Assembly: GCF_004216695.1 (NCBI RefSeq)
Contig: NZ_SGXC01000001.1
Location: 2,790,001 to 2,854,000, forward strand
Source: Pigmentiphaga kullae
GTDB lineage: Bacteria > Pseudomonadota > Gammaproteobacteria > Burkholderiales > Burkholderiaceae_B
Length of the DNA: 64,000 nt
Reading direction: 5' to 3'
Shown here: in pieces, positions 1-64,000 of the stretch
How the letters are laid out: every line of letters begins with the position of its first letter
Numbering within the stretch: the first letter of the stretch is position 1
Program-made: the position numbers and the translations under genes
Notes under the pieces: model-generated
Told to the model about the DNA's origin: nothing
Database searches by the model: none
The model's input: the letters and a program-made list of their open reading frames with translations, nothing else

Positions 1-1
1 G

Positions 2-376
2 CGCATGTGGGTGTTGTGCGACCGCGAGCCGGTGGCCAACTGGAGCAAGGGGCGGGTCACGCTGCTGGGCGATGCCGCGCATCCGATGCTGCAATACCTG
101 GCGCAGGGCGCCTGCATGGCCATGGAAGACGCCGTGTGCCTGGCCGGCAAGGTGCAGGCCCACCGGGGCGACATGGCCGCCGCGTTCCTGGACTACCAGC
201 AGGCACGCTACCTGCGCACCGCCCGCACGCAGTTGACGGCGCGGCTCTACGGCCATGCCTACCACGCCGCGGGCGCCACGCGCGACCTGCGCAATGCGTT
301 CCTGGGCGCCAGGACGGCGGAGCAGACCATGGAAAGCATGGCCTGGATGTACGACCCGAAGGAGATTCCGCGATGA
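2..376 (+). CDS. FAD-dependent aromatic monooxygenase, C-terminal part (3-hydroxybenzoate 6-hydroxylase-like)
   Basis: Only the last 124 residues are in the window; the frame is open to the left edge, so the gene starts outside. The visible part has the flavin-binding GD motif of class A flavoprotein hydroxylases (RVTLLGDAAHPMLQYLAQG, around residues 20-38 of the visible part) followed by a helical EDAVCLA segment, as in salicylate and 3-hydroxybenzoate 6-hydroxylases. These enzymes use NAD(P)H and O2 to hydroxylate an aromatic acid in the cytoplasm. The stop overlaps the ATG of a gentisate 1,2-dioxygenase (ATGA), which supports a 3-hydroxybenzoate-to-gentisate role over salicylate-to-catechol. 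Substrate is inferred from context; the N-terminal dinucleotide-binding domain cannot be checked here. Confidence 0.85.
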   Translation, partial: RMWVLCDREPVANWSKGRVTLLGDAAHPMLQYLAQGACMAMEDAVCLAGKVQAHRGDMAAAFLDYQQARYLRTARTQLTARLYGHAYHAAGATRDLRNAFLGARTAEQTMESMAWMYDPKEIPR

Positions 377-1404
377 CGGACGACATGCGCGCGCGGCGCG
401 AGGCGTTCTACGGCCGCATCGACGCCAGCCATTGCACGCCGCTGTGGGAAGTGCTGCACGGCCTGATCACCCCTACGCCGTCCACGCCCTGCCAGCCTTG
501 CCATTGGCCTTGGGAAACCATGTGGCCTTACCTGCGGGACGCGGGCGGCCTGATCAGCGCAGAAGAGGCCGAGCGCCGGGTCCTGGTGCTGGAGAACCCG
601 GGGTTGCGCGGGCGGTCCCGCATCACGCACAGCCTGTATGCGGGGCTGCAGCTCATCCTGCCCGGCGAGGTGGCGCCGCCGCATCGCCACTCGCAGTCGG
701 CCATGCGTTTCGTCCTGCAGGGCAAGGGCGCCTATACGGCGGTGGACGGACGCCGGATCGCGATGGAGGAGGGGGACTTCGTCATCACCCCGTCGTGGGC
801 CTTCCATGACCACGGCAATCCTTCCGACGAGCCCATGGTCTGGCTGGACGGGCTGGACGTGCCCATCGTGGAACTGTTCGACGCGCAATTCATGGAGAAG
901 GGCGAGGCCGCGCCGTCGGGGCAGGGCGGCGATGGCGCGGACAACCTGGCGGCCTTCGGCGCGACGATGAAGCCGGTGGGTTTCGAGCCGGCCAGCCGGA
1001 CCTCGCCGCTGTGCTGGTACCCGTACGCGCGCAGCCGCGAGGCCTTGCTGGCCTTCGCGCGGTCGCAGGCGCCGCATCCGTGCTGGGGCCACAAGCTGCA
1101 ATACGTCAACCCCGTCACCGGCGGGTGGCCCATGCCGACCATGGGTACGTTCCTGCAGTACCTGCCGGCCGGTTTCGACGGCGCGGCCTATCGTTCGACC
1201 GACGCCACCGTCTATGCCGTGCGGGAAGGCAGCGGGACGTGCCGCATAGGCGGACGGGAACTGCGCTTTGGCCAGCGCGACGTGTTCGTCTGCCCGTCAT
1301 GGATGCCCTACACCCTGCATGCGGATGCCGATACCGTCCTGTTCAGTTTCTCGGACCGGCCGGCGCAGCAGAGCCTGGACATCTGGCGCGAGCAGGCGGG
1401 CTGA
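373..1404 (+). CDS. Gentisate 1,2-dioxygenase
   Basis: A 343-residue bicupin protein, the usual length for gentisate 1,2-dioxygenase, which opens gentisate with O2 and Fe(II) to maleylpyruvate. The first cupin shows the metal histidines in PPHRHSQSAMRFVLQG (His104, His106) and a later histidine in ITPSWAFHDHGN (about 145-147). The second cupin (about 225-340) keeps the fold motifs GTFLQYLPAG and FVCPSWMPYTLHA but not the metal histidines, as is normal for the family. The start ATG overlaps the stop of the upstream hydroxylase, implying translational coupling and successive steps. Maleylpyruvate isomerase and fumarylpyruvate hydrolase are not adjacent. A hairpin follows the stop. Confidence 0.9.
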   Translation: MTDDMRARREAFYGRIDASHCTPLWEVLHGLITPTPSTPCQPCHWPWETMWPYLRDAGGLISAEEAERRVLVLENPGLRGRSRITHSLYAGLQLILPGEVAPPHRHSQSAMRFVLQGKGAYTAVDGRRIAMEEGDFVITPSWAFHDHGNPSDEPMVWLDGLDVPIVELFDAQFMEKGEAAPSGQGGDGADNLAAFGATMKPVGFEPASRTSPLCWYPYARSREALLAFARSQAPHPCWGHKLQYVNPVTGGWPMPTMGTFLQYLPAGFDGAAYRSTDATVYAVREGSGTCRIGGRELRFGQRDVFVCPSWMPYTLHADADTVLFSFSDRPAQQSLDIWREQAG

Positions 1405-1406
1405 GG

Positions 1407-1431
1407 GCCGCGGTCACATCGCGACCGCGGC
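1407..1431. terminator. Hairpin between convergent genes
   Basis: GCCGCGGTC (1407-1415) and its exact reverse complement GACCGCGGC (1423-1431) flank a 7-nt loop. It sits at the convergent ends of the gentisate dioxygenase gene (stop 1404) and the LysR gene (stop at 1414). There is no T-run, so it may act as a weak bidirectional terminator or an mRNA-end stabiliser. Confidence 0.5.
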
Positions 1432-2307
1432 GCGTTCGAACAAGGTGGACAGATAGGCCGCCGCCGGCGTCAAGGGTACGCCGGCGCGCGAGATCTGCAC
1501 GATGTCCGGGCCCTCGATGTGCTCGCGCACCGGGATGGCCTCGATCACCCCTTCGAACAGGCGGGCCTGCAGCCACTGCCGCGGCAGCATGGCGAGCGCA
1601 TCGGTCGAGCTGAGCAGCGCCGCCACGCCCACCATGGATTCGGCCTGGGTCATGGGCACCGGCGGGGGCAGCCCCTGGCTGGCGAAGGCATCCTCGAACT
1701 CCGCTTCCACCCGTTCGCGCACGCCCGTCAGGACCCAGTCCTCGCCGACCAGTTCGGCCAGGCTGGTGGCATGGCGCCGGGGGTGGCCCTTGCGGCCCAC
1801 GACCACCCGCTCGTTGTGGAACAGCAGGTCGACCTTGTAGCCGTCGCCGATGGGGCGCGCGGGCCGGGGGCCGATGAAGAAATCCAGGGTGCCGTCCTGC
1901 AGGCGGCCTTCCAGCATGGAGAAGAAGCCTTCCATCATGCGCAGCCGCACGCCGGGATATTTCTTGCGAAAGCCCTGGTGCGCCTGGGCCGCCATGACCA
2001 GCCAGACCGCGCTGGACAGGCCCACGGTGACGGTGCCCGACGGGGTGCCCAGCAGCTGGGCCACTTCCTCGCGCCCGCGCTGGAGTTCGGCCATGGCGGC
2101 GTGCGCGCGGCCGTAGAAGGCCTGGCCGATGGGGGTCAGCACCACGCCGCGCGCGTGCCGCTCCAGCAAGGGCGTGCCCAGTTCGCCTTCCAGTTCGCGC
2201 AGGCTGCGGGTCAGGGCGGGCTGGGCCAGGCCCAATGCCCGCGCGGCGCCGCGCACGCTGTGCGCGTCGGCGATGGCGACGAAGTCGCGCAGGTGGTGTA
2301 GTTTCAT
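1414..2307 (-). CDS. LysR-family transcriptional regulator
   Basis: A 297-residue LysR-type regulator beginning MKLHHLRDFVAIADAHS. The N-terminal winged helix-turn-helix is clear (about residues 15-60: AARALGLAQPALTRSLRELE), followed by the two-lobed effector domain. The frame is open further upstream to 2412, but the family-conserved start is the ATG at 2307; upstream sequence holds a T-N11-A palindrome and the divergent promoter. It is divergent from the Bug receptor at 2415 and convergent with the gentisate dioxygenase gene, so it plausibly senses an aromatic acid or ring-cleavage product and controls the receptor/monooxygenase pair. The effector is unknown. Confidence 0.9.
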   Translation of the reverse strand: MKLHHLRDFVAIADAHSVRGAARALGLAQPALTRSLRELEGELGTPLLERHARGVVLTPIGQAFYGRAHAAMAELQRGREEVAQLLGTPSGTVTVGLSSAVWLVMAAQAHQGFRKKYPGVRLRMMEGFFSMLEGRLQDGTLDFFIGPRPARPIGDGYKVDLLFHNERVVVGRKGHPRRHATSLAELVGEDWVLTGVRERVEAEFEDAFASQGLPPPVPMTQAESMVGVAALLSSTDALAMLPRQWLQARLFEGVIEAIPVREHIEGPDIVQISRAGVPLTPAAAYLSTLFERAAVAM

Positions 2308-2309
2308 GT

Positions 2310-2328
2310 CGATAACGCCTAGGTATCG
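2310..2328. promoter_or_regulatory. Candidate LysR operator (T-N11-A)
   Basis: CGATA (2310-2314) and TATCG (2324-2328) form an inverted repeat with a 9-nt centre, giving the classic T-N11-A LysR motif (T2313, A2325). It lies 3 bp from the LysR start codon and about 90 bp upstream of the divergent Bug gene at 2415, the usual place for an autoregulatory recognition site. A hexamer TAGACT further downstream, about 2370-2376, could be the -10 element for the Bug gene. Confidence 0.5.
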
Positions 2329-2414
2329 ATGGGAGGATTTTGCCATCTTTCTGTAAGCACTGACCTTACCTAGACTCGTCTCCCACAACAAGTACCCCAT
2401 CACGGAGACCAACG

Positions 2415-3398
2415 ATGACCCTATCCCGATTCGCGGCGGCGCTGTTCTGCGTCATGGCCTTGCAGCCCCTGGCCGCCGGCGCGGCGCAGCCGGATGCCTT
2501 TCCCACCCGGCCCGTGCGGCTGCTGAGCCCGTTCCCGGCGGGCAGCGGTCCCGACGCCGTGGCCCGCATGGTGGGCGAGCAATTGTCCAAGGACTGGGGT
2601 CAGGCCGTGGTGGTGGAACCCCGGCCCGGCGGCAACGGCTTCATCTCGATGGAGGCGGTGCGCCGCGCGGCCCCCACCGGCTACGACCTGGGCGTGGTCG
2701 ACGTGGGGCACATGGCCATCAACCCCAGCCTGTTCCGCAAGCTGCCCTACGACCCCGTCAAGGACTATGTGCCGGTCGGCGGGTTGTACCGGACCTCGTT
2801 CTTCGTGGTGGTCTCGGGCGGCAGCCCGATCAAGTCGGTGCCGGAGCTGATCGCGGCGGCGCAGGCTTCGCCGGGCAAGGTGACGTACGGCTCGTGGGCG
2901 GTCGGCAGTCCCGGCCACCTGGGCGCGGCGCAGGTCGAGGCGGCCACGGGCACGCAGATGCTGCACGTGCCGTTCAAGGACACCGCGCAACTGTATGCGG
3001 CCGTGGCCAACGGCGAGGTGACCTGGGCACTGGGGTCGTACGCCACCGCCGGGGCCCTGATCCAGGCCGGCAAGCTGCGCGTGCTGGCGGTGGCCGACGG
3101 GGCCCGGTCGTCGGCGCTGCCCGACGTGCCCACGCTGGAGGAGGCCGGCGGCCCCCGGGGCGTGGATGCGTCCACCTGGGTGGCCCTGGTGGCGCCGGCA
3201 GGCACGCCGGCCGAGCGGGTCGAGGCGGTCTCGCGCGCGGTGCGCGCGGCGCTGGACGTGCCCGAGGTCAAGACCAAGATGGCCACGTTCGGATTCGTGC
3301 CCGCCGCCGTTCCCGGCGCGACGGTGTCCGAGTGGATGCGCAAGGACACGCCCCGCTATGCCGAGATGGTACGGCGCACGGGGGCGACGACGGACTGA
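2415..3398 (+). CDS. Bug-family (TctC) periplasmic solute-binding protein
   Basis: A 327-residue protein with a Sec signal peptide (about 1-24, cleavage near AAGAAQ) and the Bug fold: FPTRPVRLLSPFPAGSGPD near the start of the mature protein, VVVEPRPGGNGF, the ligand-contact region around GYDLGVVDVGHMAINPSLF, and the C-terminal FVPAAVPG segment. Bug proteins bind carboxylates, amides or small aromatics in the periplasm for tripartite tricarboxylate transporters. The usual PDGYT(I/L)L signature is altered to PTGYDLGV, so ligand contacts may differ. It starts 107 bp from a divergent LysR gene and is followed 13 nt later by a flavin monooxygenase, suggesting uptake of that enzyme's substrate. Confidence 0.88.
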   Translation: MTLSRFAAALFCVMALQPLAAGAAQPDAFPTRPVRLLSPFPAGSGPDAVARMVGEQLSKDWGQAVVVEPRPGGNGFISMEAVRRAAPTGYDLGVVDVGHMAINPSLFRKLPYDPVKDYVPVGGLYRTSFFVVVSGGSPIKSVPELIAAAQASPGKVTYGSWAVGSPGHLGAAQVEAATGTQMLHVPFKDTAQLYAAVANGEVTWALGSYATAGALIQAGKLRVLAVADGARSSALPDVPTLEEAGGPRGVDASTWVALVAPAGTPAERVEAVSRAVRAALDVPEVKTKMATFGFVPAAVPGATVSEWMRKDTPRYAEMVRRTGATTD

Positions 3399-3411
3399 AG
3401 GACGCTTCATC

Positions 3412-5112
3412 GTGAATACCATGCAGACAGAAGTCGCCATCGTCGGCGGCGGTCCGGCCGGCCTGATGCTGGCGATCGAACTCGGGTGCCGGGACATTCC
3501 CTGCGTCCTGCTGGAGGAAGATGCCGATCCGCCGGCCTTTCCCAAGGCCAACGCGACCTCGGCCCGGACCATGGAGCACTATCGCCGGCGCGGCTTTTCC
3601 GACGAAATCCGGGCCCTGGGCCTGCCGCCGGACTACCCCCAGGACGTGGTCTATTGCACGCAGCTGGCGGAGTATGAACTGGCGCGCTTCAGGATTCCGA
3701 GCCGGGGCGACGCGGCGCGGCGCAGCGAGGCCGGCGGTCATGCCTCGGGCAATGCCGGCGACTACGGCAGCGATGCATGGCCCACGCCCGAACTGCCGCA
3801 CCGCGTGCAGCAGATGCTGATCGAGCCCGTGCTGCGCCGGCGCGCTGCCGCCTATCCGAGCGTGCGGTTGTGCCTGGGCCAGCGCGCGGTTGCCGTCGAA
3901 CAGGACGACCAGGGCGTTACCGCCGTGGTCGAGCCCGAAGGAGGCGGCCAGGCGTGGCGGCTGGAAGCGCGCTATCTGGTCGGGTGCGACGGCCCCCGCA
4001 GCCTGGTGCGCAAGTCGCTGGGCGTGGCCTATTCGGGGCAGGGCAGCGAACAGCGCGACTTCTTCGGCGGCCAGATGCTGTCCATCTATTTCCGGTCCAG
4101 GAGTCTCTATGAAGCAATCGGCAAGCAGCACGCCTGGCAGTACTGGGCCGTGAACGCGCGCCAGCGCGGCCTGCTGATCGCCGTGGACGGCATCGAGACT
4201 TTTCTGTTGGCCGTCCAGCTGGCGCCGGGGCAGGAACCCGCCGACATCGACGCGGTCGCCACCGCGCATGCCGTGGTGGGCAGGGAATTCGACTTCGAAC
4301 TGATCGACCGCCTGCCGTGGGTGGCCGGCTATACGCTGGTGGCGGACCGGATGGGCGCGGGCCGCGTGTTCCTGGCGGGCGACGCCGCGCACCTTTTCAC
4401 GCCCACGGGTGGGATGGGCTACAACACCTCGATCGACGACGTGGTGAACCTGGGCTGGAAGCTGGCTGCCGTGATCCAGGGCGCTGCGCCGCCCGCGCTG
4501 CTGGACAGCTACGAGCGCGAGCGCCGGCCCATGGCGCTGCGCAATACGGCCTTCGCGCGCCGCATGGCGGACAGCATCGGCAACCTGCGCGCCGGCGCCG
4601 ACATCGAGGCGGCCGGCGAGGCCGGGGTCCAGGCGCGCGCCGAACTCGGCCGCCGCCTGGCCGTGCACGTGGCCAGCGAGTTCAATATCCCCGGCCTGCA
4701 ACTGGGCGTGCGCTACCTGGACAGCCCCATCGTCGCGGCCGAGTCCGGCCCCGCGCCGCAAGACGATCCGAATCGCTACGAACCGCTGGCCTTGCCGGGG
4801 TCGCGCGCGCCGCATGCCGTCGTGCGCGGCAAGGTGTTGTTCGACTTGTTCGGACGCGACTTCACGCTGCTTGCCTTCGGCGTGCTGCCGGCCGCCGAGC
4901 GCGAGGCGTGGCACGGTGTGGCGGACGAGTACGGCATGGGCCTGGAAGTGCTGGAGATCGACGATGCCGCCGCGCGAATGCTTTATGGCGCGGAGCGCGT
5001 ATTGATCCGGCCGGATCATCACATCGCCTGGCGGGGCGGCGCGGGAGCCGATGCCCGATCGCCGATGGCCCGGGCGACGGGGAGGAGGGCGGAGCAAGCC
5101 GGTTCCCTATAA
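3412..5112 (+). CDS. FAD-dependent monooxygenase, MhpA/PheA-like
   Basis: A 566-residue class A flavoprotein monooxygenase. It shows the Rossmann GxGxxG (VAIVGGGPAGLMLAIELG, residues 7-24), the DG motif (GCDGPRSLVRKSLG, about 190-203) and the GD motif (FLAGDAAHLFTPTGGMGYN, about 320-338), plus the C-terminal thioredoxin-like domain of the phenol hydroxylase/MhpA subgroup (about 430-566). Such enzymes ortho-hydroxylate phenolic acids with NAD(P)H and O2. I choose the GTG at 3412 because AGGA at 3399-3402 is 9 nt upstream; the ATG at 3421 is the alternative. It follows a Bug receptor in one transcription unit. The end of the gene marks the left edge of the lower-GC region. Substrate unknown. 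Confidence 0.85.
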   Translation: MNTMQTEVAIVGGGPAGLMLAIELGCRDIPCVLLEEDADPPAFPKANATSARTMEHYRRRGFSDEIRALGLPPDYPQDVVYCTQLAEYELARFRIPSRGDAARRSEAGGHASGNAGDYGSDAWPTPELPHRVQQMLIEPVLRRRAAAYPSVRLCLGQRAVAVEQDDQGVTAVVEPEGGGQAWRLEARYLVGCDGPRSLVRKSLGVAYSGQGSEQRDFFGGQMLSIYFRSRSLYEAIGKQHAWQYWAVNARQRGLLIAVDGIETFLLAVQLAPGQEPADIDAVATAHAVVGREFDFELIDRLPWVAGYTLVADRMGAGRVFLAGDAAHLFTPTGGMGYNTSIDDVVNLGWKLAAVIQGAAPPALLDSYERERRPMALRNTAFARRMADSIGNLRAGADIEAAGEAGVQARAELGRRLAVHVASEFNIPGLQLGVRYLDSPIVAAESGPAPQDDPNRYEPLALPGSRAPHAVVRGKVLFDLFGRDFTLLAFGVLPAAEREAWHGVADEYGMGLEVLEIDDAAARMLYGAERVLIRPDHHIAWRGGAGADARSPMARATGRRAEQAGSL

Positions 5113-5122
5113 CTGTTCGTCG

Positions 5123-5133
5123 AATACGGTATT
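5123..5133. promoter_or_regulatory. Short palindrome upstream of Bug/PrpD operon
   Basis: AATAC-G-GTATT is a perfect 11-bp palindrome 60 bp upstream of the Bug start at 5194. A TTAGAG hexamer at about 5155-5160 could be the -10. It may be an operator for an unidentified regulator; the LysR gene at 7506-8441 is the nearest candidate. Confidence 0.3.
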
Positions 5134-5193
5134 AGACGGTCGTTTCAGCGCTCATTAGAGTGTTCGCCAGCAGAAGACACTGACGGAGACACA

Positions 5194-6189
5194 ATGATGA
5201 CGATGAGACACGACAATCGCCGCCGGATGGCGCTGCGTGCCGCGCTGGGATTGGCGGCCGCGCTGGCCGGACAGGCCTGCATGGCGCAGGCCTACCCTTC
5301 CAAGCCCATCAAGATGGTGATTCCCTATACCCCGGGCGGCTCGATCGACACCGTGGGCAGGCTGGTCGCCGAACAACTGCAGAAACAACTGGGCCAGCCC
5401 ATCGTGATCGAGAACCACGCGGGCGCCTCGGGCCTGATCGGTTCGGCGGCGGTCCAGCGCGCCAAGGCGGATGGCTATACGCTGCTGTTCAATGCTTCCA
5501 GCCAGGTCTACATGCCGCTGGTGGTGGCCAAGCCTACCTACGACGCGCAGAAGGATTTCACGCCTGTGGCACAGATCGGCTATGTCCCTCTGGTCGTGGC
5601 GGTGAACAACGATGTGCCGGCCAAGACGCTGGGCGAGCTTGCGCAGTTGGCGAAAACGTCGCCGGGAAAGTACACCTGGGCGACCTCGGGCCTGGGAACG
5701 ACAAGCCATCTGAGCGAGGAGATGGTCAATCGCGCGCTGAAGCTGGACATGGAAATCATTGCCTACAAGGGCGCGGTCCCGCAGTTGACCGACGTGGTGG
5801 GCGGGCACGTCTCGGCGGCGATATCGCCCATGCCGGGCGTTCATCCCTTCGTCGCCGGCGGGCGCCTGCGCGCCATTGCGGTGACGAGCAAGAACCGCGT
5901 GGCCCAGATGCCCGACGTGCCGACCGTGGCCGAAAGCGGCATTCCCGATTTCGAGGTGTTGTCCTGGTACGGGATATGGGGGCCGGCCGGCATGCCCGCG
6001 GACGTGGTCGCGACGCTGAACCGGGAAGTGGCGCGGGCCGTCGGAACGGCGGGGCTGAAAGCTCGCTTCAACGATCTGTCCTTCGTTCCCACGCAGTCCT
6101 CGCCCGAGGAGTTTCGCGCCATGATCCGCAAGGACATCGAGTCCATCGGCAAGGCGGTGAAAGAAGCCAACATCAAAATTTCCTTCTGA
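5194..6189 (+). CDS. Bug-family (TctC) periplasmic solute-binding protein
   Basis: A 331-residue receptor with an Arg-rich N-region and hydrophobic signal peptide (about 1-32, cleavage near ACMAQA). The mature part opens with YPSKPIKMVIPYTPGGSID and contains VIENHAGASGLIG and the ligand-loop signature ADGYTLLFNASSQ. Length and motif order match Bug receptors. A GGAG sits 8 nt before the ATG. The MmgE/PrpD gene begins 25 nt after its stop, so the two form an operon: a captured acid and a dehydratase or hydratase acting on it or on an intermediate. The ligand is not predictable from sequence alone. Confidence 0.88.
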   Translation: MMTMRHDNRRRMALRAALGLAAALAGQACMAQAYPSKPIKMVIPYTPGGSIDTVGRLVAEQLQKQLGQPIVIENHAGASGLIGSAAVQRAKADGYTLLFNASSQVYMPLVVAKPTYDAQKDFTPVAQIGYVPLVVAVNNDVPAKTLGELAQLAKTSPGKYTWATSGLGTTSHLSEEMVNRALKLDMEIIAYKGAVPQLTDVVGGHVSAAISPMPGVHPFVAGGRLRAIAVTSKNRVAQMPDVPTVAESGIPDFEVLSWYGIWGPAGMPADVVATLNREVARAVGTAGLKARFNDLSFVPTQSSPEEFRAMIRKDIESIGKAVKEANIKISF

Positions 6190-6214
6190 ACGGCACGCCT
6201 TGCAAGATACCGCC

Positions 6215-7561
6215 ATGATTACTCGTACCGTTGCATCGTGGGTGGCCGGCCTGGCACCTTCGATGGTGCCCGAGGACGTCCGCATGACCTTGCGGCTGCT
6301 GGGGCTGGACACATTCGGCGCGGCCCTGGCCGGTGCGGACCTGCCCTGGACGCGAGCGATCCGGGACTGGGCCGTCGCCGGCGGCGCCGCCGGCGCGGAC
6401 GGGGCTACCGTGTGGGGAACGCGGAGGCGCCTGCGCGCCGCCGACGCCGCCCTGGTCAATGGCGCGGCCGCGCATGCCTACGAACTCGACGACTTCCACA
6501 ACGCGAAGCTGCACCTGGGCGCAGTCATGCTGCCTACCGTGTTCGCAGTGGGAGAAGCGCGGGGGGCCAGCATGCAGCGCATGGAAGTCGCGCTAGCCGC
6601 CGGCTACGAGGTTGCCATCCGGTCTTCGTTGGCGCTGGTCCCGGCTCATGCCCGCCTGCGGGGGTGGCACCTGACTGCCGTGTGCGGCCCCCTGGGGGCG
6701 GCCGCGGCGGCAGCCGTGATCCTGGGCCTGGACGCCGAACGCACGGCCTGGGCGCTGGGGTTGGCCGGTACGCAGTCCGGCGGGCTGTACGCCTTCTCGG
6801 TCGACGGAACCGATAGCAAGCGGTTTCATCCGGGGCGGGCGGCGCACGCGGGCGTCATGTCCGCCGAGATGGCCGGGCTCGGCCTGACGGGCCCGGCTTC
6901 GTTGTACGAAGCAGAGGACGGCGGATGGCTGCGCGCATTCAGCGACTGCCCGGAGCCGGCCCAGTTGACGCTGGCGCTGGGAGACCGCTGGCACGCACGG
7001 GAGACCAACTTCAAGCCTTATGGCTGCTGTGGCAGCGTTCATCCCCATGTCGATGCCGCGCTGGCGCTGCGGGAGCGATGGCGACAGGGGGCGCGCGTTC
7101 GCGCCGGCATGGCGTCGGTCGTCGACGTGCAATGTGGATACCCCTATGTTCCCGGTACCGCCCTGAATGCGCAGATGAGCGCCCGCTACGCGCTGGCTGT
7201 CGCGCTGCTGGATGGCGCGGTGTTGCCGGATCAGTTCTCGCCCCGGCACTTGAACGATCCCCTGATCGTCGACCTCGCGAACCGCATCGACATCGTAAGG
7301 GACCCGGATCTGGATGCGCGTTATCCCCGGGAGTTCTGCGGTTGGGTCGAAGTGGATACCGATACGGGACCGGTGCGTGTGGACGTGGACAATCCGTCCG
7401 GCGGAGCGGGCAATCCCGGCAGGGCCGATGGCATACGAAGCAAGTTCGAGGCGCTGACGCATCCGCGCCTGGGGCCGGAGCGAGCGGCGTTCATCGCGCG
7501 GCGTTTCATCGGATTTGGCGAAACTCCGATCGACGAGATGCTGTCGACGGCTGCGGACTGA
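6215..7561 (+). CDS. MmgE/PrpD family protein (2-methylcitrate dehydratase-like)
   Basis: A 448-residue MmgE/PrpD protein starting at the ATG at 6215 (an upstream in-frame TTG at 6200 is less likely). The N-terminal helical domain has the family loop AAAHAYELDDFHNAKLHLGAV (split here: AAAHAYELDDF, HNAKLHLGAV; about residues 85-108), a glycine-rich segment with FHPGRAAHAGVMSAEMAG (about 205-222), and YGCCGSVHPHVDAALAL where the family has KPYxxCxxxH. Members include 2-methylcitrate dehydratase and cis-aconitate decarboxylase, acting on tri- or dicarboxylates without an Fe-S cluster. It is the first of four such paralogues in the window. Its 3' end overlaps the convergent LysR gene by 56 bp. 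Reaction not assignable beyond (de)hydration or decarboxylation. Confidence 0.87.
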   Translation: MITRTVASWVAGLAPSMVPEDVRMTLRLLGLDTFGAALAGADLPWTRAIRDWAVAGGAAGADGATVWGTRRRLRAADAALVNGAAAHAYELDDFHNAKLHLGAVMLPTVFAVGEARGASMQRMEVALAAGYEVAIRSSLALVPAHARLRGWHLTAVCGPLGAAAAAAVILGLDAERTAWALGLAGTQSGGLYAFSVDGTDSKRFHPGRAAHAGVMSAEMAGLGLTGPASLYEAEDGGWLRAFSDCPEPAQLTLALGDRWHARETNFKPYGCCGSVHPHVDAALALRERWRQGARVRAGMASVVDVQCGYPYVPGTALNAQMSARYALAVALLDGAVLPDQFSPRHLNDPLIVDLANRIDIVRDPDLDARYPREFCGWVEVDTDTGPVRVDVDNPSGGAGNPGRADGIRSKFEALTHPRLGPERAAFIARRFIGFGETPIDEMLSTAAD

Positions 7562-8441
7562 CGCCATCATGTTCGAGTACTTCGGTGACGATCCGGCGCA
7601 CCAGCGTCGACGCCGTCCGCTCCAGCCAGACCGCATTGATGGTTACCTGCCTGGAGGTGTCGTCCACGTGAACGAACCGCACGCCGGGAAAGTGGGTGCG
7701 GGCGAACGACGCGGGGACCAGGGCGATGCCCAGTCCCATGCCGACCATCTGCAGCATGGTGAACGGATGCCGAGCGGTGTGGGCGATCTGCGGATTGAAT
7801 CCCGCCGCCAGGCATGCCGTGACCAGCGAGTCCGCCAGGCTGGGCGTGTGGGCGCGGGAGAACGCGATGAGCGGACGCCCGGCCAGGTCCGCCATCGTGA
7901 GTTTCGCGAGCCCCGCCAGGGCGTCGTCCTCGCGCATGGCGGCGGCGTAAGGCTCGGAGAACAGCGGCGTACTGCGCAATCCCCGGACGAGGGGGGCCGC
8001 ATGGATGAAACCGATGTCCAGTCGTTCCTCGGCAACCATGCGTATCTGTTCCTTGGACTCCATGTCGGAGACCAGGATCTCGACCTGGGGAAAGCGGGCG
8101 CGTATCCGCTCGACGACGTCGGGCATCACGTTGAAGGCCGCGGAGGTCGCCATGCCCAGCCGCAGGACTCCCGTGTCCCCCCGGGCAGTGCGCAAGGTGC
8201 TGTTGACCGCGACGTTCAAGTGTTCCAGGACCTTGCGGGCCTCCAGCAGGAAGACCCGGCCCGCGTCGGTGAGTTTGACCTCGCGCCGATTCCTGAAGAG
8301 CAGCTCGATGCCCAGTTCTTCTTCCAGCGACTTGATGTGCTGGGACAGAGGAGGTTGGGAGATGTGCAGTTTTTCGGCGGCGCGCGTGAAACTCAGTTCT
8401 TCGGCCACCGTGACGAAGTAGCGGATTTGTCGAATGTCCAT
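7506..8441 (-). CDS. LysR-family transcriptional regulator
   Basis: A 311-residue LysR regulator: MDIRQIRYFVTVAEELSF opens the winged HTH (recognition region AAEKLHISQPPLSQHIKSLE, about 21-40), followed by the effector-binding domain. It resembles BenM/CatM-type regulators in its N-terminus. It is divergent from the alpha/beta hydrolase at 8531 (89-bp gap), its likely target, and its last 18 codons overlap the convergent PrpD gene end, so the two transcripts are antisense there. The effector is probably a catabolite of the local pathway. Confidence 0.88.
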   Translation of the reverse strand: MDIRQIRYFVTVAEELSFTRAAEKLHISQPPLSQHIKSLEEELGIELLFRNRREVKLTDAGRVFLLEARKVLEHLNVAVNSTLRTARGDTGVLRLGMATSAAFNVMPDVVERIRARFPQVEILVSDMESKEQIRMVAEERLDIGFIHAAPLVRGLRSTPLFSEPYAAAMREDDALAGLAKLTMADLAGRPLIAFSRAHTPSLADSLVTACLAAGFNPQIAHTARHPFTMLQMVGMGLGIALVPASFARTHFPGVRFVHVDDTSRQVTINAVWLERTASTLVRRIVTEVLEHDGVSPQPSTASRRSEFRQIR

Positions 8442-8530
8442 GCGTGGCCTCCCTCAGCCGTTCGAGACAAGTGTGGAGATGGCGCCAGTCGCCGTCGGCT
8501 GTTTGATTTATCTATTTTTCGTAGAGTGAC

Positions 8531-9412
8531 ATGATCACACAAGAGCAGAATCGCATTGAGGAAATTCGCCGCCGGTCTACCGAATCGCTTCGATGCCAGA
8601 CCACCCGCCATGTCGTGGCGCGGGATAGTGAGATAGCGATAGAAGTGTTCGCGAGGGGGCAGGGGCCGCTCGTTGTATTGTTGCCTTCGCTGGGGCGTGG
8701 CGCCGAGGACATGGCCGAGCTGGCCGAGCCGCTGGCGGCGCGCGGCTTGCGAACCCTGTGTCCCGAGCCGAGGGGAAATGGCGGCAGCACCGGCCCCTTG
8801 GAAGGCAAGACCCTGCACGACTGGGCTGGTGACATCGCCGCGGTGATCGAGCGCGAGTCCGCGGGTTCCGCCATCCTGATCGGCCATGCTCATGGCAACT
8901 GGATCGCCCGGACCGTGGCGAGTGATTTCCCCCATCTGGTCAAGGGCTTGATCCTGCTTGCCGGCTCAGCCGGCAAGGTGCCGCGGGGAGTGGACGCGGT
9001 GCCGATTCCGCCGGACATACGCGCATCGATCGAAGGCAGCGCGGATCCGGATCTGCCCGATGCGCAGCGGCTGGAGCATCTGCGGCGAGTCTTCTTCGCG
9101 CCAGGCAGCGATCCCACGCCATGGCTGACCGGCTTCAACCGGCAACTGATGGCCATGCAGACGCTCGCGCAGCGGCGAACGCCCGTGGAGGAGTTCTTCG
9201 CGGGCGGCAGCGCGCCCATACTGAACGTACAGGCCGAATTCGATGTGGTGGCTCCCCCCCGCTATGCGAACGTGCTGCGGGACGAGCTGGGAGAACGGGT
9301 CACCAACCTCACCATTCGCGATGCCGGCCATGCGCTTTTGCCCGAGCAGCCTCACGCCGTGCTGCAAGCGATCCTGGACTATCTGCGGGAGCGCTTCGGC
9401 CTGGCGCTCTGA
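8531..9412 (+). CDS. Alpha/beta-hydrolase-fold protein lacking the serine nucleophile
   Basis: A 293-residue alpha/beta-fold protein with no signal peptide. The oxyanion strand (PLVVLLPSLGRGAED, about 46-60) and a cap domain are present. The nucleophile elbow reads GHAHGN (118-123), with Ala120 where hydrolases have Ser (GxSxG), while the acid (FDVVAPP, about 237) and histidine (DAGHALLPEQP, about 264) positions remain. It therefore cannot act as a classical serine hydrolase; cofactor-free dioxygenases, lyases and non-catalytic binders are known outcomes in this fold. It is divergent from a LysR gene. A possible -10 TAGAGT lies just upstream of the ATG. Reaction unknown. Confidence 0.8.
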   Translation: MITQEQNRIEEIRRRSTESLRCQTTRHVVARDSEIAIEVFARGQGPLVVLLPSLGRGAEDMAELAEPLAARGLRTLCPEPRGNGGSTGPLEGKTLHDWAGDIAAVIERESAGSAILIGHAHGNWIARTVASDFPHLVKGLILLAGSAGKVPRGVDAVPIPPDIRASIEGSADPDLPDAQRLEHLRRVFFAPGSDPTPWLTGFNRQLMAMQTLAQRRTPVEEFFAGGSAPILNVQAEFDVVAPPRYANVLRDELGERVTNLTIRDAGHALLPEQPHAVLQAILDYLRERFGLAL

Positions 9413-9432
9413 GCTGACCGCCGCCAAGCGCG

Positions 9433-10215
9433 TCAGGGCGCGAACGCATAGTCTTCGACCGCTGCGCGTATGTCCGCGGCCAGGGACAGCAGCGGGGCGG
9501 CCAGGGACTTCGCGGTGCTGGCCAGGGGTTCGCTGGTCGACGTGCTGACATTGAGCGCGTAGACGTCGTGGCCGATCCGCAGCGGCGTCGCCACGGCCAC
9601 CACTTCGGGTTGCCATGCCGCGGCACAGTAGCTTCGCAGGCGTACGCTGTTCCCGGCTTCGCCGATTTCCCGGGCCAGGGCCGGCCAGTTCCGGCCGCGC
9701 CGCCGCTTGAACGCTTCCAGCAGGGGCTTGAGTTCCGCTTCGTTCAGCGTCGCCAGATACGCGCGCCCCAGCGAGGTCAGCTCCATCGGCACGCGCTGCC
9801 CCGATACGACGTGCCGCAAGGCCGCGCGGCGCGCATAGCGTATCGATTCCAGGTAAACCATCTCGTCGCGGTCCGGCGCCGCCAGCCCCACATTGATTCT
9901 GTGCGTTTCCGCCAAGGCACGCATCCTGGGCGCGGCCAGCTGCAGCACGCGCGACCCGGTACGCATCGCGTGCGCCAGGCTGAGTACGGCGGGGGCGAGG
10001 CGGTATGCCCGGCTGGTGTCGTCGAATTGCAGCACGCCGCTGCGGACGAGTGTCTGAGTCAGGCGGCTGACGGTGGACTTCGACAGTCCGCTGCGCTCGG
10101 CCAGTTCGGCATTTCCCAGAGTGGCCGACCCTTGCCGGAATGCTCTCAGGATTTCGATGCCTCGTTCAAGGGAACGGTTGTTGGGAGATCGTCCCGGCTT
10201 GCGTGGACCTTCCAT
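9433..10215 (-). CDS. IclR-family transcriptional regulator
   Basis: A 260-residue IclR regulator. The N-terminal winged HTH begins RSLERGIEILRAFRQGSAT and has the recognition segment LAERSGLSKSTVSRLTQTL (about 38-56), followed by the GAF-like effector domain with conserved RRAALRHVVSGQRVPMELTS and SLGRAYLATL stretches, as in PobR/PcaR-type regulators of aromatic catabolism. Its start at 10215 is 38 bp from operator TTCCATTCAGTGGAA (10254-10268) and faces the Bug gene at 10385, so autoregulation and control of the divergent operon are likely. The same operator recurs at three more loci, making this one of two local candidates (with 27522-28304) for a cluster-wide regulator. Confidence 0.9.
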   Translation of the reverse strand: MEGPRKPGRSPNNRSLERGIEILRAFRQGSATLGNAELAERSGLSKSTVSRLTQTLVRSGVLQFDDTSRAYRLAPAVLSLAHAMRTGSRVLQLAAPRMRALAETHRINVGLAAPDRDEMVYLESIRYARRAALRHVVSGQRVPMELTSLGRAYLATLNEAELKPLLEAFKRRRGRNWPALAREIGEAGNSVRLRSYCAAAWQPEVVAVATPLRIGHDVYALNVSTSTSEPLASTAKSLAAPLLSLAADIRAAVEDYAFAP

Positions 10216-10253
10216 GAAGTCTCCGATTCACCTCATAAGTTTGCGCGATTTTG

Positions 10254-10268
10254 TTCCATTCAGTGGAA
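10254..10268. promoter_or_regulatory. IclR-type operator (site A)
   Basis: TTCCA-N5-TGGAA (TTCCATTCAGTGGAA) in the divergent gap between the IclR gene (start 10215) and the Bug gene (start 10385). A TAAGCT hexamer at 10300-10305 starts exactly 46 nt after the operator start, the same offset as at sites B and D. The E. coli IclR box is likewise built from TTCCA/TGGAA half-sites. Confidence 0.65.
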
Positions 10269-10384
10269 TTTAGCAACTGCGCGCCAGCGAGATGGAACCT
10301 AAGCTTGCGTCTATCGAGACAGCCCTTGAGGCGAGCGTCGGGGAACGCTTCGGCACAGGCGAAAGGGCACAACAGGAGACGAAG

Positions 10385-11368
10385 ATGTCGTATTCATTCG
10401 GGAGCTGGACCGCGCGGCGACATGTGCTGGCGGGAATGTTGGCAGGCATGCTGGTGGTTCAAGGGGCCTGGGCCGTCTATCCGGAACGCCCCATCCGGCT
10501 GGTCGTCCCCTTCACTCCTGGCGGAGGGACGGACCTGATCGCGCGCACCCTGGGCGCCGAGATGAGCAAGGACCTGGGCAAGTCGGTCGTGGTGGAGAAC
10601 AAGCCGGGCGCGGGCACGATGATCGGCACGGACGCCGTGGCCAAGAGCCCGGCGGATGGCTACACGATCCTGATCGCATCGTTCGCCCATGCGGTCAATC
10701 CCAGCCTGCAGCCAAAGCTGCCGTATGCGCATGCCACGGCCTTCGCGCCGATCATCCTGATCGGCTCGGGGCCCAATGTGCTGGTCGTTCGGGCCGAGAG
10801 CCCCTACAAGTCGGTCGGCGAACTGATCGCGGCCGCCAAGGCGAACCCAGGCAAACTGACTTATGCATCGCAGGGAATCGGGACCTCGGCTCACCTGGCC
10901 GGCGAGATGTTCAGCAATCTTGCCAAGGTAGAGCTGACTCATGTGCCTTACAAGGGGGCGGGTCCGGCGATCACGGACGTGCTTGGCGGGCAGGTGGACA
11001 TGATGTTCGGTACGGCGGCCGCCACCTCGGGCTTCGTCGAAAGCGGCAAATTCCGCGCGCTGGCGGTGACGAGCGCCAGGCCGTCGCCTTCCTTCGAAGG
11101 CGTGGCGCCGCTGGGCGAAACGGTGCCCGGCTACATGGTCGAGAGCTGGTACGGACTGTATGCGCCGGCCGGGACGCCGCCCGAGATCATCGATCGTCTC
11201 AACCAGGCGGCCAGGCATGCCGCCAGAAGCCCCGAGTTCCGGGAGAAGGTGGAAAAGGAGGGGCTCGGGATCCGCGCGGGCGATCCGGCTGAACTCGAAT
11301 CCTACGTGGCAGCCGAAGAGAAGCGGTGGCGCAAGGTCGTCCAGGAAAACCGCATCAAGCCAAACTGA
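10385..11368 (+). CDS. Bug-family (TctC) periplasmic solute-binding protein
   Basis: A 327-residue receptor. The ATG at 10385 has AGGAG about 7 nt upstream and gives a clean signal peptide (about 1-29, ending VVQGAWAVY); the frame is open further upstream but without such a signal. The mature protein has YPERPIRLVVPFTPGGGTD, VVENKPGAGTMIG and PADGYTILIASFAHAVNPS, all canonical Bug features. It heads an operon with an enoyl-CoA hydratase (37 nt later), an NDP-forming acyl-CoA ligase and a second Bug gene. The context points to an acid that is activated to its CoA thioester and degraded by beta-oxidation-like steps. Probably controlled by the IclR site 116 bp upstream. Confidence 0.9.
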   Translation: MSYSFGSWTARRHVLAGMLAGMLVVQGAWAVYPERPIRLVVPFTPGGGTDLIARTLGAEMSKDLGKSVVVENKPGAGTMIGTDAVAKSPADGYTILIASFAHAVNPSLQPKLPYAHATAFAPIILIGSGPNVLVVRAESPYKSVGELIAAAKANPGKLTYASQGIGTSAHLAGEMFSNLAKVELTHVPYKGAGPAITDVLGGQVDMMFGTAAATSGFVESGKFRALAVTSARPSPSFEGVAPLGETVPGYMVESWYGLYAPAGTPPEIIDRLNQAARHAARSPEFREKVEKEGLGIRAGDPAELESYVAAEEKRWRKVVQENRIKPN

Positions 11369-11405
11369 GCAGCCGCTGGCTGCGCCCAACGAAGCTGGAA
11401 GCATC

Positions 11406-12209
11406 ATGACGTATTCATTGATAAATCTGCAGGTCGACGCCTCGGTCGCGACGCTTACGCTGGATCGGCCCGAGAAGCGCAATGCCATCAGCGATGCCAT
11501 GCGTACCGAACTGATCGACGCGCTGGAACACGTGGCCGCCGATCGCAGCATTCGCGCGCTGGTGTTGACCGGAGCTGGAAAGGGGTTCTGCGCCGGAGGC
11601 GATATCGCCGGCATGGAGCAGCGAATGAACGCCCCGACAGGGGAAATCGGCTTCAACGGCTGGCATCGCCAGCAGCGCGTGCATCACGCGCAGGCCTTGC
11701 TCCACACCATGCCCAAGCCTACGATTGCCGCGGTCAACGGCGCGGCCTCCGGCTTGGGGGCGGACACCGCCCTGGCATGCGATTTCATCATCGCCAGCGA
11801 GTGGGCCAACTTTTCGTGGTCCTACATTCATCGGGGCATCGTGCCCGATGGCGGAGGCATGTATTTCCTTCCCCGGCGCGTGGGCCTGCCGATGGCCAAG
11901 TCGCTGATTTTCAGCGGGCGCAAGATTGGCGTGGACGAAGCGGCGAAGCTGGGCATCGTCGACAGGACGACTTCGGCCGAGACGCTGGTGGCCGATGCGC
12001 GTGCCTGGGCGGCCGAGATGAGTCAGGGCTCGGCGACGGCGCTCGCCTTGACCAAGACCATTCTCAATCAGACCTTCGAACTGTCCGCCGATCAGGTCTT
12101 CGCCCAAGGCAGTCAGGCCCAGGGTATCTGCTACACAAGCAGCGAGCATCGGGAGGCCGTCGAGAGATTCCTCGGCCGGGGAGCAGGCACCACCAAGGAG
12201 CAGTCGTGA
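11406..12209 (+). CDS. Enoyl-CoA hydratase/isomerase family protein
   Basis: A 267-residue crotonase-fold protein. The oxyanion-hole segment LVLTGAGKGFCAGGDIAGME (about 51-70) and the second loop NGAASGLGADTALACDF (about 112-128) are intact. In the segment RGIVPDGGGMYFLPRRVG (about 145-162) the residue after Pro is Asp. Members hydrate, isomerise or cleave acyl-CoA thioesters in the cytosol. The start ATG follows the Bug stop by 37 nt and its stop overlaps the start of the acyl-CoA ligase gene, so the three genes are translationally linked. The ligase would make the CoA ester that this enzyme processes. Exact substrate unknown. Confidence 0.88.
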   Translation: MTYSLINLQVDASVATLTLDRPEKRNAISDAMRTELIDALEHVAADRSIRALVLTGAGKGFCAGGDIAGMEQRMNAPTGEIGFNGWHRQQRVHHAQALLHTMPKPTIAAVNGAASGLGADTALACDFIIASEWANFSWSYIHRGIVPDGGGMYFLPRRVGLPMAKSLIFSGRKIGVDEAAKLGIVDRTTSAETLVADARAWAAEMSQGSATALALTKTILNQTFELSADQVFAQGSQAQGICYTSSEHREAVERFLGRGAGTTKEQS

Positions 12210-14296
12210 TGGATGCCATCTCCCGCCTTCTCCGCCCGCGCAGCGTCGCGGTAATCGGTGCTTCTGCCGATGCCGGCAAGACCTCGGGCCGTCCTGTTGC
12301 CTATCTGCTCAAGCATGGTTACGACGGCCGCATTCTTCCGGTCAACCCGAGAGTCGGTCAGATCGGAAACCTGCCGTGCTATGCCGACGTCTCCGCCCTG
12401 CCAGAGGTACCCGACGTGGGTATCGTCCTGCTCGGCGCGGAGCGCGCGCATCTCGCGGTTCGTGAGCTGGCGGAGCGGGGCGCCGCGGCCGCCATCGTGC
12501 TGGCAAGCGGTTATACCGAAACCGGCGGCGAGGGGGCGCGGCGCCAGGCTCAGTTGCTGGAAGCCGCGGGCGCCATGCGTATTCTCGGACCGAATACCAT
12601 CGGGCTGGTCAACCTGACCGATCGTATCGTGCTGTCGGCCACCGGGGCGCTGGAGATGGACCATTTCCCCGTCGGATCGGTCGGCGTGGTGTCGCAGAGC
12701 GGCGGCATCCTGGGCGCGCTGCTGTCGCGCGCCAGCGCACGTGGCATAGGCCTGTCGAAGCTGATCTCGACCAGCAACGAGGTCGACCTGGAGCTGGCCG
12801 ACTTTGTCGACCATCTTGCCGATGACGAGGCCACTCGCGTGATCGCCTTGTACGTGGAGACGATCAGGAATCCCGAGAAGTTCCGGGCGGCGGCGCTGAA
12901 GGCGGCCCGCGCCGGCAAGCCGGTGGTCGCGTTCAAGATCGGCCGCTCGGAAGCGGGCGCGCAGGCGGCGGTGTCGCACACCGGGGCCATGGCGGGAGCC
13001 GACCGGATGTACGACGCGTTCTTCAGCCAAGTGGGCGTGATACGGGCTCAGACCTTCAGCGACCTGCTGGACATTCCCGCAGCGCTGGCCACGGGCAGGC
13101 GTCTGGCCGGCAACAGGGTGGCCATCCTGACTTCGACCGGGGGCGCGGGAACGCTGGTATCCGACGAACTCGGCATGGCGGGCTTCGAGACCCCCGTGCC
13201 CGACGACCGGACCGCCGCGGCGCTCCGGTCCTTGCAAACCGGCGACCATGCAGTGCTGGATCGCAATCCCATCGACGTTACGCTGGCCGGTTTGAAGCCG
13301 GAGTTGTTGAAGGGGGCGATCAATGCGTTGCAAGCCAGCCCTAGCTATGACGCGCTGGTCGTCATCGTCGGCTCGTCCAGCCTGGCCATGCCGGAACTCA
13401 TGGCGGGCGCCATCCAGGAGTGCCTACCCAACTCGACCAAGCCCGTGATCGCCTATGTGAGTCCGCATGCGCCGGCCGTGGGGCGGATATTGACCCGCCA
13501 TGGGGTGCCGGCGTTTGCCGCCGCGGAGAGTTGCCGCGCGGCACTGCGCGGCATGTTGCGGGTCGGCCAGTGGCGGGGCGATCCGGGGCCGGAGGATGAA
13601 GACCGCGAGCCGGTCGCGGTCGATGCCCTGCCCGTCGGAGCGCTGGACGAGCATCAAGCCAAGCAGTTGTTCGCCCGATTCGGTATTCCGGGGGTGCGCG
13701 AGTCGGTCGTCGCCAGCCCGGCGCAGGCTGACCAGGCCGCTTCGGCGCTGGGTGCGCGCGTGGTGCTGAAGATGCTTTCCAGCCAGATCACGCACAAGAG
13801 CGACGTTGGCGGGGTGGCGGTCAATCTGGCCCCGGAGGCCGTGGGCGAGCGCCTGGAGGCGATGGCGGCGGAAGTCGAGGCGCGCGCCGGGGTTCGGCCT
13901 GACCGTTATCTGGTGCAGGAAATGGTGGGAGGGGGCGTGGAACTCATCCTGGGCATGCGTCGCGATGCGTTGGGAAGCGCCATTCTTCTGGGCATGGGCG
14001 GCGTCACCGCCGAACTCTTCAACGATACGAGCATCCGCATGCTGGCGCCGGGCAAGGGACTCGCTCGCCAAGAGGCCGATGCCATGGTTCGGGAGTTGAA
14101 GAGCTGGCCGCTGCTGGATGGCTATCGGGGCCGGCCGAAGGCCGATGTCGATGGCCTGTTGGACGCCATCGTGGCCTTCTCGTGGATGGTGGCTCAATTG
14201 GGGGACAGGTTGATCGAGGCCGAGATCAATCCGGTGTTCGTGCTGCCGCAGGGGCAGGGCGTCAGAGCGGCCGACGGTGTCGCCGTCTTGGCCTGA
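12209..14296 (+). CDS. Acyl-CoA ligase (NDP-forming), acetate--CoA ligase family
   Basis: A 695-residue single-chain NDP-forming acyl-CoA synthetase. The N-terminal CoA-binding domain starts LLRPRSVAVIGASADAGKT (about 6-24). The succinyl-CoA-synthetase-like domains follow with the active-site histidine in AAVSHTGAMAGADRMYDAFF (about 255-273). The C-terminal ATP-grasp domain (about 470-695) contains VVLKMLSSQITHKSDVGGV and ends AEINPVFVLP. It makes an acyl-CoA with release of phosphate and NDP. The start overlaps the stop of the enoyl-CoA hydratase gene, and another Bug gene follows. The organic acid is probably the one brought in by the flanking receptors; the type of acid is not evident. Confidence 0.9.
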   Translation: MDAISRLLRPRSVAVIGASADAGKTSGRPVAYLLKHGYDGRILPVNPRVGQIGNLPCYADVSALPEVPDVGIVLLGAERAHLAVRELAERGAAAAIVLASGYTETGGEGARRQAQLLEAAGAMRILGPNTIGLVNLTDRIVLSATGALEMDHFPVGSVGVVSQSGGILGALLSRASARGIGLSKLISTSNEVDLELADFVDHLADDEATRVIALYVETIRNPEKFRAAALKAARAGKPVVAFKIGRSEAGAQAAVSHTGAMAGADRMYDAFFSQVGVIRAQTFSDLLDIPAALATGRRLAGNRVAILTSTGGAGTLVSDELGMAGFETPVPDDRTAAALRSLQTGDHAVLDRNPIDVTLAGLKPELLKGAINALQASPSYDALVVIVGSSSLAMPELMAGAIQECLPNSTKPVIAYVSPHAPAVGRILTRHGVPAFAAAESCRAALRGMLRVGQWRGDPGPEDEDREPVAVDALPVGALDEHQAKQLFARFGIPGVRESVVASPAQADQAASALGARVVLKMLSSQITHKSDVGGVAVNLAPEAVGERLEAMAAEVEARAGVRPDRYLVQEMVGGGVELILGMRRDALGSAILLGMGGVTAELFNDTSIRMLAPGKGLARQEADAMVRELKSWPLLDGYRGRPKADVDGLLDAIVAFSWMVAQLGDRLIEAEINPVFVLPQGQGVRAADGVAVLA

Positions 14297-14349
14297 GCGG
14301 CCGGGACGGCAACCAGAACACGAAAAATAACGACACGGAGGAGTACACC

Positions 14350-15312
14350 TTGAGGACTGCGACGTACCTGACCGGCCTTGTGCTGTTTGCGGCATCGGTG
14401 CCGTGCCTTGCACAGGATTTTCCCACGCGCCCGCTGCGTGTGGTCGTTCCCTTTCCCGCGGGCGGCGGCACCGACGCGCTGGCCAGGGCGTTGGGCGAGG
14501 GCATGGGCAAGGAGCTGGGCCAGCCGGTGATCGTGCTCAACAAACCTGGCGCGGGCACCGTCATAGGCAATGACATGGTGGCCAAGAGTCCACCCGACGG
14601 ATATACGATACTGCTGACCACGAGCGCGGTGGCGATCGTTCCCAGCCTCGTGCCGCAATTGCCGTATGCCGCCGACACGGCATTCGCCCCCATCGCCCTG
14701 ATCGGCCGTGCGCCCAACGTCATGGTCACTCGTATGACCAGTCCGCTGGCCTCCGGCGAGGAAGTGATCAGGCAGGCGAGGGCCACGCCCGGCAAGCTCA
14801 ACTACGGCTCGGCCGGCAATGGCACCTCCACGCATCTGTCTGCTGAGCTGCTGAAGACGACCGCCGACATTTCAATGACGCATATCCCGTACCGGGGAGC
14901 GACTCCAGTCATCGCGGATGTGCTGGCGGGCCAGATCGATATCGCGTTCGGCACGCTGCCCAGCGTGGCGCCGTCCATCGCGAGCGGGTCCCTGAAGCCC
15001 CTGGCCGTGACGAGCGCCCGCCGTTCCCCATTGCTGCCGGACGTGCCCACGCTGGCAGAGTCCGGGGTGCCCGGCTTCGAGGCCGACGTCTGGTACGGGC
15101 TGCTGGCGCCGGCGGGGACTCCCTCGGCAATCGTTGCGCGGTTGCATGAGGCGGCGCGGCGGGCGGCTGATGCCGAGGCGTTCCGCAAGCGAGCCAGAAG
15201 CGAAGGCATGCTCCTCACCCTCGATGGCCCGGAGGCGACCGCGCGCGTCATCCGCGCAGAGCAGGTGAAGTGGGCGCAGGTCGTCCGGGCGCAGGGCGTA
15301 CGGGCGGAATGA
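14350..15312 (+). CDS. Bug-family (TctC) periplasmic solute-binding protein (TTG start)
   Basis: A 320-residue receptor. The best start is the TTG at 14350, which has a strong GGAGGAG (14337-14343) 6 nt upstream and produces a standard signal peptide (about 1-22, cleavage PCLAQD). The mature protein shows FPTRPLRVVVPFPAGGGTD, VLNKPGAGTVIGN and PPDGYTILLTTSAVAIVPS. It closes the receptor - hydratase - ligase - receptor operon that starts at 10385. Its sequence is close in motif order to the receptor at 10385, for example both have PQLPYA or PKLPYA followed by TAFAPI, suggesting duplication. The next gene is convergent 9 bp away. Confidence 0.88.
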   Translation: MRTATYLTGLVLFAASVPCLAQDFPTRPLRVVVPFPAGGGTDALARALGEGMGKELGQPVIVLNKPGAGTVIGNDMVAKSPPDGYTILLTTSAVAIVPSLVPQLPYAADTAFAPIALIGRAPNVMVTRMTSPLASGEEVIRQARATPGKLNYGSAGNGTSTHLSAELLKTTADISMTHIPYRGATPVIADVLAGQIDIAFGTLPSVAPSIASGSLKPLAVTSARRSPLLPDVPTLAESGVPGFEADVWYGLLAPAGTPSAIVARLHEAARRAADAEAFRKRARSEGMLLTLDGPEATARVIRAEQVKWAQVVRAQGVRAE

Positions 15313-15321
15313 ACCGCGGGG

Positions 15322-16023
15322 TCAGGCCGGCGGCGTCTCGAGCGGGGGCTCGACTCCGCCCTTTACCATGCATGACGCGGCTTCCGCGGTCTGGAGATAT
15401 CGAACCCAATGCTCGCCCGTTTCCCGCGCGAGGGCAATGATCTCGGTGGTCTTCTGAAGCTCGGCCGGCAGTGGACCCAGGACGGCGATGCCAGGCACGC
15501 CGAGCAACTCGGCCAATTGCTGAAAACCGATCTCGGCTTCTCCTTCGGCCAATGCCTGTCCCACCGACCGGCCTTCGATCAGGCGCAGCTTATGGGCCGT
15601 CTGTTCGCGTATGCCCAGGGCATTCAGGAGCGGCCCTGAAACGTACGCGCCGCTTCCGGCAGCCGAATGCGCAATCGAGCCAACTCCCAGCAGGACATCG
15701 CGCAGCCTTTCCGGGGAAGATATGTCCGGCCGCGCTGAACTGCCAGGCACCGCTATTGCGATCGGCGATCGGAAGGCGGTGGCTCGCGTCGACCAGATAT
15801 CCGGGGCCATGTCCAGGGCAGCAGTGGGAAGCAGCGCCACATCGGGCTGTTGTCCGGCGCGTAGGCGATTGACCAATGTATCGGCCGAGGGTCCCGCCAC
15901 GGGATTCAACGTCAAGGTGGCCGTGATGCCGGTCGCGTTCCGGAATTGCTCGGCGAGCTGCTGCAAGGCCAGTTGGAAAGCCTCCGGCGCAAAAATGGAG
16001 ATCGTCTGGTGGTCGGTGCGCAT
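15322..16023 (-). CDS. Periplasmic-binding-protein-like (ModA-type) protein without a signal peptide
   Basis: A 233-residue protein resembling the molybdate/tungstate-binding ModA fold: FAPEAFQLALQQLAEQF near the start, a QQPDVALLPTAALD hinge, GSGAYVSGPLLNALGI and the LIEGRSVGQALAEGEAEIGF repeat region typical of type II binding proteins. No signal peptide is visible from either the ATG at 16023 or the upstream in-frame TTG at 16047, so it should stay in the cytoplasm, unlike true ModA. Such orphan copies could be ligand sensors. It is divergent from the Bug gene at 16263, with two IclR-type operators in the gap. Ligand and role are unknown. Confidence 0.7.
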   Translation of the reverse strand: MRTDHQTISIFAPEAFQLALQQLAEQFRNATGITATLTLNPVAGPSADTLVNRLRAGQQPDVALLPTAALDMAPDIWSTRATAFRSPIAIAVPGSSARPDISSPERLRDVLLGVGSIAHSAAGSGAYVSGPLLNALGIREQTAHKLRLIEGRSVGQALAEGEAEIGFQQLAELLGVPGIAVLGPLPAELQKTTEIIALARETGEHWVRYLQTAEAASCMVKGGVEPPLETPPA

Positions 16024-16091
16024 GGTCTCTTGGCAGGAGTGAATCAAACGAGAAGTATCCGGGAACCTGCCATCTCGAGACCATCGTCACG

Positions 16092-16106
16092 TTCCGGACA
16101 GTGGAA
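16092..16106. promoter_or_regulatory. IclR-type operator (site C)
   Basis: TTCCGGACAGTGGAA, one mismatch in the left half-site of TTCCA-N5-TGGAA. It lies about 70 bp upstream of the minus-strand binding-protein gene and 156 bp upstream of the Bug gene at 16263; paired with site B, centre to centre 56 bp. Confidence 0.55.
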
Positions 16107-16147
16107 TTGAATCAAGCGTGGACAGAAACGAAACCCCCTTCAAGTAG

Positions 16148-16162
16148 TTCCATCCAGTGAAA
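16148..16162. promoter_or_regulatory. IclR-type operator (site B)
   Basis: TTCCATCCAGTGAAA, one mismatch from TTCCA-N5-TGGAA. The 28 nt at 16143-16170 match 23045-23072 (around site D) at 25 positions, so the two promoters share ancestry or are under the same selection. TAGAGT at 16194-16199 begins exactly 46 nt after the operator start and is a reasonable -10 element for the Bug gene at 16263. Confidence 0.65.
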
Positions 16163-16262
16163 TTGATGTGATGCTTGTTCTGCCATCGGGTCGTAGAGTT
16201 CGGCCTACAAGGACACGCAAGGGCTGCCGCGGTCTAGAAAGAAACTATGGAAGGGACAGACG

Positions 16263-17264
16263 ATGGAAAAAAATCATGGCGGTTTTCATGGGATCAAGCC
16301 TTTTTTCTGCGGCGCCTTGGCGTTGGCGCTACCGATCTGCGCGGCTGCGGCTGCCCAGGGGCCAGCCGCGAACTATCCCGAGCGCGCGGTCAAGCTTATC
16401 GTCCCCTTCCCCCCGGGAGGTCCCAACGATACGTCTTCGCGTGTTTTTGCCTCCCATCTGGCCAATGTACTCAAGCGCTCCGTCTATGTTGAGAACGTCG
16501 CTGGCGCGAATGGTCGAATAGGCTCGAAAACCGCGGCGAAGGCCAGCCCCGACGGCTATTCGCTCTTGGTGGGCAGCACGAACCTGAACGTGGTGCTGCC
16601 GGCATTGAACAAGAATCTTGACTACGACCCCGTAAAGGACTTTATTCCGATTGCAGCGTTTTCGTCCGATTCCCTGATCATGGCGGTTTCGCCAGGCCTT
16701 CCGGTCAACTCGGTTCAAGAGTTCGTTTCATACGCCAAGGCGAAGCCAGGAAAGATCAGCGCAGGTGGCGCTTCGGGAATCGCGCCGCACTTCGCCATTG
16801 AAATGTTCAAGCAACTGACGGCAACGGATATTTTGTTCGTCCCCTACAAGGGAGGCGGTCCGGCAATCCTGGACCTGATCGGGGGGCATATCCAGATGAC
16901 CTTCAACAACAAGTCCGCGCTGCTGCCATACATCCAGTCCGGAAAGGTCAAGGCCATAGCCGTGACGGGAACGCGCCGGCAGGCCGAGATCCCGAATGTG
17001 CCCACGATGGATGAAGTGGGCTTGGCGGGCATGCCGTCGACCAGCTACTACGGCCTGATGGCGCCAGCCGGTACGCCGCCGGAGATCGTCGAAAAGCTCA
17101 AGCGGGCCGTGGCCACCGTATCGAAGTCCGCCGAGGCCCGTGCCGCGTTCGCCAACCTGGGCGTCGATCCTGACGTGAGCGACATCGACTTCGGTGCCGT
17201 ACTCGCCAGGCAACGAGTGGAGTGGGAGAGCATCGTGGCAAGAACTGGAATCAAAGCGGAGTAA
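16263..17264 (+). CDS. Bug-family (TctC) periplasmic solute-binding protein
   Basis: A 333-residue receptor with a signal peptide (about 1-31, hydrophobic core FFCGALALALPICAAAAA). The ATG follows AGGGACAG by a few nucleotides. The mature domain has YPERAVKLIVPFPPGGPND, VYVENVAGANGRIG and SPDGYSLLVGSTNLNVVLPA. It starts about 100 bp downstream of IclR-type operator B and leads a run of hydrolase, MmgE/PrpD and two more Bug genes, all on the plus strand. The run probably supports uptake and breakdown of one acid, ester or amide class. Codon use here is markedly less GC-biased than in the flanks. Confidence 0.9.
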   Translation: MEKNHGGFHGIKPFFCGALALALPICAAAAAQGPAANYPERAVKLIVPFPPGGPNDTSSRVFASHLANVLKRSVYVENVAGANGRIGSKTAAKASPDGYSLLVGSTNLNVVLPALNKNLDYDPVKDFIPIAAFSSDSLIMAVSPGLPVNSVQEFVSYAKAKPGKISAGGASGIAPHFAIEMFKQLTATDILFVPYKGGGPAILDLIGGHIQMTFNNKSALLPYIQSGKVKAIAVTGTRRQAEIPNVPTMDEVGLAGMPSTSYYGLMAPAGTPPEIVEKLKRAVATVSKSAEARAAFANLGVDPDVSDIDFGAVLARQRVEWESIVARTGIKAE

Positions 17265-17317
17265 CCGCCGTGGTTCCGCGGAATCAACGTGTCATCAAGC
17301 AGCAAGGGAGAATGCGG

Positions 17318-18040
17318 ATGCCGCAACGTGGTAGAGATTTTGTGCTGGTACATGGCGCGGGGCATGGCGGATGGGCGTGGTCGCGGGTCCGGGACATCTT
17401 GACTGCAGCCGGGCATCGCGTCTTCACGCCGACATTGACTGGCTTGGGCGATCGGTGTCATCTGCTTTCAAAGGAGGTGGTGCTCGACACTCACATCATG
17501 GATGTCGCAAATCTCTTCGAATGGGAAGACATCAGCGATGCGATTCTCGTCGGGCATTCCTATGGCGGATGGGTCATATCCGGAGCTGCGGAGCGAGTCG
17601 AGAGTCGATTGGCCGCGATAGCGTTCGTTGACGCGTTCTTGCCACGGGATGGTCAGCGTGGCTACGACCTGACGACACCGGTGCAGCAGGCGGCGATCGA
17701 CGAGGCCGTGGCGAGCGGCGACGTCGCCCGGCCCGGTCCAACTGGCGCCGGGTTGAAAATCCAGAGCCCCGCGGATATCGCGTGGGTGAATGCCAGGATC
17801 ACGCCTCAGCCTCTTGGCGTTTCATTGCAGCCGGTCAAGCTGACCGGGGCGCGGGAGCGGGTGAAACGGAAGCTCTATGTGCGTACCCCGGAGTTTCCGC
17901 AGCCGGTATTCGACCAGGCTTACGAATCATGCAAGGCGGATCCTGGGTGGCAGACCCTCGTCATGCATGGCTGTGGTCATGATCCGATGATCGACAAGCC
18001 CATGGAGCTGTCCGAGGCGCTAATCGGCTTGACGGGGTGA
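17318..18040 (+). CDS. Alpha/beta hydrolase (EstC/methylesterase-like)
   Basis: A 240-residue alpha/beta hydrolase starting FVLVHGAGHGGWAWSRV (residues 8-24). The nucleophile elbow is canonical, VGHSYGGWV with Ser81, and the catalytic histidine is in MHGCGHDPMIDKP near residue 217. The layout matches small esterases of the EstC/plant methylesterase type, which hydrolyse carboxylic esters. I prefer the ATG at 17318 because GGGAG (17306-17310) is 7 nt upstream; the ATG at 17312 would be only 1 nt from it. It lies 53 nt after a Bug gene and 44 nt before a PrpD gene. It may release the acid that is then processed; the ester is unknown. Confidence 0.85.
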   Translation: MPQRGRDFVLVHGAGHGGWAWSRVRDILTAAGHRVFTPTLTGLGDRCHLLSKEVVLDTHIMDVANLFEWEDISDAILVGHSYGGWVISGAAERVESRLAAIAFVDAFLPRDGQRGYDLTTPVQQAAIDEAVASGDVARPGPTGAGLKIQSPADIAWVNARITPQPLGVSLQPVKLTGARERVKRKLYVRTPEFPQPVFDQAYESCKADPGWQTLVMHGCGHDPMIDKPMELSEALIGLTG

Positions 18041-18057
18041 TCCCCAAGGTCTGGGGA
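18041..18057. promoter_or_regulatory. Perfect inverted repeat TCCCCA-N5-TGGGGA
   Basis: TCCCCA (18041-18046) and TGGGGA (18052-18057) with a 5-nt centre, between the esterase stop (18040) and the PrpD start (18085). The N5 geometry matches the IclR-type sites but the half-sites differ (CCCCA rather than TTCCA). It may be a hairpin in the polycistronic mRNA or a diverged operator. Confidence 0.35.
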
Positions 18058-18084
18058 AAGTGATTGTTTCCAGGAGAGAGTCGT

Positions 18085-19419
18085 ATGTCCGCAATCAGGA
18101 CTTTAGCCAACCATGCCGCCGAGTATGTCCATTCATCCCTGGATGCCGAGGTCGTGCACCATGCCAAGCGGGCAGTCATAGATTGGTACGCCTCGCTGTT
18201 TCCCGGACTTGCCACTCCGCCGGTGCGGATGCTGGAGCGGGTGCTGGCGGACGACCTGGGCCGCGGTCGCGCCCGCATCGCGGGTGGACGAGCCGCGACG
18301 CCCAGGGCCGCGGCCCTGTACTTGGGCACTGCCGCGCATGCCGCCGAGATCGACGACAGTTTCCGCGATGCGATGTATCACCCCGGAGCGGCGACGATCG
18401 CCGCCGCGCATGCGGCATCGACTTCCGTTGGGGCAAGCGGGTTGGATTTTCTCCGTTCCGTCGTGCTGGGGTACGAGCTCTCCACTCGTATCGGCGTGAT
18501 CCTGGGGCGGGACCACTACAAGTATTGGCACAGTACCGGTACGGTCGGCGGCTTTGGCGCGGCAGGCGCAGCGGGTTCGGCCTTCAAACTCGACGCGGAC
18601 CGGTTTTCGCACGCGTTGGCCACCGTTGGAACATTCGCCGCCGGCCTTCAGCAGGCGTTTCGTTCCGACTCGATGTCCAAGCCGTTTCACGCGGGGCGCG
18701 CGGCTGAAGCGGGGCTCTTCGCGGCACAACTGGCGGCCGAGGGCGTTACCGGAAGCGAAAGCATTCTTGACGGCGACGCGGGCATCGGGGTTGCGATGAG
18801 CGCAAACCCCGACTGGAGCGCAATCGGCCAGTCGCTGGGCAGGGAGTTCCACATTACCCGCCTGACATTCAAGAACCATATCGGATGCGGGCACACCTTT
18901 GCCGCGATCGACGCCGCGCTGGCATTGCGCGAGCGCTTCCAACGGCAAGCCGAGGAGATCGTTTCGGTAAGCGTGTCGACGTACCGTCCGGCTGTGGACA
19001 TCGCGTGCTACATGAATCCCTCGACCGAGAATGAAGCGAAGTTCAGCTTGCGGTTCGTCGTCGCTACCGCGCTGGTGCACGGCAGCGTCCGCCTCGCCGC
19101 CTACGATCCGGCGCGCTTGCGCGACCCGCAGGTCAGAGCGCTGATGGAGAAGATCGAGGTGCACGTCGACGACGAGCTTGACAGGAACTTCCCAGGCAAG
19201 CGCTCCGCGCGCGTCCGGCTCACGACATCGCAAGGAACGGTCATCGAGCACTATCAGGCGGATAGAAAGGGAGATCCCGAGTGCCCGCTATCGGATTCGG
19301 AGCTTTCCGAAAAATTCATCGAATTGGCGAGCCCGGCCTTGGGAGACCGCGGAGCCAGGACCCTGCTTGAGGAATTGTGGTCGCTGGAGAATCGCGAAGC
19401 CGCGCCCCGGATCGGATAG
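18085..19419 (+). CDS. MmgE/PrpD family protein
   Basis: A 444-residue MmgE/PrpD protein. The ATG at 18085 has AGGAGAG 6 nt upstream. Family features in order: the AAHAAEIDDSFRDAMYHPGA loop (about 91-110) holding the active-site acidic pair and His-Pro, the WHSTGTVGGFGAAGAAG stretch (about 151-167), FHAGRAAEAGLFAAQLAAEG (about 203-222) and NHIGCGHTFAAIDAALALRE (about 264-283). It probably dehydrates or isomerises a di- or tricarboxylate, or decarboxylates one. It sits between an esterase and a Bug receptor in the same direction. Second of four paralogues; divergence among them suggests different substrates. Confidence 0.87.
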   Translation: MSAIRTLANHAAEYVHSSLDAEVVHHAKRAVIDWYASLFPGLATPPVRMLERVLADDLGRGRARIAGGRAATPRAAALYLGTAAHAAEIDDSFRDAMYHPGAATIAAAHAASTSVGASGLDFLRSVVLGYELSTRIGVILGRDHYKYWHSTGTVGGFGAAGAAGSAFKLDADRFSHALATVGTFAAGLQQAFRSDSMSKPFHAGRAAEAGLFAAQLAAEGVTGSESILDGDAGIGVAMSANPDWSAIGQSLGREFHITRLTFKNHIGCGHTFAAIDAALALRERFQRQAEEIVSVSVSTYRPAVDIACYMNPSTENEAKFSLRFVVATALVHGSVRLAAYDPARLRDPQVRALMEKIEVHVDDELDRNFPGKRSARVRLTTSQGTVIEHYQADRKGDPECPLSDSELSEKFIELASPALGDRGARTLLEELWSLENREAAPRIG

Positions 19420-19423
19420 GCGG

Positions 19424-19440
19424 ACATTCCGAAGGAATGT
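19424..19440. promoter_or_regulatory. Palindrome ACATTCC-GAA-GGAATGT
   Basis: A perfect 7-bp-arm inverted repeat between the PrpD stop (19419) and the Bug GTG (19503). No T-run follows, so an operator or an intercistronic mRNA hairpin is more likely than a terminator. The TTCC/GGAA half-sites recall IclR boxes, but the spacing is different. Confidence 0.35.
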
Positions 19441-19502
19441 TCGCAACCCCTCGACCGCTCGGTTCCCACCGGGCAGGTCCCCATTATCAAGGAGACAGAA
19501 AA

Positions 19503-20516
19503 GTGAACCGTTTACGTGCCCACAGTCCGATTCGCCGCCAAGTGCTGCAATGGCTGCCCACGGCTGCCTGGCTTGCCGCCCCGGGCTGGGCGCAGGCCGG
19601 GGCAGTCGGCGAACTGCCTCGTCCCGCTCTTCCCAGTTATCGCTTCGTCGTCGGGTTCGGCGCGGGGGGCATTCCCGATGCCGCGGCTCGTCTCATCGCC
19701 GCCTCGCTCTCCGAGCGCTGGGGGCTGACCGCCGTGGTCGAGAACAAGACCGGGGTGGGCGGCACGCTGGCGGCGCGGGCCGTGCTGGCCGCGCCGGCCG
19801 ATGGCGGCACGCTCCTGAGCGTATCGCCCGCCCATGCCACGGCCCCGGCCGTCTTCAGCAACGTGGGCTACGACACGCTGCGCGACTTCGCTCCCGTTAC
19901 GTTGATTGGCGACGGGCCCGCGCTGATCGTGGCGCCGCACAACCTGCCGGCAAGGAGCCTGGCCGAGATGGTGGCGCAGGGCAGGTCCCGGCCCGGCTCG
20001 CTAAGCTACTCGTCGGCGGGCGTCGGGAGCAGTTCGCACTTCGCCGCCGCCCTGTTCTGCCAACAGGCAGGTATCGACGCGGTAAACATCCCGTACAAGA
20101 GCGTCGGCGAGGCGATTGCTGAGGTCGTTGCGGGTCGCGTGCAGTTTCACATTGCCCCCTATGTTTCCGCGGCCGGCCTGGTGAAGGACGGCAGGGTGAG
20201 GGCGCTCGCCGTGACGGGTTCCCGCCGCGTTTCCGACATGCCCGACGTGCCGACCGCCGCCGAAGCCGGTGTGCCTGGCTACGAATGGAGCTTCTGGTAC
20301 GGGCTGTTGGTGTCCGCGCGTACGCCTGCCGCCGTGGTGACGCAGTTGAACAAGGACATGACCGGGATACTTGGGCTGCCGAAAGTGCGGCAACAGCTCG
20401 AGGCCATGGGCGTGACGGTGGCGGCTGGTGGGCCGAACGAGTTCCGAAGCCTGCTGGAAGCCGAGGTGGCGAAGTACGCGCGTATCGCCAAGGCGGCCAA
20501 CATAGTTCCGCAGTGA
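19503..20516 (+). CDS. Bug-family (TctC) periplasmic solute-binding protein (GTG start)
   Basis: A 337-residue receptor. The GTG at 19503 is preceded by AAGGAGA about 8 nt upstream and gives an Arg-rich n-region and signal peptide (about 1-32, WLAAPGWAQAG). The mature domain starts with a short extra segment before SYRFVVGFGAGGIPDAAARL, then VVENKTGVGGTLAAR and the ligand loop PADGGTLLSVSPAHATAPAV, where the usual DGYTLL is DGGTLL. These changes suggest a different ligand from its neighbours. It lies 83 nt after a PrpD gene and 123 nt before another Bug gene. Confidence 0.87.
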   Translation: MNRLRAHSPIRRQVLQWLPTAAWLAAPGWAQAGAVGELPRPALPSYRFVVGFGAGGIPDAAARLIAASLSERWGLTAVVENKTGVGGTLAARAVLAAPADGGTLLSVSPAHATAPAVFSNVGYDTLRDFAPVTLIGDGPALIVAPHNLPARSLAEMVAQGRSRPGSLSYSSAGVGSSSHFAAALFCQQAGIDAVNIPYKSVGEAIAEVVAGRVQFHIAPYVSAAGLVKDGRVRALAVTGSRRVSDMPDVPTAAEAGVPGYEWSFWYGLLVSARTPAAVVTQLNKDMTGILGLPKVRQQLEAMGVTVAAGGPNEFRSLLEAEVAKYARIAKAANIVPQ

Positions 20517-20639
20517 CCTGGTATCGACGAAGCCAGTCCCGAATAAGTGTCAGTCGTTTTTCGTATTGGCGTCCAATTTGCGCCGAGCGTAAGGTTCCCA
20601 GTCAGCGTTCCCATAAAACGACTAGACAACGGAGCCTTC

Positions 20640-21626
20640 ATGAGTGTCGAACTGGCGTGTTTTCCTCGATTGATCCCGCAGGTCTGTCTAAGCTTCTGCA
20701 TCGGCGTGGCAACTCCCTCCTATGCACAGCAGAGCTCCGAGTTTCCGATCAGGGCCGTGCATTGGGTCGTCCCGTGGGGGCCGGGCAGCACGACCGACCT
20801 GCTTGCCCGGTTGCTTGCGGCCGACTTGCCCCAGGCGCTGAGAACGCCGGTCATCGTCGAGAACAAGTCCGGCGCGGACGGGAATATCGGTGCGTCCTAT
20901 GTCGCTTCGAGCAAGCCGGATGGCTACACGCTCATGCTCGGTACTGCCAGCACGAACGCCGTCAATGTCGTCTTGAACCAGAACCTGAAGTATGACCCGC
21001 AGCGAGATTTTCGCGCCGTGGCCATGATAGGGGACATACCCAACGTCCTGGTGGTCAGCCAAAAGACTGGGGCGAAAAGCTTGAAGGAGTTCATTGAAGG
21101 CTCTCGAGGCAGGACGAGGAGCTTCGCTTCGACGGGCGTGGGCGGAACTGTCCATCTCTCGGGCGAACTATTCAAGTCCGTGACGAAGCTGGACCTTGTC
21201 CATGTTCCCTACCGAGATGGATCGACATTGCTGTCGGACTTGCTGACCGGCCGCGTCGACATGATGTTCTGCAACATTCCACTATGTTTCAAGCACATCG
21301 AGGCGGGAAGTCTGATTCCGCTCGGGGTGACCTCCGCCAGGCGTGTTCCCGTGCTGCCCAACGTCCCGACCATCGCGGAGCAAGGCTTTCCGGGGTTCGA
21401 TGTGGTCGGGTGGTATGGGGTCTTTGCGCCAAAAGGTGTGCCGGACAGCGTGGCTGAGGTGCTGAGTCGCGGATTCGACCAGACCCTCCGGTCTCCAAAG
21501 GTCAGGAGCGCGCTTGCCGACATAGGCGTGACACCCCGTCATCAGACGGCGCGTGAAATCGACAACTTTGTCGCGACGGAACGGGTCAGGTGGGCCAGGC
21601 TGATAGCCGAGGAAGGGATCAAATGA
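20640..21626 (+). CDS. Bug-family (TctC) periplasmic solute-binding protein
   Basis: A 328-residue receptor starting at the ATG at 20640 with GGAGCC just upstream. The signal peptide is about 1-29 (CLSFCIGVATPSYAQQ). The mature part has FPIRAVHWVVPWGPGSTTD, VIVENKSGADGNIGAS and KPDGYTLMLGTASTNAVNV. Its stop overlaps the ATG of an amidase gene (ATGA), so receptor and amidase are translationally coupled. This is strong evidence that the receptor binds an amide or an acid made by the amidase. It is among the lowest-GC genes in the window (31 of 60 G+C in 20641-20700). Confidence 0.9.
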   Translation: MSVELACFPRLIPQVCLSFCIGVATPSYAQQSSEFPIRAVHWVVPWGPGSTTDLLARLLAADLPQALRTPVIVENKSGADGNIGASYVASSKPDGYTLMLGTASTNAVNVVLNQNLKYDPQRDFRAVAMIGDIPNVLVVSQKTGAKSLKEFIEGSRGRTRSFASTGVGGTVHLSGELFKSVTKLDLVHVPYRDGSTLLSDLLTGRVDMMFCNIPLCFKHIEAGSLIPLGVTSARRVPVLPNVPTIAEQGFPGFDVVGWYGVFAPKGVPDSVAEVLSRGFDQTLRSPKVRSALADIGVTPRHQTAREIDNFVATERVRWARLIAEEGIK

Positions 21627-23059
21627 TCGAGCCATCGATGGCCGGGGAATCCAGAGCCGAGGATGAGGTGTGTTTCTGGTCGTTGAGCCGGCTGCTGGAG
21701 GCCTTCCAGCATGGGGAGCTTTCAAGAGCGGAGGCGGTTCAGGCTTGCCAGGCGCAGGCGGCGATGCATGATGAACGTCTGGGCGCTTTCATCGCGACGT
21801 ACTGGGAGTCCGCGCGGAGGGCTGCGAACCGGCTGTCCGGCGATCCGAAAGGTGTCCTGGAGGGCGTCCCATTCTCGCTGAAAGACAATATTGATGTCCA
21901 GGGGCTGCCCACGACTTGTCATTCCATGTCGCGCCGGGATGCAATCGCCAGCGACAACAGCGACGTTGCAGATTCCTTGCGCAACGCGGGCGCAATCCTG
22001 GTTGGGAAGAACAGTCTGCACGAGCTTGCAACGGGTGGACCTTCGCTGGATCTTCCCTGGCCGCCGGCACGGAATCCCTGGAACTCCGATCTGCATCCTG
22101 GTGGATCCTCCAGCGGATCGGGAGTGGCCGTCGCGAGCGGCATGGCCTACTTTTCCCTGGGTACGGATACGGGCGGCTCGGTGCGCCATCCGGCGAGCGC
22201 CTGCGGAGTCTACGGATTCAAGCCGTCGTACGGGGCGGTCTCGACCAGGGGTATCGTCCCGCTATCGAAAAGTTGCGATCATGTGGGGGTGCTGACGCGG
22301 TCGGCAGTGGATCTTCCTCACCTCATGCGGGCCATTTCCACGTCGTCTGTTCAAGCGCACGCCTATCGCATCCCGGCGGCAGGTTCGACGATGAATGGCT
22401 TGCGAGGCCTGGTGGTCGGCGTCATCGATGAGTTCTCGGACGACCCCGGAGGCGTCGATCCGGCATTCGCCACGGCGCTGGAGGCTCTCATCCGAGGCCT
22501 GGCTTCCGAAGGAGCCGCTATCAGGAAAGTGACGGTTCCGCCGCTTGGTCGGTTCATCGCTTGTTCGAAAAGCATCGTTTATGGTGAAGCGTATGCCTAT
22601 CACGGCCTTGAAATTGACCTGCACCCATCGATGTTTGGGCAGAGAACGCGTGACCGTATCGGTCAGGGACGGAGCTTGGCGGCCAGTGATTACATTCTTG
22701 CGAAGCAAGAGCAAGATGAACTGAGGAGCAGTTTGTCGGAAGCGCTTGACGAAGTCGACGTTGCTGTTTCTCTGTCCAGCTTTGGTTTCCCATGCCGAAT
22801 CGACGATCCGGTTGCGATCCGCGCGTCGTACGACCGCCAGGCGCGAGTCCCTTTCAGTCTGACCGGACTGCCCTCCGCGAGCATTCCCGTTGGCGTGAAC
22901 GGTACTGGATTGCCGATAGGCCTGTCCGTCTCGGCAGGGTTGGGACGGGATGTGGGGTTGGTTGCCGCCCTGATTGCGATTGAACACGCGGGACTGTCCG
23001 GCTATAGAGTCCCGTTGACCGTGAGGTCGTCACAGGGCAAAGGAAGTAGTTCCATCTAG
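21623..23059 (+). CDS. Amidase (amidase-signature family)
   Basis: A 478-residue amidase-signature enzyme without a signal peptide. The Ser-cisSer-Lys catalytic set is visible: Lys87 in GVPFSLKDNID, the serine-rich loop GGSSSGSGVAVASG (160-173), and the nucleophile Ser186 in LGTDTGGSVRHPAS. Such enzymes hydrolyse amides or carbamates to acid and ammonia. The start overlaps the Bug receptor stop (ATGA) with GGAAGG upstream. The stop codon TAG (23057-23059) falls inside IclR-type operator D, so the next promoter begins within this gene. Substrate unknown, presumably the ligand of the coupled receptor or a derivative. Confidence 0.9.
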   Translation: MIEPSMAGESRAEDEVCFWSLSRLLEAFQHGELSRAEAVQACQAQAAMHDERLGAFIATYWESARRAANRLSGDPKGVLEGVPFSLKDNIDVQGLPTTCHSMSRRDAIASDNSDVADSLRNAGAILVGKNSLHELATGGPSLDLPWPPARNPWNSDLHPGGSSSGSGVAVASGMAYFSLGTDTGGSVRHPASACGVYGFKPSYGAVSTRGIVPLSKSCDHVGVLTRSAVDLPHLMRAISTSSVQAHAYRIPAAGSTMNGLRGLVVGVIDEFSDDPGGVDPAFATALEALIRGLASEGAAIRKVTVPPLGRFIACSKSIVYGEAYAYHGLEIDLHPSMFGQRTRDRIGQGRSLAASDYILAKQEQDELRSSLSEALDEVDVAVSLSSFGFPCRIDDPVAIRASYDRQARVPFSLTGLPSASIPVGVNGTGLPIGLSVSAGLGRDVGLVAALIAIEHAGLSGYRVPLTVRSSQGKGSSSI

Positions 23060-23064
23060 TGGAA
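23050..23064. promoter_or_regulatory. IclR-type operator (site D), overlapping the amidase stop codon
   Basis: TTCCATCTAGTGGAA, a perfect-arm TTCCA-N5-TGGAA site whose centre contains the amidase TAG stop. The surrounding 28 nt (23045-23072) match site B at 25 of 28 positions. TTGTCC (23073-23078) and TATTCT (23096-23101) are separated by 17 nt and make a plausible promoter for the Bug gene at 23189; TATTCT starts exactly 46 nt after the operator start. Confidence 0.65.
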
Positions 23065-23188
23065 GTGATGTGTTGTCCCTCTCCAGCGTCGGGCATATTC
23101 TCGACGCAAGGCTGCGCCTGATGTGCGCACCGCCACAGTAGCCCGTCAAGAGGCTCGCGATTCGAGAAACAGCCATTCGGAGACTCCC

Positions 23189-24205
23189 GTGTTCAACCTT
23201 GCACGCGCTGCGTCCGCGCAGCGTTCAACCCCTTTCGGATTCAAGCCTCTAGCCCGTCTGACGCTTGTCGGCGTGCTTGCCGTGGGAGCATTGCCAGCCA
23301 GCGCCCTGGACGCCTATCCATCGCGTCCAATCAGGGTGCTGGTCGGCTTTCCCGCTGGCGGCACCAATGACGTGGTGACCAGACTGGTCACGAACGCGAT
23401 CGAAAAGAAGACCGGTTGGCACTTCGTTGTCGAGAATCGCACGGGCGCGGGAAGCAACGTGGCCATGGAAGCTCTTGCGGCCGCGGCGCCGGATGGCTAT
23501 ACGATTCTGGTCAATACCCCGGGTGTGGTCATCAATCCCAGTCTTTACAGCAAGGTCCGATACCAATGGGATAAGTTCGAACCCATCGGCCTGATCGGCG
23601 AGGCGCCTCTGGTGTTGCTTGCCAATCCCAAGCTTCCGGTCCACGACATCGCCGGGTTGCAGGCGCACGCGAAGACGCAGCCCGACACGCTCAAGTTCGC
23701 AAGTTCGGGGAACGGCAGTTCATCGCACCTGGCCATGGATCTGCTTCGCTCCATGAGCAATCTGAATTATCTGCACGTGCCCTATCGGGGCAGTGGGCAG
23801 GCGATGGCCGACACGATGGCCGGCTTGACCGATTTGACCATGCAACCGATTACCAACGGTCTGGAGCCGATTCGCTCCGGGCGGTTGAAGGCGCTGGCCC
23901 AGACGGGGCAGAGCCGTGCCGCCGTGCTGCGCGATGTTCCCACGATGGCGGAGAGCGGCGTGCGCAACTATGCGGTGTCGACCTGGTATGTGGCGCTTGC
24001 CCCGGAAAAGACGCCCAAGGTCGTGACCAGCAGATTGCAGGCGGCCCTGGACAATGCGCTGCGGACTCCCGAGTTGCAGGCCCAGCTTGAACAAGTCGGC
24101 GTCCAGGCGCTGTTCGGAGGGAGCGCGGAGGCGTCCAGGCTGATGCATCAGGAATACGCGAAATGGTCCAAGCTCATTTCCGCGATCGGCACGCGCGTGG
24201 ACTGA
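23189..24205 (+). CDS. Bug-family (TctC) periplasmic solute-binding protein (GTG start)
   Basis: A 338-residue receptor. I choose the GTG at 23189 (CGGAGA about 7 nt upstream); it gives a long n-region and signal peptide ending near GALPASALDAYP (about 44). The frame is open upstream to 23123. The mature domain has YPSRPIRVLVGFPAGGTND, VVENRTGAGSNVAME and APDGYTILVNTPGVVINPS. It begins a plus-strand run with an LVIVD propeller protein, a CobW GTPase, an alpha/beta hydrolase and an IclR gene, and is probably driven from the promoter at operator D. Confidence 0.87.
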   Translation: MFNLARAASAQRSTPFGFKPLARLTLVGVLAVGALPASALDAYPSRPIRVLVGFPAGGTNDVVTRLVTNAIEKKTGWHFVVENRTGAGSNVAMEALAAAAPDGYTILVNTPGVVINPSLYSKVRYQWDKFEPIGLIGEAPLVLLANPKLPVHDIAGLQAHAKTQPDTLKFASSGNGSSSHLAMDLLRSMSNLNYLHVPYRGSGQAMADTMAGLTDLTMQPITNGLEPIRSGRLKALAQTGQSRAAVLRDVPTMAESGVRNYAVSTWYVALAPEKTPKVVTSRLQAALDNALRTPELQAQLEQVGVQALFGGSAEASRLMHQEYAKWSKLISAIGTRVD

Positions 24206-24241
24206 TCGCCGCGCCATTCTTCATCTTTTCAGAATTCCGCA

Positions 24242-25492
24242 ATGGTCACTAGTTTCCAGGGTCAAAGGCCGTATTCCGGCCGTGTGATGTCGCACAACAT
24301 GAAGTTGCTCTCTCATCATGAGCTCGAGGGCTTCGGTGGTCTGGGCGAGGGTATTGCCATCCAGTTGGCGGACGACGGGAGACGGATACTGTGGATGGCT
24401 CACGAAGCCGCTCCGAAGGATTTCTCGGGCGTGGACGTCAGCGATCCGCGAAACCCGCGCTTGATCGTTCAGACGGAATTGCCGCATATGAAGGTGCGCG
24501 CGAATTCGCTCGACGTCGTCGGCAATCTGATGGTGGTGGCGCGTCAGGTCAAGGAAGCCGGCCTGAAGCCCGCGGGTTTCGACGTGTTCGACATCAGCAA
24601 GCCGGAGGCTCCCCGCCTGCTTTCGCATTTCGATTGTTCGGGACCGTGGTCCCGTGGCGTGCATGCGGTATGGTTCGTTGATGGCAAGACCGTGCACATG
24701 GCTTCGGGGGCGCCCGACTTCCAGCCTCGCAATCCGAAGGACGATCAGTTCTATCGGATCGTGGACGTGTCCGATCCGACGAAGCCCCGGGAAGTCGGCC
24801 GATGGTGGTACCCGGGGACCCGGGAAGGCGACGACGCGCCCTCGCCGGGGAGATTGCCCGCGCTTTTTGACAACGGATTCCGCGCGCACAACACCAATGT
24901 CTTTCCGCAGCGTCCGGACCGTGCATACGTCGGGTATATCGACGGCGGCGCAATTGTGTTGGATATTTCCGATCTGTCGGATATTCGTTTGGTATCGCAT
25001 TGGAACCACTCGCCGCCGTTCAATGGCTTCACGCATACCGTGCTGCCGTTGTTCGACCGCGATCTGTGGGTCGTCACCGACGAGGCGGTGAAGAACGACG
25101 CGACGGACTGGCCGAAGCTGGTGTGGATGGTAGACGCGCGCCTGGAGAGCAATCCAGTTCCCATCTCGACCTTTCCCGCACCGCCTTACGAGACGTTCGC
25201 CAAACGAGGCGGCTTCTCGGGAGCCCACAATCTGCACGAGAATCTGCCGCTTCCGTGCTCATTCCAGTCGCAGACGCATCTTGTCGGTACCTTTTTCAAC
25301 GCCGGGGTCAGGGTCTACGATGCCACCAACCCCTACCAGGTGGAGGAAGTCGCGTATTTCGTTCCGGCGACGCCGCCTCTGGCGCCCAGGGGCGCGATCC
25401 AGCTCAATGATGTATATGTGGACGAACGGCGGGTGATCTACACGGTTGACCGCTACAACGGCGGCCTTTACATCCTGGAAGCGAATTTCTGA
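24242..25492 (+). CDS. LVIVD-repeat beta-propeller protein
   Basis: A 416-residue protein with no signal peptide. Repeated strands of the type GVDVSDPRNPRLI, GFDVFDISKPEAPRLL, YRIVDVSDPTKPREV and AIVLDISDLSDIRLV are LVIVD repeats, which build a beta-propeller. Histidines recur at blade starts: RGVHAVWF, FRAHNTNVF, GFTHTVLPL and SGAHNLHENLP, spaced as in metal-centred propellers such as the SBP56 group. This suggests a metalloenzyme, but no reaction is known for this subgroup. A CobW metallochaperone gene begins 4 nt after its stop, strengthening the metal idea. An alternative start is the ATG at 24287. Confidence 0.75.
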   Translation: MVTSFQGQRPYSGRVMSHNMKLLSHHELEGFGGLGEGIAIQLADDGRRILWMAHEAAPKDFSGVDVSDPRNPRLIVQTELPHMKVRANSLDVVGNLMVVARQVKEAGLKPAGFDVFDISKPEAPRLLSHFDCSGPWSRGVHAVWFVDGKTVHMASGAPDFQPRNPKDDQFYRIVDVSDPTKPREVGRWWYPGTREGDDAPSPGRLPALFDNGFRAHNTNVFPQRPDRAYVGYIDGGAIVLDISDLSDIRLVSHWNHSPPFNGFTHTVLPLFDRDLWVVTDEAVKNDATDWPKLVWMVDARLESNPVPISTFPAPPYETFAKRGGFSGAHNLHENLPLPCSFQSQTHLVGTFFNAGVRVYDATNPYQVEEVAYFVPATPPLAPRGAIQLNDVYVDERRVIYTVDRYNGGLYILEANF

Positions 25493-25496
25493 TCCC

Positions 25497-26570
25497 ATGG
25501 CGACGACCGATCACGATCCGCTGGCGGGAAAAATCCCCATCACCTTGATCACCGGCTCGCTCGGGGCAGGCAAGACTACGCTGGTCCGGCATCTTCTTTC
25601 GCATCCGGACACGGGGAGAGCGGCGGTCGTCATCAACGAGATAGGGGAAATAGGTATCGACGACGATCTGGTCCGCGCGTCGTCCGAGAGCGTGAGTTTG
25701 ATGGCCAATGGCTGCCTTTGTTGCGCCGTGCGCACCGATTTGCAGGAGACGCTTCGAGAATTGATCGGAGACCGGCGCGCAGGGGCGATTCCGGATTTCG
25801 ATCGCGTGATCGTGGAGACGACGGGATTGGCCGATCCGGGGCCCGTGATACAGACGCTCATCACCGACTCCATGTTGAACGCGCGCTATCGCCTCGATGG
25901 TGTGGTGACGCTGGTCGATGCGGTCAATGCATTCGACCAGCTCGCTTCGTCGCCCGAAACCGAGCGTCAGATTGCCCTTGCCGACAGGATCTTCATCACG
26001 AAGAAGGATCTCTCCGATCCGGCTTCCTTGGCCAGTTTGACGCCAATGATCCGCGCGATCAACGCACAAGCCCGAATTCGCTTCTGCAACATGGGGCAGA
26101 TTCATCCCTCCGATCTGACCGGCATCGGCCTGGACAGCGCTCGGGTGGGCGAGCGTCCGCAGCAATTCCTGCGAGATCTTGGCTTCGATCCGGAGCGGGA
26201 TGCCGAAGCCGAGGCCGAGGCCCCTTATCTTGGCCATCGCTTGGTCGGCCGGCACGATCCCCTTGTCAAGACGTTGTCTGTCCGCTTCGAGCAACCGTTC
26301 TCCTGGCCCGCCTTTTCCGCGGCGATGGAAATGCTCATTGGCCTGCGCGGGAAGGATCTGCTCCGGGTCAAGGGAATCGTCAACGTCGAAGGTAGCCCGG
26401 TCGTGGTTCAGGGGGTCGGTCACATATTCCACGACCCTGTCACGCTGGACCGCTGGCCGGGCGCGGATACCACGTCGCGTATCGTTTTCATCGCGCGGGG
26501 CATGGATATCGGATCTCTCAGGGGCGTCTTCGAGGCCGCCCGAAATCTGGGTTTCGGCCACGCCTTCTGA
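25497..26570 (+). CDS. CobW/COG0523 family GTPase (putative metallochaperone)
   Basis: A 357-residue COG0523 G3E GTPase. It has Walker A TGSLGAGKTTLV (19-30), the metal-binding CxCC motif in NGCLCCAVRTD (71-81; Cys73, 75, 76), the Walker B-like VIVETTGLADPGPV (about 104-117), the guanine-specificity region ITKKDL (about 164-169), and the C-terminal CobW domain with LLRVKGIVNVEG. These proteins deliver metal, often Zn or Co, to client enzymes using GTP. It lies 4 nt downstream of the LVIVD propeller gene, a likely client, and 33 nt upstream of a hydrolase. No Zur-like site was recognised. Confidence 0.9.
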   Translation: MATTDHDPLAGKIPITLITGSLGAGKTTLVRHLLSHPDTGRAAVVINEIGEIGIDDDLVRASSESVSLMANGCLCCAVRTDLQETLRELIGDRRAGAIPDFDRVIVETTGLADPGPVIQTLITDSMLNARYRLDGVVTLVDAVNAFDQLASSPETERQIALADRIFITKKDLSDPASLASLTPMIRAINAQARIRFCNMGQIHPSDLTGIGLDSARVGERPQQFLRDLGFDPERDAEAEAEAPYLGHRLVGRHDPLVKTLSVRFEQPFSWPAFSAAMEMLIGLRGKDLLRVKGIVNVEGSPVVVQGVGHIFHDPVTLDRWPGADTTSRIVFIARGMDIGSLRGVFEAARNLGFGHAF

Positions 26571-26603
26571 TCGGGCGCGGATGGATTGAGAGTATTACTT
26601 CCA

Positions 26604-27413
26604 ATGGAAATCATGAGCAAACTCGAGCGGGCAGGAGCCCCCACCATCCACTACGCCATCGATGGCGAACGGGGGCCTTGGCTGATCCTTTCGCATTCGC
26701 TTGGCTGTGACGTTTCGATGTGGGATCCGCAGATGCCGGCATTGACTCAATGCTATAGGGTGCTGCGATACGACACCCGCGGGCATGGAGCCAGCATGGC
26801 GGGGCAGGCGCCGTACACACTGGACCAGTTGGCCGACGATGCCGCCGATCTCATGGATCACCTGGGTATCGGAAAGGCCGCCTGGATCGGATTTTCGATG
26901 GGGGGAATGATCGGCCAGACATTCGCGCTCAAGTACCCGGAGCGCGTGCAGGCGCTTGTATTGGCGGATACCACGAGCCAACACGACGCCACGCCGCAAG
27001 CGGTCTGGGACGAGCGTATCCGCGTCGCTCGCGAGCAAGGCGTACAAGCTCTCGTGCAACCCGCGATCGGACGCTGGTTCACCCAGCGCTTCCGCGACGA
27101 CAATCCTGGCGTCGTGGCCGAGGTGGCGGCGACGATCGGTGCTACTTCGGTTGAGGGTTGGACTGGCTGCTGCGCAGCCATTGCGACCGTGCATACGACG
27201 GAGTTGCTTCCCCGGATTCAATGTCCCGTGCTCGTGATCGTCGGGGAGCACGATATCGGTACACCGCTTGCCGCTTCGCTTGAAATGCACAGGAACCTTC
27301 CGAGTTCGACGCTTGTCGTGATCGCGGATGCCGCGCACATGACCTGCATAGAGCAGCCCGGACGATTCAACCGCGCCTTGCGCATGTTTCTCGACGCATG
27401 CGCATCTCGGTAG
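26604..27413 (+). CDS. Alpha/beta hydrolase (3-oxoadipate enol-lactonase-like)
   Basis: A 269-residue alpha/beta hydrolase close to PcaD/CatD-type enol-lactonases: ILSHSLGCDVSMWDPQM (about 28-44), YDTRGHGAS (about 57-65), nucleophile elbow IGFSMGGMIGQTFA (about 94-107), acid in VIVGEHDIGTPL, and histidine in ADAAHMTCIEQP near the C-terminus. Activity on a lactone or ester is likely, but no pca or cat genes are adjacent, so a 3-oxoadipate role is not established. The ATG at 26604 is used; the ATG at 26613 is the alternative. It follows the CobW gene closely and precedes an IclR gene. Confidence 0.82.
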   Translation: MEIMSKLERAGAPTIHYAIDGERGPWLILSHSLGCDVSMWDPQMPALTQCYRVLRYDTRGHGASMAGQAPYTLDQLADDAADLMDHLGIGKAAWIGFSMGGMIGQTFALKYPERVQALVLADTTSQHDATPQAVWDERIRVAREQGVQALVQPAIGRWFTQRFRDDNPGVVAEVAATIGATSVEGWTGCCAAIATVHTTELLPRIQCPVLVIVGEHDIGTPLAASLEMHRNLPSSTLVVIADAAHMTCIEQPGRFNRALRMFLDACASR

Positions 27414-27521
27414 CCGCGGCCGGATTAGCGACGCAAGGCGTGCCGGGGGTATTGCAAGGTCAGCCGGTGCCCGTCATGCTGTCTCTCTTGAAGGCCATTC
27501 GTGGCGACAGAGGAAACGGAT

Positions 27522-28304
27522 ATGCCGCGGCAGTCGATCGAGCGGACCGGAACACAGAGCATCGGCCGGGCCGCGGCAATGTTGAGAGTGGTGGCCGAGC
27601 ACAACTCGGCGGGGCTCAGGCTGGTGGAGTTGTCGGAACTGTTGTCGCTCGAGCGGCCGACGGTGCATCGTATTGCCAGGTCCCTGGTTGCGGAGGGACT
27701 GCTTTTTCAGGATGAGTCGCGCCGCTATCATCTCGGCCACGGAGCAGTCGCTCTGGGGTTGGCGGCATCGAAGACCTTCAACCTGCGTGAGATCACCCAG
27801 CCTATCCTTGAACGGATGGCGAGGGAAACAGGCGATACGTTCTACCTGAATCAGCGTATCGGTTCGGAGGCGGTGTGCCTTATCCGGACCGACGGCGCGT
27901 GTCCGATCAAGATTTATTCGGTTGGCGTAGGGGACCGCCGTCCCTTGGGGGTCGGGGCGGGCGGCCTGGCCATTCTCAGCGCGATGGGCGAAGCCGAACG
28001 GGAGTCCCTGCTCCTGTCGGTCCAATCGCAGCTCGGCAACTACAAAGGGCTGACGCTGAGTACCCTGCGCAGGTTCATCCGGAGGACACATGCCTTGGGC
28101 TATGCCTTGCACGATGTGCATGGCTTTGCAGGCATCCAGGCAATAGGCGTGGCGATCATCAGTCCGCGCTCCGGGCCCGTTGCCGCAGTCAGCGTGGCTT
28201 CCGTGGCAAGCTGTCTAACCATCAAGAGGACCCAGGAGCTCGTGGACCTTTTGCGTGAAAGCGCCAGGCAGATCGAACGCTTGACCGAGAACTACTATTG
28301 GTAG
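27522..28304 (+). CDS. IclR-family transcriptional regulator
   Basis: A 260-residue IclR regulator. The ATG at 27522 has GAGGAAA (27510-27516) upstream; an in-frame GTG at 27501 is less favoured. The winged HTH has QSIGRAAAMLRVVAEHNSAG and the recognition part LSLERPTVHRIARSLVAEG (about 41-59). The effector domain keeps IYSVGVGDRRPLGVGAGGLA and ALGYALHDVHGFAGIQAIGV, as in KdgR/IclR relatives. It ends the Bug - LVIVD - CobW - hydrolase run and is convergent with the thiolase gene. With the IclR at 9433, it is a candidate to bind the TTCCAyNNNGTGGAA sites. Confidence 0.9.
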   Translation: MPRQSIERTGTQSIGRAAAMLRVVAEHNSAGLRLVELSELLSLERPTVHRIARSLVAEGLLFQDESRRYHLGHGAVALGLAASKTFNLREITQPILERMARETGDTFYLNQRIGSEAVCLIRTDGACPIKIYSVGVGDRRPLGVGAGGLAILSAMGEAERESLLLSVQSQLGNYKGLTLSTLRRFIRRTHALGYALHDVHGFAGIQAIGVAIISPRSGPVAAVSVASVASCLTIKRTQELVDLLRESARQIERLTENYYW

Positions 28305-28310
28305 CGGCCA

Positions 28311-28332
28311 AGGGTTGACTGCCGCCAACCCT
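28311..28332. terminator. Bidirectional hairpin terminator
   Basis: AGGGTTG (28311-28317) and CAACCCT (28326-28332) with an 8-nt loop, followed on the plus strand by GTTTC. It occupies the 31-bp gap between the convergent IclR (stop 28304) and thiolase (stop at 28336) genes. Confidence 0.55.
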
Positions 28333-28335
28333 GTT

Positions 28336-29490
28336 TCAGAGCGAATCCCCGGTTCCCAGGATGACGGTCGTTCCAGCGGAATAGACAACGCCGTTGCCGT
28401 GCACGAGCGCCGTCTGACAGTCCTCGACCTGGGCCGGGCCGCGCTCTCCGCGCAACTGCCGTACCGCTTCGATCAATAGAAAGATGCCATACATTCCGGG
28501 ATGGCAGTAAGACAGGCCTCCGCCATTGGTGTTGATCTTGAGGGAGCTGTCCGTTCCTGTCGCTTGATCGACGAAGCATGGACCGCCTTCGCCTTTCGGG
28601 CAGAATCCCAGATCCTCCAGGAACATGATCGGGTTGATGGTAAAGGCGTCGTAAAGACCGAGTACGCCGATGTCGGACGGACCGAGGCCGGCCATTTCGA
28701 AGGCCTTCGGGCCGGAGAACGCGGCGGGCGTTACGGTCACATCCGGCATGCTCGAAATGGAGTGGTGGCTGAGGCACTCGCCCGAACCCAGGACGAAGAC
28801 GGGGGGCTTGGCCAATGTGCGGGCTCTGGCGGCGGATGTGACGATCAATGCGCCTCCTCCGTCCGTGACCAGGCATATGTCGCGGACGGTGAATGGATGG
28901 CTGACCATCTTCGCGTTCAATACGTCCTCTATCGTCAGCGGCTCCCTATGCCAGGCCTGCGGGTTCAACCCCGCCCAGCGGCGCGCCTCGACCGCGACCG
29001 CGGCGAGCTGCTCGCGCGTGGTCCCATAAAGGTGCATGTGGCGCGATGCCGACAGCGCGTAGGCGCTCGACGGAAGAAAGGGGCGATAGGGCGTCTCGTA
29101 GGGATTGCTTTCTCTGGGGCTGGCCTGGGCCCTGCCTACGGAGCGCTGAGTGCTTCCATAGGCAATCAGCGCCACGTTGCAAAGACCCGCCTCGATCGCG
29201 GCCTGAGCGCGTATCAGATGCGATTGGAACGAGGTTCCGCCGATGTGCGTTCCATCCTGGTATCGAGGCCGGATGCCGAGATATTCGCGCAGTTGGAGCG
29301 TGGGGTTGCGCATCTGGCTGGCTGCGCCGAACAGGCCGTCGATATCCCCGAGCTTCAACCCACAGTCGGCCAAGGCCCGGACCGTGGCCTGAGCCATCAG
29401 ATCCGCCGGACTCATTCCTTCCGCGACCTTTCCAAGATCGGATTCGGCGGCGCCGACAATCGCAATGCTGCCCCGTTGCAAGGCGCTCAT
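28336..29490 (-). CDS. Thiolase-like protein (Ltp2/SCP-2-thiolase type), no nucleophilic cysteine
   Basis: A 384-residue thiolase-fold protein. It opens IAIVGAAESDLGKVAEGMS and carries the signature GGTSFQSHLIRAQAAIEAG (about 82-100), but the position of the catalytic Cys in true thiolases is not occupied by Cys; the next Cys is in GLCNVALIAYG. The C-terminal HGNGVVYSAGTTVILG replaces the usual GHP motif region. This is the pattern of Ltp2/BbsB-like proteins that act with a DUF35 partner, for example as a retro-aldolase on hydroxyacyl-CoA in steroid side-chain degradation. Its ATG overlaps the stop of the DUF35 gene (ATGA), so a heteromeric complex is very likely. Substrate unknown. Confidence 0.85.
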   Translation of the reverse strand: MSALQRGSIAIVGAAESDLGKVAEGMSPADLMAQATVRALADCGLKLGDIDGLFGAASQMRNPTLQLREYLGIRPRYQDGTHIGGTSFQSHLIRAQAAIEAGLCNVALIAYGSTQRSVGRAQASPRESNPYETPYRPFLPSSAYALSASRHMHLYGTTREQLAAVAVEARRWAGLNPQAWHREPLTIEDVLNAKMVSHPFTVRDICLVTDGGGALIVTSAARARTLAKPPVFVLGSGECLSHHSISSMPDVTVTPAAFSGPKAFEMAGLGPSDIGVLGLYDAFTINPIMFLEDLGFCPKGEGGPCFVDQATGTDSSLKINTNGGGLSYCHPGMYGIFLLIEAVRQLRGERGPAQVEDCQTALVHGNGVVYSAGTTVILGTGDSL

Positions 29491-29996
29491 CGGACTTCCT
29501 CCAGTGGAAAGAAGACGGGAAGCGGCGCGGCGTGGCCGTCGATCTGCAGCATCCTGACCTTGACTCTCATGCCTATCTGCACGGCCAGAGGAGGAACGCC
29601 GTCGACCCGGCTCATCATGCGGAAACCTTCGTCCAGGTCGATGAGCGCCACGTTGTGAGATGCCTGTCCATCGCGGAAAACGACAGTCGATGCGTAGACC
29701 GTTCCCCGCCCGCCGCTGATTCTCCATTCGAGATCCGAGCCTGTCTCAGGGCCGGCGACCCTCGGGTAGAAAACCGGCTTTCCTGTGACTGTGCACACCT
29801 GGTAGGGAAGTTCGCCGTCCTTGCAGTGCCGGACGAATGTCGCGTAGGGAGACTCATCGAGTCGTGCCGCCGTGGGCAGCGAGGCGCCGTTCATTGCCAC
29901 GAGTGCGTATCTGCCGAAAAATCGGCCTTGTGTCTGCTGGCCGTTGTCGAGGGTGACGCCGCTTTCAGGGCGGAAGCTCGAGCGGATTTTTCTCAT
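29487..29996 (-). CDS. DUF35 (OB-fold, acyl-CoA-associated) protein with degenerate zinc ribbon
   Basis: A small OB-fold protein of the DUF35/COG1545 type. The family block starts near LDESPYATFVRHCKDGELPY and continues to an OB domain with YASTVVFRDG, VALIDLDEGFRMMSRV and the ending FFPLEEVR. The zinc ribbon normally has two CxxC pairs; here only one Cys remains (YQVCTVTGKPVFYPR) and the second pair is absent, so zinc is probably not bound. Start uncertain: ATG 29996 gives 169 residues, ATG 29894 gives a more typical 135, and ATG 30068 would overlap the upstream Bug gene. DUF35 proteins hold acyl-CoA substrates for a thiolase-like partner, here encoded immediately downstream with a 4-nt overlap. 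Confidence 0.75.
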   Translation of the reverse strand: MRKIRSSFRPESGVTLDNGQQTQGRFFGRYALVAMNGASLPTAARLDESPYATFVRHCKDGELPYQVCTVTGKPVFYPRVAGPETGSDLEWRISGGRGTVYASTVVFRDGQASHNVALIDLDEGFRMMSRVDGVPPLAVQIGMRVKVRMLQIDGHAAPLPVFFPLEEVR

Positions 29997-30025
29997 GTGT
30001 TCGAGTGTCGTCAGGTTTGTCGGGG

Positions 30026-31027
30026 TCAATCGGGCCGAATGCCCGCTGCATGGATCATCGAACGCCATTTCCCTATCTCGGTGATCAGGTAGCGAGAGGC
30101 TTCGTCGCGTGAATTTCCGATGGCTGTCAAGCCGTTCTCGCGCAGCGTCTTCTGAACATTGGGTTGCTGCAGGACTTGACGGCCAGCCTCGTTGATTTTT
30201 TCCACGATCTCGGCGGGCGTACCGGCGGGGGCGAAAAGCGCGTACCAGGTTCCGATGTCCGGCACGTCGATGCCTGTTTCACGCAAGGTTGGAACATCGG
30301 GTAGAACTGGCGAGCGTTCGGATGTCGTGACCGCCAGGGCGACCAGGGAGCCGTCCTTGATGTAGGGAAGAACGGGAATGGGGCTGACGCAGTAGAAGTG
30401 GACCCGGCCGCTGAGCAGATCCGTCGTCGGCTGGGACGCTCCTTTGTAAGGGACGTGCAGCATGGAGATGCCCGTCGCGTGCTTGATGCTTTCGACGGTG
30501 AGGTGTCCGGGGGCGCCGTTTCCCGAGGATGCGTACGAAAATTTGTTCGGATTTTCCCTGGCGGCCCTGACGAGCGATCGCATGTCCTTGATGCCCTGCG
30601 CCGCGGAGGTGACGCATACCAGGGGCGACGTTGCCAGGACGACCGCGGGGGTCAGGCTTTTTACCGAATCGTAGGGCAGCTTGCTCAGCAGGCTTGCGTT
30701 GATGGCGTGCGTCACGCCGCCTAGAAGAAGCGTGGAGCCGTTCGGCGCGGCACGCACGACGTAGTCCGTGCCGATGACTTGTCCCGCGCCCGGTCGATTG
30801 TCCACATAGAACGTCTGCTTGAATACCTCTCCCAGACCCTGCGCAATGACGCGGCCGAGCGTGTCGTTCGCGCCGCCTGCGGCATAGGGAACGACGATCC
30901 TCACCGCTTCGCTGGGATAGGTAGACGCATGGACATCAGGAATGACGACGGAGAGCGTGGCTAAGCAGGCCGCGAGCCGGAGGGTTGACTGCGCATGTTT
31001 ACTCCAAGTGTCTATCGTCTGTTTCAT
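30026..31027 (-). CDS. Bug-family (TctC) periplasmic solute-binding protein
   Basis: A 333-residue receptor; the ATG at 31027 gives a signal peptide of about 35 residues (LRLAACLATLSVVIPDVHAS). The frame is open much further upstream but without coding character. The mature domain has YPSEAVRIVVPYAAGGAND, VDNRPGAGQVIGTDY and APNGSTLLLGGVTHAINAS, where the usual PDGYTLL has become PNGSTLL. It heads the minus-strand unit Bug - DUF35 - thiolase and is divergent from the PrpD operon at 31288. Two IclR-type sites lie in the 260-bp gap. It probably binds the substrate of the divergent enzymes. Confidence 0.9.
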   Translation of the reverse strand: MKQTIDTWSKHAQSTLRLAACLATLSVVIPDVHASTYPSEAVRIVVPYAAGGANDTLGRVIAQGLGEVFKQTFYVDNRPGAGQVIGTDYVVRAAPNGSTLLLGGVTHAINASLLSKLPYDSVKSLTPAVVLATSPLVCVTSAAQGIKDMRSLVRAARENPNKFSYASSGNGAPGHLTVESIKHATGISMLHVPYKGASQPTTDLLSGRVHFYCVSPIPVLPYIKDGSLVALAVTTSERSPVLPDVPTLRETGIDVPDIGTWYALFAPAGTPAEIVEKINEAGRQVLQQPNVQKTLRENGLTAIGNSRDEASRYLITEIGKWRSMIHAAGIRPD

Positions 31028-31117
31028 GGTTGTCGTCTCCACGTATTGATCGAACGGGCCTGGCCGCCAGCCGTCGTATGCGAGAGGCGATTCTGATCGA
31101 ACAAGCTCATCCAAAAG

Positions 31118-31132
31118 TTCCACAATGTGGCC
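31118..31132. promoter_or_regulatory. IclR-type operator (site G)
   Basis: TTCCACAATGTGGCC, fitting TTCCA-N5-TGG with a perfect inner palindrome CCACA-A-TGTGG. It is about 98 bp upstream of the minus-strand Bug start at 31027 and 70 bp from site H. It shares the CCACAwTGTGG core with H, a subclass slightly different from A-D. Confidence 0.6.
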
Positions 31133-31187
31133 TGTCGGGGAATTCATTACTGGGGAAAACCAGGACTCGTTTTCGGTGTGAAAGAGC

Positions 31188-31202
31188 GTCCACATTGTGG
31201 AT
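31188..31202. promoter_or_regulatory. IclR-type operator (site H)
   Basis: GTCCACATTGTGGAT, containing the perfect palindrome TCCACA-T-TGTGGA (31189-31201). It lies about 93 bp upstream of the PrpD start at 31288. TATAGA (31223-31228) or TAGAAT (31225-31230) downstream could be a -10 element for the plus-strand operon. Confidence 0.6.
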
Positions 31203-31287
31203 AACGAACGCACTGTTGCGTCTATAGAATTCATTCCGCTGCGCGAATTGGCCGAGCGTTGTGCTCCAGGGCGCGAGAGGGGAATAC

Positions 31288-32691
31288 ATGAATCAAGAAG
31301 TAGACGCAGCGCTGGCGTCGCTGACCCGGGCGGTTGCCGACATCTCCTACGGAAGTCTCTCCCACTCCACCGTTCAAGCTTGTATATCCAGAATCGTGGA
31401 TGTCCTGGGGTGCGCAATGGCTGCCTGGCCAGAACCCATCTGCGGGGCAGCCAGGGCTCTGGCCAGACGGGCGCTTCCGGCCGAAGGCGGCGCCAGGATA
31501 CTCGGAACCCGCGACCATGCCTTGGCCGAACTGGCAGCCTTCGCCAACTGCATGGCCGCCAGATACATGGATGGCAACGATACGTATCTCGGGGGCGGCG
31601 GACATCCAAGCGACGTGGTGCCGGCGGTGCTTGCCGTCGCGGACGCCGAGCGCCGCACGGGACGCGAGGCGATTGCCGCCGTGGTGGCCGCCTATGAGGC
31701 CTATGAGACCATTTTTCAGCTGACTCAGACTCGGGAGACCGGTTGGGACCATACGCTCTATACGGCTGTCGGCAGCGCCGCCGGCGCCGCGAAGTTGCTG
31801 GGGCTCGACAGGCAGAGCACCGCGCAGGCTCTGTCCATTGCGATGACGGCGAATCACGGGATGATCGTGACCCGCCGCGGGGAACTGTCGTCGTGGAAGG
31901 GGAGCGCCGCGCCTTATGCCGCCCGGGACGGGGTGTTCTGCGCCTATCTGGCGCGGGCGGGTTTCGAAGGGCCGGCACGGCCGTTCTCGGGAGCCGCCGG
32001 TATGCAGGATCACTTCGGCGTCCGGGACTGGCCTCGCGGTGAGCGCGGCGAGGGTGCAGGCCACGCCGTGGAGCGTTCCCATCTCAAGCCCTATCTGTGC
32101 TACTACCACGCGCAGACCGCCATCGAACTGGCCACGCGGCTCGCGGCGAACGTCCGTCACGATGAAATCGAGAAGGTCGTCGTCCACGTCTACGAGGCCA
32201 AGGGCCTTTCCGAACGGGATCCCGGGAAATGGCGGCCGGCCACGCGAGCATCGGCCGATCACAGCATTCCCTACATCGTTTCGGCCGTTCTGGTCGATGG
32301 CGTTTTCACCGACGCGGCGTTTGATCGGGAACGGCTGGTCGACACGCGCATTCATGCCGTGGCCGACAAACTGGAGCTTCGCGCAGATCCTGCGTTTTCC
32401 CTGGGGTTTCCGGAAACGTCCCCTTGCCGCATCGAGATCGTTACGAGGGACGGACGGACCTTGGCCGAGGAAGCGCGGTATCCCCGTGGCCACCTGCTGA
32501 ATCCGCTGGCCCCGGATGAGATCCATGCCAAGTTTCTATCGCTGGCTACCCGGACCTTGCCGGAGCGACAGGCCCGAGAAGCGTTGGGGTTGCTGCTCGG
32601 TATCGACCAGTTGCCGTCCGTCGACACCATTTTCGATGCGCTGGTGGTGGAAGAGCCCGCGATACGTCCGCTGTCCGAGGAGACGCCATGA
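31288..32691 (+). CDS. MmgE/PrpD family protein
   Basis: A 467-residue MmgE/PrpD protein; GAGAGGGGA precedes the ATG at 31288. Features in order: AARYMDGNDTYLGGGGHPSD, equivalent to the family DDT..HPG active-site loop (about 91-110), ETGWDHTLYTAVGSAAGAAK (about 150-169), a glycine-rich helix region with ELSSWKGSAAPYAARDGVF (about 200-218), and LKPYLCYYHAQTAIELATRL (about 266-285), where the His-containing loop is YYHAQ. It is somewhat longer than its paralogues. It heads an operon with an SMP-30 gene (ATGA overlap), the ligase/flavoprotein fusion and another PrpD. Probably a dehydratase of a di- or tricarboxylate or its CoA-free precursor. Confidence 0.87.
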   Translation: MNQEVDAALASLTRAVADISYGSLSHSTVQACISRIVDVLGCAMAAWPEPICGAARALARRALPAEGGARILGTRDHALAELAAFANCMAARYMDGNDTYLGGGGHPSDVVPAVLAVADAERRTGREAIAAVVAAYEAYETIFQLTQTRETGWDHTLYTAVGSAAGAAKLLGLDRQSTAQALSIAMTANHGMIVTRRGELSSWKGSAAPYAARDGVFCAYLARAGFEGPARPFSGAAGMQDHFGVRDWPRGERGEGAGHAVERSHLKPYLCYYHAQTAIELATRLAANVRHDEIEKVVVHVYEAKGLSERDPGKWRPATRASADHSIPYIVSAVLVDGVFTDAAFDRERLVDTRIHAVADKLELRADPAFSLGFPETSPCRIEIVTRDGRTLAEEARYPRGHLLNPLAPDEIHAKFLSLATRTLPERQAREALGLLLGIDQLPSVDTIFDALVVEEPAIRPLSEETP

Positions 32692-33596
32692 ATTGGGAAT
32701 TCGAGCGTTTGTACGGTCCCTGCGAGATCCCGCTTACCGAAGGACCGGTCTGGGACGGCGGGAAGCTGCTGTTCACGCACATCCGAGCAGGCCTCATCCT
32801 GAAGTACGAACCGGGAACGGGGAGCGTGGACATCTGGAGGTCGGGAACCAACCAGATCAATGGTCTGGCTTATGACACGAACGGCGCGCTTTTCGGCTGT
32901 TGTTCCGGGGGCCGCTCCATTGTGAAGCTGGCCGCAGACGGGAGCGCGCAGACTGATGTGATTACTTCCCTCGATGGGCGGCGCCTCAATACGCCCAATG
33001 ATCTCGCCATTGCCAGGGATGGGACCATCTGGTTCTCTGATCCCTGGAATCCAGCAGGGAATCTGCCTGATGGGGAGGTGGAGGAGCTTGGCCATATGTC
33101 GGTGCTCAGTGCCCGACCTCACGAGGATGGAATCTACCAGGTTCGCAGGGCTACGTTCGATACGACCAAACCGAACGGCGTGCTGCTGTCGGCCGACGAG
33201 CGGACCTTGTACGTCGCGGAGAGTCATTTCGAGCGTGGGCGCGTCCGAGAGCTGAGGGCATATCCGATTCTGGCGTCCGGGGCGCTGGGCGACTACGAGA
33301 CGCTGTTTACCTGGGGCGAAGACGACCGCGGCGTCCATCGGGGCATAGACGGAATGTGCCTGGACGAAGACGGGAACATTCTTGCCTGCGCGGGGTGGGC
33401 GCAGGCGGGGAGCGGTCCGATGATCTATGTCTTTTCACCCGAGGGGCGTGTTCTCGAGACGCATCGGGTTCCCGCTCAGATGCCGACGAATCTTTGTTTC
33501 GGCGGAGAAGACATGTGCACCTTGTTCGTGACCTCGATGCAGGGGCATCTATTCAAGGTCCGAACGAACCGGCGGGGTAGGTTGCCGCATGCATAA
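32688..33596 (+). CDS. SMP-30/gluconolactonase family protein
   Basis: A 302-residue SMP-30/gluconolactonase/LRE-type beta-propeller without a signal peptide. The divalent-metal ligands fit the family: Glu in PLTEGPVWDGGKLLFTH (about residue 18), Asn in LNTPNDLAIARDGTIWFSDP (about 106), and Asp in GIDGMCLDEDGNILACAG (about 221). Members open lactones of sugars or organic acids. The ATG overlaps the PrpD stop (ATGA) with GAGGAG upstream, so the two proteins are coupled. In this pathway it may hydrolyse a lactone to the hydroxy acid handled by PrpD or by the downstream ligase. No sugar genes are nearby, so gluconolactone is unlikely. Confidence 0.85.
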   Translation: MNWEFERLYGPCEIPLTEGPVWDGGKLLFTHIRAGLILKYEPGTGSVDIWRSGTNQINGLAYDTNGALFGCCSGGRSIVKLAADGSAQTDVITSLDGRRLNTPNDLAIARDGTIWFSDPWNPAGNLPDGEVEELGHMSVLSARPHEDGIYQVRRATFDTTKPNGVLLSADERTLYVAESHFERGRVRELRAYPILASGALGDYETLFTWGEDDRGVHRGIDGMCLDEDGNILACAGWAQAGSGPMIYVFSPEGRVLETHRVPAQMPTNLCFGGEDMCTLFVTSMQGHLFKVRTNRRGRLPHA

Positions 33597-33671
33597 CGAC
33601 CAGCGGCCATAGAGATGGTGGGGTGCGCTGCCGAGCATCCCCGGAAACAAGCCATGAAGCAGGAGCGAGGC

Positions 33672-36600
33672 ATGTTGCAAAGACGAGCACCGCTGGATGT
33701 CTTACGTCTGTACCCAGCGCACGATTACACGTTGTATGGTGCATTGAAGAGCCGGGAGTCCCGCCGCCAGGCGGAGCTTTTCCTGGAGTTTGAAGGAGTC
33801 GTGCATTCCCATGCCGGATTCCTGCGAACCGTCGACAGGCTCGCCCGTGGCTTGTTCGAGCGGGGGGTGCGAGATGGCGACCGGGTGGCGATCGTGGCCC
33901 GCAATCATGCGGCCCACGTCTTGCTGCTTTTTGCGTTGACCAGGATCAACGCAACGCTCGTTCCGTTGAACCCGGAGGCCGGCTTGGAAAGCCTGCGCTA
34001 CATGCTGGAAAAAAGCCGGGTTTCGGGGGCATTCGTCACCGCGGAAACCCTGCCGGCGGTGTCGGATGCCGTCCGTGGTCTTCAGGCCTGCCCATGGCTG
34101 GTCCGTATCGACGGGGCGGACGACGGCGGAGCGATGTGGCAGGCGCTCATGTCGGCGCGCGGGAACGGCGAGCTGCCCGTTCCCAGGTCGGATGCGACCT
34201 GCCTGATCATTTTTACTTCCGGAACCACGGGTTTTCCAAAAGGCGTCATGCATAGCCAGCGGAACTTCCTGCTTGCCGGCGAGGCGAACGTGGCGCGCTT
34301 GTGGCTGCAGCCCGAGGACAGAGTGCTGACCATTCTTCCGTTGTTTCATACCAATGCGCTGTTCTATTCATTGACGGGTGCGCTGGCGGCGGGCGCTGGC
34401 GTGCTGCTGCAGTCCAGGTTCTCGGCATCCCGTTTCTGGGATGTCGCGGCGGAATCCAGGGCGACGACAGTCAACGTCATCGAATCGGTGGGCCGCATCC
34501 TGCGAGCCCGCCCTCGCCACGAGTTTCGCGGGGATCACGTACTCGAGTCCGTGTACGGCGCGCGTGCCGACGTGCAGGAGTGCTTTCGCGTCGAGTTTGG
34601 CATTTCGCGGCTGGTGAGCGGGTTCGGCATGACGGAGATTCCGGGCGTCTGCTGCACGCCGTGGGTGGGACCCGATAAGACCGGATCCATGGGGCTGCTT
34701 GGCGAGCATCCCGATCCTGACGTGAAATGGGCAACGGCGCGTATCGTCGACGAACAGGGAAACGATGTTCCCGACGGTGTTCCAGGCGAGTTCTGGGTGA
34801 AGCATCCGGCGGTGATGCAGGGCTACTTCGACGAACCCGGGCAGACGCGCGAATCGTTCGAAGGGGAGTGGTTCAAGACGGGAGATCTCGTCAAGAGAGA
34901 TATCGACGGCTACTACTGGTTCGTGGGCCGCCGGAAGGATGTCATTCGCCGCAGAGGAGAGAACATCTCGGGGCAGGAGATCGACCGGGTGCTTGCTTCC
35001 CATCCCCTGGTCTACGAGGCGGCGGCGATTGCCGCGCCGTCGGAATGGGGAGAGGACGAGATTCTCGTATGCGTGGCCAAACGGCAAGGCGCCGAAGTCT
35101 CGGCATGGGATGTGCTGGACTGGTGCAGAGAGCGGCTTCCCGCGTTCAAGGTGCCGCGCTATATCTGGATGACCGACGAGCTTCCCTACACTCCCACGCA
35201 CAAGGTCGCGAAGCAGAAGCTGCGGGAGGATCTTGCCCGGATCATGGCGGCGGCCGTGGACGTCGAACGGGATGCTCCTGCTTCGTCCGCGCCGGAGCAA
35301 ACTTCGGGCGCCGGCCCGGTAGTCGTCGTCGGGAGCGGCATGGCCGGTATCGCAGCCGCGCTGGAGGCCCGCACATCCGGGGCGCAGGTCGTGCTTTTCG
35401 AGAAGTTCGAGCCAGCCGTCGCGGGGGGCAACACGCGTGTCTGTGGCGGCGCCTTTCTTGCGCCGTCCGGGCAGGGCGCCGATGCGGAAAAGGCGTTCGT
35501 GGAGTCCCTGGCCGAGTGCACGCATGGCGAGGGCAACGTTCAGCTTTTCGAAGTGCTTGCACGGCATGCGCTGCCATCTATTCGCTGGATCCAGGATCTC
35601 GGCGCCGAGTTCCTGCCCGCGTACCCGTGTTCTCCGCCCTATCGCTGCAGTGTGCATCCCTTGGCGCCGGGGCAGTTCGTTGGCATGCCAGCGCTGGTCT
35701 CCAGGTTGCACGCGGCCCTGGAAGCCGCCGGCGTGTCGGTGCGGTTCCAGACCGAGGTGTTGGAGATCATCGTGGACGATGGCGGCGCGGTCCGTGGGGT
35801 GGAGATCAGGGATGCCCAGGGGAAAAAACGACGCGAAAAGGCGAGCGCGGTCATCCTGGCGGGGGGCGGTTACGCGGGCAACAAGGCGTGGCTGAAGCAG
35901 TGGGTGGGGGAAGGGGCTGACGCCCTGATGGTGAGAGGCGTTGATACGGCTCAAGGAGAAGCGATCGACCTGGCTGCTCGCGCCGGTGCGAGCGTGGCTC
36001 GCATGGAAGGGCTCGCCTCCCTGCATGTGGCCGCCGTTTGTCCGGAGCTTCCTGGAGGCGGTAACCCGTCCAGGGCCATTCCCTATGCGATTGCGGTCAA
36101 TGCCAGGGGCGAGCGCTATGTGGACGAGTCAAAAGGCTATGTCGCGAACGGGAAGGCCGCCTTGCGGCAGCCGCAACAGCGGGTCTCGGTCATCGTGGAC
36201 AGCGCGATGCTGGAGCTGCCCGGCGTCGAGACCGCATTGAAGACCTATGGGAACATGGGGCTGCCAGTGGCGCGCGCCGACACCGTCGATGAGCTGGCCG
36301 TGCAGATAGGCGTGCAGCCCGCCGGACTCAAGGCGACTATTCAGCAGTTCAATGCCGCGATCGATGGCACGGCCGCCATGTCGGCGGAGCCGCCCAAGAC
36401 TGCGTGGGCGTGGCCCATCGCACACCCGCCGTTCTTCGCCTTCTCGCCTTTGCAGCCCGCGATCACCCTTACGTTCGGGGGGGTGGAAATCGATGTGTCC
36501 GCACGGGTGCGGAACAGGGACGGATCGTGCATCCAGGGCTTGTATGCGGCGGGCGAGATGGCCGGATGTCTGTTCCGCCATGACTACCTGGGAGGAGCCT

Positions 36601-36704
36601 CGTTGACCAACTGCCTGGTCATGGGCCGCATCGCCGGCAGAGAGGCTGCGAGCTACGCCGCGCGTTTGAACAGCAGTATCGGCCAATGGGCAAGGAAACC
36701 ATGA
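33672..36704 (+). CDS. Fusion protein: AMP-forming acyl-CoA ligase plus FAD-dependent fumarate-reductase/tricarballylate-dehydrogenase-like domain
   Basis: A 1010-residue two-enzyme fusion. Residues 1-515 are an ANL acyl-CoA ligase: TSGTTGFPKGVMHSQ (about 180-194), FKTGDLVKRDIDGYYWF and GRRKDVIRRRGENISGQE (about 400-437), and the C-terminal lysine region THKVAKQKLRED (about 510). A 35-residue Ala/Pro/Ser-rich linker follows. Residues about 548-1010 are an FAD-binding 2 dehydrogenase: VVVVGSGMAGIAAALEA, FEKFEPAVAGGNTRVCGGAF, a helical substrate cap, and the FAD-contacting end GGASLTNCLVMGRIAGREAA, most like TcuA/flavocytochrome c reductases. I prefer the ATG at 33672 (AGGAG 6 nt upstream). There is no frameshift between the halves. 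It lies between SMP-30 and PrpD genes; a thioester made by the first half could be oxidised by the second. Confidence 0.87.
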   Translation: MLQRRAPLDVLRLYPAHDYTLYGALKSRESRRQAELFLEFEGVVHSHAGFLRTVDRLARGLFERGVRDGDRVAIVARNHAAHVLLLFALTRINATLVPLNPEAGLESLRYMLEKSRVSGAFVTAETLPAVSDAVRGLQACPWLVRIDGADDGGAMWQALMSARGNGELPVPRSDATCLIIFTSGTTGFPKGVMHSQRNFLLAGEANVARLWLQPEDRVLTILPLFHTNALFYSLTGALAAGAGVLLQSRFSASRFWDVAAESRATTVNVIESVGRILRARPRHEFRGDHVLESVYGARADVQECFRVEFGISRLVSGFGMTEIPGVCCTPWVGPDKTGSMGLLGEHPDPDVKWATARIVDEQGNDVPDGVPGEFWVKHPAVMQGYFDEPGQTRESFEGEWFKTGDLVKRDIDGYYWFVGRRKDVIRRRGENISGQEIDRVLASHPLVYEAAAIAAPSEWGEDEILVCVAKRQGAEVSAWDVLDWCRERLPAFKVPRYIWMTDELPYTPTHKVAKQKLREDLARIMAAAVDVERDAPASSAPEQTSGAGPVVVVGSGMAGIAAALEARTSGAQVVLFEKFEPAVAGGNTRVCGGAFLAPSGQGADAEKAFVESLAECTHGEGNVQLFEVLARHALPSIRWIQDLGAEFLPAYPCSPPYRCSVHPLAPGQFVGMPALVSRLHAALEAAGVSVRFQTEVLEIIVDDGGAVRGVEIRDAQGKKRREKASAVILAGGGYAGNKAWLKQWVGEGADALMVRGVDTAQGEAIDLAARAGASVARMEGLASLHVAAVCPELPGGGNPSRAIPYAIAVNARGERYVDESKGYVANGKAALRQPQQRVSVIVDSAMLELPGVETALKTYGNMGLPVARADTVDELAVQIGVQPAGLKATIQQFNAAIDGTAAMSAEPPKTAWAWPIAHPPFFAFSPLQPAITLTFGGVEIDVSARVRNRDGSCIQGLYAAGEMAGCLFRHDYLGGASLTNCLVMGRIAGREAASYAARLNSSIGQWARKP

Positions 36705-38113
36705 CCACGACGAAAGAGAAGACCATGCCGCAGCTGACACAGCAGCTCGCCACGTTCATTGCATCGAAGAAGCCGGACGACCTGCCACCTCGTGTCATCG
36801 AGCGATCCAAGAAGATTCTTACGGATACTTCGGGTGTCATGCTCGCGGGGCTGGGCAGCGACTTGTGCGCGCCATTGTGGGCCTATGCCGAATCGGCCCG
36901 CTCGGCCGACGGCGTCGTCGTTCCAGGAACCGCCAGGCGCTATGGCGGCGAAATGGCGGCGTTCGTCTGCGGAACGTTGGCCGCCGCGCTCGACTTCGAT
37001 GATGTCGTCGCTATCATGCCCGGTCATCCGAGTGCGATCATTCTGGGCGCGGCGATTTGCGAGATGCAGCGGAGTCGTGTCACCGGACTGGACCTGGTGG
37101 CCGCGCATGCGGTCGGGATCGAGGTCGGAGGTCGTCTGGGGCAGGGCATCACCAAAGGCCACTATGACCGTGGGTTCCATGGAACCGGATCGCTGGGAGT
37201 TTTCTCGGGTGTGGCCACGGTCGCCAGCCTCCGGCGGCTGGACGAGGGGACGACGTGCGCGGCCCTGGGGATAGCTGCCTCGATGTCCAGCAGTATCCGG
37301 CGCAATTTCGGAACGATGACCAAGCCCGTGCACAGCGGATGGGCGGCAAGGAGTGCGATTGCCGCGGTCAACATGGCGGAGGCGGGGTTCTCCGCCGCAT
37401 CCGATGCCTTGGAAGGGAGCGCGGGTTTTTTCGAAGCATATGGGACGCCGGAGTCGGACCCGTCGTCGGTCGCGGGGACCTTGGCGGCCCCCTGGATCAT
37501 CGAAGAGCCGGGGGTGGGACTCAGAAAGTTCGCGTGCTACAACGCGCTTCAGCGGGGCATGTTCGCGGTCCTCGAGGTGCGAAGGCAGCTGGGTCTGGAT
37601 GGGTCTTCGCTGCGCGGCCTCACATGCCGGATGCCTCCAGGGGGGATGCAAAGCGCGGTCTTCCCGGAACCCCTGACGGGACTGCAGGGAAAATTCAGCC
37701 TGGAGTACGTGTTGGCGGCCGGCGTGCTGGATGGCGGCTACTCGTTGGGTACCTTCAGCGACGAAGCCGTGGCGCGCCCCGGGATCAAGGCCTTGCTTGG
37801 GCGCATCAGGGCCTGGGAGGACGAGGCGTGCGCCGATCCCGATCCGTTGGCCGAGGGCGGGGAGCTTCCCGGCGGCAAGGGCGTCGTCGAGGTGGAGGCC
37901 GAAGACGTTTCAGGCAAGCGGGCCGTCCATCGCATCACGATTCATCCCGGGCATCCGTCGCGGGAACTCTCATGGGGCGATCTGCGCGAGAAGTTCCTTG
38001 ACTGCACCGCGTACGGGGGGATCAGCCGGGAGGGGGCGGAAAGGTTGTTTGCCTTCCTTCGGCAACTGGAGCTGTCCGACGATATGGGGTCCTTCTGGAG
38101 GGACGTGCGCTAA
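36701..38113 (+). CDS. MmgE/PrpD family protein
   Basis: A 470-residue MmgE/PrpD protein; ATG 36701 overlaps the fusion-gene stop (ATGA) with AAGGAAA upstream. A start at 36725 (MPQLTQ) is also possible. Features: AALDFDDVVAIMPGHPSAI (about 102-120), the canonical FDD..HPG active-site loop, FHGTGSLGVFSGVATVASL (about 162-180), VHSGWAARSAIAAVNMAEAG (about 208-227) and RKFACYNALQRGMFAVLEV, where the family His loop reads CYNALQR and the usual His is absent. It ends the PrpD - SMP-30 - fusion - PrpD operon; a hairpin follows. Two PrpD paralogues in one operon suggests two different hydration or dehydration steps. Confidence 0.87.
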   Translation: MTTTKEKTMPQLTQQLATFIASKKPDDLPPRVIERSKKILTDTSGVMLAGLGSDLCAPLWAYAESARSADGVVVPGTARRYGGEMAAFVCGTLAAALDFDDVVAIMPGHPSAIILGAAICEMQRSRVTGLDLVAAHAVGIEVGGRLGQGITKGHYDRGFHGTGSLGVFSGVATVASLRRLDEGTTCAALGIAASMSSSIRRNFGTMTKPVHSGWAARSAIAAVNMAEAGFSAASDALEGSAGFFEAYGTPESDPSSVAGTLAAPWIIEEPGVGLRKFACYNALQRGMFAVLEVRRQLGLDGSSLRGLTCRMPPGGMQSAVFPEPLTGLQGKFSLEYVLAAGVLDGGYSLGTFSDEAVARPGIKALLGRIRAWEDEACADPDPLAEGGELPGGKGVVEVEAEDVSGKRAVHRITIHPGHPSRELSWGDLREKFLDCTAYGGISREGAERLFAFLRQLELSDDMGSFWRDVR

Positions 38114-38133
38114 GGCGCGCGTGATGCGCGCCT
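38113..38133. terminator. Hairpin between convergent genes
   Basis: AGGCGCGC (38113-38120) and GCGCGCCT (38126-38133) with a 5-nt loop, in the 27-bp gap between the convergent PrpD and VOC dioxygenase genes. There is no T-run. It coincides with the right edge of the lower-GC region. Confidence 0.5.
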
Positions 38134-38140
38134 GCCGCTT

Positions 38141-39082
38141 TCAAGCCTCGGTGTTGTGAATGAAGTCCGGCGGCACGTCCGGCCCCCACTGATACAGACT
38201 GTCCTCGGGCGGAAAGTCCCCCGATGGCCATTCACGCCCGGCCGAGATGTAGTCGATGTCGGCCGAGAACTCGCAGTACGAGCCCCACGGGTCGCGCACG
38301 TAGTGGAAGAAGTTCGAGCCCAGCACGTGCCGGCCCGTTCCCCAACCGCGCGTGTAGCCCGCGGCGGCCATCTGCGCCGCCCCCTGGCCGACCTGGTCGA
38401 TGCTGGCCACGTCCCAGGCCGCGTGATGCCAGCCGCGCGCCGAACTCCGCGCGAAGGCGACCAGATGATGATCGCAGCCGTGCGGCGCATGGGTGAAGGC
38501 GATGCCTTCGCCGGAACGGTCGGACAGCCGCAGGCCCAGCGTCTTTTCATAGAAAGCCAGCGCACGCGAGACGTCGGGCGTGAACAGCAGTACGTGGGAC
38601 AGGCGGCGCGGGCGGACCTGCGCGACCTGGCTGCGGAAGCGGGCGCCGCGCGCGTCGGCTTGCACGTGGATATCGTCCAGCGGGCTCTTGGCGTCCGGCG
38701 TGATCTTGGGGCCGGCCTTGACCTGGATCAGGTTGCCGTCCATGTCGTGGAACCAGATGCCTTCGGCGGTGGCGCGCGGCGCGTCGGTGGCCGCCGCGAC
38801 GCCGGCCTGGTCCAGGCGGGCGCGGATGGCCGCCAGGTCGTCGGCATAGCAGTTGAAGCTGAGGTAGGCCAGCGCCTTGCGCGGGCCCGCATGGATGCGC
38901 GCCGAGACGTGCCCGTCCCGCGCCCGCAGCGCCAGGCCATCGCCTTCGGCTTCGACCGCGAGGCCGAAGGCTTCGTGGAAATGGCGGGCCACGGCCAGGT
39001 CCGGTACCGTCAGCGCGTAATGGTCGATGGAATGCACCGCGGCTTGCCGGGTGCCCGCGCCATGCTGGGTCTGTATGCTCAT
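38141..39082 (-). CDS. VOC-family extradiol ring-cleavage dioxygenase
   Basis: A 313-residue two-domain vicinal-oxygen-chelate protein. The N-terminal half (about 15-120) is a VOC module starting HSIDHYALTVPDLAVARHF. The C-terminal half has the type I extradiol metal triad: His in RLSHVLLFTPDVSRAL, His in ARGWHHAAWDV, and Glu in GSYCEFSADIDYIS. This supports an Fe(II) catechol-type meta-cleavage enzyme. It is last in a minus-strand run with an FAH-family hydrolase (34 nt upstream) and a LigJ-like hydratase, consistent with a meta-cleavage route. The catecholic substrate is not identifiable from sequence. Confidence 0.85.
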   Translation of the reverse strand: MSIQTQHGAGTRQAAVHSIDHYALTVPDLAVARHFHEAFGLAVEAEGDGLALRARDGHVSARIHAGPRKALAYLSFNCYADDLAAIRARLDQAGVAAATDAPRATAEGIWFHDMDGNLIQVKAGPKITPDAKSPLDDIHVQADARGARFRSQVAQVRPRRLSHVLLFTPDVSRALAFYEKTLGLRLSDRSGEGIAFTHAPHGCDHHLVAFARSSARGWHHAAWDVASIDQVGQGAAQMAAAGYTRGWGTGRHVLGSNFFHYVRDPWGSYCEFSADIDYISAGREWPSGDFPPEDSLYQWGPDVPPDFIHNTEA

Positions 39083-39116
39083 GGGTCTCCTCCGTCGTGC
39101 GGCCGTGGCCGGACGT

Positions 39117-39953
39117 TCAGGCTTCGTCGGCGATCGGGTTGCGCAGGGTGGCGAAGCCGGTCACCGATATTTCGCAGACATCGCCGGCGCGCATCAGCAG
39201 CTTGGGCGTGCGGGCCCAGCCTATGCCGGCGGGCGTGCCGGTGACGATGACGTCGCTGGGTTCCAGCGTGATCGCCTCGCTGATGACGCTGATCAGCGTG
39301 GGGATGTCGAAGATCATGTCGTCGGTGCTGGCCGACTGGACCACTTCGCCGTTCAGGCGCGTTTCCAGGCGCAGGCCGCGCGCCGCGGGCGGCACTTCGC
39401 TGGCGGTGACCAGTTCCGGACCGAAGGCGCCGGTGGCGTCGAAGTTCTTGCCCACCGTCCATTGCGGGGACAGGAACTGGTATTCGCGCACCGAGCCGTC
39501 GTTGAACAGGGCATAGCCGGCAATGCAGTCGAGCGCGTCTTCCTTCCTGATGTGCCGGCCCCCGCGCTTGAGAATCACCGCCAGTTCGCCCTCGAAGTCC
39601 AGGGAGTCGGACACGCGCGGGCGGACGATGGGTTGGCCATGGCCGACCAGGCTGGTGTCGTAGCGGGGGAAGATGGTGGGGTAGGCGGGCTGCTCGTACT
39701 TGCTTTCCTTGGTGTGGTCGGCGTAGTTCAGGCCGATGCAGAAGATCTTGGCCGGATGCTCGACGACGGGCAGGTAGGCGACGTCGGCCTCGTCCACCAG
39801 TTTGCCGCCGCCGTGGGTGCCGGCGTAGGTTTCGAGGTCGGTGCCGGCGGCCAGCAGGGATTCGATCGATTCCTCGCCCAGGATCCGGATCTTGTTGCCC
39901 TCGCGGGTGCCGAGGTATTTATTGCCGTCGTGGAGGAAGCGGACGTAGCGCAT
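39117..39953 (-). CDS. Fumarylacetoacetate hydrolase (FAH) family protein
   Basis: A 278-residue FAH-family protein. The ATG at 39953 has AGGA upstream on the minus strand. The N-terminal cap begins MRYVRFLHDGNKYLGTREG. The catalytic core has FCIGLNYADHTKES and the metal-binding acidic set in SLDFEGELAVILKRGGRH and ALFNDGSVREYQF (about 115-165), with DVIVTGTPAGIGWARTP near 240. FAH members hydrolyse acylpyruvates or hydrate or decarboxylate oxo-dienoates after ring cleavage. The gene follows a LigJ-like gene and precedes the dioxygenase gene. Fumarylpyruvate (from gentisate) or a 2-hydroxymuconate-type product are both possible substrates. Confidence 0.87.
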   Translation of the reverse strand: MRYVRFLHDGNKYLGTREGNKIRILGEESIESLLAAGTDLETYAGTHGGGKLVDEADVAYLPVVEHPAKIFCIGLNYADHTKESKYEQPAYPTIFPRYDTSLVGHGQPIVRPRVSDSLDFEGELAVILKRGGRHIRKEDALDCIAGYALFNDGSVREYQFLSPQWTVGKNFDATGAFGPELVTASEVPPAARGLRLETRLNGEVVQSASTDDMIFDIPTLISVISEAITLEPSDVIVTGTPAGIGWARTPKLLMRAGDVCEISVTGFATLRNPIADEA

Positions 39954-40110
39954 CGGGGATTCCTGTCTCTGTTGTAGGGGCGTGCGGGAAGAATGAGCAC
40001 GCCCTTGTGCCCGATGCAAGCGTAAAGGGGGAAAGCGATGGGGAAAAGATAGCGGGTTTTCTCCACCGATGCCTGCCAGGTATCGGTGGCCGTTGAGGGC
40101 CAGAATGCGC

Positions 40111-40154
40111 ACGGGGCCTGCCGGCGCATCGTCGATGACGCCGGCAGGCCCCGT
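40111..40154. terminator. Long perfect inverted repeat downstream of the ligJ-like gene
   Basis: A 16-nt left arm (40111-40126) begins ACGGGGCC, and its exact reverse complement lies at 40139-40154. The 12-nt centre is itself CATCG-T-CGATG plus one unpaired A, so the stem can extend by 5 more pairs. It lies 22 bp beyond the stop of the minus-strand LigJ-like gene, in the gap before the FAH gene. With no U-tract it is an unusual terminator; it could attenuate or stabilise the upstream message. Confidence 0.6.
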
Positions 40155-40176
40155 CAGGCAAGCGGGGAAGCGCGGC

Positions 40177-41199
40177 TTACAGCCCCCGTGCCTTCAGTTG
40201 CGCATCCAGGCGCGGATAGACCCGGCGCGCGTTCAGCTCGAACACCTTGCGCTTGTCTTCGGCCGGGATGTCCAGCGCGTCGATGTAGCGCTTGGTATCA
40301 TCGAAGTAGAAACCCGTCTGCGGGTCGATGCCGCGCACCGCGCCCACCATTTCCGAGCCGAACAGGATGTTGTCGACGTCGATGACCTCGAACATCAGGT
40401 CGATGCCGGGCTGGTGGTAGACGCAGGTGTCGAAGTAGACGTTCTTCATCACGTGCTCGGCCAGCGGCGGGCGCTTGAGCATGTCGGCCAGTCCGCGGTA
40501 GCGGCCCCAGTGGTAGGGCACGGCGCCGCCGCCATGGGGGATGATGAAGCGCAGCGTCGGGAAGTCGCGGAACAGGTCGCCTTCGATGAACTGCATGAAG
40601 GCGATGGTGTCGGCGGCCAGGTAGTAGGCGCCGGTGGCGTGCATCGCGCAGTTGCACGAACCCGAGACGTGGATCATGGCCGGTACGTCCAGCTCGACCA
40701 TCTTTTCGAAGAACGGGTACCACGAACGGTCGGTCAGCGGCGGGGCGCTGAAGCTGCCGCCCGAGGGATCGGGGTTGAGGTTGCAGCCGACGAAGCCCAG
40801 TTCGGTGACGCAGCGCTCGAGTTCGGCGATGGAGCTGGCGATGGAGACGCCGGGCGATTGCGGCAGCTGGCAGACGCCGATGAAGGTCTCGGGGTACAGG
40901 TCGACGACGCGCTTGATCAGGTCGTTCGAGCGGCGGGCCCAGACCTGGCTGACGTTCTCGTTGCCGACGTGGGGCTCCATGGCGGAGGCGCGCGGCGAGA
41001 AGATGGTCATGTCGGCGCCGCGTTCACGCAGGAGGCGCAGCTGGTTCTGCTCGATGGTCTCGCGGATCTGGTCGTCGGAGATATCGGGATAGGCGGGGTC
41101 GATGTCGCCGCCGGCCTTGAAGTTGGCCTTCTGCTGGTCGCGCCATTGGTTGTGGGCGGCAGGCGAGGTCGTGTAGTGACCGTGGCAATCGATGATCAT
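40177..41199 (-). CDS. ligJ: 4-oxalomesaconate hydratase (LigJ-like amidohydrolase)
   Basis: A 340-residue amidohydrolase-fold protein strongly resembling LigJ of the protocatechuate 4,5-cleavage pathway: MIIDCHGHYTTSPAAHNQW at the start (metal-binding HxH), MTIFSPRASAMEPHVG, GCNLNPDPSGGSF, PAMIHVSGSCNCAMHATGAY, RFIIPHGGGAVPYHWGR and LFGSEMVGAVRGIDPQTG. LigJ hydrates 4-oxalomesaconate to 4-carboxy-4-hydroxy-2-oxoadipate; the relative GalB does this in gallate degradation. The ATG at 41199 begins the conserved protein although the frame is open to 41763. It is first in the run LigJ - FAH - VOC dioxygenase. LigA/B, LigC, LigI and LigK are not present in the window. Confidence 0.88.
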   Translation of the reverse strand: MIIDCHGHYTTSPAAHNQWRDQQKANFKAGGDIDPAYPDISDDQIRETIEQNQLRLLRERGADMTIFSPRASAMEPHVGNENVSQVWARRSNDLIKRVVDLYPETFIGVCQLPQSPGVSIASSIAELERCVTELGFVGCNLNPDPSGGSFSAPPLTDRSWYPFFEKMVELDVPAMIHVSGSCNCAMHATGAYYLAADTIAFMQFIEGDLFRDFPTLRFIIPHGGGAVPYHWGRYRGLADMLKRPPLAEHVMKNVYFDTCVYHQPGIDLMFEVIDVDNILFGSEMVGAVRGIDPQTGFYFDDTKRYIDALDIPAEDKRKVFELNARRVYPRLDAQLKARGL

Positions 41200-41390
41200 G
41201 CTGCGCAATTCCTGTGTGACGAAGGATGGCGTCGGCCGGGGCCGCGGGGCCATCGATGGGGGAGAATCCGGGCAGCCCGGGGGCCGCATACGCAACGCAC
41301 GATTGTAGCCGCTTGCCCTGGCGCGATACCCGCTGTTTTCCGCATTTCTGCTTTTCGTGTTTGCGCGGCCGGGCGGGCCGCCGGCGGGTT

Positions 41391-44300
41391 TCAGTGCCGC
41401 GCCACCAGCGCCGCGCGCAGCCGTTCGCGTTCGTCGGGCGCGGCCTCGACCAGATAGCGGATGTCGCCCGCGACGGCGGCGGCCACGGGCAGTCCGTCGC
41501 GGTACAGAACGCGATTGCCCGCCAGCGCGGGAATCTTTTCGCCGGGCAGCAGCACGCCCGCCAGGTTCAGCGGATCGGCGGCGCAGACGCAGGCCAGTTC
41601 GCCGCCGGGCTCGCGGCGACGGATGCCGCGCAGCAGCGGAATGGCCTCGGGCAGCGCGAACTGTTCGCCCGCCAGACCGGCCACGAAGCGGCCGCCCCGT
41701 ACGTCGCCGCGGGCCTCCAGGCGGTGGAGCACGGGCAGCAGTTCGCGCCACGGCGGCAGCCATCGCGCCTCGCGTTCCAGCAGGCGCCAGAACACGACGC
41801 CGTAGCGGCGCAAGAGGACCTGGGCGATGTGTTCCAGGACTTGCGGGTCCGTGCGCTGGCGCTTGCCGGGCGCCACGGGTGCGGGGGCGGCGGGCCGGCG
41901 CAGCAGCGCCCAGCGGCCGGCCTGGTCCATCTGGTTCAGGGCCGTGCCGTGGCGCGAGCGCCGCCGCTGGTGGGCGGTGCGTTGGGACGCGGGGACCAGC
42001 AGCGCGCGCAGGCCGGCGTAGCTGTCGGCGTTGGCGGCGCCCGCCGCGACCAGTTCGCCCAGCGCGGTCTCCAGTTCGTTGGGCAGCAGCCGGGTGTCGC
42101 CCAGCAACTCGTCGAAGAACATGGCGCCATGGCTGGCCAGCGCGTCATGGGCCCGCTGCGCGCGCGGCGACAGCTCGGCCTGGTGGTCCGGTGGCACCAG
42201 TGCCTGCCAGGGGCCCAGATGGCGTCGCGGCAGCAGCACCATGGGGGTGGCGCGAACCGGGCTGGCCGCGGCCTTGCCCTGGCCGGCCAGGCGCATCCAG
42301 ACAGCCTTGCCGGCCTGGCTCAGGTCGTCCAGCCAGCCGGGGGAATAGGCCTCCAGCCGCGCCGGCAGGATGTCCGCTTCCCAGGCGCCGGCGGCGGCCT
42401 CGTAGCCCTCCAACTGGTCGATGACCTGCGGCAGCGAGCCGGGGCCGTGCAGCCGGGCCTCCGGCGCGACGTGCTGCCATTCCAGCAGGAAGCGCATGAA
42501 GTCCTGCCGCTCGACCGGTTCGATCTCGCGGCGCAGGCGCTTGATGGTGTAGCGGTGGATGCGGGCCAGCAGGTGCCGTTCGCACCATTCTTCCCCCCGC
42601 GCCTGCGGATGGAAGCGGCCGCGCATGACGTAACCTTCGGCTTCCAGCCGGGCCAGCGCCACGGCCACGTCGGCCTCGGGCAGCAGGAGATCCGCGGCGA
42701 TGCGCGGCAGCTCGAGCGGGCCGAATCCGGTCAGCCGCGCGCGCACGACTTCGACCAGGGCGGCCTCGGCTTCCCACGGTTCGTCGCAGCCGGCGGGCGG
42801 GGCGATGTCCGGTTCGGCGCGGGCGTCCGGGTAAAGCGCGCGCACGCAGGCCAGGCGCTCGACCGGCACCCACAGGGCGGCGTCCGGCCGCACGCGCAGC
42901 CGCGTTGCCCGGCCTTCCCGGGCCAGGGGGTCCAGCCAGCCGAGCCAGCCGTCGTTGGCCGCCGCCTCGGCCTCGGTCACGCAGGCCAGGCTGGCCAGGG
43001 CTTCCTGCATTTCATCGGTGCCGCGCACGTCGGGCCAGGCTTCGGCGGCCACCGCTTCGATGGCGCCGGCGTCCAGGGCGCCCAGGTCGTCCGCCGACTC
43101 GGGGTCGGTCCAGCGGCGCGCCATCACGGCCTGCGTGCGGCGTTCCTCCAGCGGCGCATCGTCCAGGAAGGCGTAGGGCCGCGCGCTTAGTATCTCCATG
43201 GCCAGGGGCGACGGGGTGGGCAGGTCGCGCGCCACCAACTCGACCTGCTGCTTCTCGATCCGGCGCAGCAGGCCGAGCCAGCCTTCGGCGTCCATCGCCT
43301 CGTGCAGGCAGTCGCCGATGGTCTGCGCGACCAGCGGATGGTCGGGAATCTCGCGTTCCCCGACCACGTTCTCCAGGCAGGCGGCCTGGTCGGGGAAGAC
43401 CGCGGCCAGCAGGTCGTCGCTTTTCATGCGCTGTAATTGCGGCGCGACCTTGCGACCGCCGACGTAGCGCGGCAGCGCCAGCGCGGTGGTGGCGTTCCAG
43501 CGCCAGCGCACGTTGAACAGCGGCGCGTCCAGCAAGGCCTGCACCAGCAGGTGCTCGGCCGTGTTCGAGCGCAGGTAGCGCCAGACTTCGTCCAGCGGGA
43601 AGCTGTGGCTGGTGGACAGCGACAGCACGATGGCGTCCTCGGTGGCCGCGGCCTGCAGCTCGAAGTTGAAGCTGCGGCAGAAGCGCTTGCGCAGGGCCAG
43701 GCCCCATGCGCGGTTGAGCCGGCTGCCGAAAGGGGAGTGCACCACCAGCTGCATGCCGCCCGATTCGTCGAAGAAGCGTTCCATGACCAGGGTGTCATGG
43801 GTGGGCAGCCGGCCCAGCGCCGCCTTCGCGCGGGCCAGGTATTCGACGATCTGGCGCGCCGCCGACGCGTTCAGGCCGATCTCGTCCATCAGCGCCTGGA
43901 TGGCGCCCTCGATGTCGGGCGCAGCCTGACCCGGGCGCGCCAGCAGTCGGTCGACCCGGGCGCGCAGGCGCGAGACGCCGGTCGACAGTTCGTCGCTGCG
44001 GCCGGGCGCCTCGCCCAGCCAGAACGGGATGCTGGGGGCGGCGCCGTGCGCGTCCTCGACACGGACGCGGCCGGCTTCCACGCGCAGGATGCGGTAGGAC
44101 GTATTTCCCAGCTGGAAGACGTCGCCGGCCAGGCTTTCGACCGCGAAGTCCTCGTTGACCGTGCCCACCATCAGGCCCTGCGGCTCCAGCAGCACGGTGT
44201 AGTCGGCGTTGTCGGGAATGGTGCCGCCCGAGGTGACCGCGGTCAGCTTGCTGCCGCGCCGGCCGCGCAGGGCGCCCGCGACCAGGTCGCGGTGCAGGTA

Positions 44301-45728
44301 GGCCGCGCGCACGCCCTGGCGGCCGGTATAGCCCTCGGCCAGCATGCGCAGCACGGCGTCGAAAGCCGGGCGCTCCAGGTCCGCATAGGGCGCCGCGCGC
44401 CGCACCAGCGCGTACAGCGCTTCCTCGCTCCACTCCTGGCAGGCCACCTCGGCCACCAGTTGCTGGGCCAGCACGTCCAGCGGCGCGACAGGCACGTGCA
44501 GGGCGTCCAGTTCGTCGCGCCGCACGCAGTCCAGCAGGGCCGCGCATTCGATCAGCTCGTCGCGCGAGGTGGGGAACAGGCGCCCCTTGGGAATCCCGCC
44601 CACGTGGTGGCCCGAGCGGCCCACCCGCTGCAGGAAGGCCGAGATCGTGCGCGGCGAACCGACCTGGCAGACCAGGTCCACGTCGCCGATGTCTATGCCC
44701 AGCTCGAGCGAGGCGGTGGCGATCAGCACGCGCAGTTCGCCGCGCTTGAGCCGCTGCTCGGCATCGAGCCGGTGTTCCTTGGCCAGGCTGCCGTGGTGGG
44801 CGGCCACCGCTGCCTCGCCCAGGCGCTCGGCCAGGTGGCGGGCGGCCCGCTCGGCCATGCGGCGGGTGTTGACGAAGACCAGCGTGGTGCGGTGCTGCGC
44901 TACCAACTCCGCCATGCGGTCGTACACCCGGTCCCAGACGTCGGTGGCCATGACGGCCTCCAGCGGCACGGGGGGCAGTTCCAGGTCCAGGTCGCGGCGC
45001 CGCGCATGGCCGATGTCGACGATCTCGCAGGCGTCGGCGTGGGCGGGGCCGGCCAGGAAGCGCGCCACGGCCGACAGCGGCTTCTGCGTGGCCGACAGTC
45101 CGATGCGCACGGGCCGTCTGCCGCACAGCGCATCCAGCCGTTCCAGCGTCAGGGCCAGGTGGCTGCCCCGCTTGTTGCCCGCCATGGCGTGGATCTCGTC
45201 CACGATCACGCTGCGCACGTCGGCCAGCATGCGGCGTCCGCTGTCCGAACCCAGCAACACGTACAGCGACTCGGGCGTGGTCACCAGGATGTGGGGCGGG
45301 CGCTTGCGCATCGCCTGCCTGGCCTGGGCCTCGGTGTCGCCGGTGCGCACGGCGGTGCGGATGCCGGGATCGGGCAGGCCCAGGCGCTGCAGTTCCGCGG
45401 CGATGCCTTCGAGCGGCGCCTGCAGGTTGATGCGGATGTCGTTGGACAGCGCCTTCAGCGGCGAGACGTACACCACCATGGTGGCGTCCGGCAGCACGCC
45501 GCCGGCATCCACCCCCATCCGTACCAGTTCGTCGATGGCGGCCAGGAAGGCGGTCAGGGTCTTGCCCGAACCGGTGGGGGCGGCCACCAGCGTCGAGCGG
45601 CCGGCGCGGATGTGCGGCCAGGCGCGGCGCTGGGCCTCCGTGGCCGAGCCGAATGCCTGGCGGAACCACGCGGCCACGGCGGGGTGGAAGCCGTGCAGCG
45701 CGTCGACGGGATGGCGGGCGATGGTCAT
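41391..45728 (-). CDS. lhr: Lhr-type ATP-dependent DNA helicase
   Basis: A 1445-residue superfamily 2 helicase of the Lhr (large helicase-related) type. Walker [15 protein letters not shown] is at about 48-61, the DEIH box in [17 protein letters not shown] at about 173-189, and motif VI in [12 protein letters not shown] at about 368-379. The Lhr core winged-helix domain follows, with the long Lhr C-terminal region from about 880 on. Lhr unwinds DNA:RNA and DNA duplexes with 3'-5' polarity in repair. It is monocistronic on the minus strand, with strongly GC-rich codon use like the chromosomal flanks. Length matches full-size bacterial Lhr. Confidence 0.92.
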
Positions 45729-45820
45729 GCCCGACTATATGGGGGCGGCGCCGCGCATCGCAACCTGGGGCCATGACGTGGTCCATGGCCATCGTTACCG
45801 CGCAGCCTCCCTAGAAAACC

Positions 45821-45856
45821 CTAACTGTTTATAAAAACATACTATATGTGTGTTAG
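45821..45856. promoter_or_regulatory. AT-rich promoter/operator region with nested palindromes
   Basis: In a very GC-rich neighbourhood, CTAAC (45821-45825) pairs with GTTAG (45852-45856) and encloses a perfect ACATA-CTA-TATGT palindrome (45837-45849). It is 75 bp upstream of the Bug start at 45932. TATAAA- and TATATG-like elements inside may serve as -10. Together this looks like a regulated promoter; the regulator is unidentified. Confidence 0.45.
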
Positions 45857-45931
45857 AGTGCGCGCAGGAGTCGTGAGCCGGCATGAACCGGCCGCGGCGG
45901 GCGACCCAGAACATCGTCAGGAGACACAAGC

Positions 45932-46924
45932 ATGAAAGGCGTCCTTTTCCCCACGCGGCTCGCGCTCGCCGTGACGTTGGCGTTGGCGGCCGCGACGGCC
46001 CAGGGCCAGGCGGCGGGCAAGGCGGAGGGCGGCTATCCGTCCCGGCCCGTCAGGATCGTCGTGCCGTATACCCCGGGCACGAGCGCCGACACGCTGTCGC
46101 GCCTGTTGTCCGAGAAGCTGGCGGCGCGGCTGGGCCAGAGCGTGGTGGTCGAGAACAAGCCCGGCGCGGCGGCCGCCATCGGCACGGCCTATGTGGCCAA
46201 GGCCGCGCCCGACGGCTACACGCTCATGATGTCCCTGAACACGCACGTCATCACGCCGGCCTCGCGCAAGACACCCTACGACCCGGTCAGGGATTTCGCG
46301 CCCATCGGGCAGATCGCCTCGGGCCAGATGCTGGTGCTGACGCATCCGTCCGTGCCGGCCAAGACCTTTCCGGAGTTCGTCGCCTACCTGAAGAAAATGG
46401 GCGACGAGGTCAGCTACAGTTCGCCGGGCCCGGGCTCGACCACCCATCTGTATTCCCTGGTGCTGCAGGACATGCTGGGAACGAAGATGCGCCACATCCC
46501 GGCCAATGGCATGGGCGTGGCGGCCATGGACGTCATGCAGAACAGCTCGACCATGCTGATCAGCACGGTCGAGGCCTCGCGCGCGAACGTGGCATCGGGC
46601 AAACTCAAGCCCATGGCGCAGACCGGCAAGCTGCGCTCGCAGCTGGTACCCGACCTGCCCACCGTGGCCGAGTCGGGCTACCCCGACTACGACCTGTCGA
46701 TCTGGGTGGGCATGTACGCGCCGGCGGGTACGCCCAAGGCCATCGTCCAGCGCCTGCATGACGAGATCGGCGCCATCATGGGCGCGCCGCAGATGCGCAA
46801 GGACCTGCTGGAGAAGGGCTACGACGTCGTGCTGACTTCGCCCGAGGAATTCGCCGAGCTGAACCGCAAGGAATTCGCGCGCTGGAAGGACGTGGTCGCG
46901 CGCCACGGCCTGCAAGGGGAATAG
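45932..46924 (+). CDS. Bug-family (TctC) periplasmic solute-binding protein
   Basis: A 330-residue receptor with a signal peptide (about 1-26, LALAVTLALAAATAQGQA) and mature motifs YPSRPVRIVVPYTPGTSAD, VVENKPGAAAAIGTAY and APDGYTLMMSLNTHVITPA. AGGAGA lies about 9 nt before the ATG. Unlike the eight receptors in the 5-31 kb region it is monocistronic, strongly GC-rich and outside the catabolic clusters, lying between the Lhr gene and a convergent TetR gene. Its own palindromic promoter region is upstream. It is probably a native chromosomal receptor of unknown ligand. Confidence 0.9.
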   Translation: MKGVLFPTRLALAVTLALAAATAQGQAAGKAEGGYPSRPVRIVVPYTPGTSADTLSRLLSEKLAARLGQSVVVENKPGAAAAIGTAYVAKAAPDGYTLMMSLNTHVITPASRKTPYDPVRDFAPIGQIASGQMLVLTHPSVPAKTFPEFVAYLKKMGDEVSYSSPGPGSTTHLYSLVLQDMLGTKMRHIPANGMGVAAMDVMQNSSTMLISTVEASRANVASGKLKPMAQTGKLRSQLVPDLPTVAESGYPDYDLSIWVGMYAPAGTPKAIVQRLHDEIGAIMGAPQMRKDLLEKGYDVVLTSPEEFAELNRKEFARWKDVVARHGLQGE

Positions 46925-46927
46925 GTC

Positions 46928-47617
46928 CTAGCGCGCCCTGCGCGTGGGCCGGCGCGGGGCGCGCGCGGCGACGATGGCGTCCAGCCCCGCGAACGCATAG
47001 GTCTTCAGGTGCGCGGCCAGGTCCGCCGCCGGCTGCTGGAACAGCGCCTGGATGGGGCTGTTCATGTCGCGATGGACGATCAGCAGCACCATGCAGGGCG
47101 CCATGACGCTCAGCACGCAGCGGGTCAGCGCCGGGTCCCCCGCGGGGATGCCGGTGATCTCGCCGATGATGGCGCTGATGAGCCCGAATTTCGGCAGCGC
47201 CTCGGTATCGATGATGCCGGCCAGGTGGGGCGAGGGCGCCAGCACCTCGCGCGCCCACAGGCGGATGTGCCAGCTGTCGGCATTGAGCAGGCTGGCGGTC
47301 AGGCCATCCAGGAAAATTTCCAGCTTGTGCCGTGGGGGCTGAGCGCTGTGCGCCAGCCGCGTCAGATAGTCCAGGCTGACCAAGTGTTTGTGGACTTCCT
47401 TCAATAAAGCCAGGTAGAGGCCGTCGCGGCTGCCGAAATGGTAGTTGACCGCGGCCATGTTGCATTGCGCCCGCTCGCAGATGGCTTTGCTGGTGGTGTC
47501 CGCGTAGCCCCGTTCGGCGAACAGTTGCCCGGCCGTCTCCAGGATGCGGGCGCGGGTGGCTTCGCCATCCGTGCGCGGCGCGCGGACGGGTATCGACGAA
47601 CGGGACGTGACGGCCAT
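46928..47617 (-). CDS. cecR: TetR-family repressor, CecR-like (DUF1956)
   Basis: A 229-residue TetR regulator. The HTH domain is GEATRARILETAGQLFAERG then KAICERAQCNMAAVNYHFGS (about 20-65), followed by a longer ligand domain typical of CecR/YbiH (DUF1956). I choose the ATG at 47617; the frame is open to 47671, but that extension overlaps the palindrome at 47668-47683 and the AT-rich promoter. It is divergent from a ybhG-like gene, the arrangement known for E. coli CecR, which represses the ybhGFSR exporter operon and affects drug sensitivity. Three nt separate its stop from the Bug gene stop. Confidence 0.85.
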   Translation of the reverse strand: MAVTSRSSIPVRAPRTDGEATRARILETAGQLFAERGYADTTSKAICERAQCNMAAVNYHFGSRDGLYLALLKEVHKHLVSLDYLTRLAHSAQPPRHKLEIFLDGLTASLLNADSWHIRLWAREVLAPSPHLAGIIDTEALPKFGLISAIIGEITGIPAGDPALTRCVLSVMAPCMVLLIVHRDMNSPIQALFQQPAADLAAHLKTYAFAGLDAIVAARAPRRPTRRAR

Positions 47618-47667
47618 GCGGAAAGGCGCCGGAAAGGGCGCGCAAGTGGACACGTAAAAATCATACA

Positions 47668-47683
47668 TCAAATTGAAATTTGA
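47668..47683. promoter_or_regulatory. Perfect 16-bp palindrome, candidate CecR operator
   Basis: TCAAATT-GA-AATTTGA is a perfect inverted repeat between the divergent TetR gene and the HlyD gene at 47727. A consensus -10 TATAAT lies at 47688-47693, just downstream, so a bound repressor would block the exporter promoter. The gap is the most AT-rich stretch around. Confidence 0.65.
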
Positions 47684-47726
47684 GTTATATAATTTGCCGA
47701 CCGACGGTTTCCAAAGGGCGGCGGCG

Positions 47727-48739
47727 ATGAAGAAGGTGCTGGCAGGTGGCGTGCTGGTAGCGGTGGTGCTGGCGGGGGCGGCGTGGTATGCCTTGCGCCC
47801 CGCGCCCGCCCGGGATGGCCTGACGCTCTACGGCAACGTCGATATCCGGCAGGTGGCGCTGGCGTTCGACGGCAGCGACAGGGTGGCCCGGATGCGGGTC
47901 GAGGAAGGCGACCGTGTCAAGGCCGGCGACGTCCTGGCGGTGCTGGATGATCGTTCGCTGCGTTTGCAGGAGGCCCAGGCCCGCGCGCGTATCGCCGTGC
48001 AGGAGCAGGCGCTGCTGCGGCTGCGCAACGGCACCCGGCCCGAGGAAGTGGCCCAGGCGCAGGCGCAGGTGGCGTCGGCCCAGGCGGAAGCCGAACTGGC
48101 GCAGCAGCAACTGGCGCGCCTCCGTGGCATCGCCGCGAACACCGGCGGACGCGGGGTCAGCCAGCAGGACCTGGACAATGCCGAGTCGCGCCTGCGGGTG
48201 GCGCGCGCGCAATGGGACAATCGCAGCAAAGGGCTGCAACTGGCGCGTGTCGGACCGCGCAAGGAAGACATCGCGCAGGCCGAGGCGCAACTGGAGGTCT
48301 CGCGGGCCGAGCTGGCGCTGATCGCCTACCGCCTGGAACAGACCGAATTGAAGGCGCCGACCGACGCCGTCGTGCGCGCCCGGCTGCTGGAACCCGGCGA
48401 CATGGCCTCGCCCCAGCGTCCCGCCTACACGCTGGCGGTGACCGATCCCAAATGGGTGCGCGTCTATGTGTCGGAGCCGCAGCTGGGGCGCGTCAGGCCG
48501 GGCATGGCGGCCGATGTCTTCACCGACAGCCAGCCCGACCGGCCCATCGCCGGACGTATCGGCTACATCTCGTCGGTGGCCGAATTCACGCCCAGGAACG
48601 TACAGACCGAGGAACTGCGGACCAGCCTGGTCTACGAGATGCGCGTGCTGGTGGACGACCCGCAGGACCGGCTGCGGCTGGGCATGCCGGCCACCGTGCG
48701 CATCGCGCCGGACCGGCAGGGCGACGGAGCGCCGGCCAG

Positions 48740-48743
<4 letters not shown>
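47727..48743 (+). CDS. ybhG: HlyD/membrane-fusion protein YbhG-like
   Basis: A 338-residue periplasmic adaptor (membrane fusion protein). One N-terminal membrane anchor (about 5-22, LAGGVLVAVVLAGAAWY) is followed by a lipoyl half (VARMRVEEGDRVKAGDVLA, about 54-72), a long Gln/Ala-rich coiled-coil hairpin (about 85-200), the second lipoyl half (LKAPTDAVVRARLLEPGD) and a beta-barrel domain. It links the inner-membrane ABC transporter to an outer-membrane channel. Its stop overlaps the start of the ATPase gene. Order and lengths match E. coli ybhG-ybhF-ybhS-ybhR. Confidence 0.9.
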
Positions 48744-50499
<1,756 letters not shown>

Positions 50500-50503
<4 letters not shown>

Positions 50504-51639
50504 GCGCATCCTTTTCCAGCGGTTTCTGGCGTCGCCTGGTCTCGCTGACCCGCAAGGAGGTGCGCCAGTTGCTGCGCGACCGCGCCAACCTGATGATGGG
50601 CATCGCGCTGCCCATCGTCCTGATCCTGATCTTCGGCTATGGGCTGTCGCTGGACGTGAAGAACGCGCCCGTGGCGGTGGTGCTGGACGATGCCTCGCCG
50701 GTCGCGCGCGACGTGGTGGCAGGACTGTCCACGCCGGGATACCTGGCGCCGCGCGTGGTCGGGTCGGCGCACGAGGCCTACGCCCTGATGCGCGCCCGGG
50801 AGGTGGACGCCGCCGTGCTGGTGCCGGCGGACTTCTCGCGGCGGCTGGCCGCCGGCGATGCGCAGGTGCAGGTCCTGCTGCAAGGCGCGGACGCCAGCCG
50901 CGCGACGATGATACGCGGCTACGTCGTCGGCGCGCTGGCGTCGTGGAGCCAGAAACGGGCCGACCGCGGCGAGGCCGCGCGGCCGGCCATGGGCCAGGTC
51001 CAGGCGGTCGACCGCATGTGGTTCAACGCCGCCAACGACAGCACCTGGTATCTGGTGCCGGGGCTGATCGTGCTCATCATGACGCTGGTCGGGGCCTTCC
51101 TGACCGCGCTCGTCATGGCGCGCGAATGGGAGCGGGGCACGCTGGAGTCGCTGTTCGTCACGCCGGTGCGGCCGGTGGAAGTGCTGCTGGCCAAGATCAT
51201 TCCCTATTTCTGCGTGGGGATGATAGGGCTGGCACTGTGCCTGGCCGCGGCGGCCTTCCTGTTCCACGTGCCCATGTACGGATCGCTGCCGGTCCTGCTG
51301 CTTAGCGCCATGCTCTATCTGTTCGTCGCGCTGGGCATCGGCCTGGTGATCTCGTCGGTGACCCGCAACCAGTTCCTGGCCAGCCAGGTGGCCCTGATCG
51401 CGAGCTTCCTGCCGGCCCTGATGCTGTCCGGATTCATGTTCGACCTGCGCAACGTACCCACGGCCATACGGGTCATCGGACAGATCCTGCCGGCCACCTA
51501 TTTCATGGAATTGATAAAGTCGCTGTTCCTGGCCGGCAACAACTGGCCGCTGATCGCCAGGAACTGCGCCATCCTGGCGGCCTACGCCGTCGTGCTGCTG
51601 GGCGCGGCGCGGCTGGTCACGCGCAAGAGGCTGGATTGA
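50500..51639 (+). CDS. ybhS: ABC-2 type permease YbhS-like
   Basis: A 379-residue ABC-2 membrane subunit. One membrane helix near residues 27-50 (LMMGIALPIVLILIFGYGLS) is followed by a large periplasmic region (about 50-170) and about five helices (for example WYLVPGLIVLIMTLVGAFLT, PVLLLSAMLYLFVALGIGLV, LIASFLPALMLSGFMFDL). The LILIFGYGLSLDVKNAPVAV start is typical of the YbhS/YbhR/YhhJ group. The start overlaps the ATPase stop (ATGA). It pairs with the next permease to form the exporter pore. Confidence 0.92.
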
Positions 51640-51641
51640 GC

Positions 51642-52757
51642 ATGGACGCCTTCATCGACTTCTGGCAGCGCCTGGTCCAGCTGTGCCGCAAGGAATTGCT
51701 GGCCATCCTGAAGGACCCCGCCAACCGGGCCATCCTGGTCGTTCCCGCCTTGCTCCAGAGTTTCGTGTTCGGCTATGCCGCGACCTACAACCTGACGAAC
51801 GTGCCGTACGCCGTGCTGGACCAGAGCCAGGGCGCGGCGTCGGCCCGGCTGCTGGCGCGCCTGGACGGCACCGGGGTCTTCCACCGCGTCGCCACGCTGA
51901 CCGCGCCCCGCGATATCGCGCGCGTGGTGGACGCCGGCGACGCGCTGCTGGTCCTGCAATTCGGACCGGACTTCGAGGCCCGCCTGGCTCAGGGCCGGAA
52001 TGCCCCTTTGCAGCTCATCCTGGATGGCCGCAACTCGACCACCGCGGGCCAGGCGTCGGCCCACGTCGCCGAGATCGTGGCGGCCTACAACGCCGAGCTG
52101 CGCGGCGGCGGCATGCCGGTTACCGCCGTGCCGCGCGTCTGGTACAACCCCAACCTCGAGACGCGCTGGAACATCATGCCGGCCCTGATCGCCGCGCTCA
52201 GCATGATGCAGACCCTGATGCTGACCGCGCTCTCGGTCGCGCGCGAGCGCGAGCAGGGCACGTTCGACCAGTTGCTGGTGACGCCCTACACGCCCATGGA
52301 GATCATGCTGGGGAAGGCCGTGCCTCCGGTCCTGATCGGCCTGGTGCAGTCGTCCATCATCCTGTGCGTCGCGCTGTTTTGGTTCCGCATTCCCATGGCC
52401 GGATCGCTCGCGACGCTGTACGCGGGCCTGGCGATCTTCACCGTGGCCTGCGTGGGGATAGGGCTGTCCATCTCCGCGGTCTCGGTCAACATGCAGCAGG
52501 CCATGCTCTACACCTTCGTGCTGATCATGCCGCTCATGCTGCTGTCGGGCCTGGCCACGCCGGTGCGCAACATGCCCGACGCGCTGCAGTTCGCGACCCT
52601 GGCCAATCCGCTGCGCTTTGCCATCGATCTCGTGCAGCGGGTGTACCTGGAGGGCGCCGGGCTGCTGTCGTTGTGGCGCAACCTCGTGCCCATGTTCGTC
52701 CTGGGCGCGGTCACGCTGCCGCTGGCGGCGTGGCTGTTTCGCCATCGTCTGGTTTGA
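51642..52757 (+). CDS. ybhR: ABC-2 type permease YbhR-like
   Basis: A 371-residue ABC-2 membrane subunit, paralogous to the preceding one. The first helix is AILVVPALLQSFVFGYAAT (about 30-48), then a periplasmic domain and C-terminal helices including IMPALIAALSMMQTLMLTAL, LATLYAGLAIFTVACVGIGL and LMLLSGLATPVRNMPDAL. The ATG at 51642 follows the YbhS stop by 2 nt; an in-frame TTG at 51636 is less likely. With YbhS it would form a heterodimeric pore driven by YbhF. Confidence 0.92.
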   Translation: MDAFIDFWQRLVQLCRKELLAILKDPANRAILVVPALLQSFVFGYAATYNLTNVPYAVLDQSQGAASARLLARLDGTGVFHRVATLTAPRDIARVVDAGDALLVLQFGPDFEARLAQGRNAPLQLILDGRNSTTAGQASAHVAEIVAAYNAELRGGGMPVTAVPRVWYNPNLETRWNIMPALIAALSMMQTLMLTALSVAREREQGTFDQLLVTPYTPMEIMLGKAVPPVLIGLVQSSIILCVALFWFRIPMAGSLATLYAGLAIFTVACVGIGLSISAVSVNMQQAMLYTFVLIMPLMLLSGLATPVRNMPDALQFATLANPLRFAIDLVQRVYLEGAGLLSLWRNLVPMFVLGAVTLPLAAWLFRHRLV

Positions 52758-52769
52758 CTGGAGGCAAGC

Positions 52770-54284
52770 ATGGCATGCGATCCCATCCGCCGGCCCGGGG
52801 CCCGTCCCTTCCTGCAAGCGGCCGTGCTCGCGTCGGTCCTGGCCGGCTGCGCGGCCGTGGGCCCGGATTTCCTGGCGCCCACGGCCGCGCAGCCGGCCGA
52901 TTGGGACAGCTGGCGCAGCGGTCCAGACAGCCTGCGCGATCCCATCTCCACGGCGGCGCCGCCGGACCGCTGGTGGGAGTCCTTCCACGATGCGCGGCTG
53001 GACGCGCTGCTGGACCAGGCGCGCGAGGCCAGTCCGGACCTGCGCACCGCGGCGCTGCGCTTCGCCCAGAGCCGGCTCATGCGGCAGACCGTGGCCGCGC
53101 AGCGGGGGCCGGACGTGGGCCTGTCGGCGGGCGTGTCGCGCCAGCGCCAGAGCGAGTACGGCGCCGGCACCCGCATGCTCGACGCCATTGCGCCGAACAA
53201 CCGTGAGCAGCTCGTCTCGGTGCTGAGCGATCCGTTCACGCTGTACCAGGCGGGCTTCGATGCGTCCTGGGAAATCGACTTGTGGGGACGGGTCGCGCGA
53301 TCGATCGAGGCGGCCGAGGCCGACGTGGACGCGTCGGCGGCGGCGACGGCGCAGGCGCGGCTGTCGGTGGCGAGCGAGATCGCCCGCAATTATTTCGAGC
53401 TGCGCGGCGCCCAGACGCAGTTGCGGTGGCTGCAAGAGGACATCGCCACGGCCCAGGCGTCCCAGGACATCCTGCGGGCGCGGCGGGACGGCGGGCAGAT
53501 CGACGCGCTGGACGTATCGCGGCAGGAGGCGCTGCTGGCCGACCTGAGCGGGCGGCTGGCACCCCTGCGCGCACAGGAGGCCGCGGCGGCCAACCGCATC
53601 GGACTCCTGGTCGGCCAGCCGCCCGGCGCGCTGCGGGACGTGCTGAGCGAAGCGCGGGACGCGGATGCCGCCATGCCAGATCTGGCGCTGGGGCTGCCTT
53701 CCCAGGTGGCGCTGCGCCGGCCCGACATACGCGCGGCCGAGGCCCGGCTGCACGCGGCCACGGCCGACATCGGCATCGCCACGGCCGACCTGTATCCGCG
53801 CATCGTGCTGGGCGCGAGCTTCGGCTACGAGTCGTTCAAGGACGGCAAGTTCGGCGAATGGGGCAGCCGGCGCTGGTCGGTCGGACCCAGCCTGTCGCTG
53901 CCGCTGTTCGACCAGGGGCGCCGCCGCAGCACCGTGGCGCTGCGCGAACTGGCGCAGCAGGAGGCGGCGGTGTCCTACCAGCAGACGGTACTGCGTGCGT
54001 GGCAGGAAATCGACGATGCCTTGACCGGTTATGCCGCCGAACGCCGGCGCAATCTGGAATTGCAGCGCAAGCTGCGCGCGAGCGGCGACGCCCTCGACCT
54101 GGCCCGGGCACGCCACGCCGGCGGGCTGACCGATTTTCTGCCGGAGCTCGACGCCCGGCGGACCCTGTTGCAGGCCAGGCGCGACCTCGCGCAAAGCGAC
54201 AGCCAGCTGCGGATCGGGCTGGTCGCGGTCTACAAGGCCATAGGCGGGGGCGGGCAGGTCGCGCCGCGGGCTCCAGGCTCCTGA
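52770..54284 (+). CDS. Outer-membrane efflux lipoprotein (NodT/OprM family)
   Basis: A 504-residue TolC-like outer-membrane factor. A lipoprotein signal with lipobox LAGC (about residues 25-28) precedes CAAVGPDFLAPTA. Two outer-membrane-efflux repeats (about 75-270 and 280-490) contain WEIDLWGRVARSIEAAEADV and LALGLPSQVALRRPDIRAAE, the hallmark NodT motifs, and DLYPRIVLGASFGYESFKDG. It starts 12 nt after the second permease gene, completing a cell-envelope-spanning exporter with YbhGFSR. E. coli ybhGFSR lacks such a gene, so this version may be self-sufficient. Confidence 0.92.
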   Translation: MACDPIRRPGARPFLQAAVLASVLAGCAAVGPDFLAPTAAQPADWDSWRSGPDSLRDPISTAAPPDRWWESFHDARLDALLDQAREASPDLRTAALRFAQSRLMRQTVAAQRGPDVGLSAGVSRQRQSEYGAGTRMLDAIAPNNREQLVSVLSDPFTLYQAGFDASWEIDLWGRVARSIEAAEADVDASAAATAQARLSVASEIARNYFELRGAQTQLRWLQEDIATAQASQDILRARRDGGQIDALDVSRQEALLADLSGRLAPLRAQEAAAANRIGLLVGQPPGALRDVLSEARDADAAMPDLALGLPSQVALRRPDIRAAEARLHAATADIGIATADLYPRIVLGASFGYESFKDGKFGEWGSRRWSVGPSLSLPLFDQGRRRSTVALRELAQQEAAVSYQQTVLRAWQEIDDALTGYAAERRRNLELQRKLRASGDALDLARARHAGGLTDFLPELDARRTLLQARRDLAQSDSQLRIGLVAVYKAIGGGGQVAPRAPGS

Positions 54285-54432
54285 TCGCGACATCTGTTAC
54301 GAATCCGCGAGCCCGCGCCCCGCCTGCTTTCCGGCCCGGCGGCAGGGTGCTGCCTTTCCATCCCCTATTGCCAGATGCCGCCTGCCGCCTTAATTTGGAG
54401 CCATCGGGGCGCCCCGAGCAAGGACAAGGACC

Positions 54433-54837
54433 ATGATCTATCGCAAACCGTCCAATGCCATGTGGATCGACGCGGTCAGGCTGCTGGAGCAGGCGGACAA
54501 CCTGCACCGCCAGTTCTTCCGTCCGGGCCACGGCGGCCCCCAGGGGCCCACCTGGGAGCCCCCCATCGACATCTTCGAGACCGGCCGCGCCTTGTCGGTG
54601 CTGGTCGCGCTGCCCGGCGTCGCGCCCGACCAGGTCCAGGTGCTGATCGACGGTGCGATGCTGACCGTGGTGGGCGAGCGCCCCTTGCCCGCGCCGGCCG
54701 AGGCCCACATCCGCCGCATAGAAATTCCCTACGGCCGCTTCGAGCGGCGCATCGCGCTGCCGCCGGGCGCCTTCGAAATCCGGGAACACAGGATGGTGGA
54801 TGGCTGCCTCCTGCTGACCCTGCTCAGACTGGGATAG
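54433..54837 (+). CDS. Small heat-shock protein (Hsp20/alpha-crystallin)
   Basis: A 134-residue Hsp20 protein. The alpha-crystallin domain starts near WEPPIDIFETGRALSVLVAL (about 36-55) and includes LPGVAPDQVQVLIDGAMLTV, YGRFERRIALPPG and the C-terminal GCLLLTLLRLG. It is short, with little C-terminal tail and no I-x-I motif after the domain, which normally helps oligomerisation. A holdase role for unfolded proteins is likely. The Lon gene follows 44 nt downstream on the same strand, so holdase and protease may be co-induced. Confidence 0.88.
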   Translation: MIYRKPSNAMWIDAVRLLEQADNLHRQFFRPGHGGPQGPTWEPPIDIFETGRALSVLVALPGVAPDQVQVLIDGAMLTVVGERPLPAPAEAHIRRIEIPYGRFERRIALPPGAFEIREHRMVDGCLLLTLLRLG

Positions 54838-54881
54838 ACCGGCGGCACGCCGCAACTCGAACCGGGGACAGGTAAGAAGCC

Positions 54882-57311
54882 ATGGCAAACGAATTTCGAG
54901 ACCAACAATCGGGGCAGGAACGGCAGGAGGCGCAGGGCGCTCAGCCCGCGAACCAGGGGCCCGCGCCGTCGATCGCGCTGCCGTCGGACGCGCTGACGCT
55001 GATCCCGGTGCGCAATCTCGTGCTTTTCCCGGGATTGGTGGCGCCTATTTCCATCGGCCGCGACAGCACCGTGCGCGGCGCGCAGGAAGCCGCGCGGGCC
55101 AGCCGCCAGGTCGGGGTGGTGCTGCAGCGCGACGCGGAGGCCGAGGAACTGGGCGACGGCGACCTCCATCCCATGGGGACCGTGGCCAACGTGATGCGCT
55201 ACGTGACCACGCCCGACGGCACGCATCACGTCATCTGCCAGGGCGTGCAGCGTTTCCGCATCATCGAACTGCTGCAGGGCTATCCGTTCATGGTGGCGCG
55301 GGTCCAGCGCTTCGAGGATCCCGAGATCATGACCTCGGACATCGAGGCGCGCCTGATCCAGCTCAAGGCGCGCGCGCTGGACATCCTGCAACTGCTGCCG
55401 CAGGCGCCGGCGGAACTGGCCGGCTCGATCCAGAACATGACATCGGCGCCGCTGCTGACGGATTTCATCGCCGGGCTGATGGAGATCAAGCCCGAGGAAA
55501 AGCAGGACGTGCTCGAGACCGTGGACGTCGTGGCCCGGGCCGACAAGGTGCTGGCTCTGATGATGCACCAGATCGAGGTGCTGCGCATCAGCCGCGACAT
55601 CGACCAGCAGACCAAGGCGCGCTTCGAGGATCGCCAGCGCGAGGTGATGCTGCGCGAGCAGCTCAAGACCATCCAGCAGGAACTGGGCGAGACCGAGGGC
55701 AACGGCGCCGAACTGGCGGAGCTGGGCGAGCGCATCGCCCAGGCAGGAATGCCGGAAGAGGCCGAGAAGCAGGCGCGCAAGGAACTCAAGCGGCTCGAGG
55801 GCATACCCGAGGCATCGGGCGAATATTCGATGATCCGCACCTACCTGGACTGGCTGATCGAGCTGCCCTGGTCGGTGTCCACCGAGGACCGCATCGACAT
55901 CGCCGAAGCCCGCCGCATCCTGGACGAGGACCACTACGGGCTCGACAAGATCAAGCGCCGCATCCTGGAATACCTGGCCGTGCGCAAGCTCAATCCCACC
56001 GGCAAGAGCCCGGTGCTGTGCTTCTCGGGGCCGCCGGGGGTGGGCAAGACTTCGCTGGGCCAGAGCATCGCCAAGGCCACAGGACGCAAGTTCGTGCGGC
56101 TGAGCCTGGGCGGCGTGCACGACGAGGCCGAGATACGCGGCCATCGGCGCACCTACATCGGCGCGCTGCCGGGCAACGTGATCCAGGCCATTCACAAGGC
56201 GGGTTCCAACAACTGCGTGATGATGCTGGACGAGGTGGACAAGCTGGGCGCCAGCGCGCAGGGCGATCCCGCCGCCGCGCTGCTGGAGGTGCTCGATCCC
56301 GAGCAGCACGACACTTTCCGCGACAACTACCTGGGCGTGCCGTTCGATCTTTCCAAGGTCCTGTTCATCGCGACGGCCAACGTGCTCGACGGCATCCCCG
56401 GTCCGCTGCGCGACCGCATGGAGATCATCACGCTGCCGGGCTACACCGAGGAAGAGAAGGCCCAGATCGCGCGCCGCTACCTGGTGCCGCGCCAGCTCGA
56501 GGCCAATGGCCTGACGCCCGCGCAAAGCGAGATCACCGACGCGGCCATCCACGAGGTGATCAACGGCTATACCCGCGAGGCGGGCGTGCGCAATCTCGAG
56601 CGGGAAATCGGCAGCACCTTCCGCCATGCCGCCATGAGCGTGGCCGAAGGGACCGCGCAGCACGTGCGCATCGACGTGGACGAGGTGCACGCGATCCTGG
56701 GCGCGCCGCGCTTCGAAAGCGAGATCGCCATGCGCACCGGCATGCCGGGCGTGGCCACGGGCCTCGCCTGGACGCCGGTCGGAGGCGACATCCTGTTCAT
56801 CGAGGCCAGCCGCACGCCGGGCAGCGGCAGGCTGATCCTGACCGGGCAACTGGGCGAGGTGATGCGCGAAAGCGTGCAGGCGGCCCTGACGCTGCTCAAG
56901 GGCCGGGCGGCTTCGATGAACGTCGATCCCGCGCTGTTCGAGCACAACGACATCCATGTCCACGTGCCCGCGGGCGCGATTCCCAAGGACGGCCCCAGCG
57001 CCGGGGTGGCCATGTTCGTCGCGCTGACCTCGCTGATGACCGACAAGCCGGTCCCCGCGGACCGGGCGATGACGGGCGAGATCAGCCTGCGCGGGCTGGT
57101 GCTGCCGGTCGGGGGCATCAAGGAAAAGGTACTGGCCGCGTTGCGGGCCGGCATCAAGACCGTGCTGTTGCCGGCGCGCAACCGCAAGGACGTCGACGAC
57201 ATTCCCGAAGAATCGCGCAAGCAGCTCCAGTTCATTTTCCTGGAGACGGTCGAGGATGCGATCCGCGCGGTGACGCCGGCGGAAAAGCAGGGGGAGACCG
57301 TCGCCGGTTGA
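54882..57311 (+). CDS. lon: ATP-dependent protease Lon
   Basis: An 809-residue Lon protease. The N-terminal substrate domain (about 35-230) begins LTLIPVRNLVLFPGLVAPIS. The AAA+ module has Walker A GPPGVGKTSLGQS (about 383-395) and Walker B CVMMLDEVDKLG (about 444-455). The protease domain has the Ser-Lys dyad: Ser706 in KDGPSAGVAMF and Lys747 in GGIKEKVLAA. It degrades unfolded and regulatory proteins in the cytoplasm. Its N-terminus carries a Gln/Arg-rich leader (about 1-30) before the LON domain. The Hsp20 gene just upstream suggests this may be a second, stress-linked Lon copy, which cannot be checked in this window. Confidence 0.93.
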   Translation: MANEFRDQQSGQERQEAQGAQPANQGPAPSIALPSDALTLIPVRNLVLFPGLVAPISIGRDSTVRGAQEAARASRQVGVVLQRDAEAEELGDGDLHPMGTVANVMRYVTTPDGTHHVICQGVQRFRIIELLQGYPFMVARVQRFEDPEIMTSDIEARLIQLKARALDILQLLPQAPAELAGSIQNMTSAPLLTDFIAGLMEIKPEEKQDVLETVDVVARADKVLALMMHQIEVLRISRDIDQQTKARFEDRQREVMLREQLKTIQQELGETEGNGAELAELGERIAQAGMPEEAEKQARKELKRLEGIPEASGEYSMIRTYLDWLIELPWSVSTEDRIDIAEARRILDEDHYGLDKIKRRILEYLAVRKLNPTGKSPVLCFSGPPGVGKTSLGQSIAKATGRKFVRLSLGGVHDEAEIRGHRRTYIGALPGNVIQAIHKAGSNNCVMMLDEVDKLGASAQGDPAAALLEVLDPEQHDTFRDNYLGVPFDLSKVLFIATANVLDGIPGPLRDRMEIITLPGYTEEEKAQIARRYLVPRQLEANGLTPAQSEITDAAIHEVINGYTREAGVRNLEREIGSTFRHAAMSVAEGTAQHVRIDVDEVHAILGAPRFESEIAMRTGMPGVATGLAWTPVGGDILFIEASRTPGSGRLILTGQLGEVMRESVQAALTLLKGRAASMNVDPALFEHNDIHVHVPAGAIPKDGPSAGVAMFVALTSLMTDKPVPADRAMTGEISLRGLVLPVGGIKEKVLAALRAGIKTVLLPARNRKDVDDIPEESRKQLQFIFLETVEDAIRAVTPAEKQGETVAG

Positions 57312-57458
57312 TGGCCGGATGGTCATTCGTCGGCTGGGAATGTCGATTCGTCCGCCGGGGTTGCGGTGTCGGGATCCTGACAAATAAGATCGTTCGCGTA
57401 CGACAAACGCACGGTTTCGGTCGTTTGCCGAGTTCTCGCGCATGGGACCTGTACGCAT

Positions 57459-60400
57459 ATGACGACGTCTCCGTATTTGCCGACCCCGGCCGCCGCCGGC
57501 GGCTTCATCCGCCCGCTGTTCCGGCCCAATCTCGTGGCGGCGGCCGTGCTTGCCGCCCTGTCGTCGCTGGCCGGGACCGTGCAGGCCCAGGTCGTCCACG
57601 ACTACCGGGGCACGGATGGCTCCTGCTGCCATGACCACAACGGTTCGGACGGCAGCAACGGTACCGATTTCGTCGGGGCGTCCGATTCGTCGCTGAACGT
57701 CTCGATCGGCACTGGCACCGCGGTCTTCGTGGACGTGAGCGGCGGCCATGGCGGCAACGGCGAAGGCTCCACCGATCCGGACGATACGAACTACAACCAC
57801 TGGGGGGGCAACGGCGGGCAAGGCGCGACGCTGGGCTACGACCTGCTGTACAGCACCCTGCGCAGCGGCGAAATCGGGCTGCGCGCCGCCTCGCACGGCG
57901 GCAATGGCGGCAGGTGGGCGATCCAGAGCGGAGGGCGGCGCTACGGCGATGCCGGAGACGGCCACGACGCGGGTGTCGTGGTCTCGGGCACGGGGATCAC
58001 CGCCGGGGTCTACGGCATATGGGTCGATTCCCTGGGCGGTGTGGGCCAGGAGCCCTCGATCCGGGACGCCCTGCCGTCCGGCGATTCCGGACGCGGCGGC
58101 AATGCGGGCGCGGCCAGCGTGACCCTGAGCTACGGATCGTCCGTAACGGTGTCCGGCAGCACGGGGCAGTCGGAGACCGCCGGCATACTGGCCCAGTCCG
58201 TGGGGGGCCAGGGCGGGGACGGCTTTCACGGCGGCGTTGGCGGCGGGCACAGCACGGCGGGGCAGGGCGGCGATACCGGCGACGTCAGCGTCAGCATCGA
58301 CGACAGCAGTTCCGTCACCACCAACGGCACGGGCACGGCAGGCGTGATCGCGCGTACCCAGGGCGGCCAGGGCGGAGGCGCGGAAGGCGGCGAGCAGGGT
58401 ACGCCGGCCCAGGACGTGCGCGCCAATCGAGGCGGGAACGCCGGACACGTGACGGTCTCGAACGCGGGCGCCATCACGACGCGCGGCACGTCGTCCGCCG
58501 CCATCCTGGCCAGCAGTCTGGGCGGCAGAGGGGGGGATGGCGGCGCCGGATCCTGGTCGTCCGGGCACGACGGCGGCGACGGCGGCTCGGCCAGCGGCGT
58601 CTCGATCACCAATTCGGGCCGGATCGCCACCTACGGCGATTACTCCAACGGCATCCAGGTCCGGGTCGCCGGCGGCGACGGCGGCAAGGGCGGGGACGGC
58701 GGCCTGTCGGGCCACAGCGGCAGCGGCGGCGCCGGCGGCGGCGTGGGCGCGCTGGCCTACGACATCACCAACAGCGGTTCCATCGCCATCGCCGGCGCGG
58801 GGGCCGAAGACGACGACGGGACCACGGGCACGGGTTCCTTCGGCATCGTCGCCCAGGCGTCCGGAGGCCAGGGCGGCGACGGCGCGCAGGCCGCGGGGTG
58901 GTTCGTCGTGGGCGGCAACGGCGGCGGCGGAGGCAATGGCGGCGCCGGCCGCGTGACCAACACCGGCAGCATCTCCACCACGCGCGACCAGAGCGGCGCG
59001 GTGATCATGCAGAGCGCCGGCGGTGGCGGCGGGGTGGGTGGCGATGCCGACAGCACCGGCCTGATCGTATCGATGGCGGTGGGCGGCCGGGGCGGTGTCG
59101 CCGGCGATGGCGGCGAACTCTCGCTGACGTCGTCCGGACGGATTTCCACGCAGGGCGCCGGCTCCACCGGCGTGATGCTGCAAAGCATAGGCGGTGGCGG
59201 TGGGCACGGCGGGTCGGCCAAGGCGGCCTCGGTGGGCGTGCTGGCCGGGGTCGCGCTTTCCACCGGCGGAGACGGCGGGGCGGGCGGCGCGGGTGGGCAT
59301 GTCGACATCGAGCTCGATCCGGGCAGCTCGGTCGCGACCGCGGGCGCCGTCAGCAGCGCGGTGGTCGGCCGGTCGGTCGGGGGCGGAGGCGGCAACGGCG
59401 CCTTCGCGGAGTCCGTGCAGGCGACCATCGCGCCGGAACTGGGGCCGGACATCCCGTCGGGCACGGCCAGCATCCACGTCACCGTGGGGGGCCGCGGCGG
59501 TTCGGCGGGCAACGCCGGAGAGGTCGACATCGACAACGCCGGCACGGTGGCCACCACCGGACACGAGAGCCACGGCATCTTCGCGCAAAGCAGCGGCGGC
59601 GGAGGCGGCAACGGCGGCGTGGCGGCCGCGCCGCTGCGGCCGACGACCATAGGCGCATCCAGCTTCACCATCAGCTACGGCGTCACGACCGGCGGCGAGG
59701 GCGGCAGCGGCGGACACGGCGGCGCGGTCTCGGTGCACAACCGGGGCGGCGGCGCGATCACCACCACCGGTGACCATGCCATCGCCGTGCTGGCGCAAAG
59801 CGTGGGCGGCGGGGGCGGCAACGGCGGCCTCGTCCAGCAGGAGACCGAGCGTTCGTTCGAACCCGTGGTCAGCTCGCCCACGGCATTCCTGGAGACGCTG
59901 ACCAAGGTTTCCGAATGGCTGGAGGAGGCGCCTCACTCGATCTCGTTCGGCGGCCTGAGCTACGCGCTCGATGCCCGGGTCGGCGGCAACGGCGGCAGTG
60001 GCGGCAACGGCGGCAACGTCACGATCGCCAACGACGGCGCCATCGCGACCCACGGCCTGGCGTCGGCGGGCATCGTCGCGCAAAGCGTCGCCGGCAGCGG
60101 CGGGCGGTCCGGCGCCATCGGTTCGGCGGGCGCGTCCAGCCTGTTGTCCGCCATCGACACCCTGCTGAAGGCCGCCAACGAAGGCGTCAGCAACGTGGTC
60201 TCGCTGGCGCCCTCGATAGGCACCAATCTGGCGGTGGGCGGGAATGCCGGCGACGGCGGGCAGGGGGGCGCGGTGCAGGTGACCAATACCGGGACGGTTT
60301 CGACCACCGGCAAGGCCGCGTCCGCCATCCTGGCGCAGAGCGTGGGCGGCGGCGGGGGCGTGGGCACGGTATCGGAGCAGGACCTGGCCGAACTGGCGAA

Positions 60401-63400
60401 AGCGCATGGTGGCGACCAGGCCGCCGAGATCCTGGAGAAGATCAACAAGATCGCCGAACTGCTGGCGTCCAAGGGCATGTCCCTGACCCGCAACATCAAC
60501 GTGACCGTGGGGGGCGGCGGAGGGGGCGGCGGCAATGGCGGCCTGGCCACCGTCGACGCCAGTGCGGCGGGCAGCGTGGTGACGACGATGGGCGACCATG
60601 CGCCCGGCATCGTGGCGCAAAGCGTGGGCGGGGGCGGCGGCAAGGCCGAGGTGTCCAGCTTCCTGGCCGGAGCCGGCGGGCTGCTTACCCCGGCGGGACA
60701 GACGGGCGCGCCGCTGACGATCACGATGGGGGGCAACCGGACCTTGTCGGGTTTCGTTTCGGAGGCGGCGGTGATGAGCGGCGGCGGTGCCTCGGTCACG
60801 ACGGGGCAGGTTCGCACGCAGGGCGACGACGCGCCGGCGGTGATCGCCCAGAGCGTAAGCGGCGGTGGGGGACTGGCCTCGATCAGCATGGACGGCCTGG
60901 ATGCCGCGGGGCTGGCTGCCGGGAGCACGGCACAGGCGCCGGTGGTTTCGCTGGGCGGGAAGATCGGTGTGGTGGGCGGGTTCTCGATTCCCCCCATCGA
61001 CGCCGGCGACGCGACGGTCACTACGACCGGCGGCAACATCGTCACGTCCGGCGTGCTGTCCCATGGCGTGATGGCCCAGAGCGTGGGCGGCGGGGGCGGC
61101 GCGGCGACGCTGGCCAGCAGCGCGGCGGCGGCGCCGCTGCTGGCGCCGGCGCAGGTGACGCTGGGAATGGATGCGTCGAACCAGGAGGCCATACGGACCG
61201 ACGGCGGACACGTTGCCGTGACCACCGGCAAGTATGACGAAGGCGCGAGCACGATCGTCCACACGGTGGTCCAGACCTCCGGCGACCTGGCCTTCGGCGT
61301 GCTGGCGCAGAGCGTGGGCGCGGGGGGCGGATACGTGGGCCTGCTCAGTGGCGGACAGGCCCAGGCACCTGCCAGCGTCGCGCTGGGGGCGCTGGGCGGC
61401 GCGACCGGAGATGGAGGCCAGGTCGATGCGCACGTGGTGGCCAACAGTTCCGTCAATACCCGGGGCAGGAATGCCGTGGGCGTGCTGGCGCAGAGCGTGG
61501 GCGGCGGGGGTGGGATGGCCGGCCTGTCGACGCGAGCGGGAAGCACGACGCTGGCCGCACCGGCGTCGCAGGGCTCGGGCGCGGGGGGCGCGGTCAACGT
61601 GAACGTCGAAGGTTCCGTGCTGACCGAAGGCGCGGGCGCCATCGGCGTGCTGGCGCAGAGCGTGGGCGGGGGCGGAGGCCTGGCCGGGGACTTTTCCTCG
61701 GTCAGCTACGACGACAACCTGGTCAAGACCGTCGACGTGGCGGGGGGCGGCGGCAATGGCGGCGCGGTCGACGTGCAGGTGGGAGTGATGGTGGCCACGC
61801 AGGGCCGGAATGCGCCGGCCATCGCCGCGCTCAGCCTGGGCGGCGGCGCCGTCTTCTCGGAAGCGGGCATCCAGGTGCGAGGCAGCGGCGGCGGAGCGGG
61901 CAGTGCCGGCGGCGCGATCAACATCGGGCTGGGCACGGGGTCGCTGGTCACCGCGCAGGGCGGCGGCGCGCCGGCCATCCTGGCGGTAAGCGCCGGCAGC
62001 GCGGCGCAGAACAGTGGCGGTGCCGTCACGATCGGCGTGGGCGCGTCGTCGGCCGTGTACGCGGACCTGGCCGGCGGTACGGCGATCCGGACGATCACCG
62101 ACAACGCCACCACGGTCTCCAACCAGGGCCTGATTTCCGGCGCGACCGCGATCGATGCGTCCGGCCGGGTGGCCGTGGACAACTACGGCCTGTTCATCGG
62201 CAGCGTCACGAGCGGCGACGCTGCCCACGGCTCCTTCGTCAATCACCCGGGGGCGGTGCTGGCCAGCGGCCAGCGGCTGGATGCCTCCCTGGTCAACCAG
62301 GGCGTGTTCAACCCGGGCGGTCCGGTCGACCAGCACGGCGCGTACCAGACGACGTTCATGCAGGGGTTCACGCAGGCGCCGGGAGGCGTCTTCCAGGCCG
62401 ACGTCGATTTCAGCGCGGGCGGGCTGGCCGACGTGATCGGCGTGAGCGGGCCGGCGCAGCTCGGCGGCAGCCTGCTCGTGCTGGGCCGCAACCTGGCCGG
62501 CGGCCAGCCCATGCTGATCGCCCAGTTCGACGTCACGCCCACGGGCGCGTTCAATCCTGCCGGGCAATCGCCGGTCGTCAACTACGACGTGTCGCTGACC
62601 GGCGACGGCCAGCTGTGGGTCACGCCCAAGGCGAATTTCCGTCCGCAGAACCTGGGCCTGACCGCGAACCAGGCCAGCATCGCCGGCTACCTGCAAACCC
62701 TGTGGGACCGTGGCGACCGCGGCCTGACGACGCTGTTCGATCCCTTTGCCCGGCTGGAAGGCACGGATGCCTACGTGAAGGCGCTGGGCGCAGTAGCCTC
62801 CGACGCGGCGCTTAGCCGCGCGAGCAACCGCACCTACGAACTGCACTCGGCGCTGGACCGGATGATGAGCTGTCCCTACTTCAGCGATCAAAGCGTCCAG
62901 CTGGCCGAGGGCGAATGCGCATGGGCGCGTGTGATAGGCGGCCGCTTCGACCGTTCGGCGTCCGCCGACGGCGCGGGCTACGACAACCGGCAGACCACGG
63001 TTCAGTTCGGTGTGCAGCGCCAACTGGCGCCGGACTGGTTCCTGGGGGCCTCGGCCAGCTACAGCCGCACCAACACCTATTCCGCGGACAACACCGTGCG
63101 CATCGCCAGCGACAGTTTCCATGCCGGCCTGGCGCTGAAGCGGCAGATCGGGGCCTGGCAGTTCGCCGGCGCGCTGATGGGCGGCTACGAGGAGTCGGAC
63201 CAGGCGCGAAGCATCGTGCTGCCGGGCATGGCCGCGCGGGCGACCAGCAAGCCCGATTCCTACCAGTTGGCGGCGCGCGCCCGGGCCGCCTATCAGTTCT
63301 CGTTCGGCGACTGGTACGCCAAGCCGTATGCGGACCTGGACCTTATCTACGATCGCACGCCCGGCTACAGGGAGTCGGGGGCGGGACCCTTCGATCTGGT

Positions 63401-63734
63401 CCACGACGCCAGCGACCGGTGGAGCGCGGTGCTGACACCCAGCATCGAGTTCGGCGGCAAGGTCAGTATGGGCAAGGCGGTCGCGCGTCCCTATCTCGCG
63501 CTGGGCGTGGGGGTGGTGGCGGGGCGCAAGGTGTCGACCGATGTGCGGCTGGCGGTGGCGCCGCAGGATGCGTTCACGCTGTCGACGCGTGTGCCGGGAG
63601 TATTCGGCAGCGCGACGGCCGGTGTCGAGGTGATGTCGGCCGATGCGTGGTCGCTGCGGGCGGAGTACGGGATCCAGGCGGGCCAGCACCTGGTGGCGCA
63701 GACGGCCAGCTTGAAGCTGGGTGTGCGGTTCTAG
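57459..63734 (+). CDS. Giant glycine-rich autotransporter (type V secretion)
   Basis: A 2091-residue autotransporter. The signal peptide is about 1-44 (NLVAAAVLAALSSLAGTVQAQ). The passenger (about 45-1790) is made of repeats of a beta-helical type with AQSVGGGGG in six exact copies and many variants (QSAGGGGG, QSIGGGGG, SSLGGRGG, QSSGGGGG), each followed by a Gly/Asn loop and a threonine/valine-rich strand such as GSISTT or GAIATHG. A linker and the C-terminal beta-barrel (about 1810-2091, starting ECAWARVIGG) end in the terminal aromatic pattern SLKLGVRF. A surface adhesin or biofilm role is common for such proteins but not shown. Cys-Cys-His near the mature N-terminus (GSCCHDHNG) is unusual. 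Confidence 0.92.
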   Translation: MTTSPYLPTPAAAGGFIRPLFRPNLVAAAVLAALSSLAGTVQAQVVHDYRGTDGSCCHDHNGSDGSNGTDFVGASDSSLNVSIGTGTAVFVDVSGGHGGNGEGSTDPDDTNYNHWGGNGGQGATLGYDLLYSTLRSGEIGLRAASHGGNGGRWAIQSGGRRYGDAGDGHDAGVVVSGTGITAGVYGIWVDSLGGVGQEPSIRDALPSGDSGRGGNAGAASVTLSYGSSVTVSGSTGQSETAGILAQSVGGQGGDGFHGGVGGGHSTAGQGGDTGDVSVSIDDSSSVTTNGTGTAGVIARTQGGQGGGAEGGEQGTPAQDVRANRGGNAGHVTVSNAGAITTRGTSSAAILASSLGGRGGDGGAGSWSSGHDGGDGGSASGVSITNSGRIATYGDYSNGIQVRVAGGDGGKGGDGGLSGHSGSGGAGGGVGALAYDITNSGSIAIAGAGAEDDDGTTGTGSFGIVAQASGGQGGDGAQAAGWFVVGGNGGGGGNGGAGRVTNTGSISTTRDQSGAVIMQSAGGGGGVGGDADSTGLIVSMAVGGRGGVAGDGGELSLTSSGRISTQGAGSTGVMLQSIGGGGGHGGSAKAASVGVLAGVALSTGGDGGAGGAGGHVDIELDPGSSVATAGAVSSAVVGRSVGGGGGNGAFAESVQATIAPELGPDIPSGTASIHVTVGGRGGSAGNAGEVDIDNAGTVATTGHESHGIFAQSSGGGGGNGGVAAAPLRPTTIGASSFTISYGVTTGGEGGSGGHGGAVSVHNRGGGAITTTGDHAIAVLAQSVGGGGGNGGLVQQETERSFEPVVSSPTAFLETLTKVSEWLEEAPHSISFGGLSYALDARVGGNGGSGGNGGNVTIANDGAIATHGLASAGIVAQSVAGSGGRSGAIGSAGASSLLSAIDTLLKAANEGVSNVVSLAPSIGTNLAVGGNAGDGGQGGAVQVTNTGTVSTTGKAASAILAQSVGGGGGVGTVSEQDLAELAKAHGGDQAAEILEKINKIAELLASKGMSLTRNINVTVGGGGGGGGNGGLATVDASAAGSVVTTMGDHAPGIVAQSVGGGGGKAEVSSFLAGAGGLLTPAGQTGAPLTITMGGNRTLSGFVSEAAVMSGGGASVTTGQVRTQGDDAPAVIAQSVSGGGGLASISMDGLDAAGLAAGSTAQAPVVSLGGKIGVVGGFSIPPIDAGDATVTTTGGNIVTSGVLSHGVMAQSVGGGGGAATLASSAAAAPLLAPAQVTLGMDASNQEAIRTDGGHVAVTTGKYDEGASTIVHTVVQTSGDLAFGVLAQSVGAGGGYVGLLSGGQAQAPASVALGALGGATGDGGQVDAHVVANSSVNTRGRNAVGVLAQSVGGGGGMAGLSTRAGSTTLAAPASQGSGAGGAVNVNVEGSVLTEGAGAIGVLAQSVGGGGGLAGDFSSVSYDDNLVKTVDVAGGGGNGGAVDVQVGVMVATQGRNAPAIAALSLGGGAVFSEAGIQVRGSGGGAGSAGGAINIGLGTGSLVTAQGGGAPAILAVSAGSAAQNSGGAVTIGVGASSAVYADLAGGTAIRTITDNATTVSNQGLISGATAIDASGRVAVDNYGLFIGSVTSGDAAHGSFVNHPGAVLASGQRLDASLVNQGVFNPGGPVDQHGAYQTTFMQGFTQAPGGVFQADVDFSAGGLADVIGVSGPAQLGGSLLVLGRNLAGGQPMLIAQFDVTPTGAFNPAGQSPVVNYDVSLTGDGQLWVTPKANFRPQNLGLTANQASIAGYLQTLWDRGDRGLTTLFDPFARLEGTDAYVKALGAVASDAALSRASNRTYELHSALDRMMSCPYFSDQSVQLAEGECAWARVIGGRFDRSASADGAGYDNRQTTVQFGVQRQLAPDWFLGASASYSRTNTYSADNTVRIASDSFHAGLALKRQIGAWQFAGALMGGYEESDQARSIVLPGMAARATSKPDSYQLAARARAAYQFSFGDWYAKPYADLDLIYDRTPGYRESGAGPFDLVHDASDRWSAVLTPSIEFGGKVSMGKAVARPYLALGVGVVAGRKVSTDVRLAVAPQDAFTLSTRVPGVFGSATAGVEVMSADAWSLRAEYGIQAGQHLVAQTASLKLGVRF

Positions 63735-63742
63735 GGCGGCGC

Positions 63743-64000
63743 CTAAAGCAACGTCTGCCCGCCGTCGATCACGATGGTCGAGCCGGTCACGAACGCCGAG
63801 GCATCGGAGGCCAGCCAGACCACGATCTCCTTCAATTCCTCGGGACGCCCGATCCGGCCCAGCGGTACGTTCCTGACGAAGGCGGCGTGCCTGGCCGGAT
63901 CGCTCATCTCCGCTTCGGTCAGCGGCGTCAGGAAGCGTCCCGGCGCCAGGGTGTTGACGCGGATGCCTTGCGGCGCCCACTCCATGGCCAGCGCGCGCGA
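63743..64000 (-). CDS. Short-chain dehydrogenase/reductase, C-terminal part
   Basis: The last 85 residues of an SDR family oxidoreductase; the N-terminal part lies beyond the window. Visible family features are the post-catalytic segment EWAPQGIRVNTLAPGRFLTP, the PLGRIGRPEELKEIVVWLAS segment and the ending FVTGSTIVIDGGQTLL. This is the classical NAD(P)-dependent SDR fold (for example 3-oxoacyl-ACP reductase or dehydrogenase type); the Rossmann GxxxGxG and the Tyr-Lys catalytic pair are outside the window, so substrate cannot be guessed. It is convergent with the autotransporter gene, 8 bp apart. Confidence 0.88.
   Translation of the reverse strand, partial: SRALAMEWAPQGIRVNTLAPGRFLTPLTEAEMSDPARHAAFVRNVPLGRIGRPEELKEIVVWLASDASAFVTGSTIVIDGGQTLL

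Follow-up and report, generated by a model that had tools for sequence, protein, structure and literature searches.

The question raised by this locus is whether one gene of the window (the whole 64-kb stretch of DNA that was analysed) encodes two complete enzymes in a single chain, as the initial annotation had claimed, and in which order two such enzymes would act, and on what. The frame and its parts are as follows:

33672..36704, + strand: ANL acyl-CoA ligase - FAD_binding_2 flavoprotein fusion, 1010 aa (open frame, Pfam, assembly)
33672..35270, + strand: ligase half, residues 1-533, Lys511 catalytic by alignment (AMP-binding and AMP-binding_C)
35271..35315, + strand: Ala/Pro/Ser-rich linker, residues ~534-548, between the natural ends of both stand-alone families
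35316..36701, + strand: flavoprotein half, TcuA-like FAD_binding_2, residues 549-1010 (Pfam 550-977)

The frame is open throughout its 1010 codons; it begins at an ATG with AGGAG 5′ of it and ends in a TGA at 36702-36704 (the ORF program had taken an in-frame ATG further upstream, at 33615, which yields 1029 aa). A domain search of the full protein, as had been proposed earlier, matched AMP-binding at residues 37-386 (1.9e-63; 215 bits against a Pfam cut-off of 29.9), AMP-binding_C at 436-511 (47.5 against 24.5) and FAD_binding_2 at 550-977 (4.9e-46), which places the ligase half in the ANL superfamily. The ligase and flavin motifs that had been named were all found: TSGTTGFPKG at 182-191, GENISGQE at 429-436, THKVAK at 509-514 and GSGMAG at 554-559. 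Alignment to solved ligases shows the P-loop (182-191) and Lys511 both present, again as in ANL enzymes. Stand-alone relatives of the ligase half terminate at about residue 533, and the closest stand-alone relatives of the flavoprotein half begin about 10-15 residues ahead of the GxGxxG motif. Because these ends and starts meet at the linker, each domain is whole, and the two are joined end to end. The genome assembly carries the identical frame (100% identity).

It is most improbable that the fusion is an artefact or that it is made as two proteins, be it through an error that removed a stop or through a restart of translation that yields a separate flavoprotein. A stop codon was looked for near residue 530, and none is in frame there. 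What speaks for two proteins is an ATG at codon 525, the in-frame ATG nearest the junction, with GGAGG 14 nt upstream, together with the occurrence of the fusion in a single one of the genomes searched. But Met525 lies within the ligase's own C-terminal tail and the GGAGG is poorly spaced; the linker is open for about 15 codons and lies in a stretch with the same GC3 as the remainder of the gene; genes of the operon overlap by ATGA; and the contig measures 2.96 Mb in an assembly that is 99.9% complete.

The fusion gene belongs to a tight operon in the order PrpD, SMP-30 lactonase, fusion, PrpD. Its neighbours are:

27501..28304, + strand: IclR-family regulator
28336..29493, - strand: SCP2-thiolase-fold protein, candidate retro-aldolase, YDAF motif (ORF program start 29727)
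29487..30068, - strand: ChsH2-like protein with OB-fold/DUF35, pairing with the thiolase-fold gene
30026..31027, - strand: TctC-type tricarboxylate transporter receptor, divergent from the operon
31261..32691, + strand: MmgE/PrpD family protein a (closest to 2-methylcitrate dehydratase), overlapping the next gene by ATGA
32688..33596, + strand: SMP-30/gluconolactonase family protein (Pfam); a 60% identical homologue adjoins a PrpD gene in genome G121
36701..38113, + strand: MmgE/PrpD family protein b (PrpD-b), nearest B. subtilis IRG1 and IDS-epimerase (iminodisuccinate epimerase) structures

A possible start of PrpD-b overlaps the stop of the fusion, again as ATGA (the ORF program starts this gene at 36686). 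These overlaps and the tight spacing bear out the operonic linkage of the fusion to two MmgE/PrpD genes. The label 'PrpD dehydratases' given to them in the initial annotation holds for the MmgE/PrpD family but is too specific as to dehydratase, because one protein is nearest to 2-methylcitrate dehydratase and the other to 'IRG1' and iminodisuccinate epimerase; the excerpted text of PMC12290011 calls the function of PrpD proteins near the B. subtilis 'IRG1' entry as yet undetermined. At six loci of PrpD-b homologues the flavin half had no match (0/6) and the thiolase had two (2/6), while CoA-transferases stood at three of the five loci tested for them. In both G114 and G112, a thiolase-fold gene and a pair of type-III CoA-transferases accompany the homologue; in G121 the CoA-transferases accompany it, and a second copy about 10 kb off adjoins an SMP-30 homologue. 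The best structures for the thiolase-fold protein of the window are 4u4e, 9myr and 6ok1, and for the OB-fold protein 6htj, 9myr chain B and 6ok1 chain B. The thiolase-fold protein has its DUF35 partner encoded beside it and carries YDAF, which differs from the YD(H/C)(F/Y) of Ltp2 and Sal; because this is neither YDHF (Ltp2) nor YDCY (Sal), its candidate aldolase activity is a guess.

The fusion, a new arrangement of already known families, is a singleton. Searches with the whole protein recovered it from 1 of 268 genomes of the family, the source genome alone, and those with the flavin half gave no second fused frame in the order, class and phylum samples searched, in agreement with the rarity first supposed for this architecture. 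Scans with exact degenerate peptide patterns, which detect close relatives only and may leave out records near the source genome, returned only two weak ligase matches (23-26% identity) in genome contigs and none in viral contigs. None of 3212 plasmid records with a match (for 8 of them, among the pieces listed) has one place spanning 80% of the fusion. Adjacent ligase and flavoprotein genes in Terrarubrum, Azospirillum and Rhodococcus records were considered as separated versions and rejected, because they are 26-30% identical to the halves and their neighbours would suggest other pathways. In the literature, nothing relevant to the fusion or to a citryl-CoA-linked ligase stood among the matches listed; the remark on citryl-CoA in the excerpt of PMC12186527 concerns a lipopeptide pathway. 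A single case among the genomes searched, with a short linker that lacks conserved relatives, would suit mere tethering, in which the halves catalyse non-consecutive steps without channelling and the fusion only sets their ratio or is a neutral accident of one lineage. We consider this rather unlikely, since the motifs of both halves are intact and the operon is tight, so that the gene looks used.

The ligase half is 44-55% identical to stand-alone ligases ending at about residue 533, and its 47-55% identity to those at 23 loci of the family assigns it to a ligase group linked to citryl-CoA lyase. A citryl-CoA-lyase-like gene lies within 1.5 kb of the ligase relative at 15 of these 23 loci (the match at L030 being partial) and is missing within that distance at the other 8. 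The 15 loci are not independent, because 8 come from one genus; by genus, the linkage is found in 4 of 6. The lyase-like gene has citryl-CoA lyase 6hxp as its nearest structure (3.5e-39), and Cupriavidus necator pBB2 carries the same pair. Near the other own-genome ligases used for comparison no such gene was seen (0 of 5 looked at). The 64-kb window gave no match to a citryl-CoA-lyase homologue, and the most telling neighbour of the ligase is therefore absent here. A Rhizobium ligase relative has nearby a thiolase-fold gene, 40% identical to that of the window, and an OB-fold gene. The fusion scores 365.5 bits against the NCBIfam ligase equivalog PRK06155, for which 722 are needed.

The flavin half has the TcuA/fumarate-reductase-like fold initially ascribed to it, as seen from the FAD_binding_2 match and from Foldseek, in which a predicted structure of this half alone (pLDDT 65, built from 7 sequences) confirmed the fold only (TM ~0.5, rmsd ~10 Å). 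It is 43-45% identical to a stand-alone flavoprotein in G1325 and 30-34% to the Methylobacterium TcuA used for comparison, and it falls below the NCBIfam cut-offs for TcuA (PRK08274, 289.9 of 369 bits; TIGR02485, 187.1 of 372.55) and, as regards flavocytochrome c/soluble fumarate reductases, for TIGR01813 (200.5 of 285.45). Among solved structures it comes closest to flavocytochrome c fumarate reductases and urocanate reductase, and on this ground it might be an electron-consuming reductase resembling fumarate or itaconate reductase. This is very unlikely: the places of Fcc3 Arg402, a catalytic residue, and of His504 and Arg544, which bind carboxylates, are occupied in the alignment by Tyr823, Thr932 and Tyr972, which are not the residues of a fumarate reductase (Fcc3 His505 aligns with Leu933), and no cytochrome domain was matched by Pfam. 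His785, Tyr823, Thr932 and Tyr972 are instead common to the fusion and the TcuA compared. Moreover, among 12 loci of flavin-half relatives a PrpD gene is present at 7 and ETF-beta at 6, the latter supporting the oxidising direction. A ligase relative is present at none (0/12), and two type-III CoA-transferase queries matched at one (G403). These CoA-transferases, and a biotin carboxylase set near the flavoprotein of G1325, are other CoA or carboxylation chemistry beside flavoproteins.

We conclude that the fusion is probably part of a pathway using organic acids related to citrate. Our preferred reading, held tentatively and at somewhat less than even confidence, is that of a polycarboxylate-catabolic enzyme with two active sites, whose flavin step on the free acid precedes the ligase step, with C-C cleavage to follow. 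The substrate would be a citrate- or succinate-like polycarboxylic acid, its uptake aided by the tricarboxylate-transporter receptor, and the PrpD-family enzymes and the lactonase would shape it while still a free acid. The TcuA-like half would then take two hydrogens off the free acid, passing the electrons to ETF or the quinone pool, and the ligase half would make the CoA thioester. Hydration could give a tertiary beta-hydroxyacyl-CoA, to be split by the thiolase-fold/DUF35 pair as citryl-CoA lyase splits citryl-CoA. In favour of this reading are the lyase linkage of the ligase group, the PrpD and ETF-beta genes near flavin-half relatives and the residues shared with TcuA. Against it speak the lack of a citryl-CoA-lyase match in the window and of an ETF gene among the island genes scanned, the loci of PrpD-b homologues without a flavin-half match, and the other chemistry near the flavoproteins of G403 and G1325. 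The substrate of TcuA is a free tricarboxylate, as it oxidises tricarballylate to cis-aconitate. The initial annotation had proposed the reverse order. Spelled out, it would have the ligase form a dicarboxylate's CoA thioester; the flavin half, working like an acyl-CoA dehydrogenase but with an unusual fold, would desaturate it ahead of hydration and cleavage. The position of the ligase at the N terminus and of the flavin domain at the C terminus is consistent with that order, as is ETF-beta near 6 of 12 relatives, since acyl-CoA dehydrogenases are typically coupled to ETF. Yet the free acid as TcuA substrate argues against it, and so do the absence of this ligase and the scarcity of type-III CoA-transferase matches at the 12 loci described above. 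As far as the excerpt of PMC12290011 goes, its methylsuccinate cluster does combine a CoA-transferase, a FAD acyl-CoA dehydrogenase, a hydratase and a lyase, but the dehydrogenase is a canonical acyl-CoA dehydrogenase of a different fold, and a characterised MmgE/PrpD isomerase of a comparable cluster works on free acids, not CoA esters. We thus regard the thioester-first order as possible but unlikely, and flavin-then-ligase as more likely, the latter being drawn from neighbours of relatives just 30-45% identical.

The operon lies in an insertion:

14302..38125, no strand: 23.8-kb insertion bearing the operon; site empty in G006, G008 and G009

The insertion is missing from this site in all three genus-mates compared. 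Base composition was dropped as proof of an island, and the claim rests on the empty site in the three genomes, because the GC3 of the left flank is similar. A search of 14000-39200 for direct repeats gave none at the settings used, and the island genes scanned with Pfam include no ETF gene. Horizontal acquisition of a catabolic island carrying the fusion is part of our preferred reading and shares its tentative standing.

One gene here joins the citryl-CoA-lyase-linked ligase group to a TcuA-like dehydrogenase of PrpD clusters, and fusions link steps. It thereby suggests substrates for these ligases, the ETF-linked flavoproteins and the PrpD proteins near 'IRG1', all three of them poorly characterised. 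The pair of ligase and citryl-CoA-lyase-like genes (15 of 23 family loci) hints at an AMP-forming route that could turn citrate-like acids into acetyl-CoA. A bolder proposal, which we find doubtful, is that an oxidise-and-activate enzyme in one chain opens an undescribed polycarboxylate pathway, with channelling between the flavin and ligase sites and an aldolase of the thiolase-fold/DUF35 type, as known from steroid side chains, cleaving a small citrate-like CoA thioester.

Among known systems, tricarballylate dehydrogenase TcuA (FAD_binding_2) shares the fold, the four residues above and tricarboxylate transport receptors nearby; the fusion differs in its 30-34% identity, its scores under the NCBIfam cut-offs, its attached ligase and the lack of TcuB among the scanned genes. 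PRK06155/CaiC-like ATP-dependent ligases of the same bacterial family are 47-55% identical over the whole ligase, with the same ends and catalytic motifs, but they are separate proteins, whereas the fusion adds a flavin domain and is without the lyase neighbour. The itaconate/methylsuccinate cluster, as described in the excerpt of PMC12290011, follows a similar logic of CoA activation, FAD dehydrogenation, MmgE/PrpD and C-C cleavage of a branched dicarboxylate, but does so with separate proteins, namely a CoA-transferase, a canonical acyl-CoA dehydrogenase and a citramalyl-CoA lyase. Finally, the steroid aldolases Ltp2-ChsH2 and Sal-Shy, as far as the excerpt of PMC12329534 presents them, are the same type of thiolase-fold/DUF35 pair, which here is divergent from the fusion and differs in having YDAF against YDHF or YDCY; the genes of the island that were scanned include no steroid-specific family.

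The fusion is encoded by a single uninterrupted frame of 1010 residues (33672 to 36704, forward strand; ORF analysis), and the frame is identical in the genome assembly (2.96-Mb contig; genome 99.9% complete). Pfam assigned it three domains.

Pfam domains of the fusion protein
Residues 37-386: AMP-binding domain
Residues 436-511: AMP-binding_C domain
Residues 550-977: FAD_binding_2 domain

Open frame, domains and assembly agree with the initial annotation, which had described one frame joining a complete ligase to a complete FAD_binding_2 dehydrogenase. Alignment shows that free-standing ligases of this family terminate at about residue 533, and that the closest stand-alone flavoproteins start just upstream of the GxGxxG motif. 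Two complete proteins are thus connected by a linker of about 15 residues. Because codon 525 is an in-frame ATG, preceded by a poorly spaced ribosome-binding sequence, an additional, shorter product could conceivably also be made.

Searches with the whole protein recovered the fusion in one of 11 genus genomes and in one of 268 family genomes (E up to 1e-150), in each case its own. Any match at all was found in 23 of the 268, and in all except the own genome it concerned the ligase half only. The flavin half was searched in overlapping genome sets, the best few candidates per genome being scored in most of them. It matched in 1 of 268 genomes of the family (E 1e-70), 6 of 399 of the order (E 1e-55), 1 of 398 of the phylum and 1 of 274 of the class (both E 1e-60), own genome included, and in 6 of 74 genomes of the family of comparison genome G552 (E 1e-60; own genome outside the set). 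Only the window's own match lay in a frame of more than 600 codons, the others spanning 486-564 codons, in searches that would miss any fusion whose flavin half has diverged further. None of 3,212 plasmid records with a match had 80% of the fusion query covered at one place, and the matches listed in a literature search include no description of an enzyme so built. The component families are known and the ligase-flavin arrangement appears new, though a singleton.

The operon lies within 23.8 kb (14302-38125) that are missing from the corresponding site in the three genus genomes compared (G006, G008 and G009). There, the flanks are 25-36 bases apart and 82-83% and 93-95% identical; no direct repeats were found in 14000-39200 at the settings used. 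Its further cargo comprises several TctC receptors, an amidase, a CobW-family protein and alpha/beta hydrolases. Elsewhere in the window, GC-rich DNA carries overlapping frames of 3083 codons (54729-63980, reverse) and 2091 codons (57459-63734, forward), of which likely at most one is a gene. Among 16S matches in plasmid-collection records the best was a Caballeronia replicon (92.0%), and those listed were mostly from Burkholderiales, which suggests this order for the genome.

The ligase half is 47-55% identical to 23 stand-alone family loci, an own-genome paralogue included, and 51% and 44-45% identical to aligned plasmid relatives. A citryl-CoA-lyase-like gene lies within 1.5 kb of 15 of the 23 loci (one match partial; eight of the 15 from one genus; four of six genera) and is absent from eight. 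None of five other own-genome ligases looked at has this neighbour, and no homologue matched within the window. The neighbour carries the citrate synthase C-terminal domain (Pfam, two proteins scanned), and its best solved relative is the citryl-CoA lyase 6hxp. Cupriavidus necator pBB2 has the same gene pair, under the annotations 'citryl-CoA lyase' and 'AMP-binding protein'; in Rhizobium leguminosarum, genes for a thiolase-fold protein and a ChsH2-type OB-fold protein are found near a ligase relative. Together these neighbours point to citrate-like acids as substrates of the ligase group. The pair of ligase and short lyase-like protein (citrate synthase C-domain only) recurs at L046, L052, L053 and L045, with TctC receptors nearby, and may provide an AMP-forming route for acids of the citrate type.

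The best solved relatives of the flavin half are fumarate reductases and urocanate reductase, and it falls below the NCBIfam cut-offs for both TcuA and flavocytochrome. Its best stand-alone relative (in G1325, 45% identity) shares signatures including QFVGMPA, GLASLHVAAV and YVANGKA. His785 aligns with His365 of Fcc3, while the places of Arg402, His504 and Arg544 are taken by Tyr823, Thr932 and Tyr972; Arg402 and His365 are mutated residues according to the titles of the matched structures, and His504 and Arg544 bind carboxylate. Methylobacterium TcuA has the same residues as the fusion at all four places.

Separate but neighbouring homologues of the two halves, a situation raised by the initial annotation, were not seen at 12 loci of flavin-half relatives examined with wider flanks: no relative of the fusion's ligase lies near any of them. 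PrpD is near seven of the 12, an ETF-beta gene near six and a type-III CoA-transferase match near one; four of the 12 (L093-L096, from three genomes), which are more distant relatives, have none of the searched neighbours. TcuA acts on the free acid. This, and the missing ligase, lead us tentatively to favour oxidation before activation in the fusion. The reverse order, proposed initially, in which the ligase makes a thioester on which the flavin half then acts, is kept alive by the ETF neighbours, but the same two observations make it the less likely of the two. At L048, L049 and L097-L100, TcuA-like flavoproteins directly adjoin ETF-beta genes, with PrpD genes in five of the six, and are candidate ETF-linked polycarboxylate dehydrogenases. 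At L092 (7308-17022) a stand-alone relative of the flavin half adjoins PrpD and a second TcuA-like flavoprotein, together with a biotin-carrier protein, a biotin carboxylase and a carboxylase-domain gene. L047, a second cluster in the same genome, holds aconitase, PrpD, amidohydrolases, a TcuA-like flavoprotein and a 2-oxoadipate dioxygenase/decarboxylase family gene.

We also looked at six loci of PrpD-b homologues (L067-L072); the flavin half matched at none of them. In G114 and G112 the homologue (48-49%) accompanies an IclR regulator, two type-III CoA-transferases, an enoyl-CoA hydratase and a thiolase-fold gene. G121 has CoA-transferases and hydratase, no thiolase match, and a second PrpD-b homologue adjoining an SMP-30 homologue that shares 60% identity with the one in the window. 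No thiolase matched at the loci of G257 (which has a distant ligase, 27%), G256 and Sinorhizobium RAC02. CoA-transferases were present at three of the five loci tested for them (all but RAC02). Given their transferases, CoA activation in the three fuller modules seems to be by these enzymes. IclR, PrpD-b homologue, two CaiB-type CoA-transferases and enoyl-CoA hydratase recur in all of L067, L068 and L069, the thiolase-fold gene in L067 and L069; of L067 and L069, the two checked for further genes, both show PrpF and the former also an MR_MLE enzyme.

PrpD-a, lactonase, fusion and PrpD-b are co-directional, adjacent genes overlapping in an ATGA at 32688-32691 and again at 36701-36704. In the proposed scheme the PrpD enzymes would shape the free acid, the flavin half would oxidise it and the ligase half would then activate the product. 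The first step is supported by the MmgE/PrpD protein of a comparable cluster, which isomerises methylsuccinate but not its CoA ester (PMC12290011). Cleavage, which would follow activation, is the weakest link. Divergent from the operon are genes for a TctC receptor, an OB-fold protein (nearest structures 6htj, 9myr chain B and 6ok1 chain B) and a thiolase-fold protein (4u4e, 'Thiolase'; 9myr; 6ok1, the Ltp2-ChsH2 aldolase). In Ltp2 and Sal the catalytic tyrosine lies within the motif YDHF or YDCY, according to PMC12329534, whereas the window's thiolase-fold protein has YDAF.
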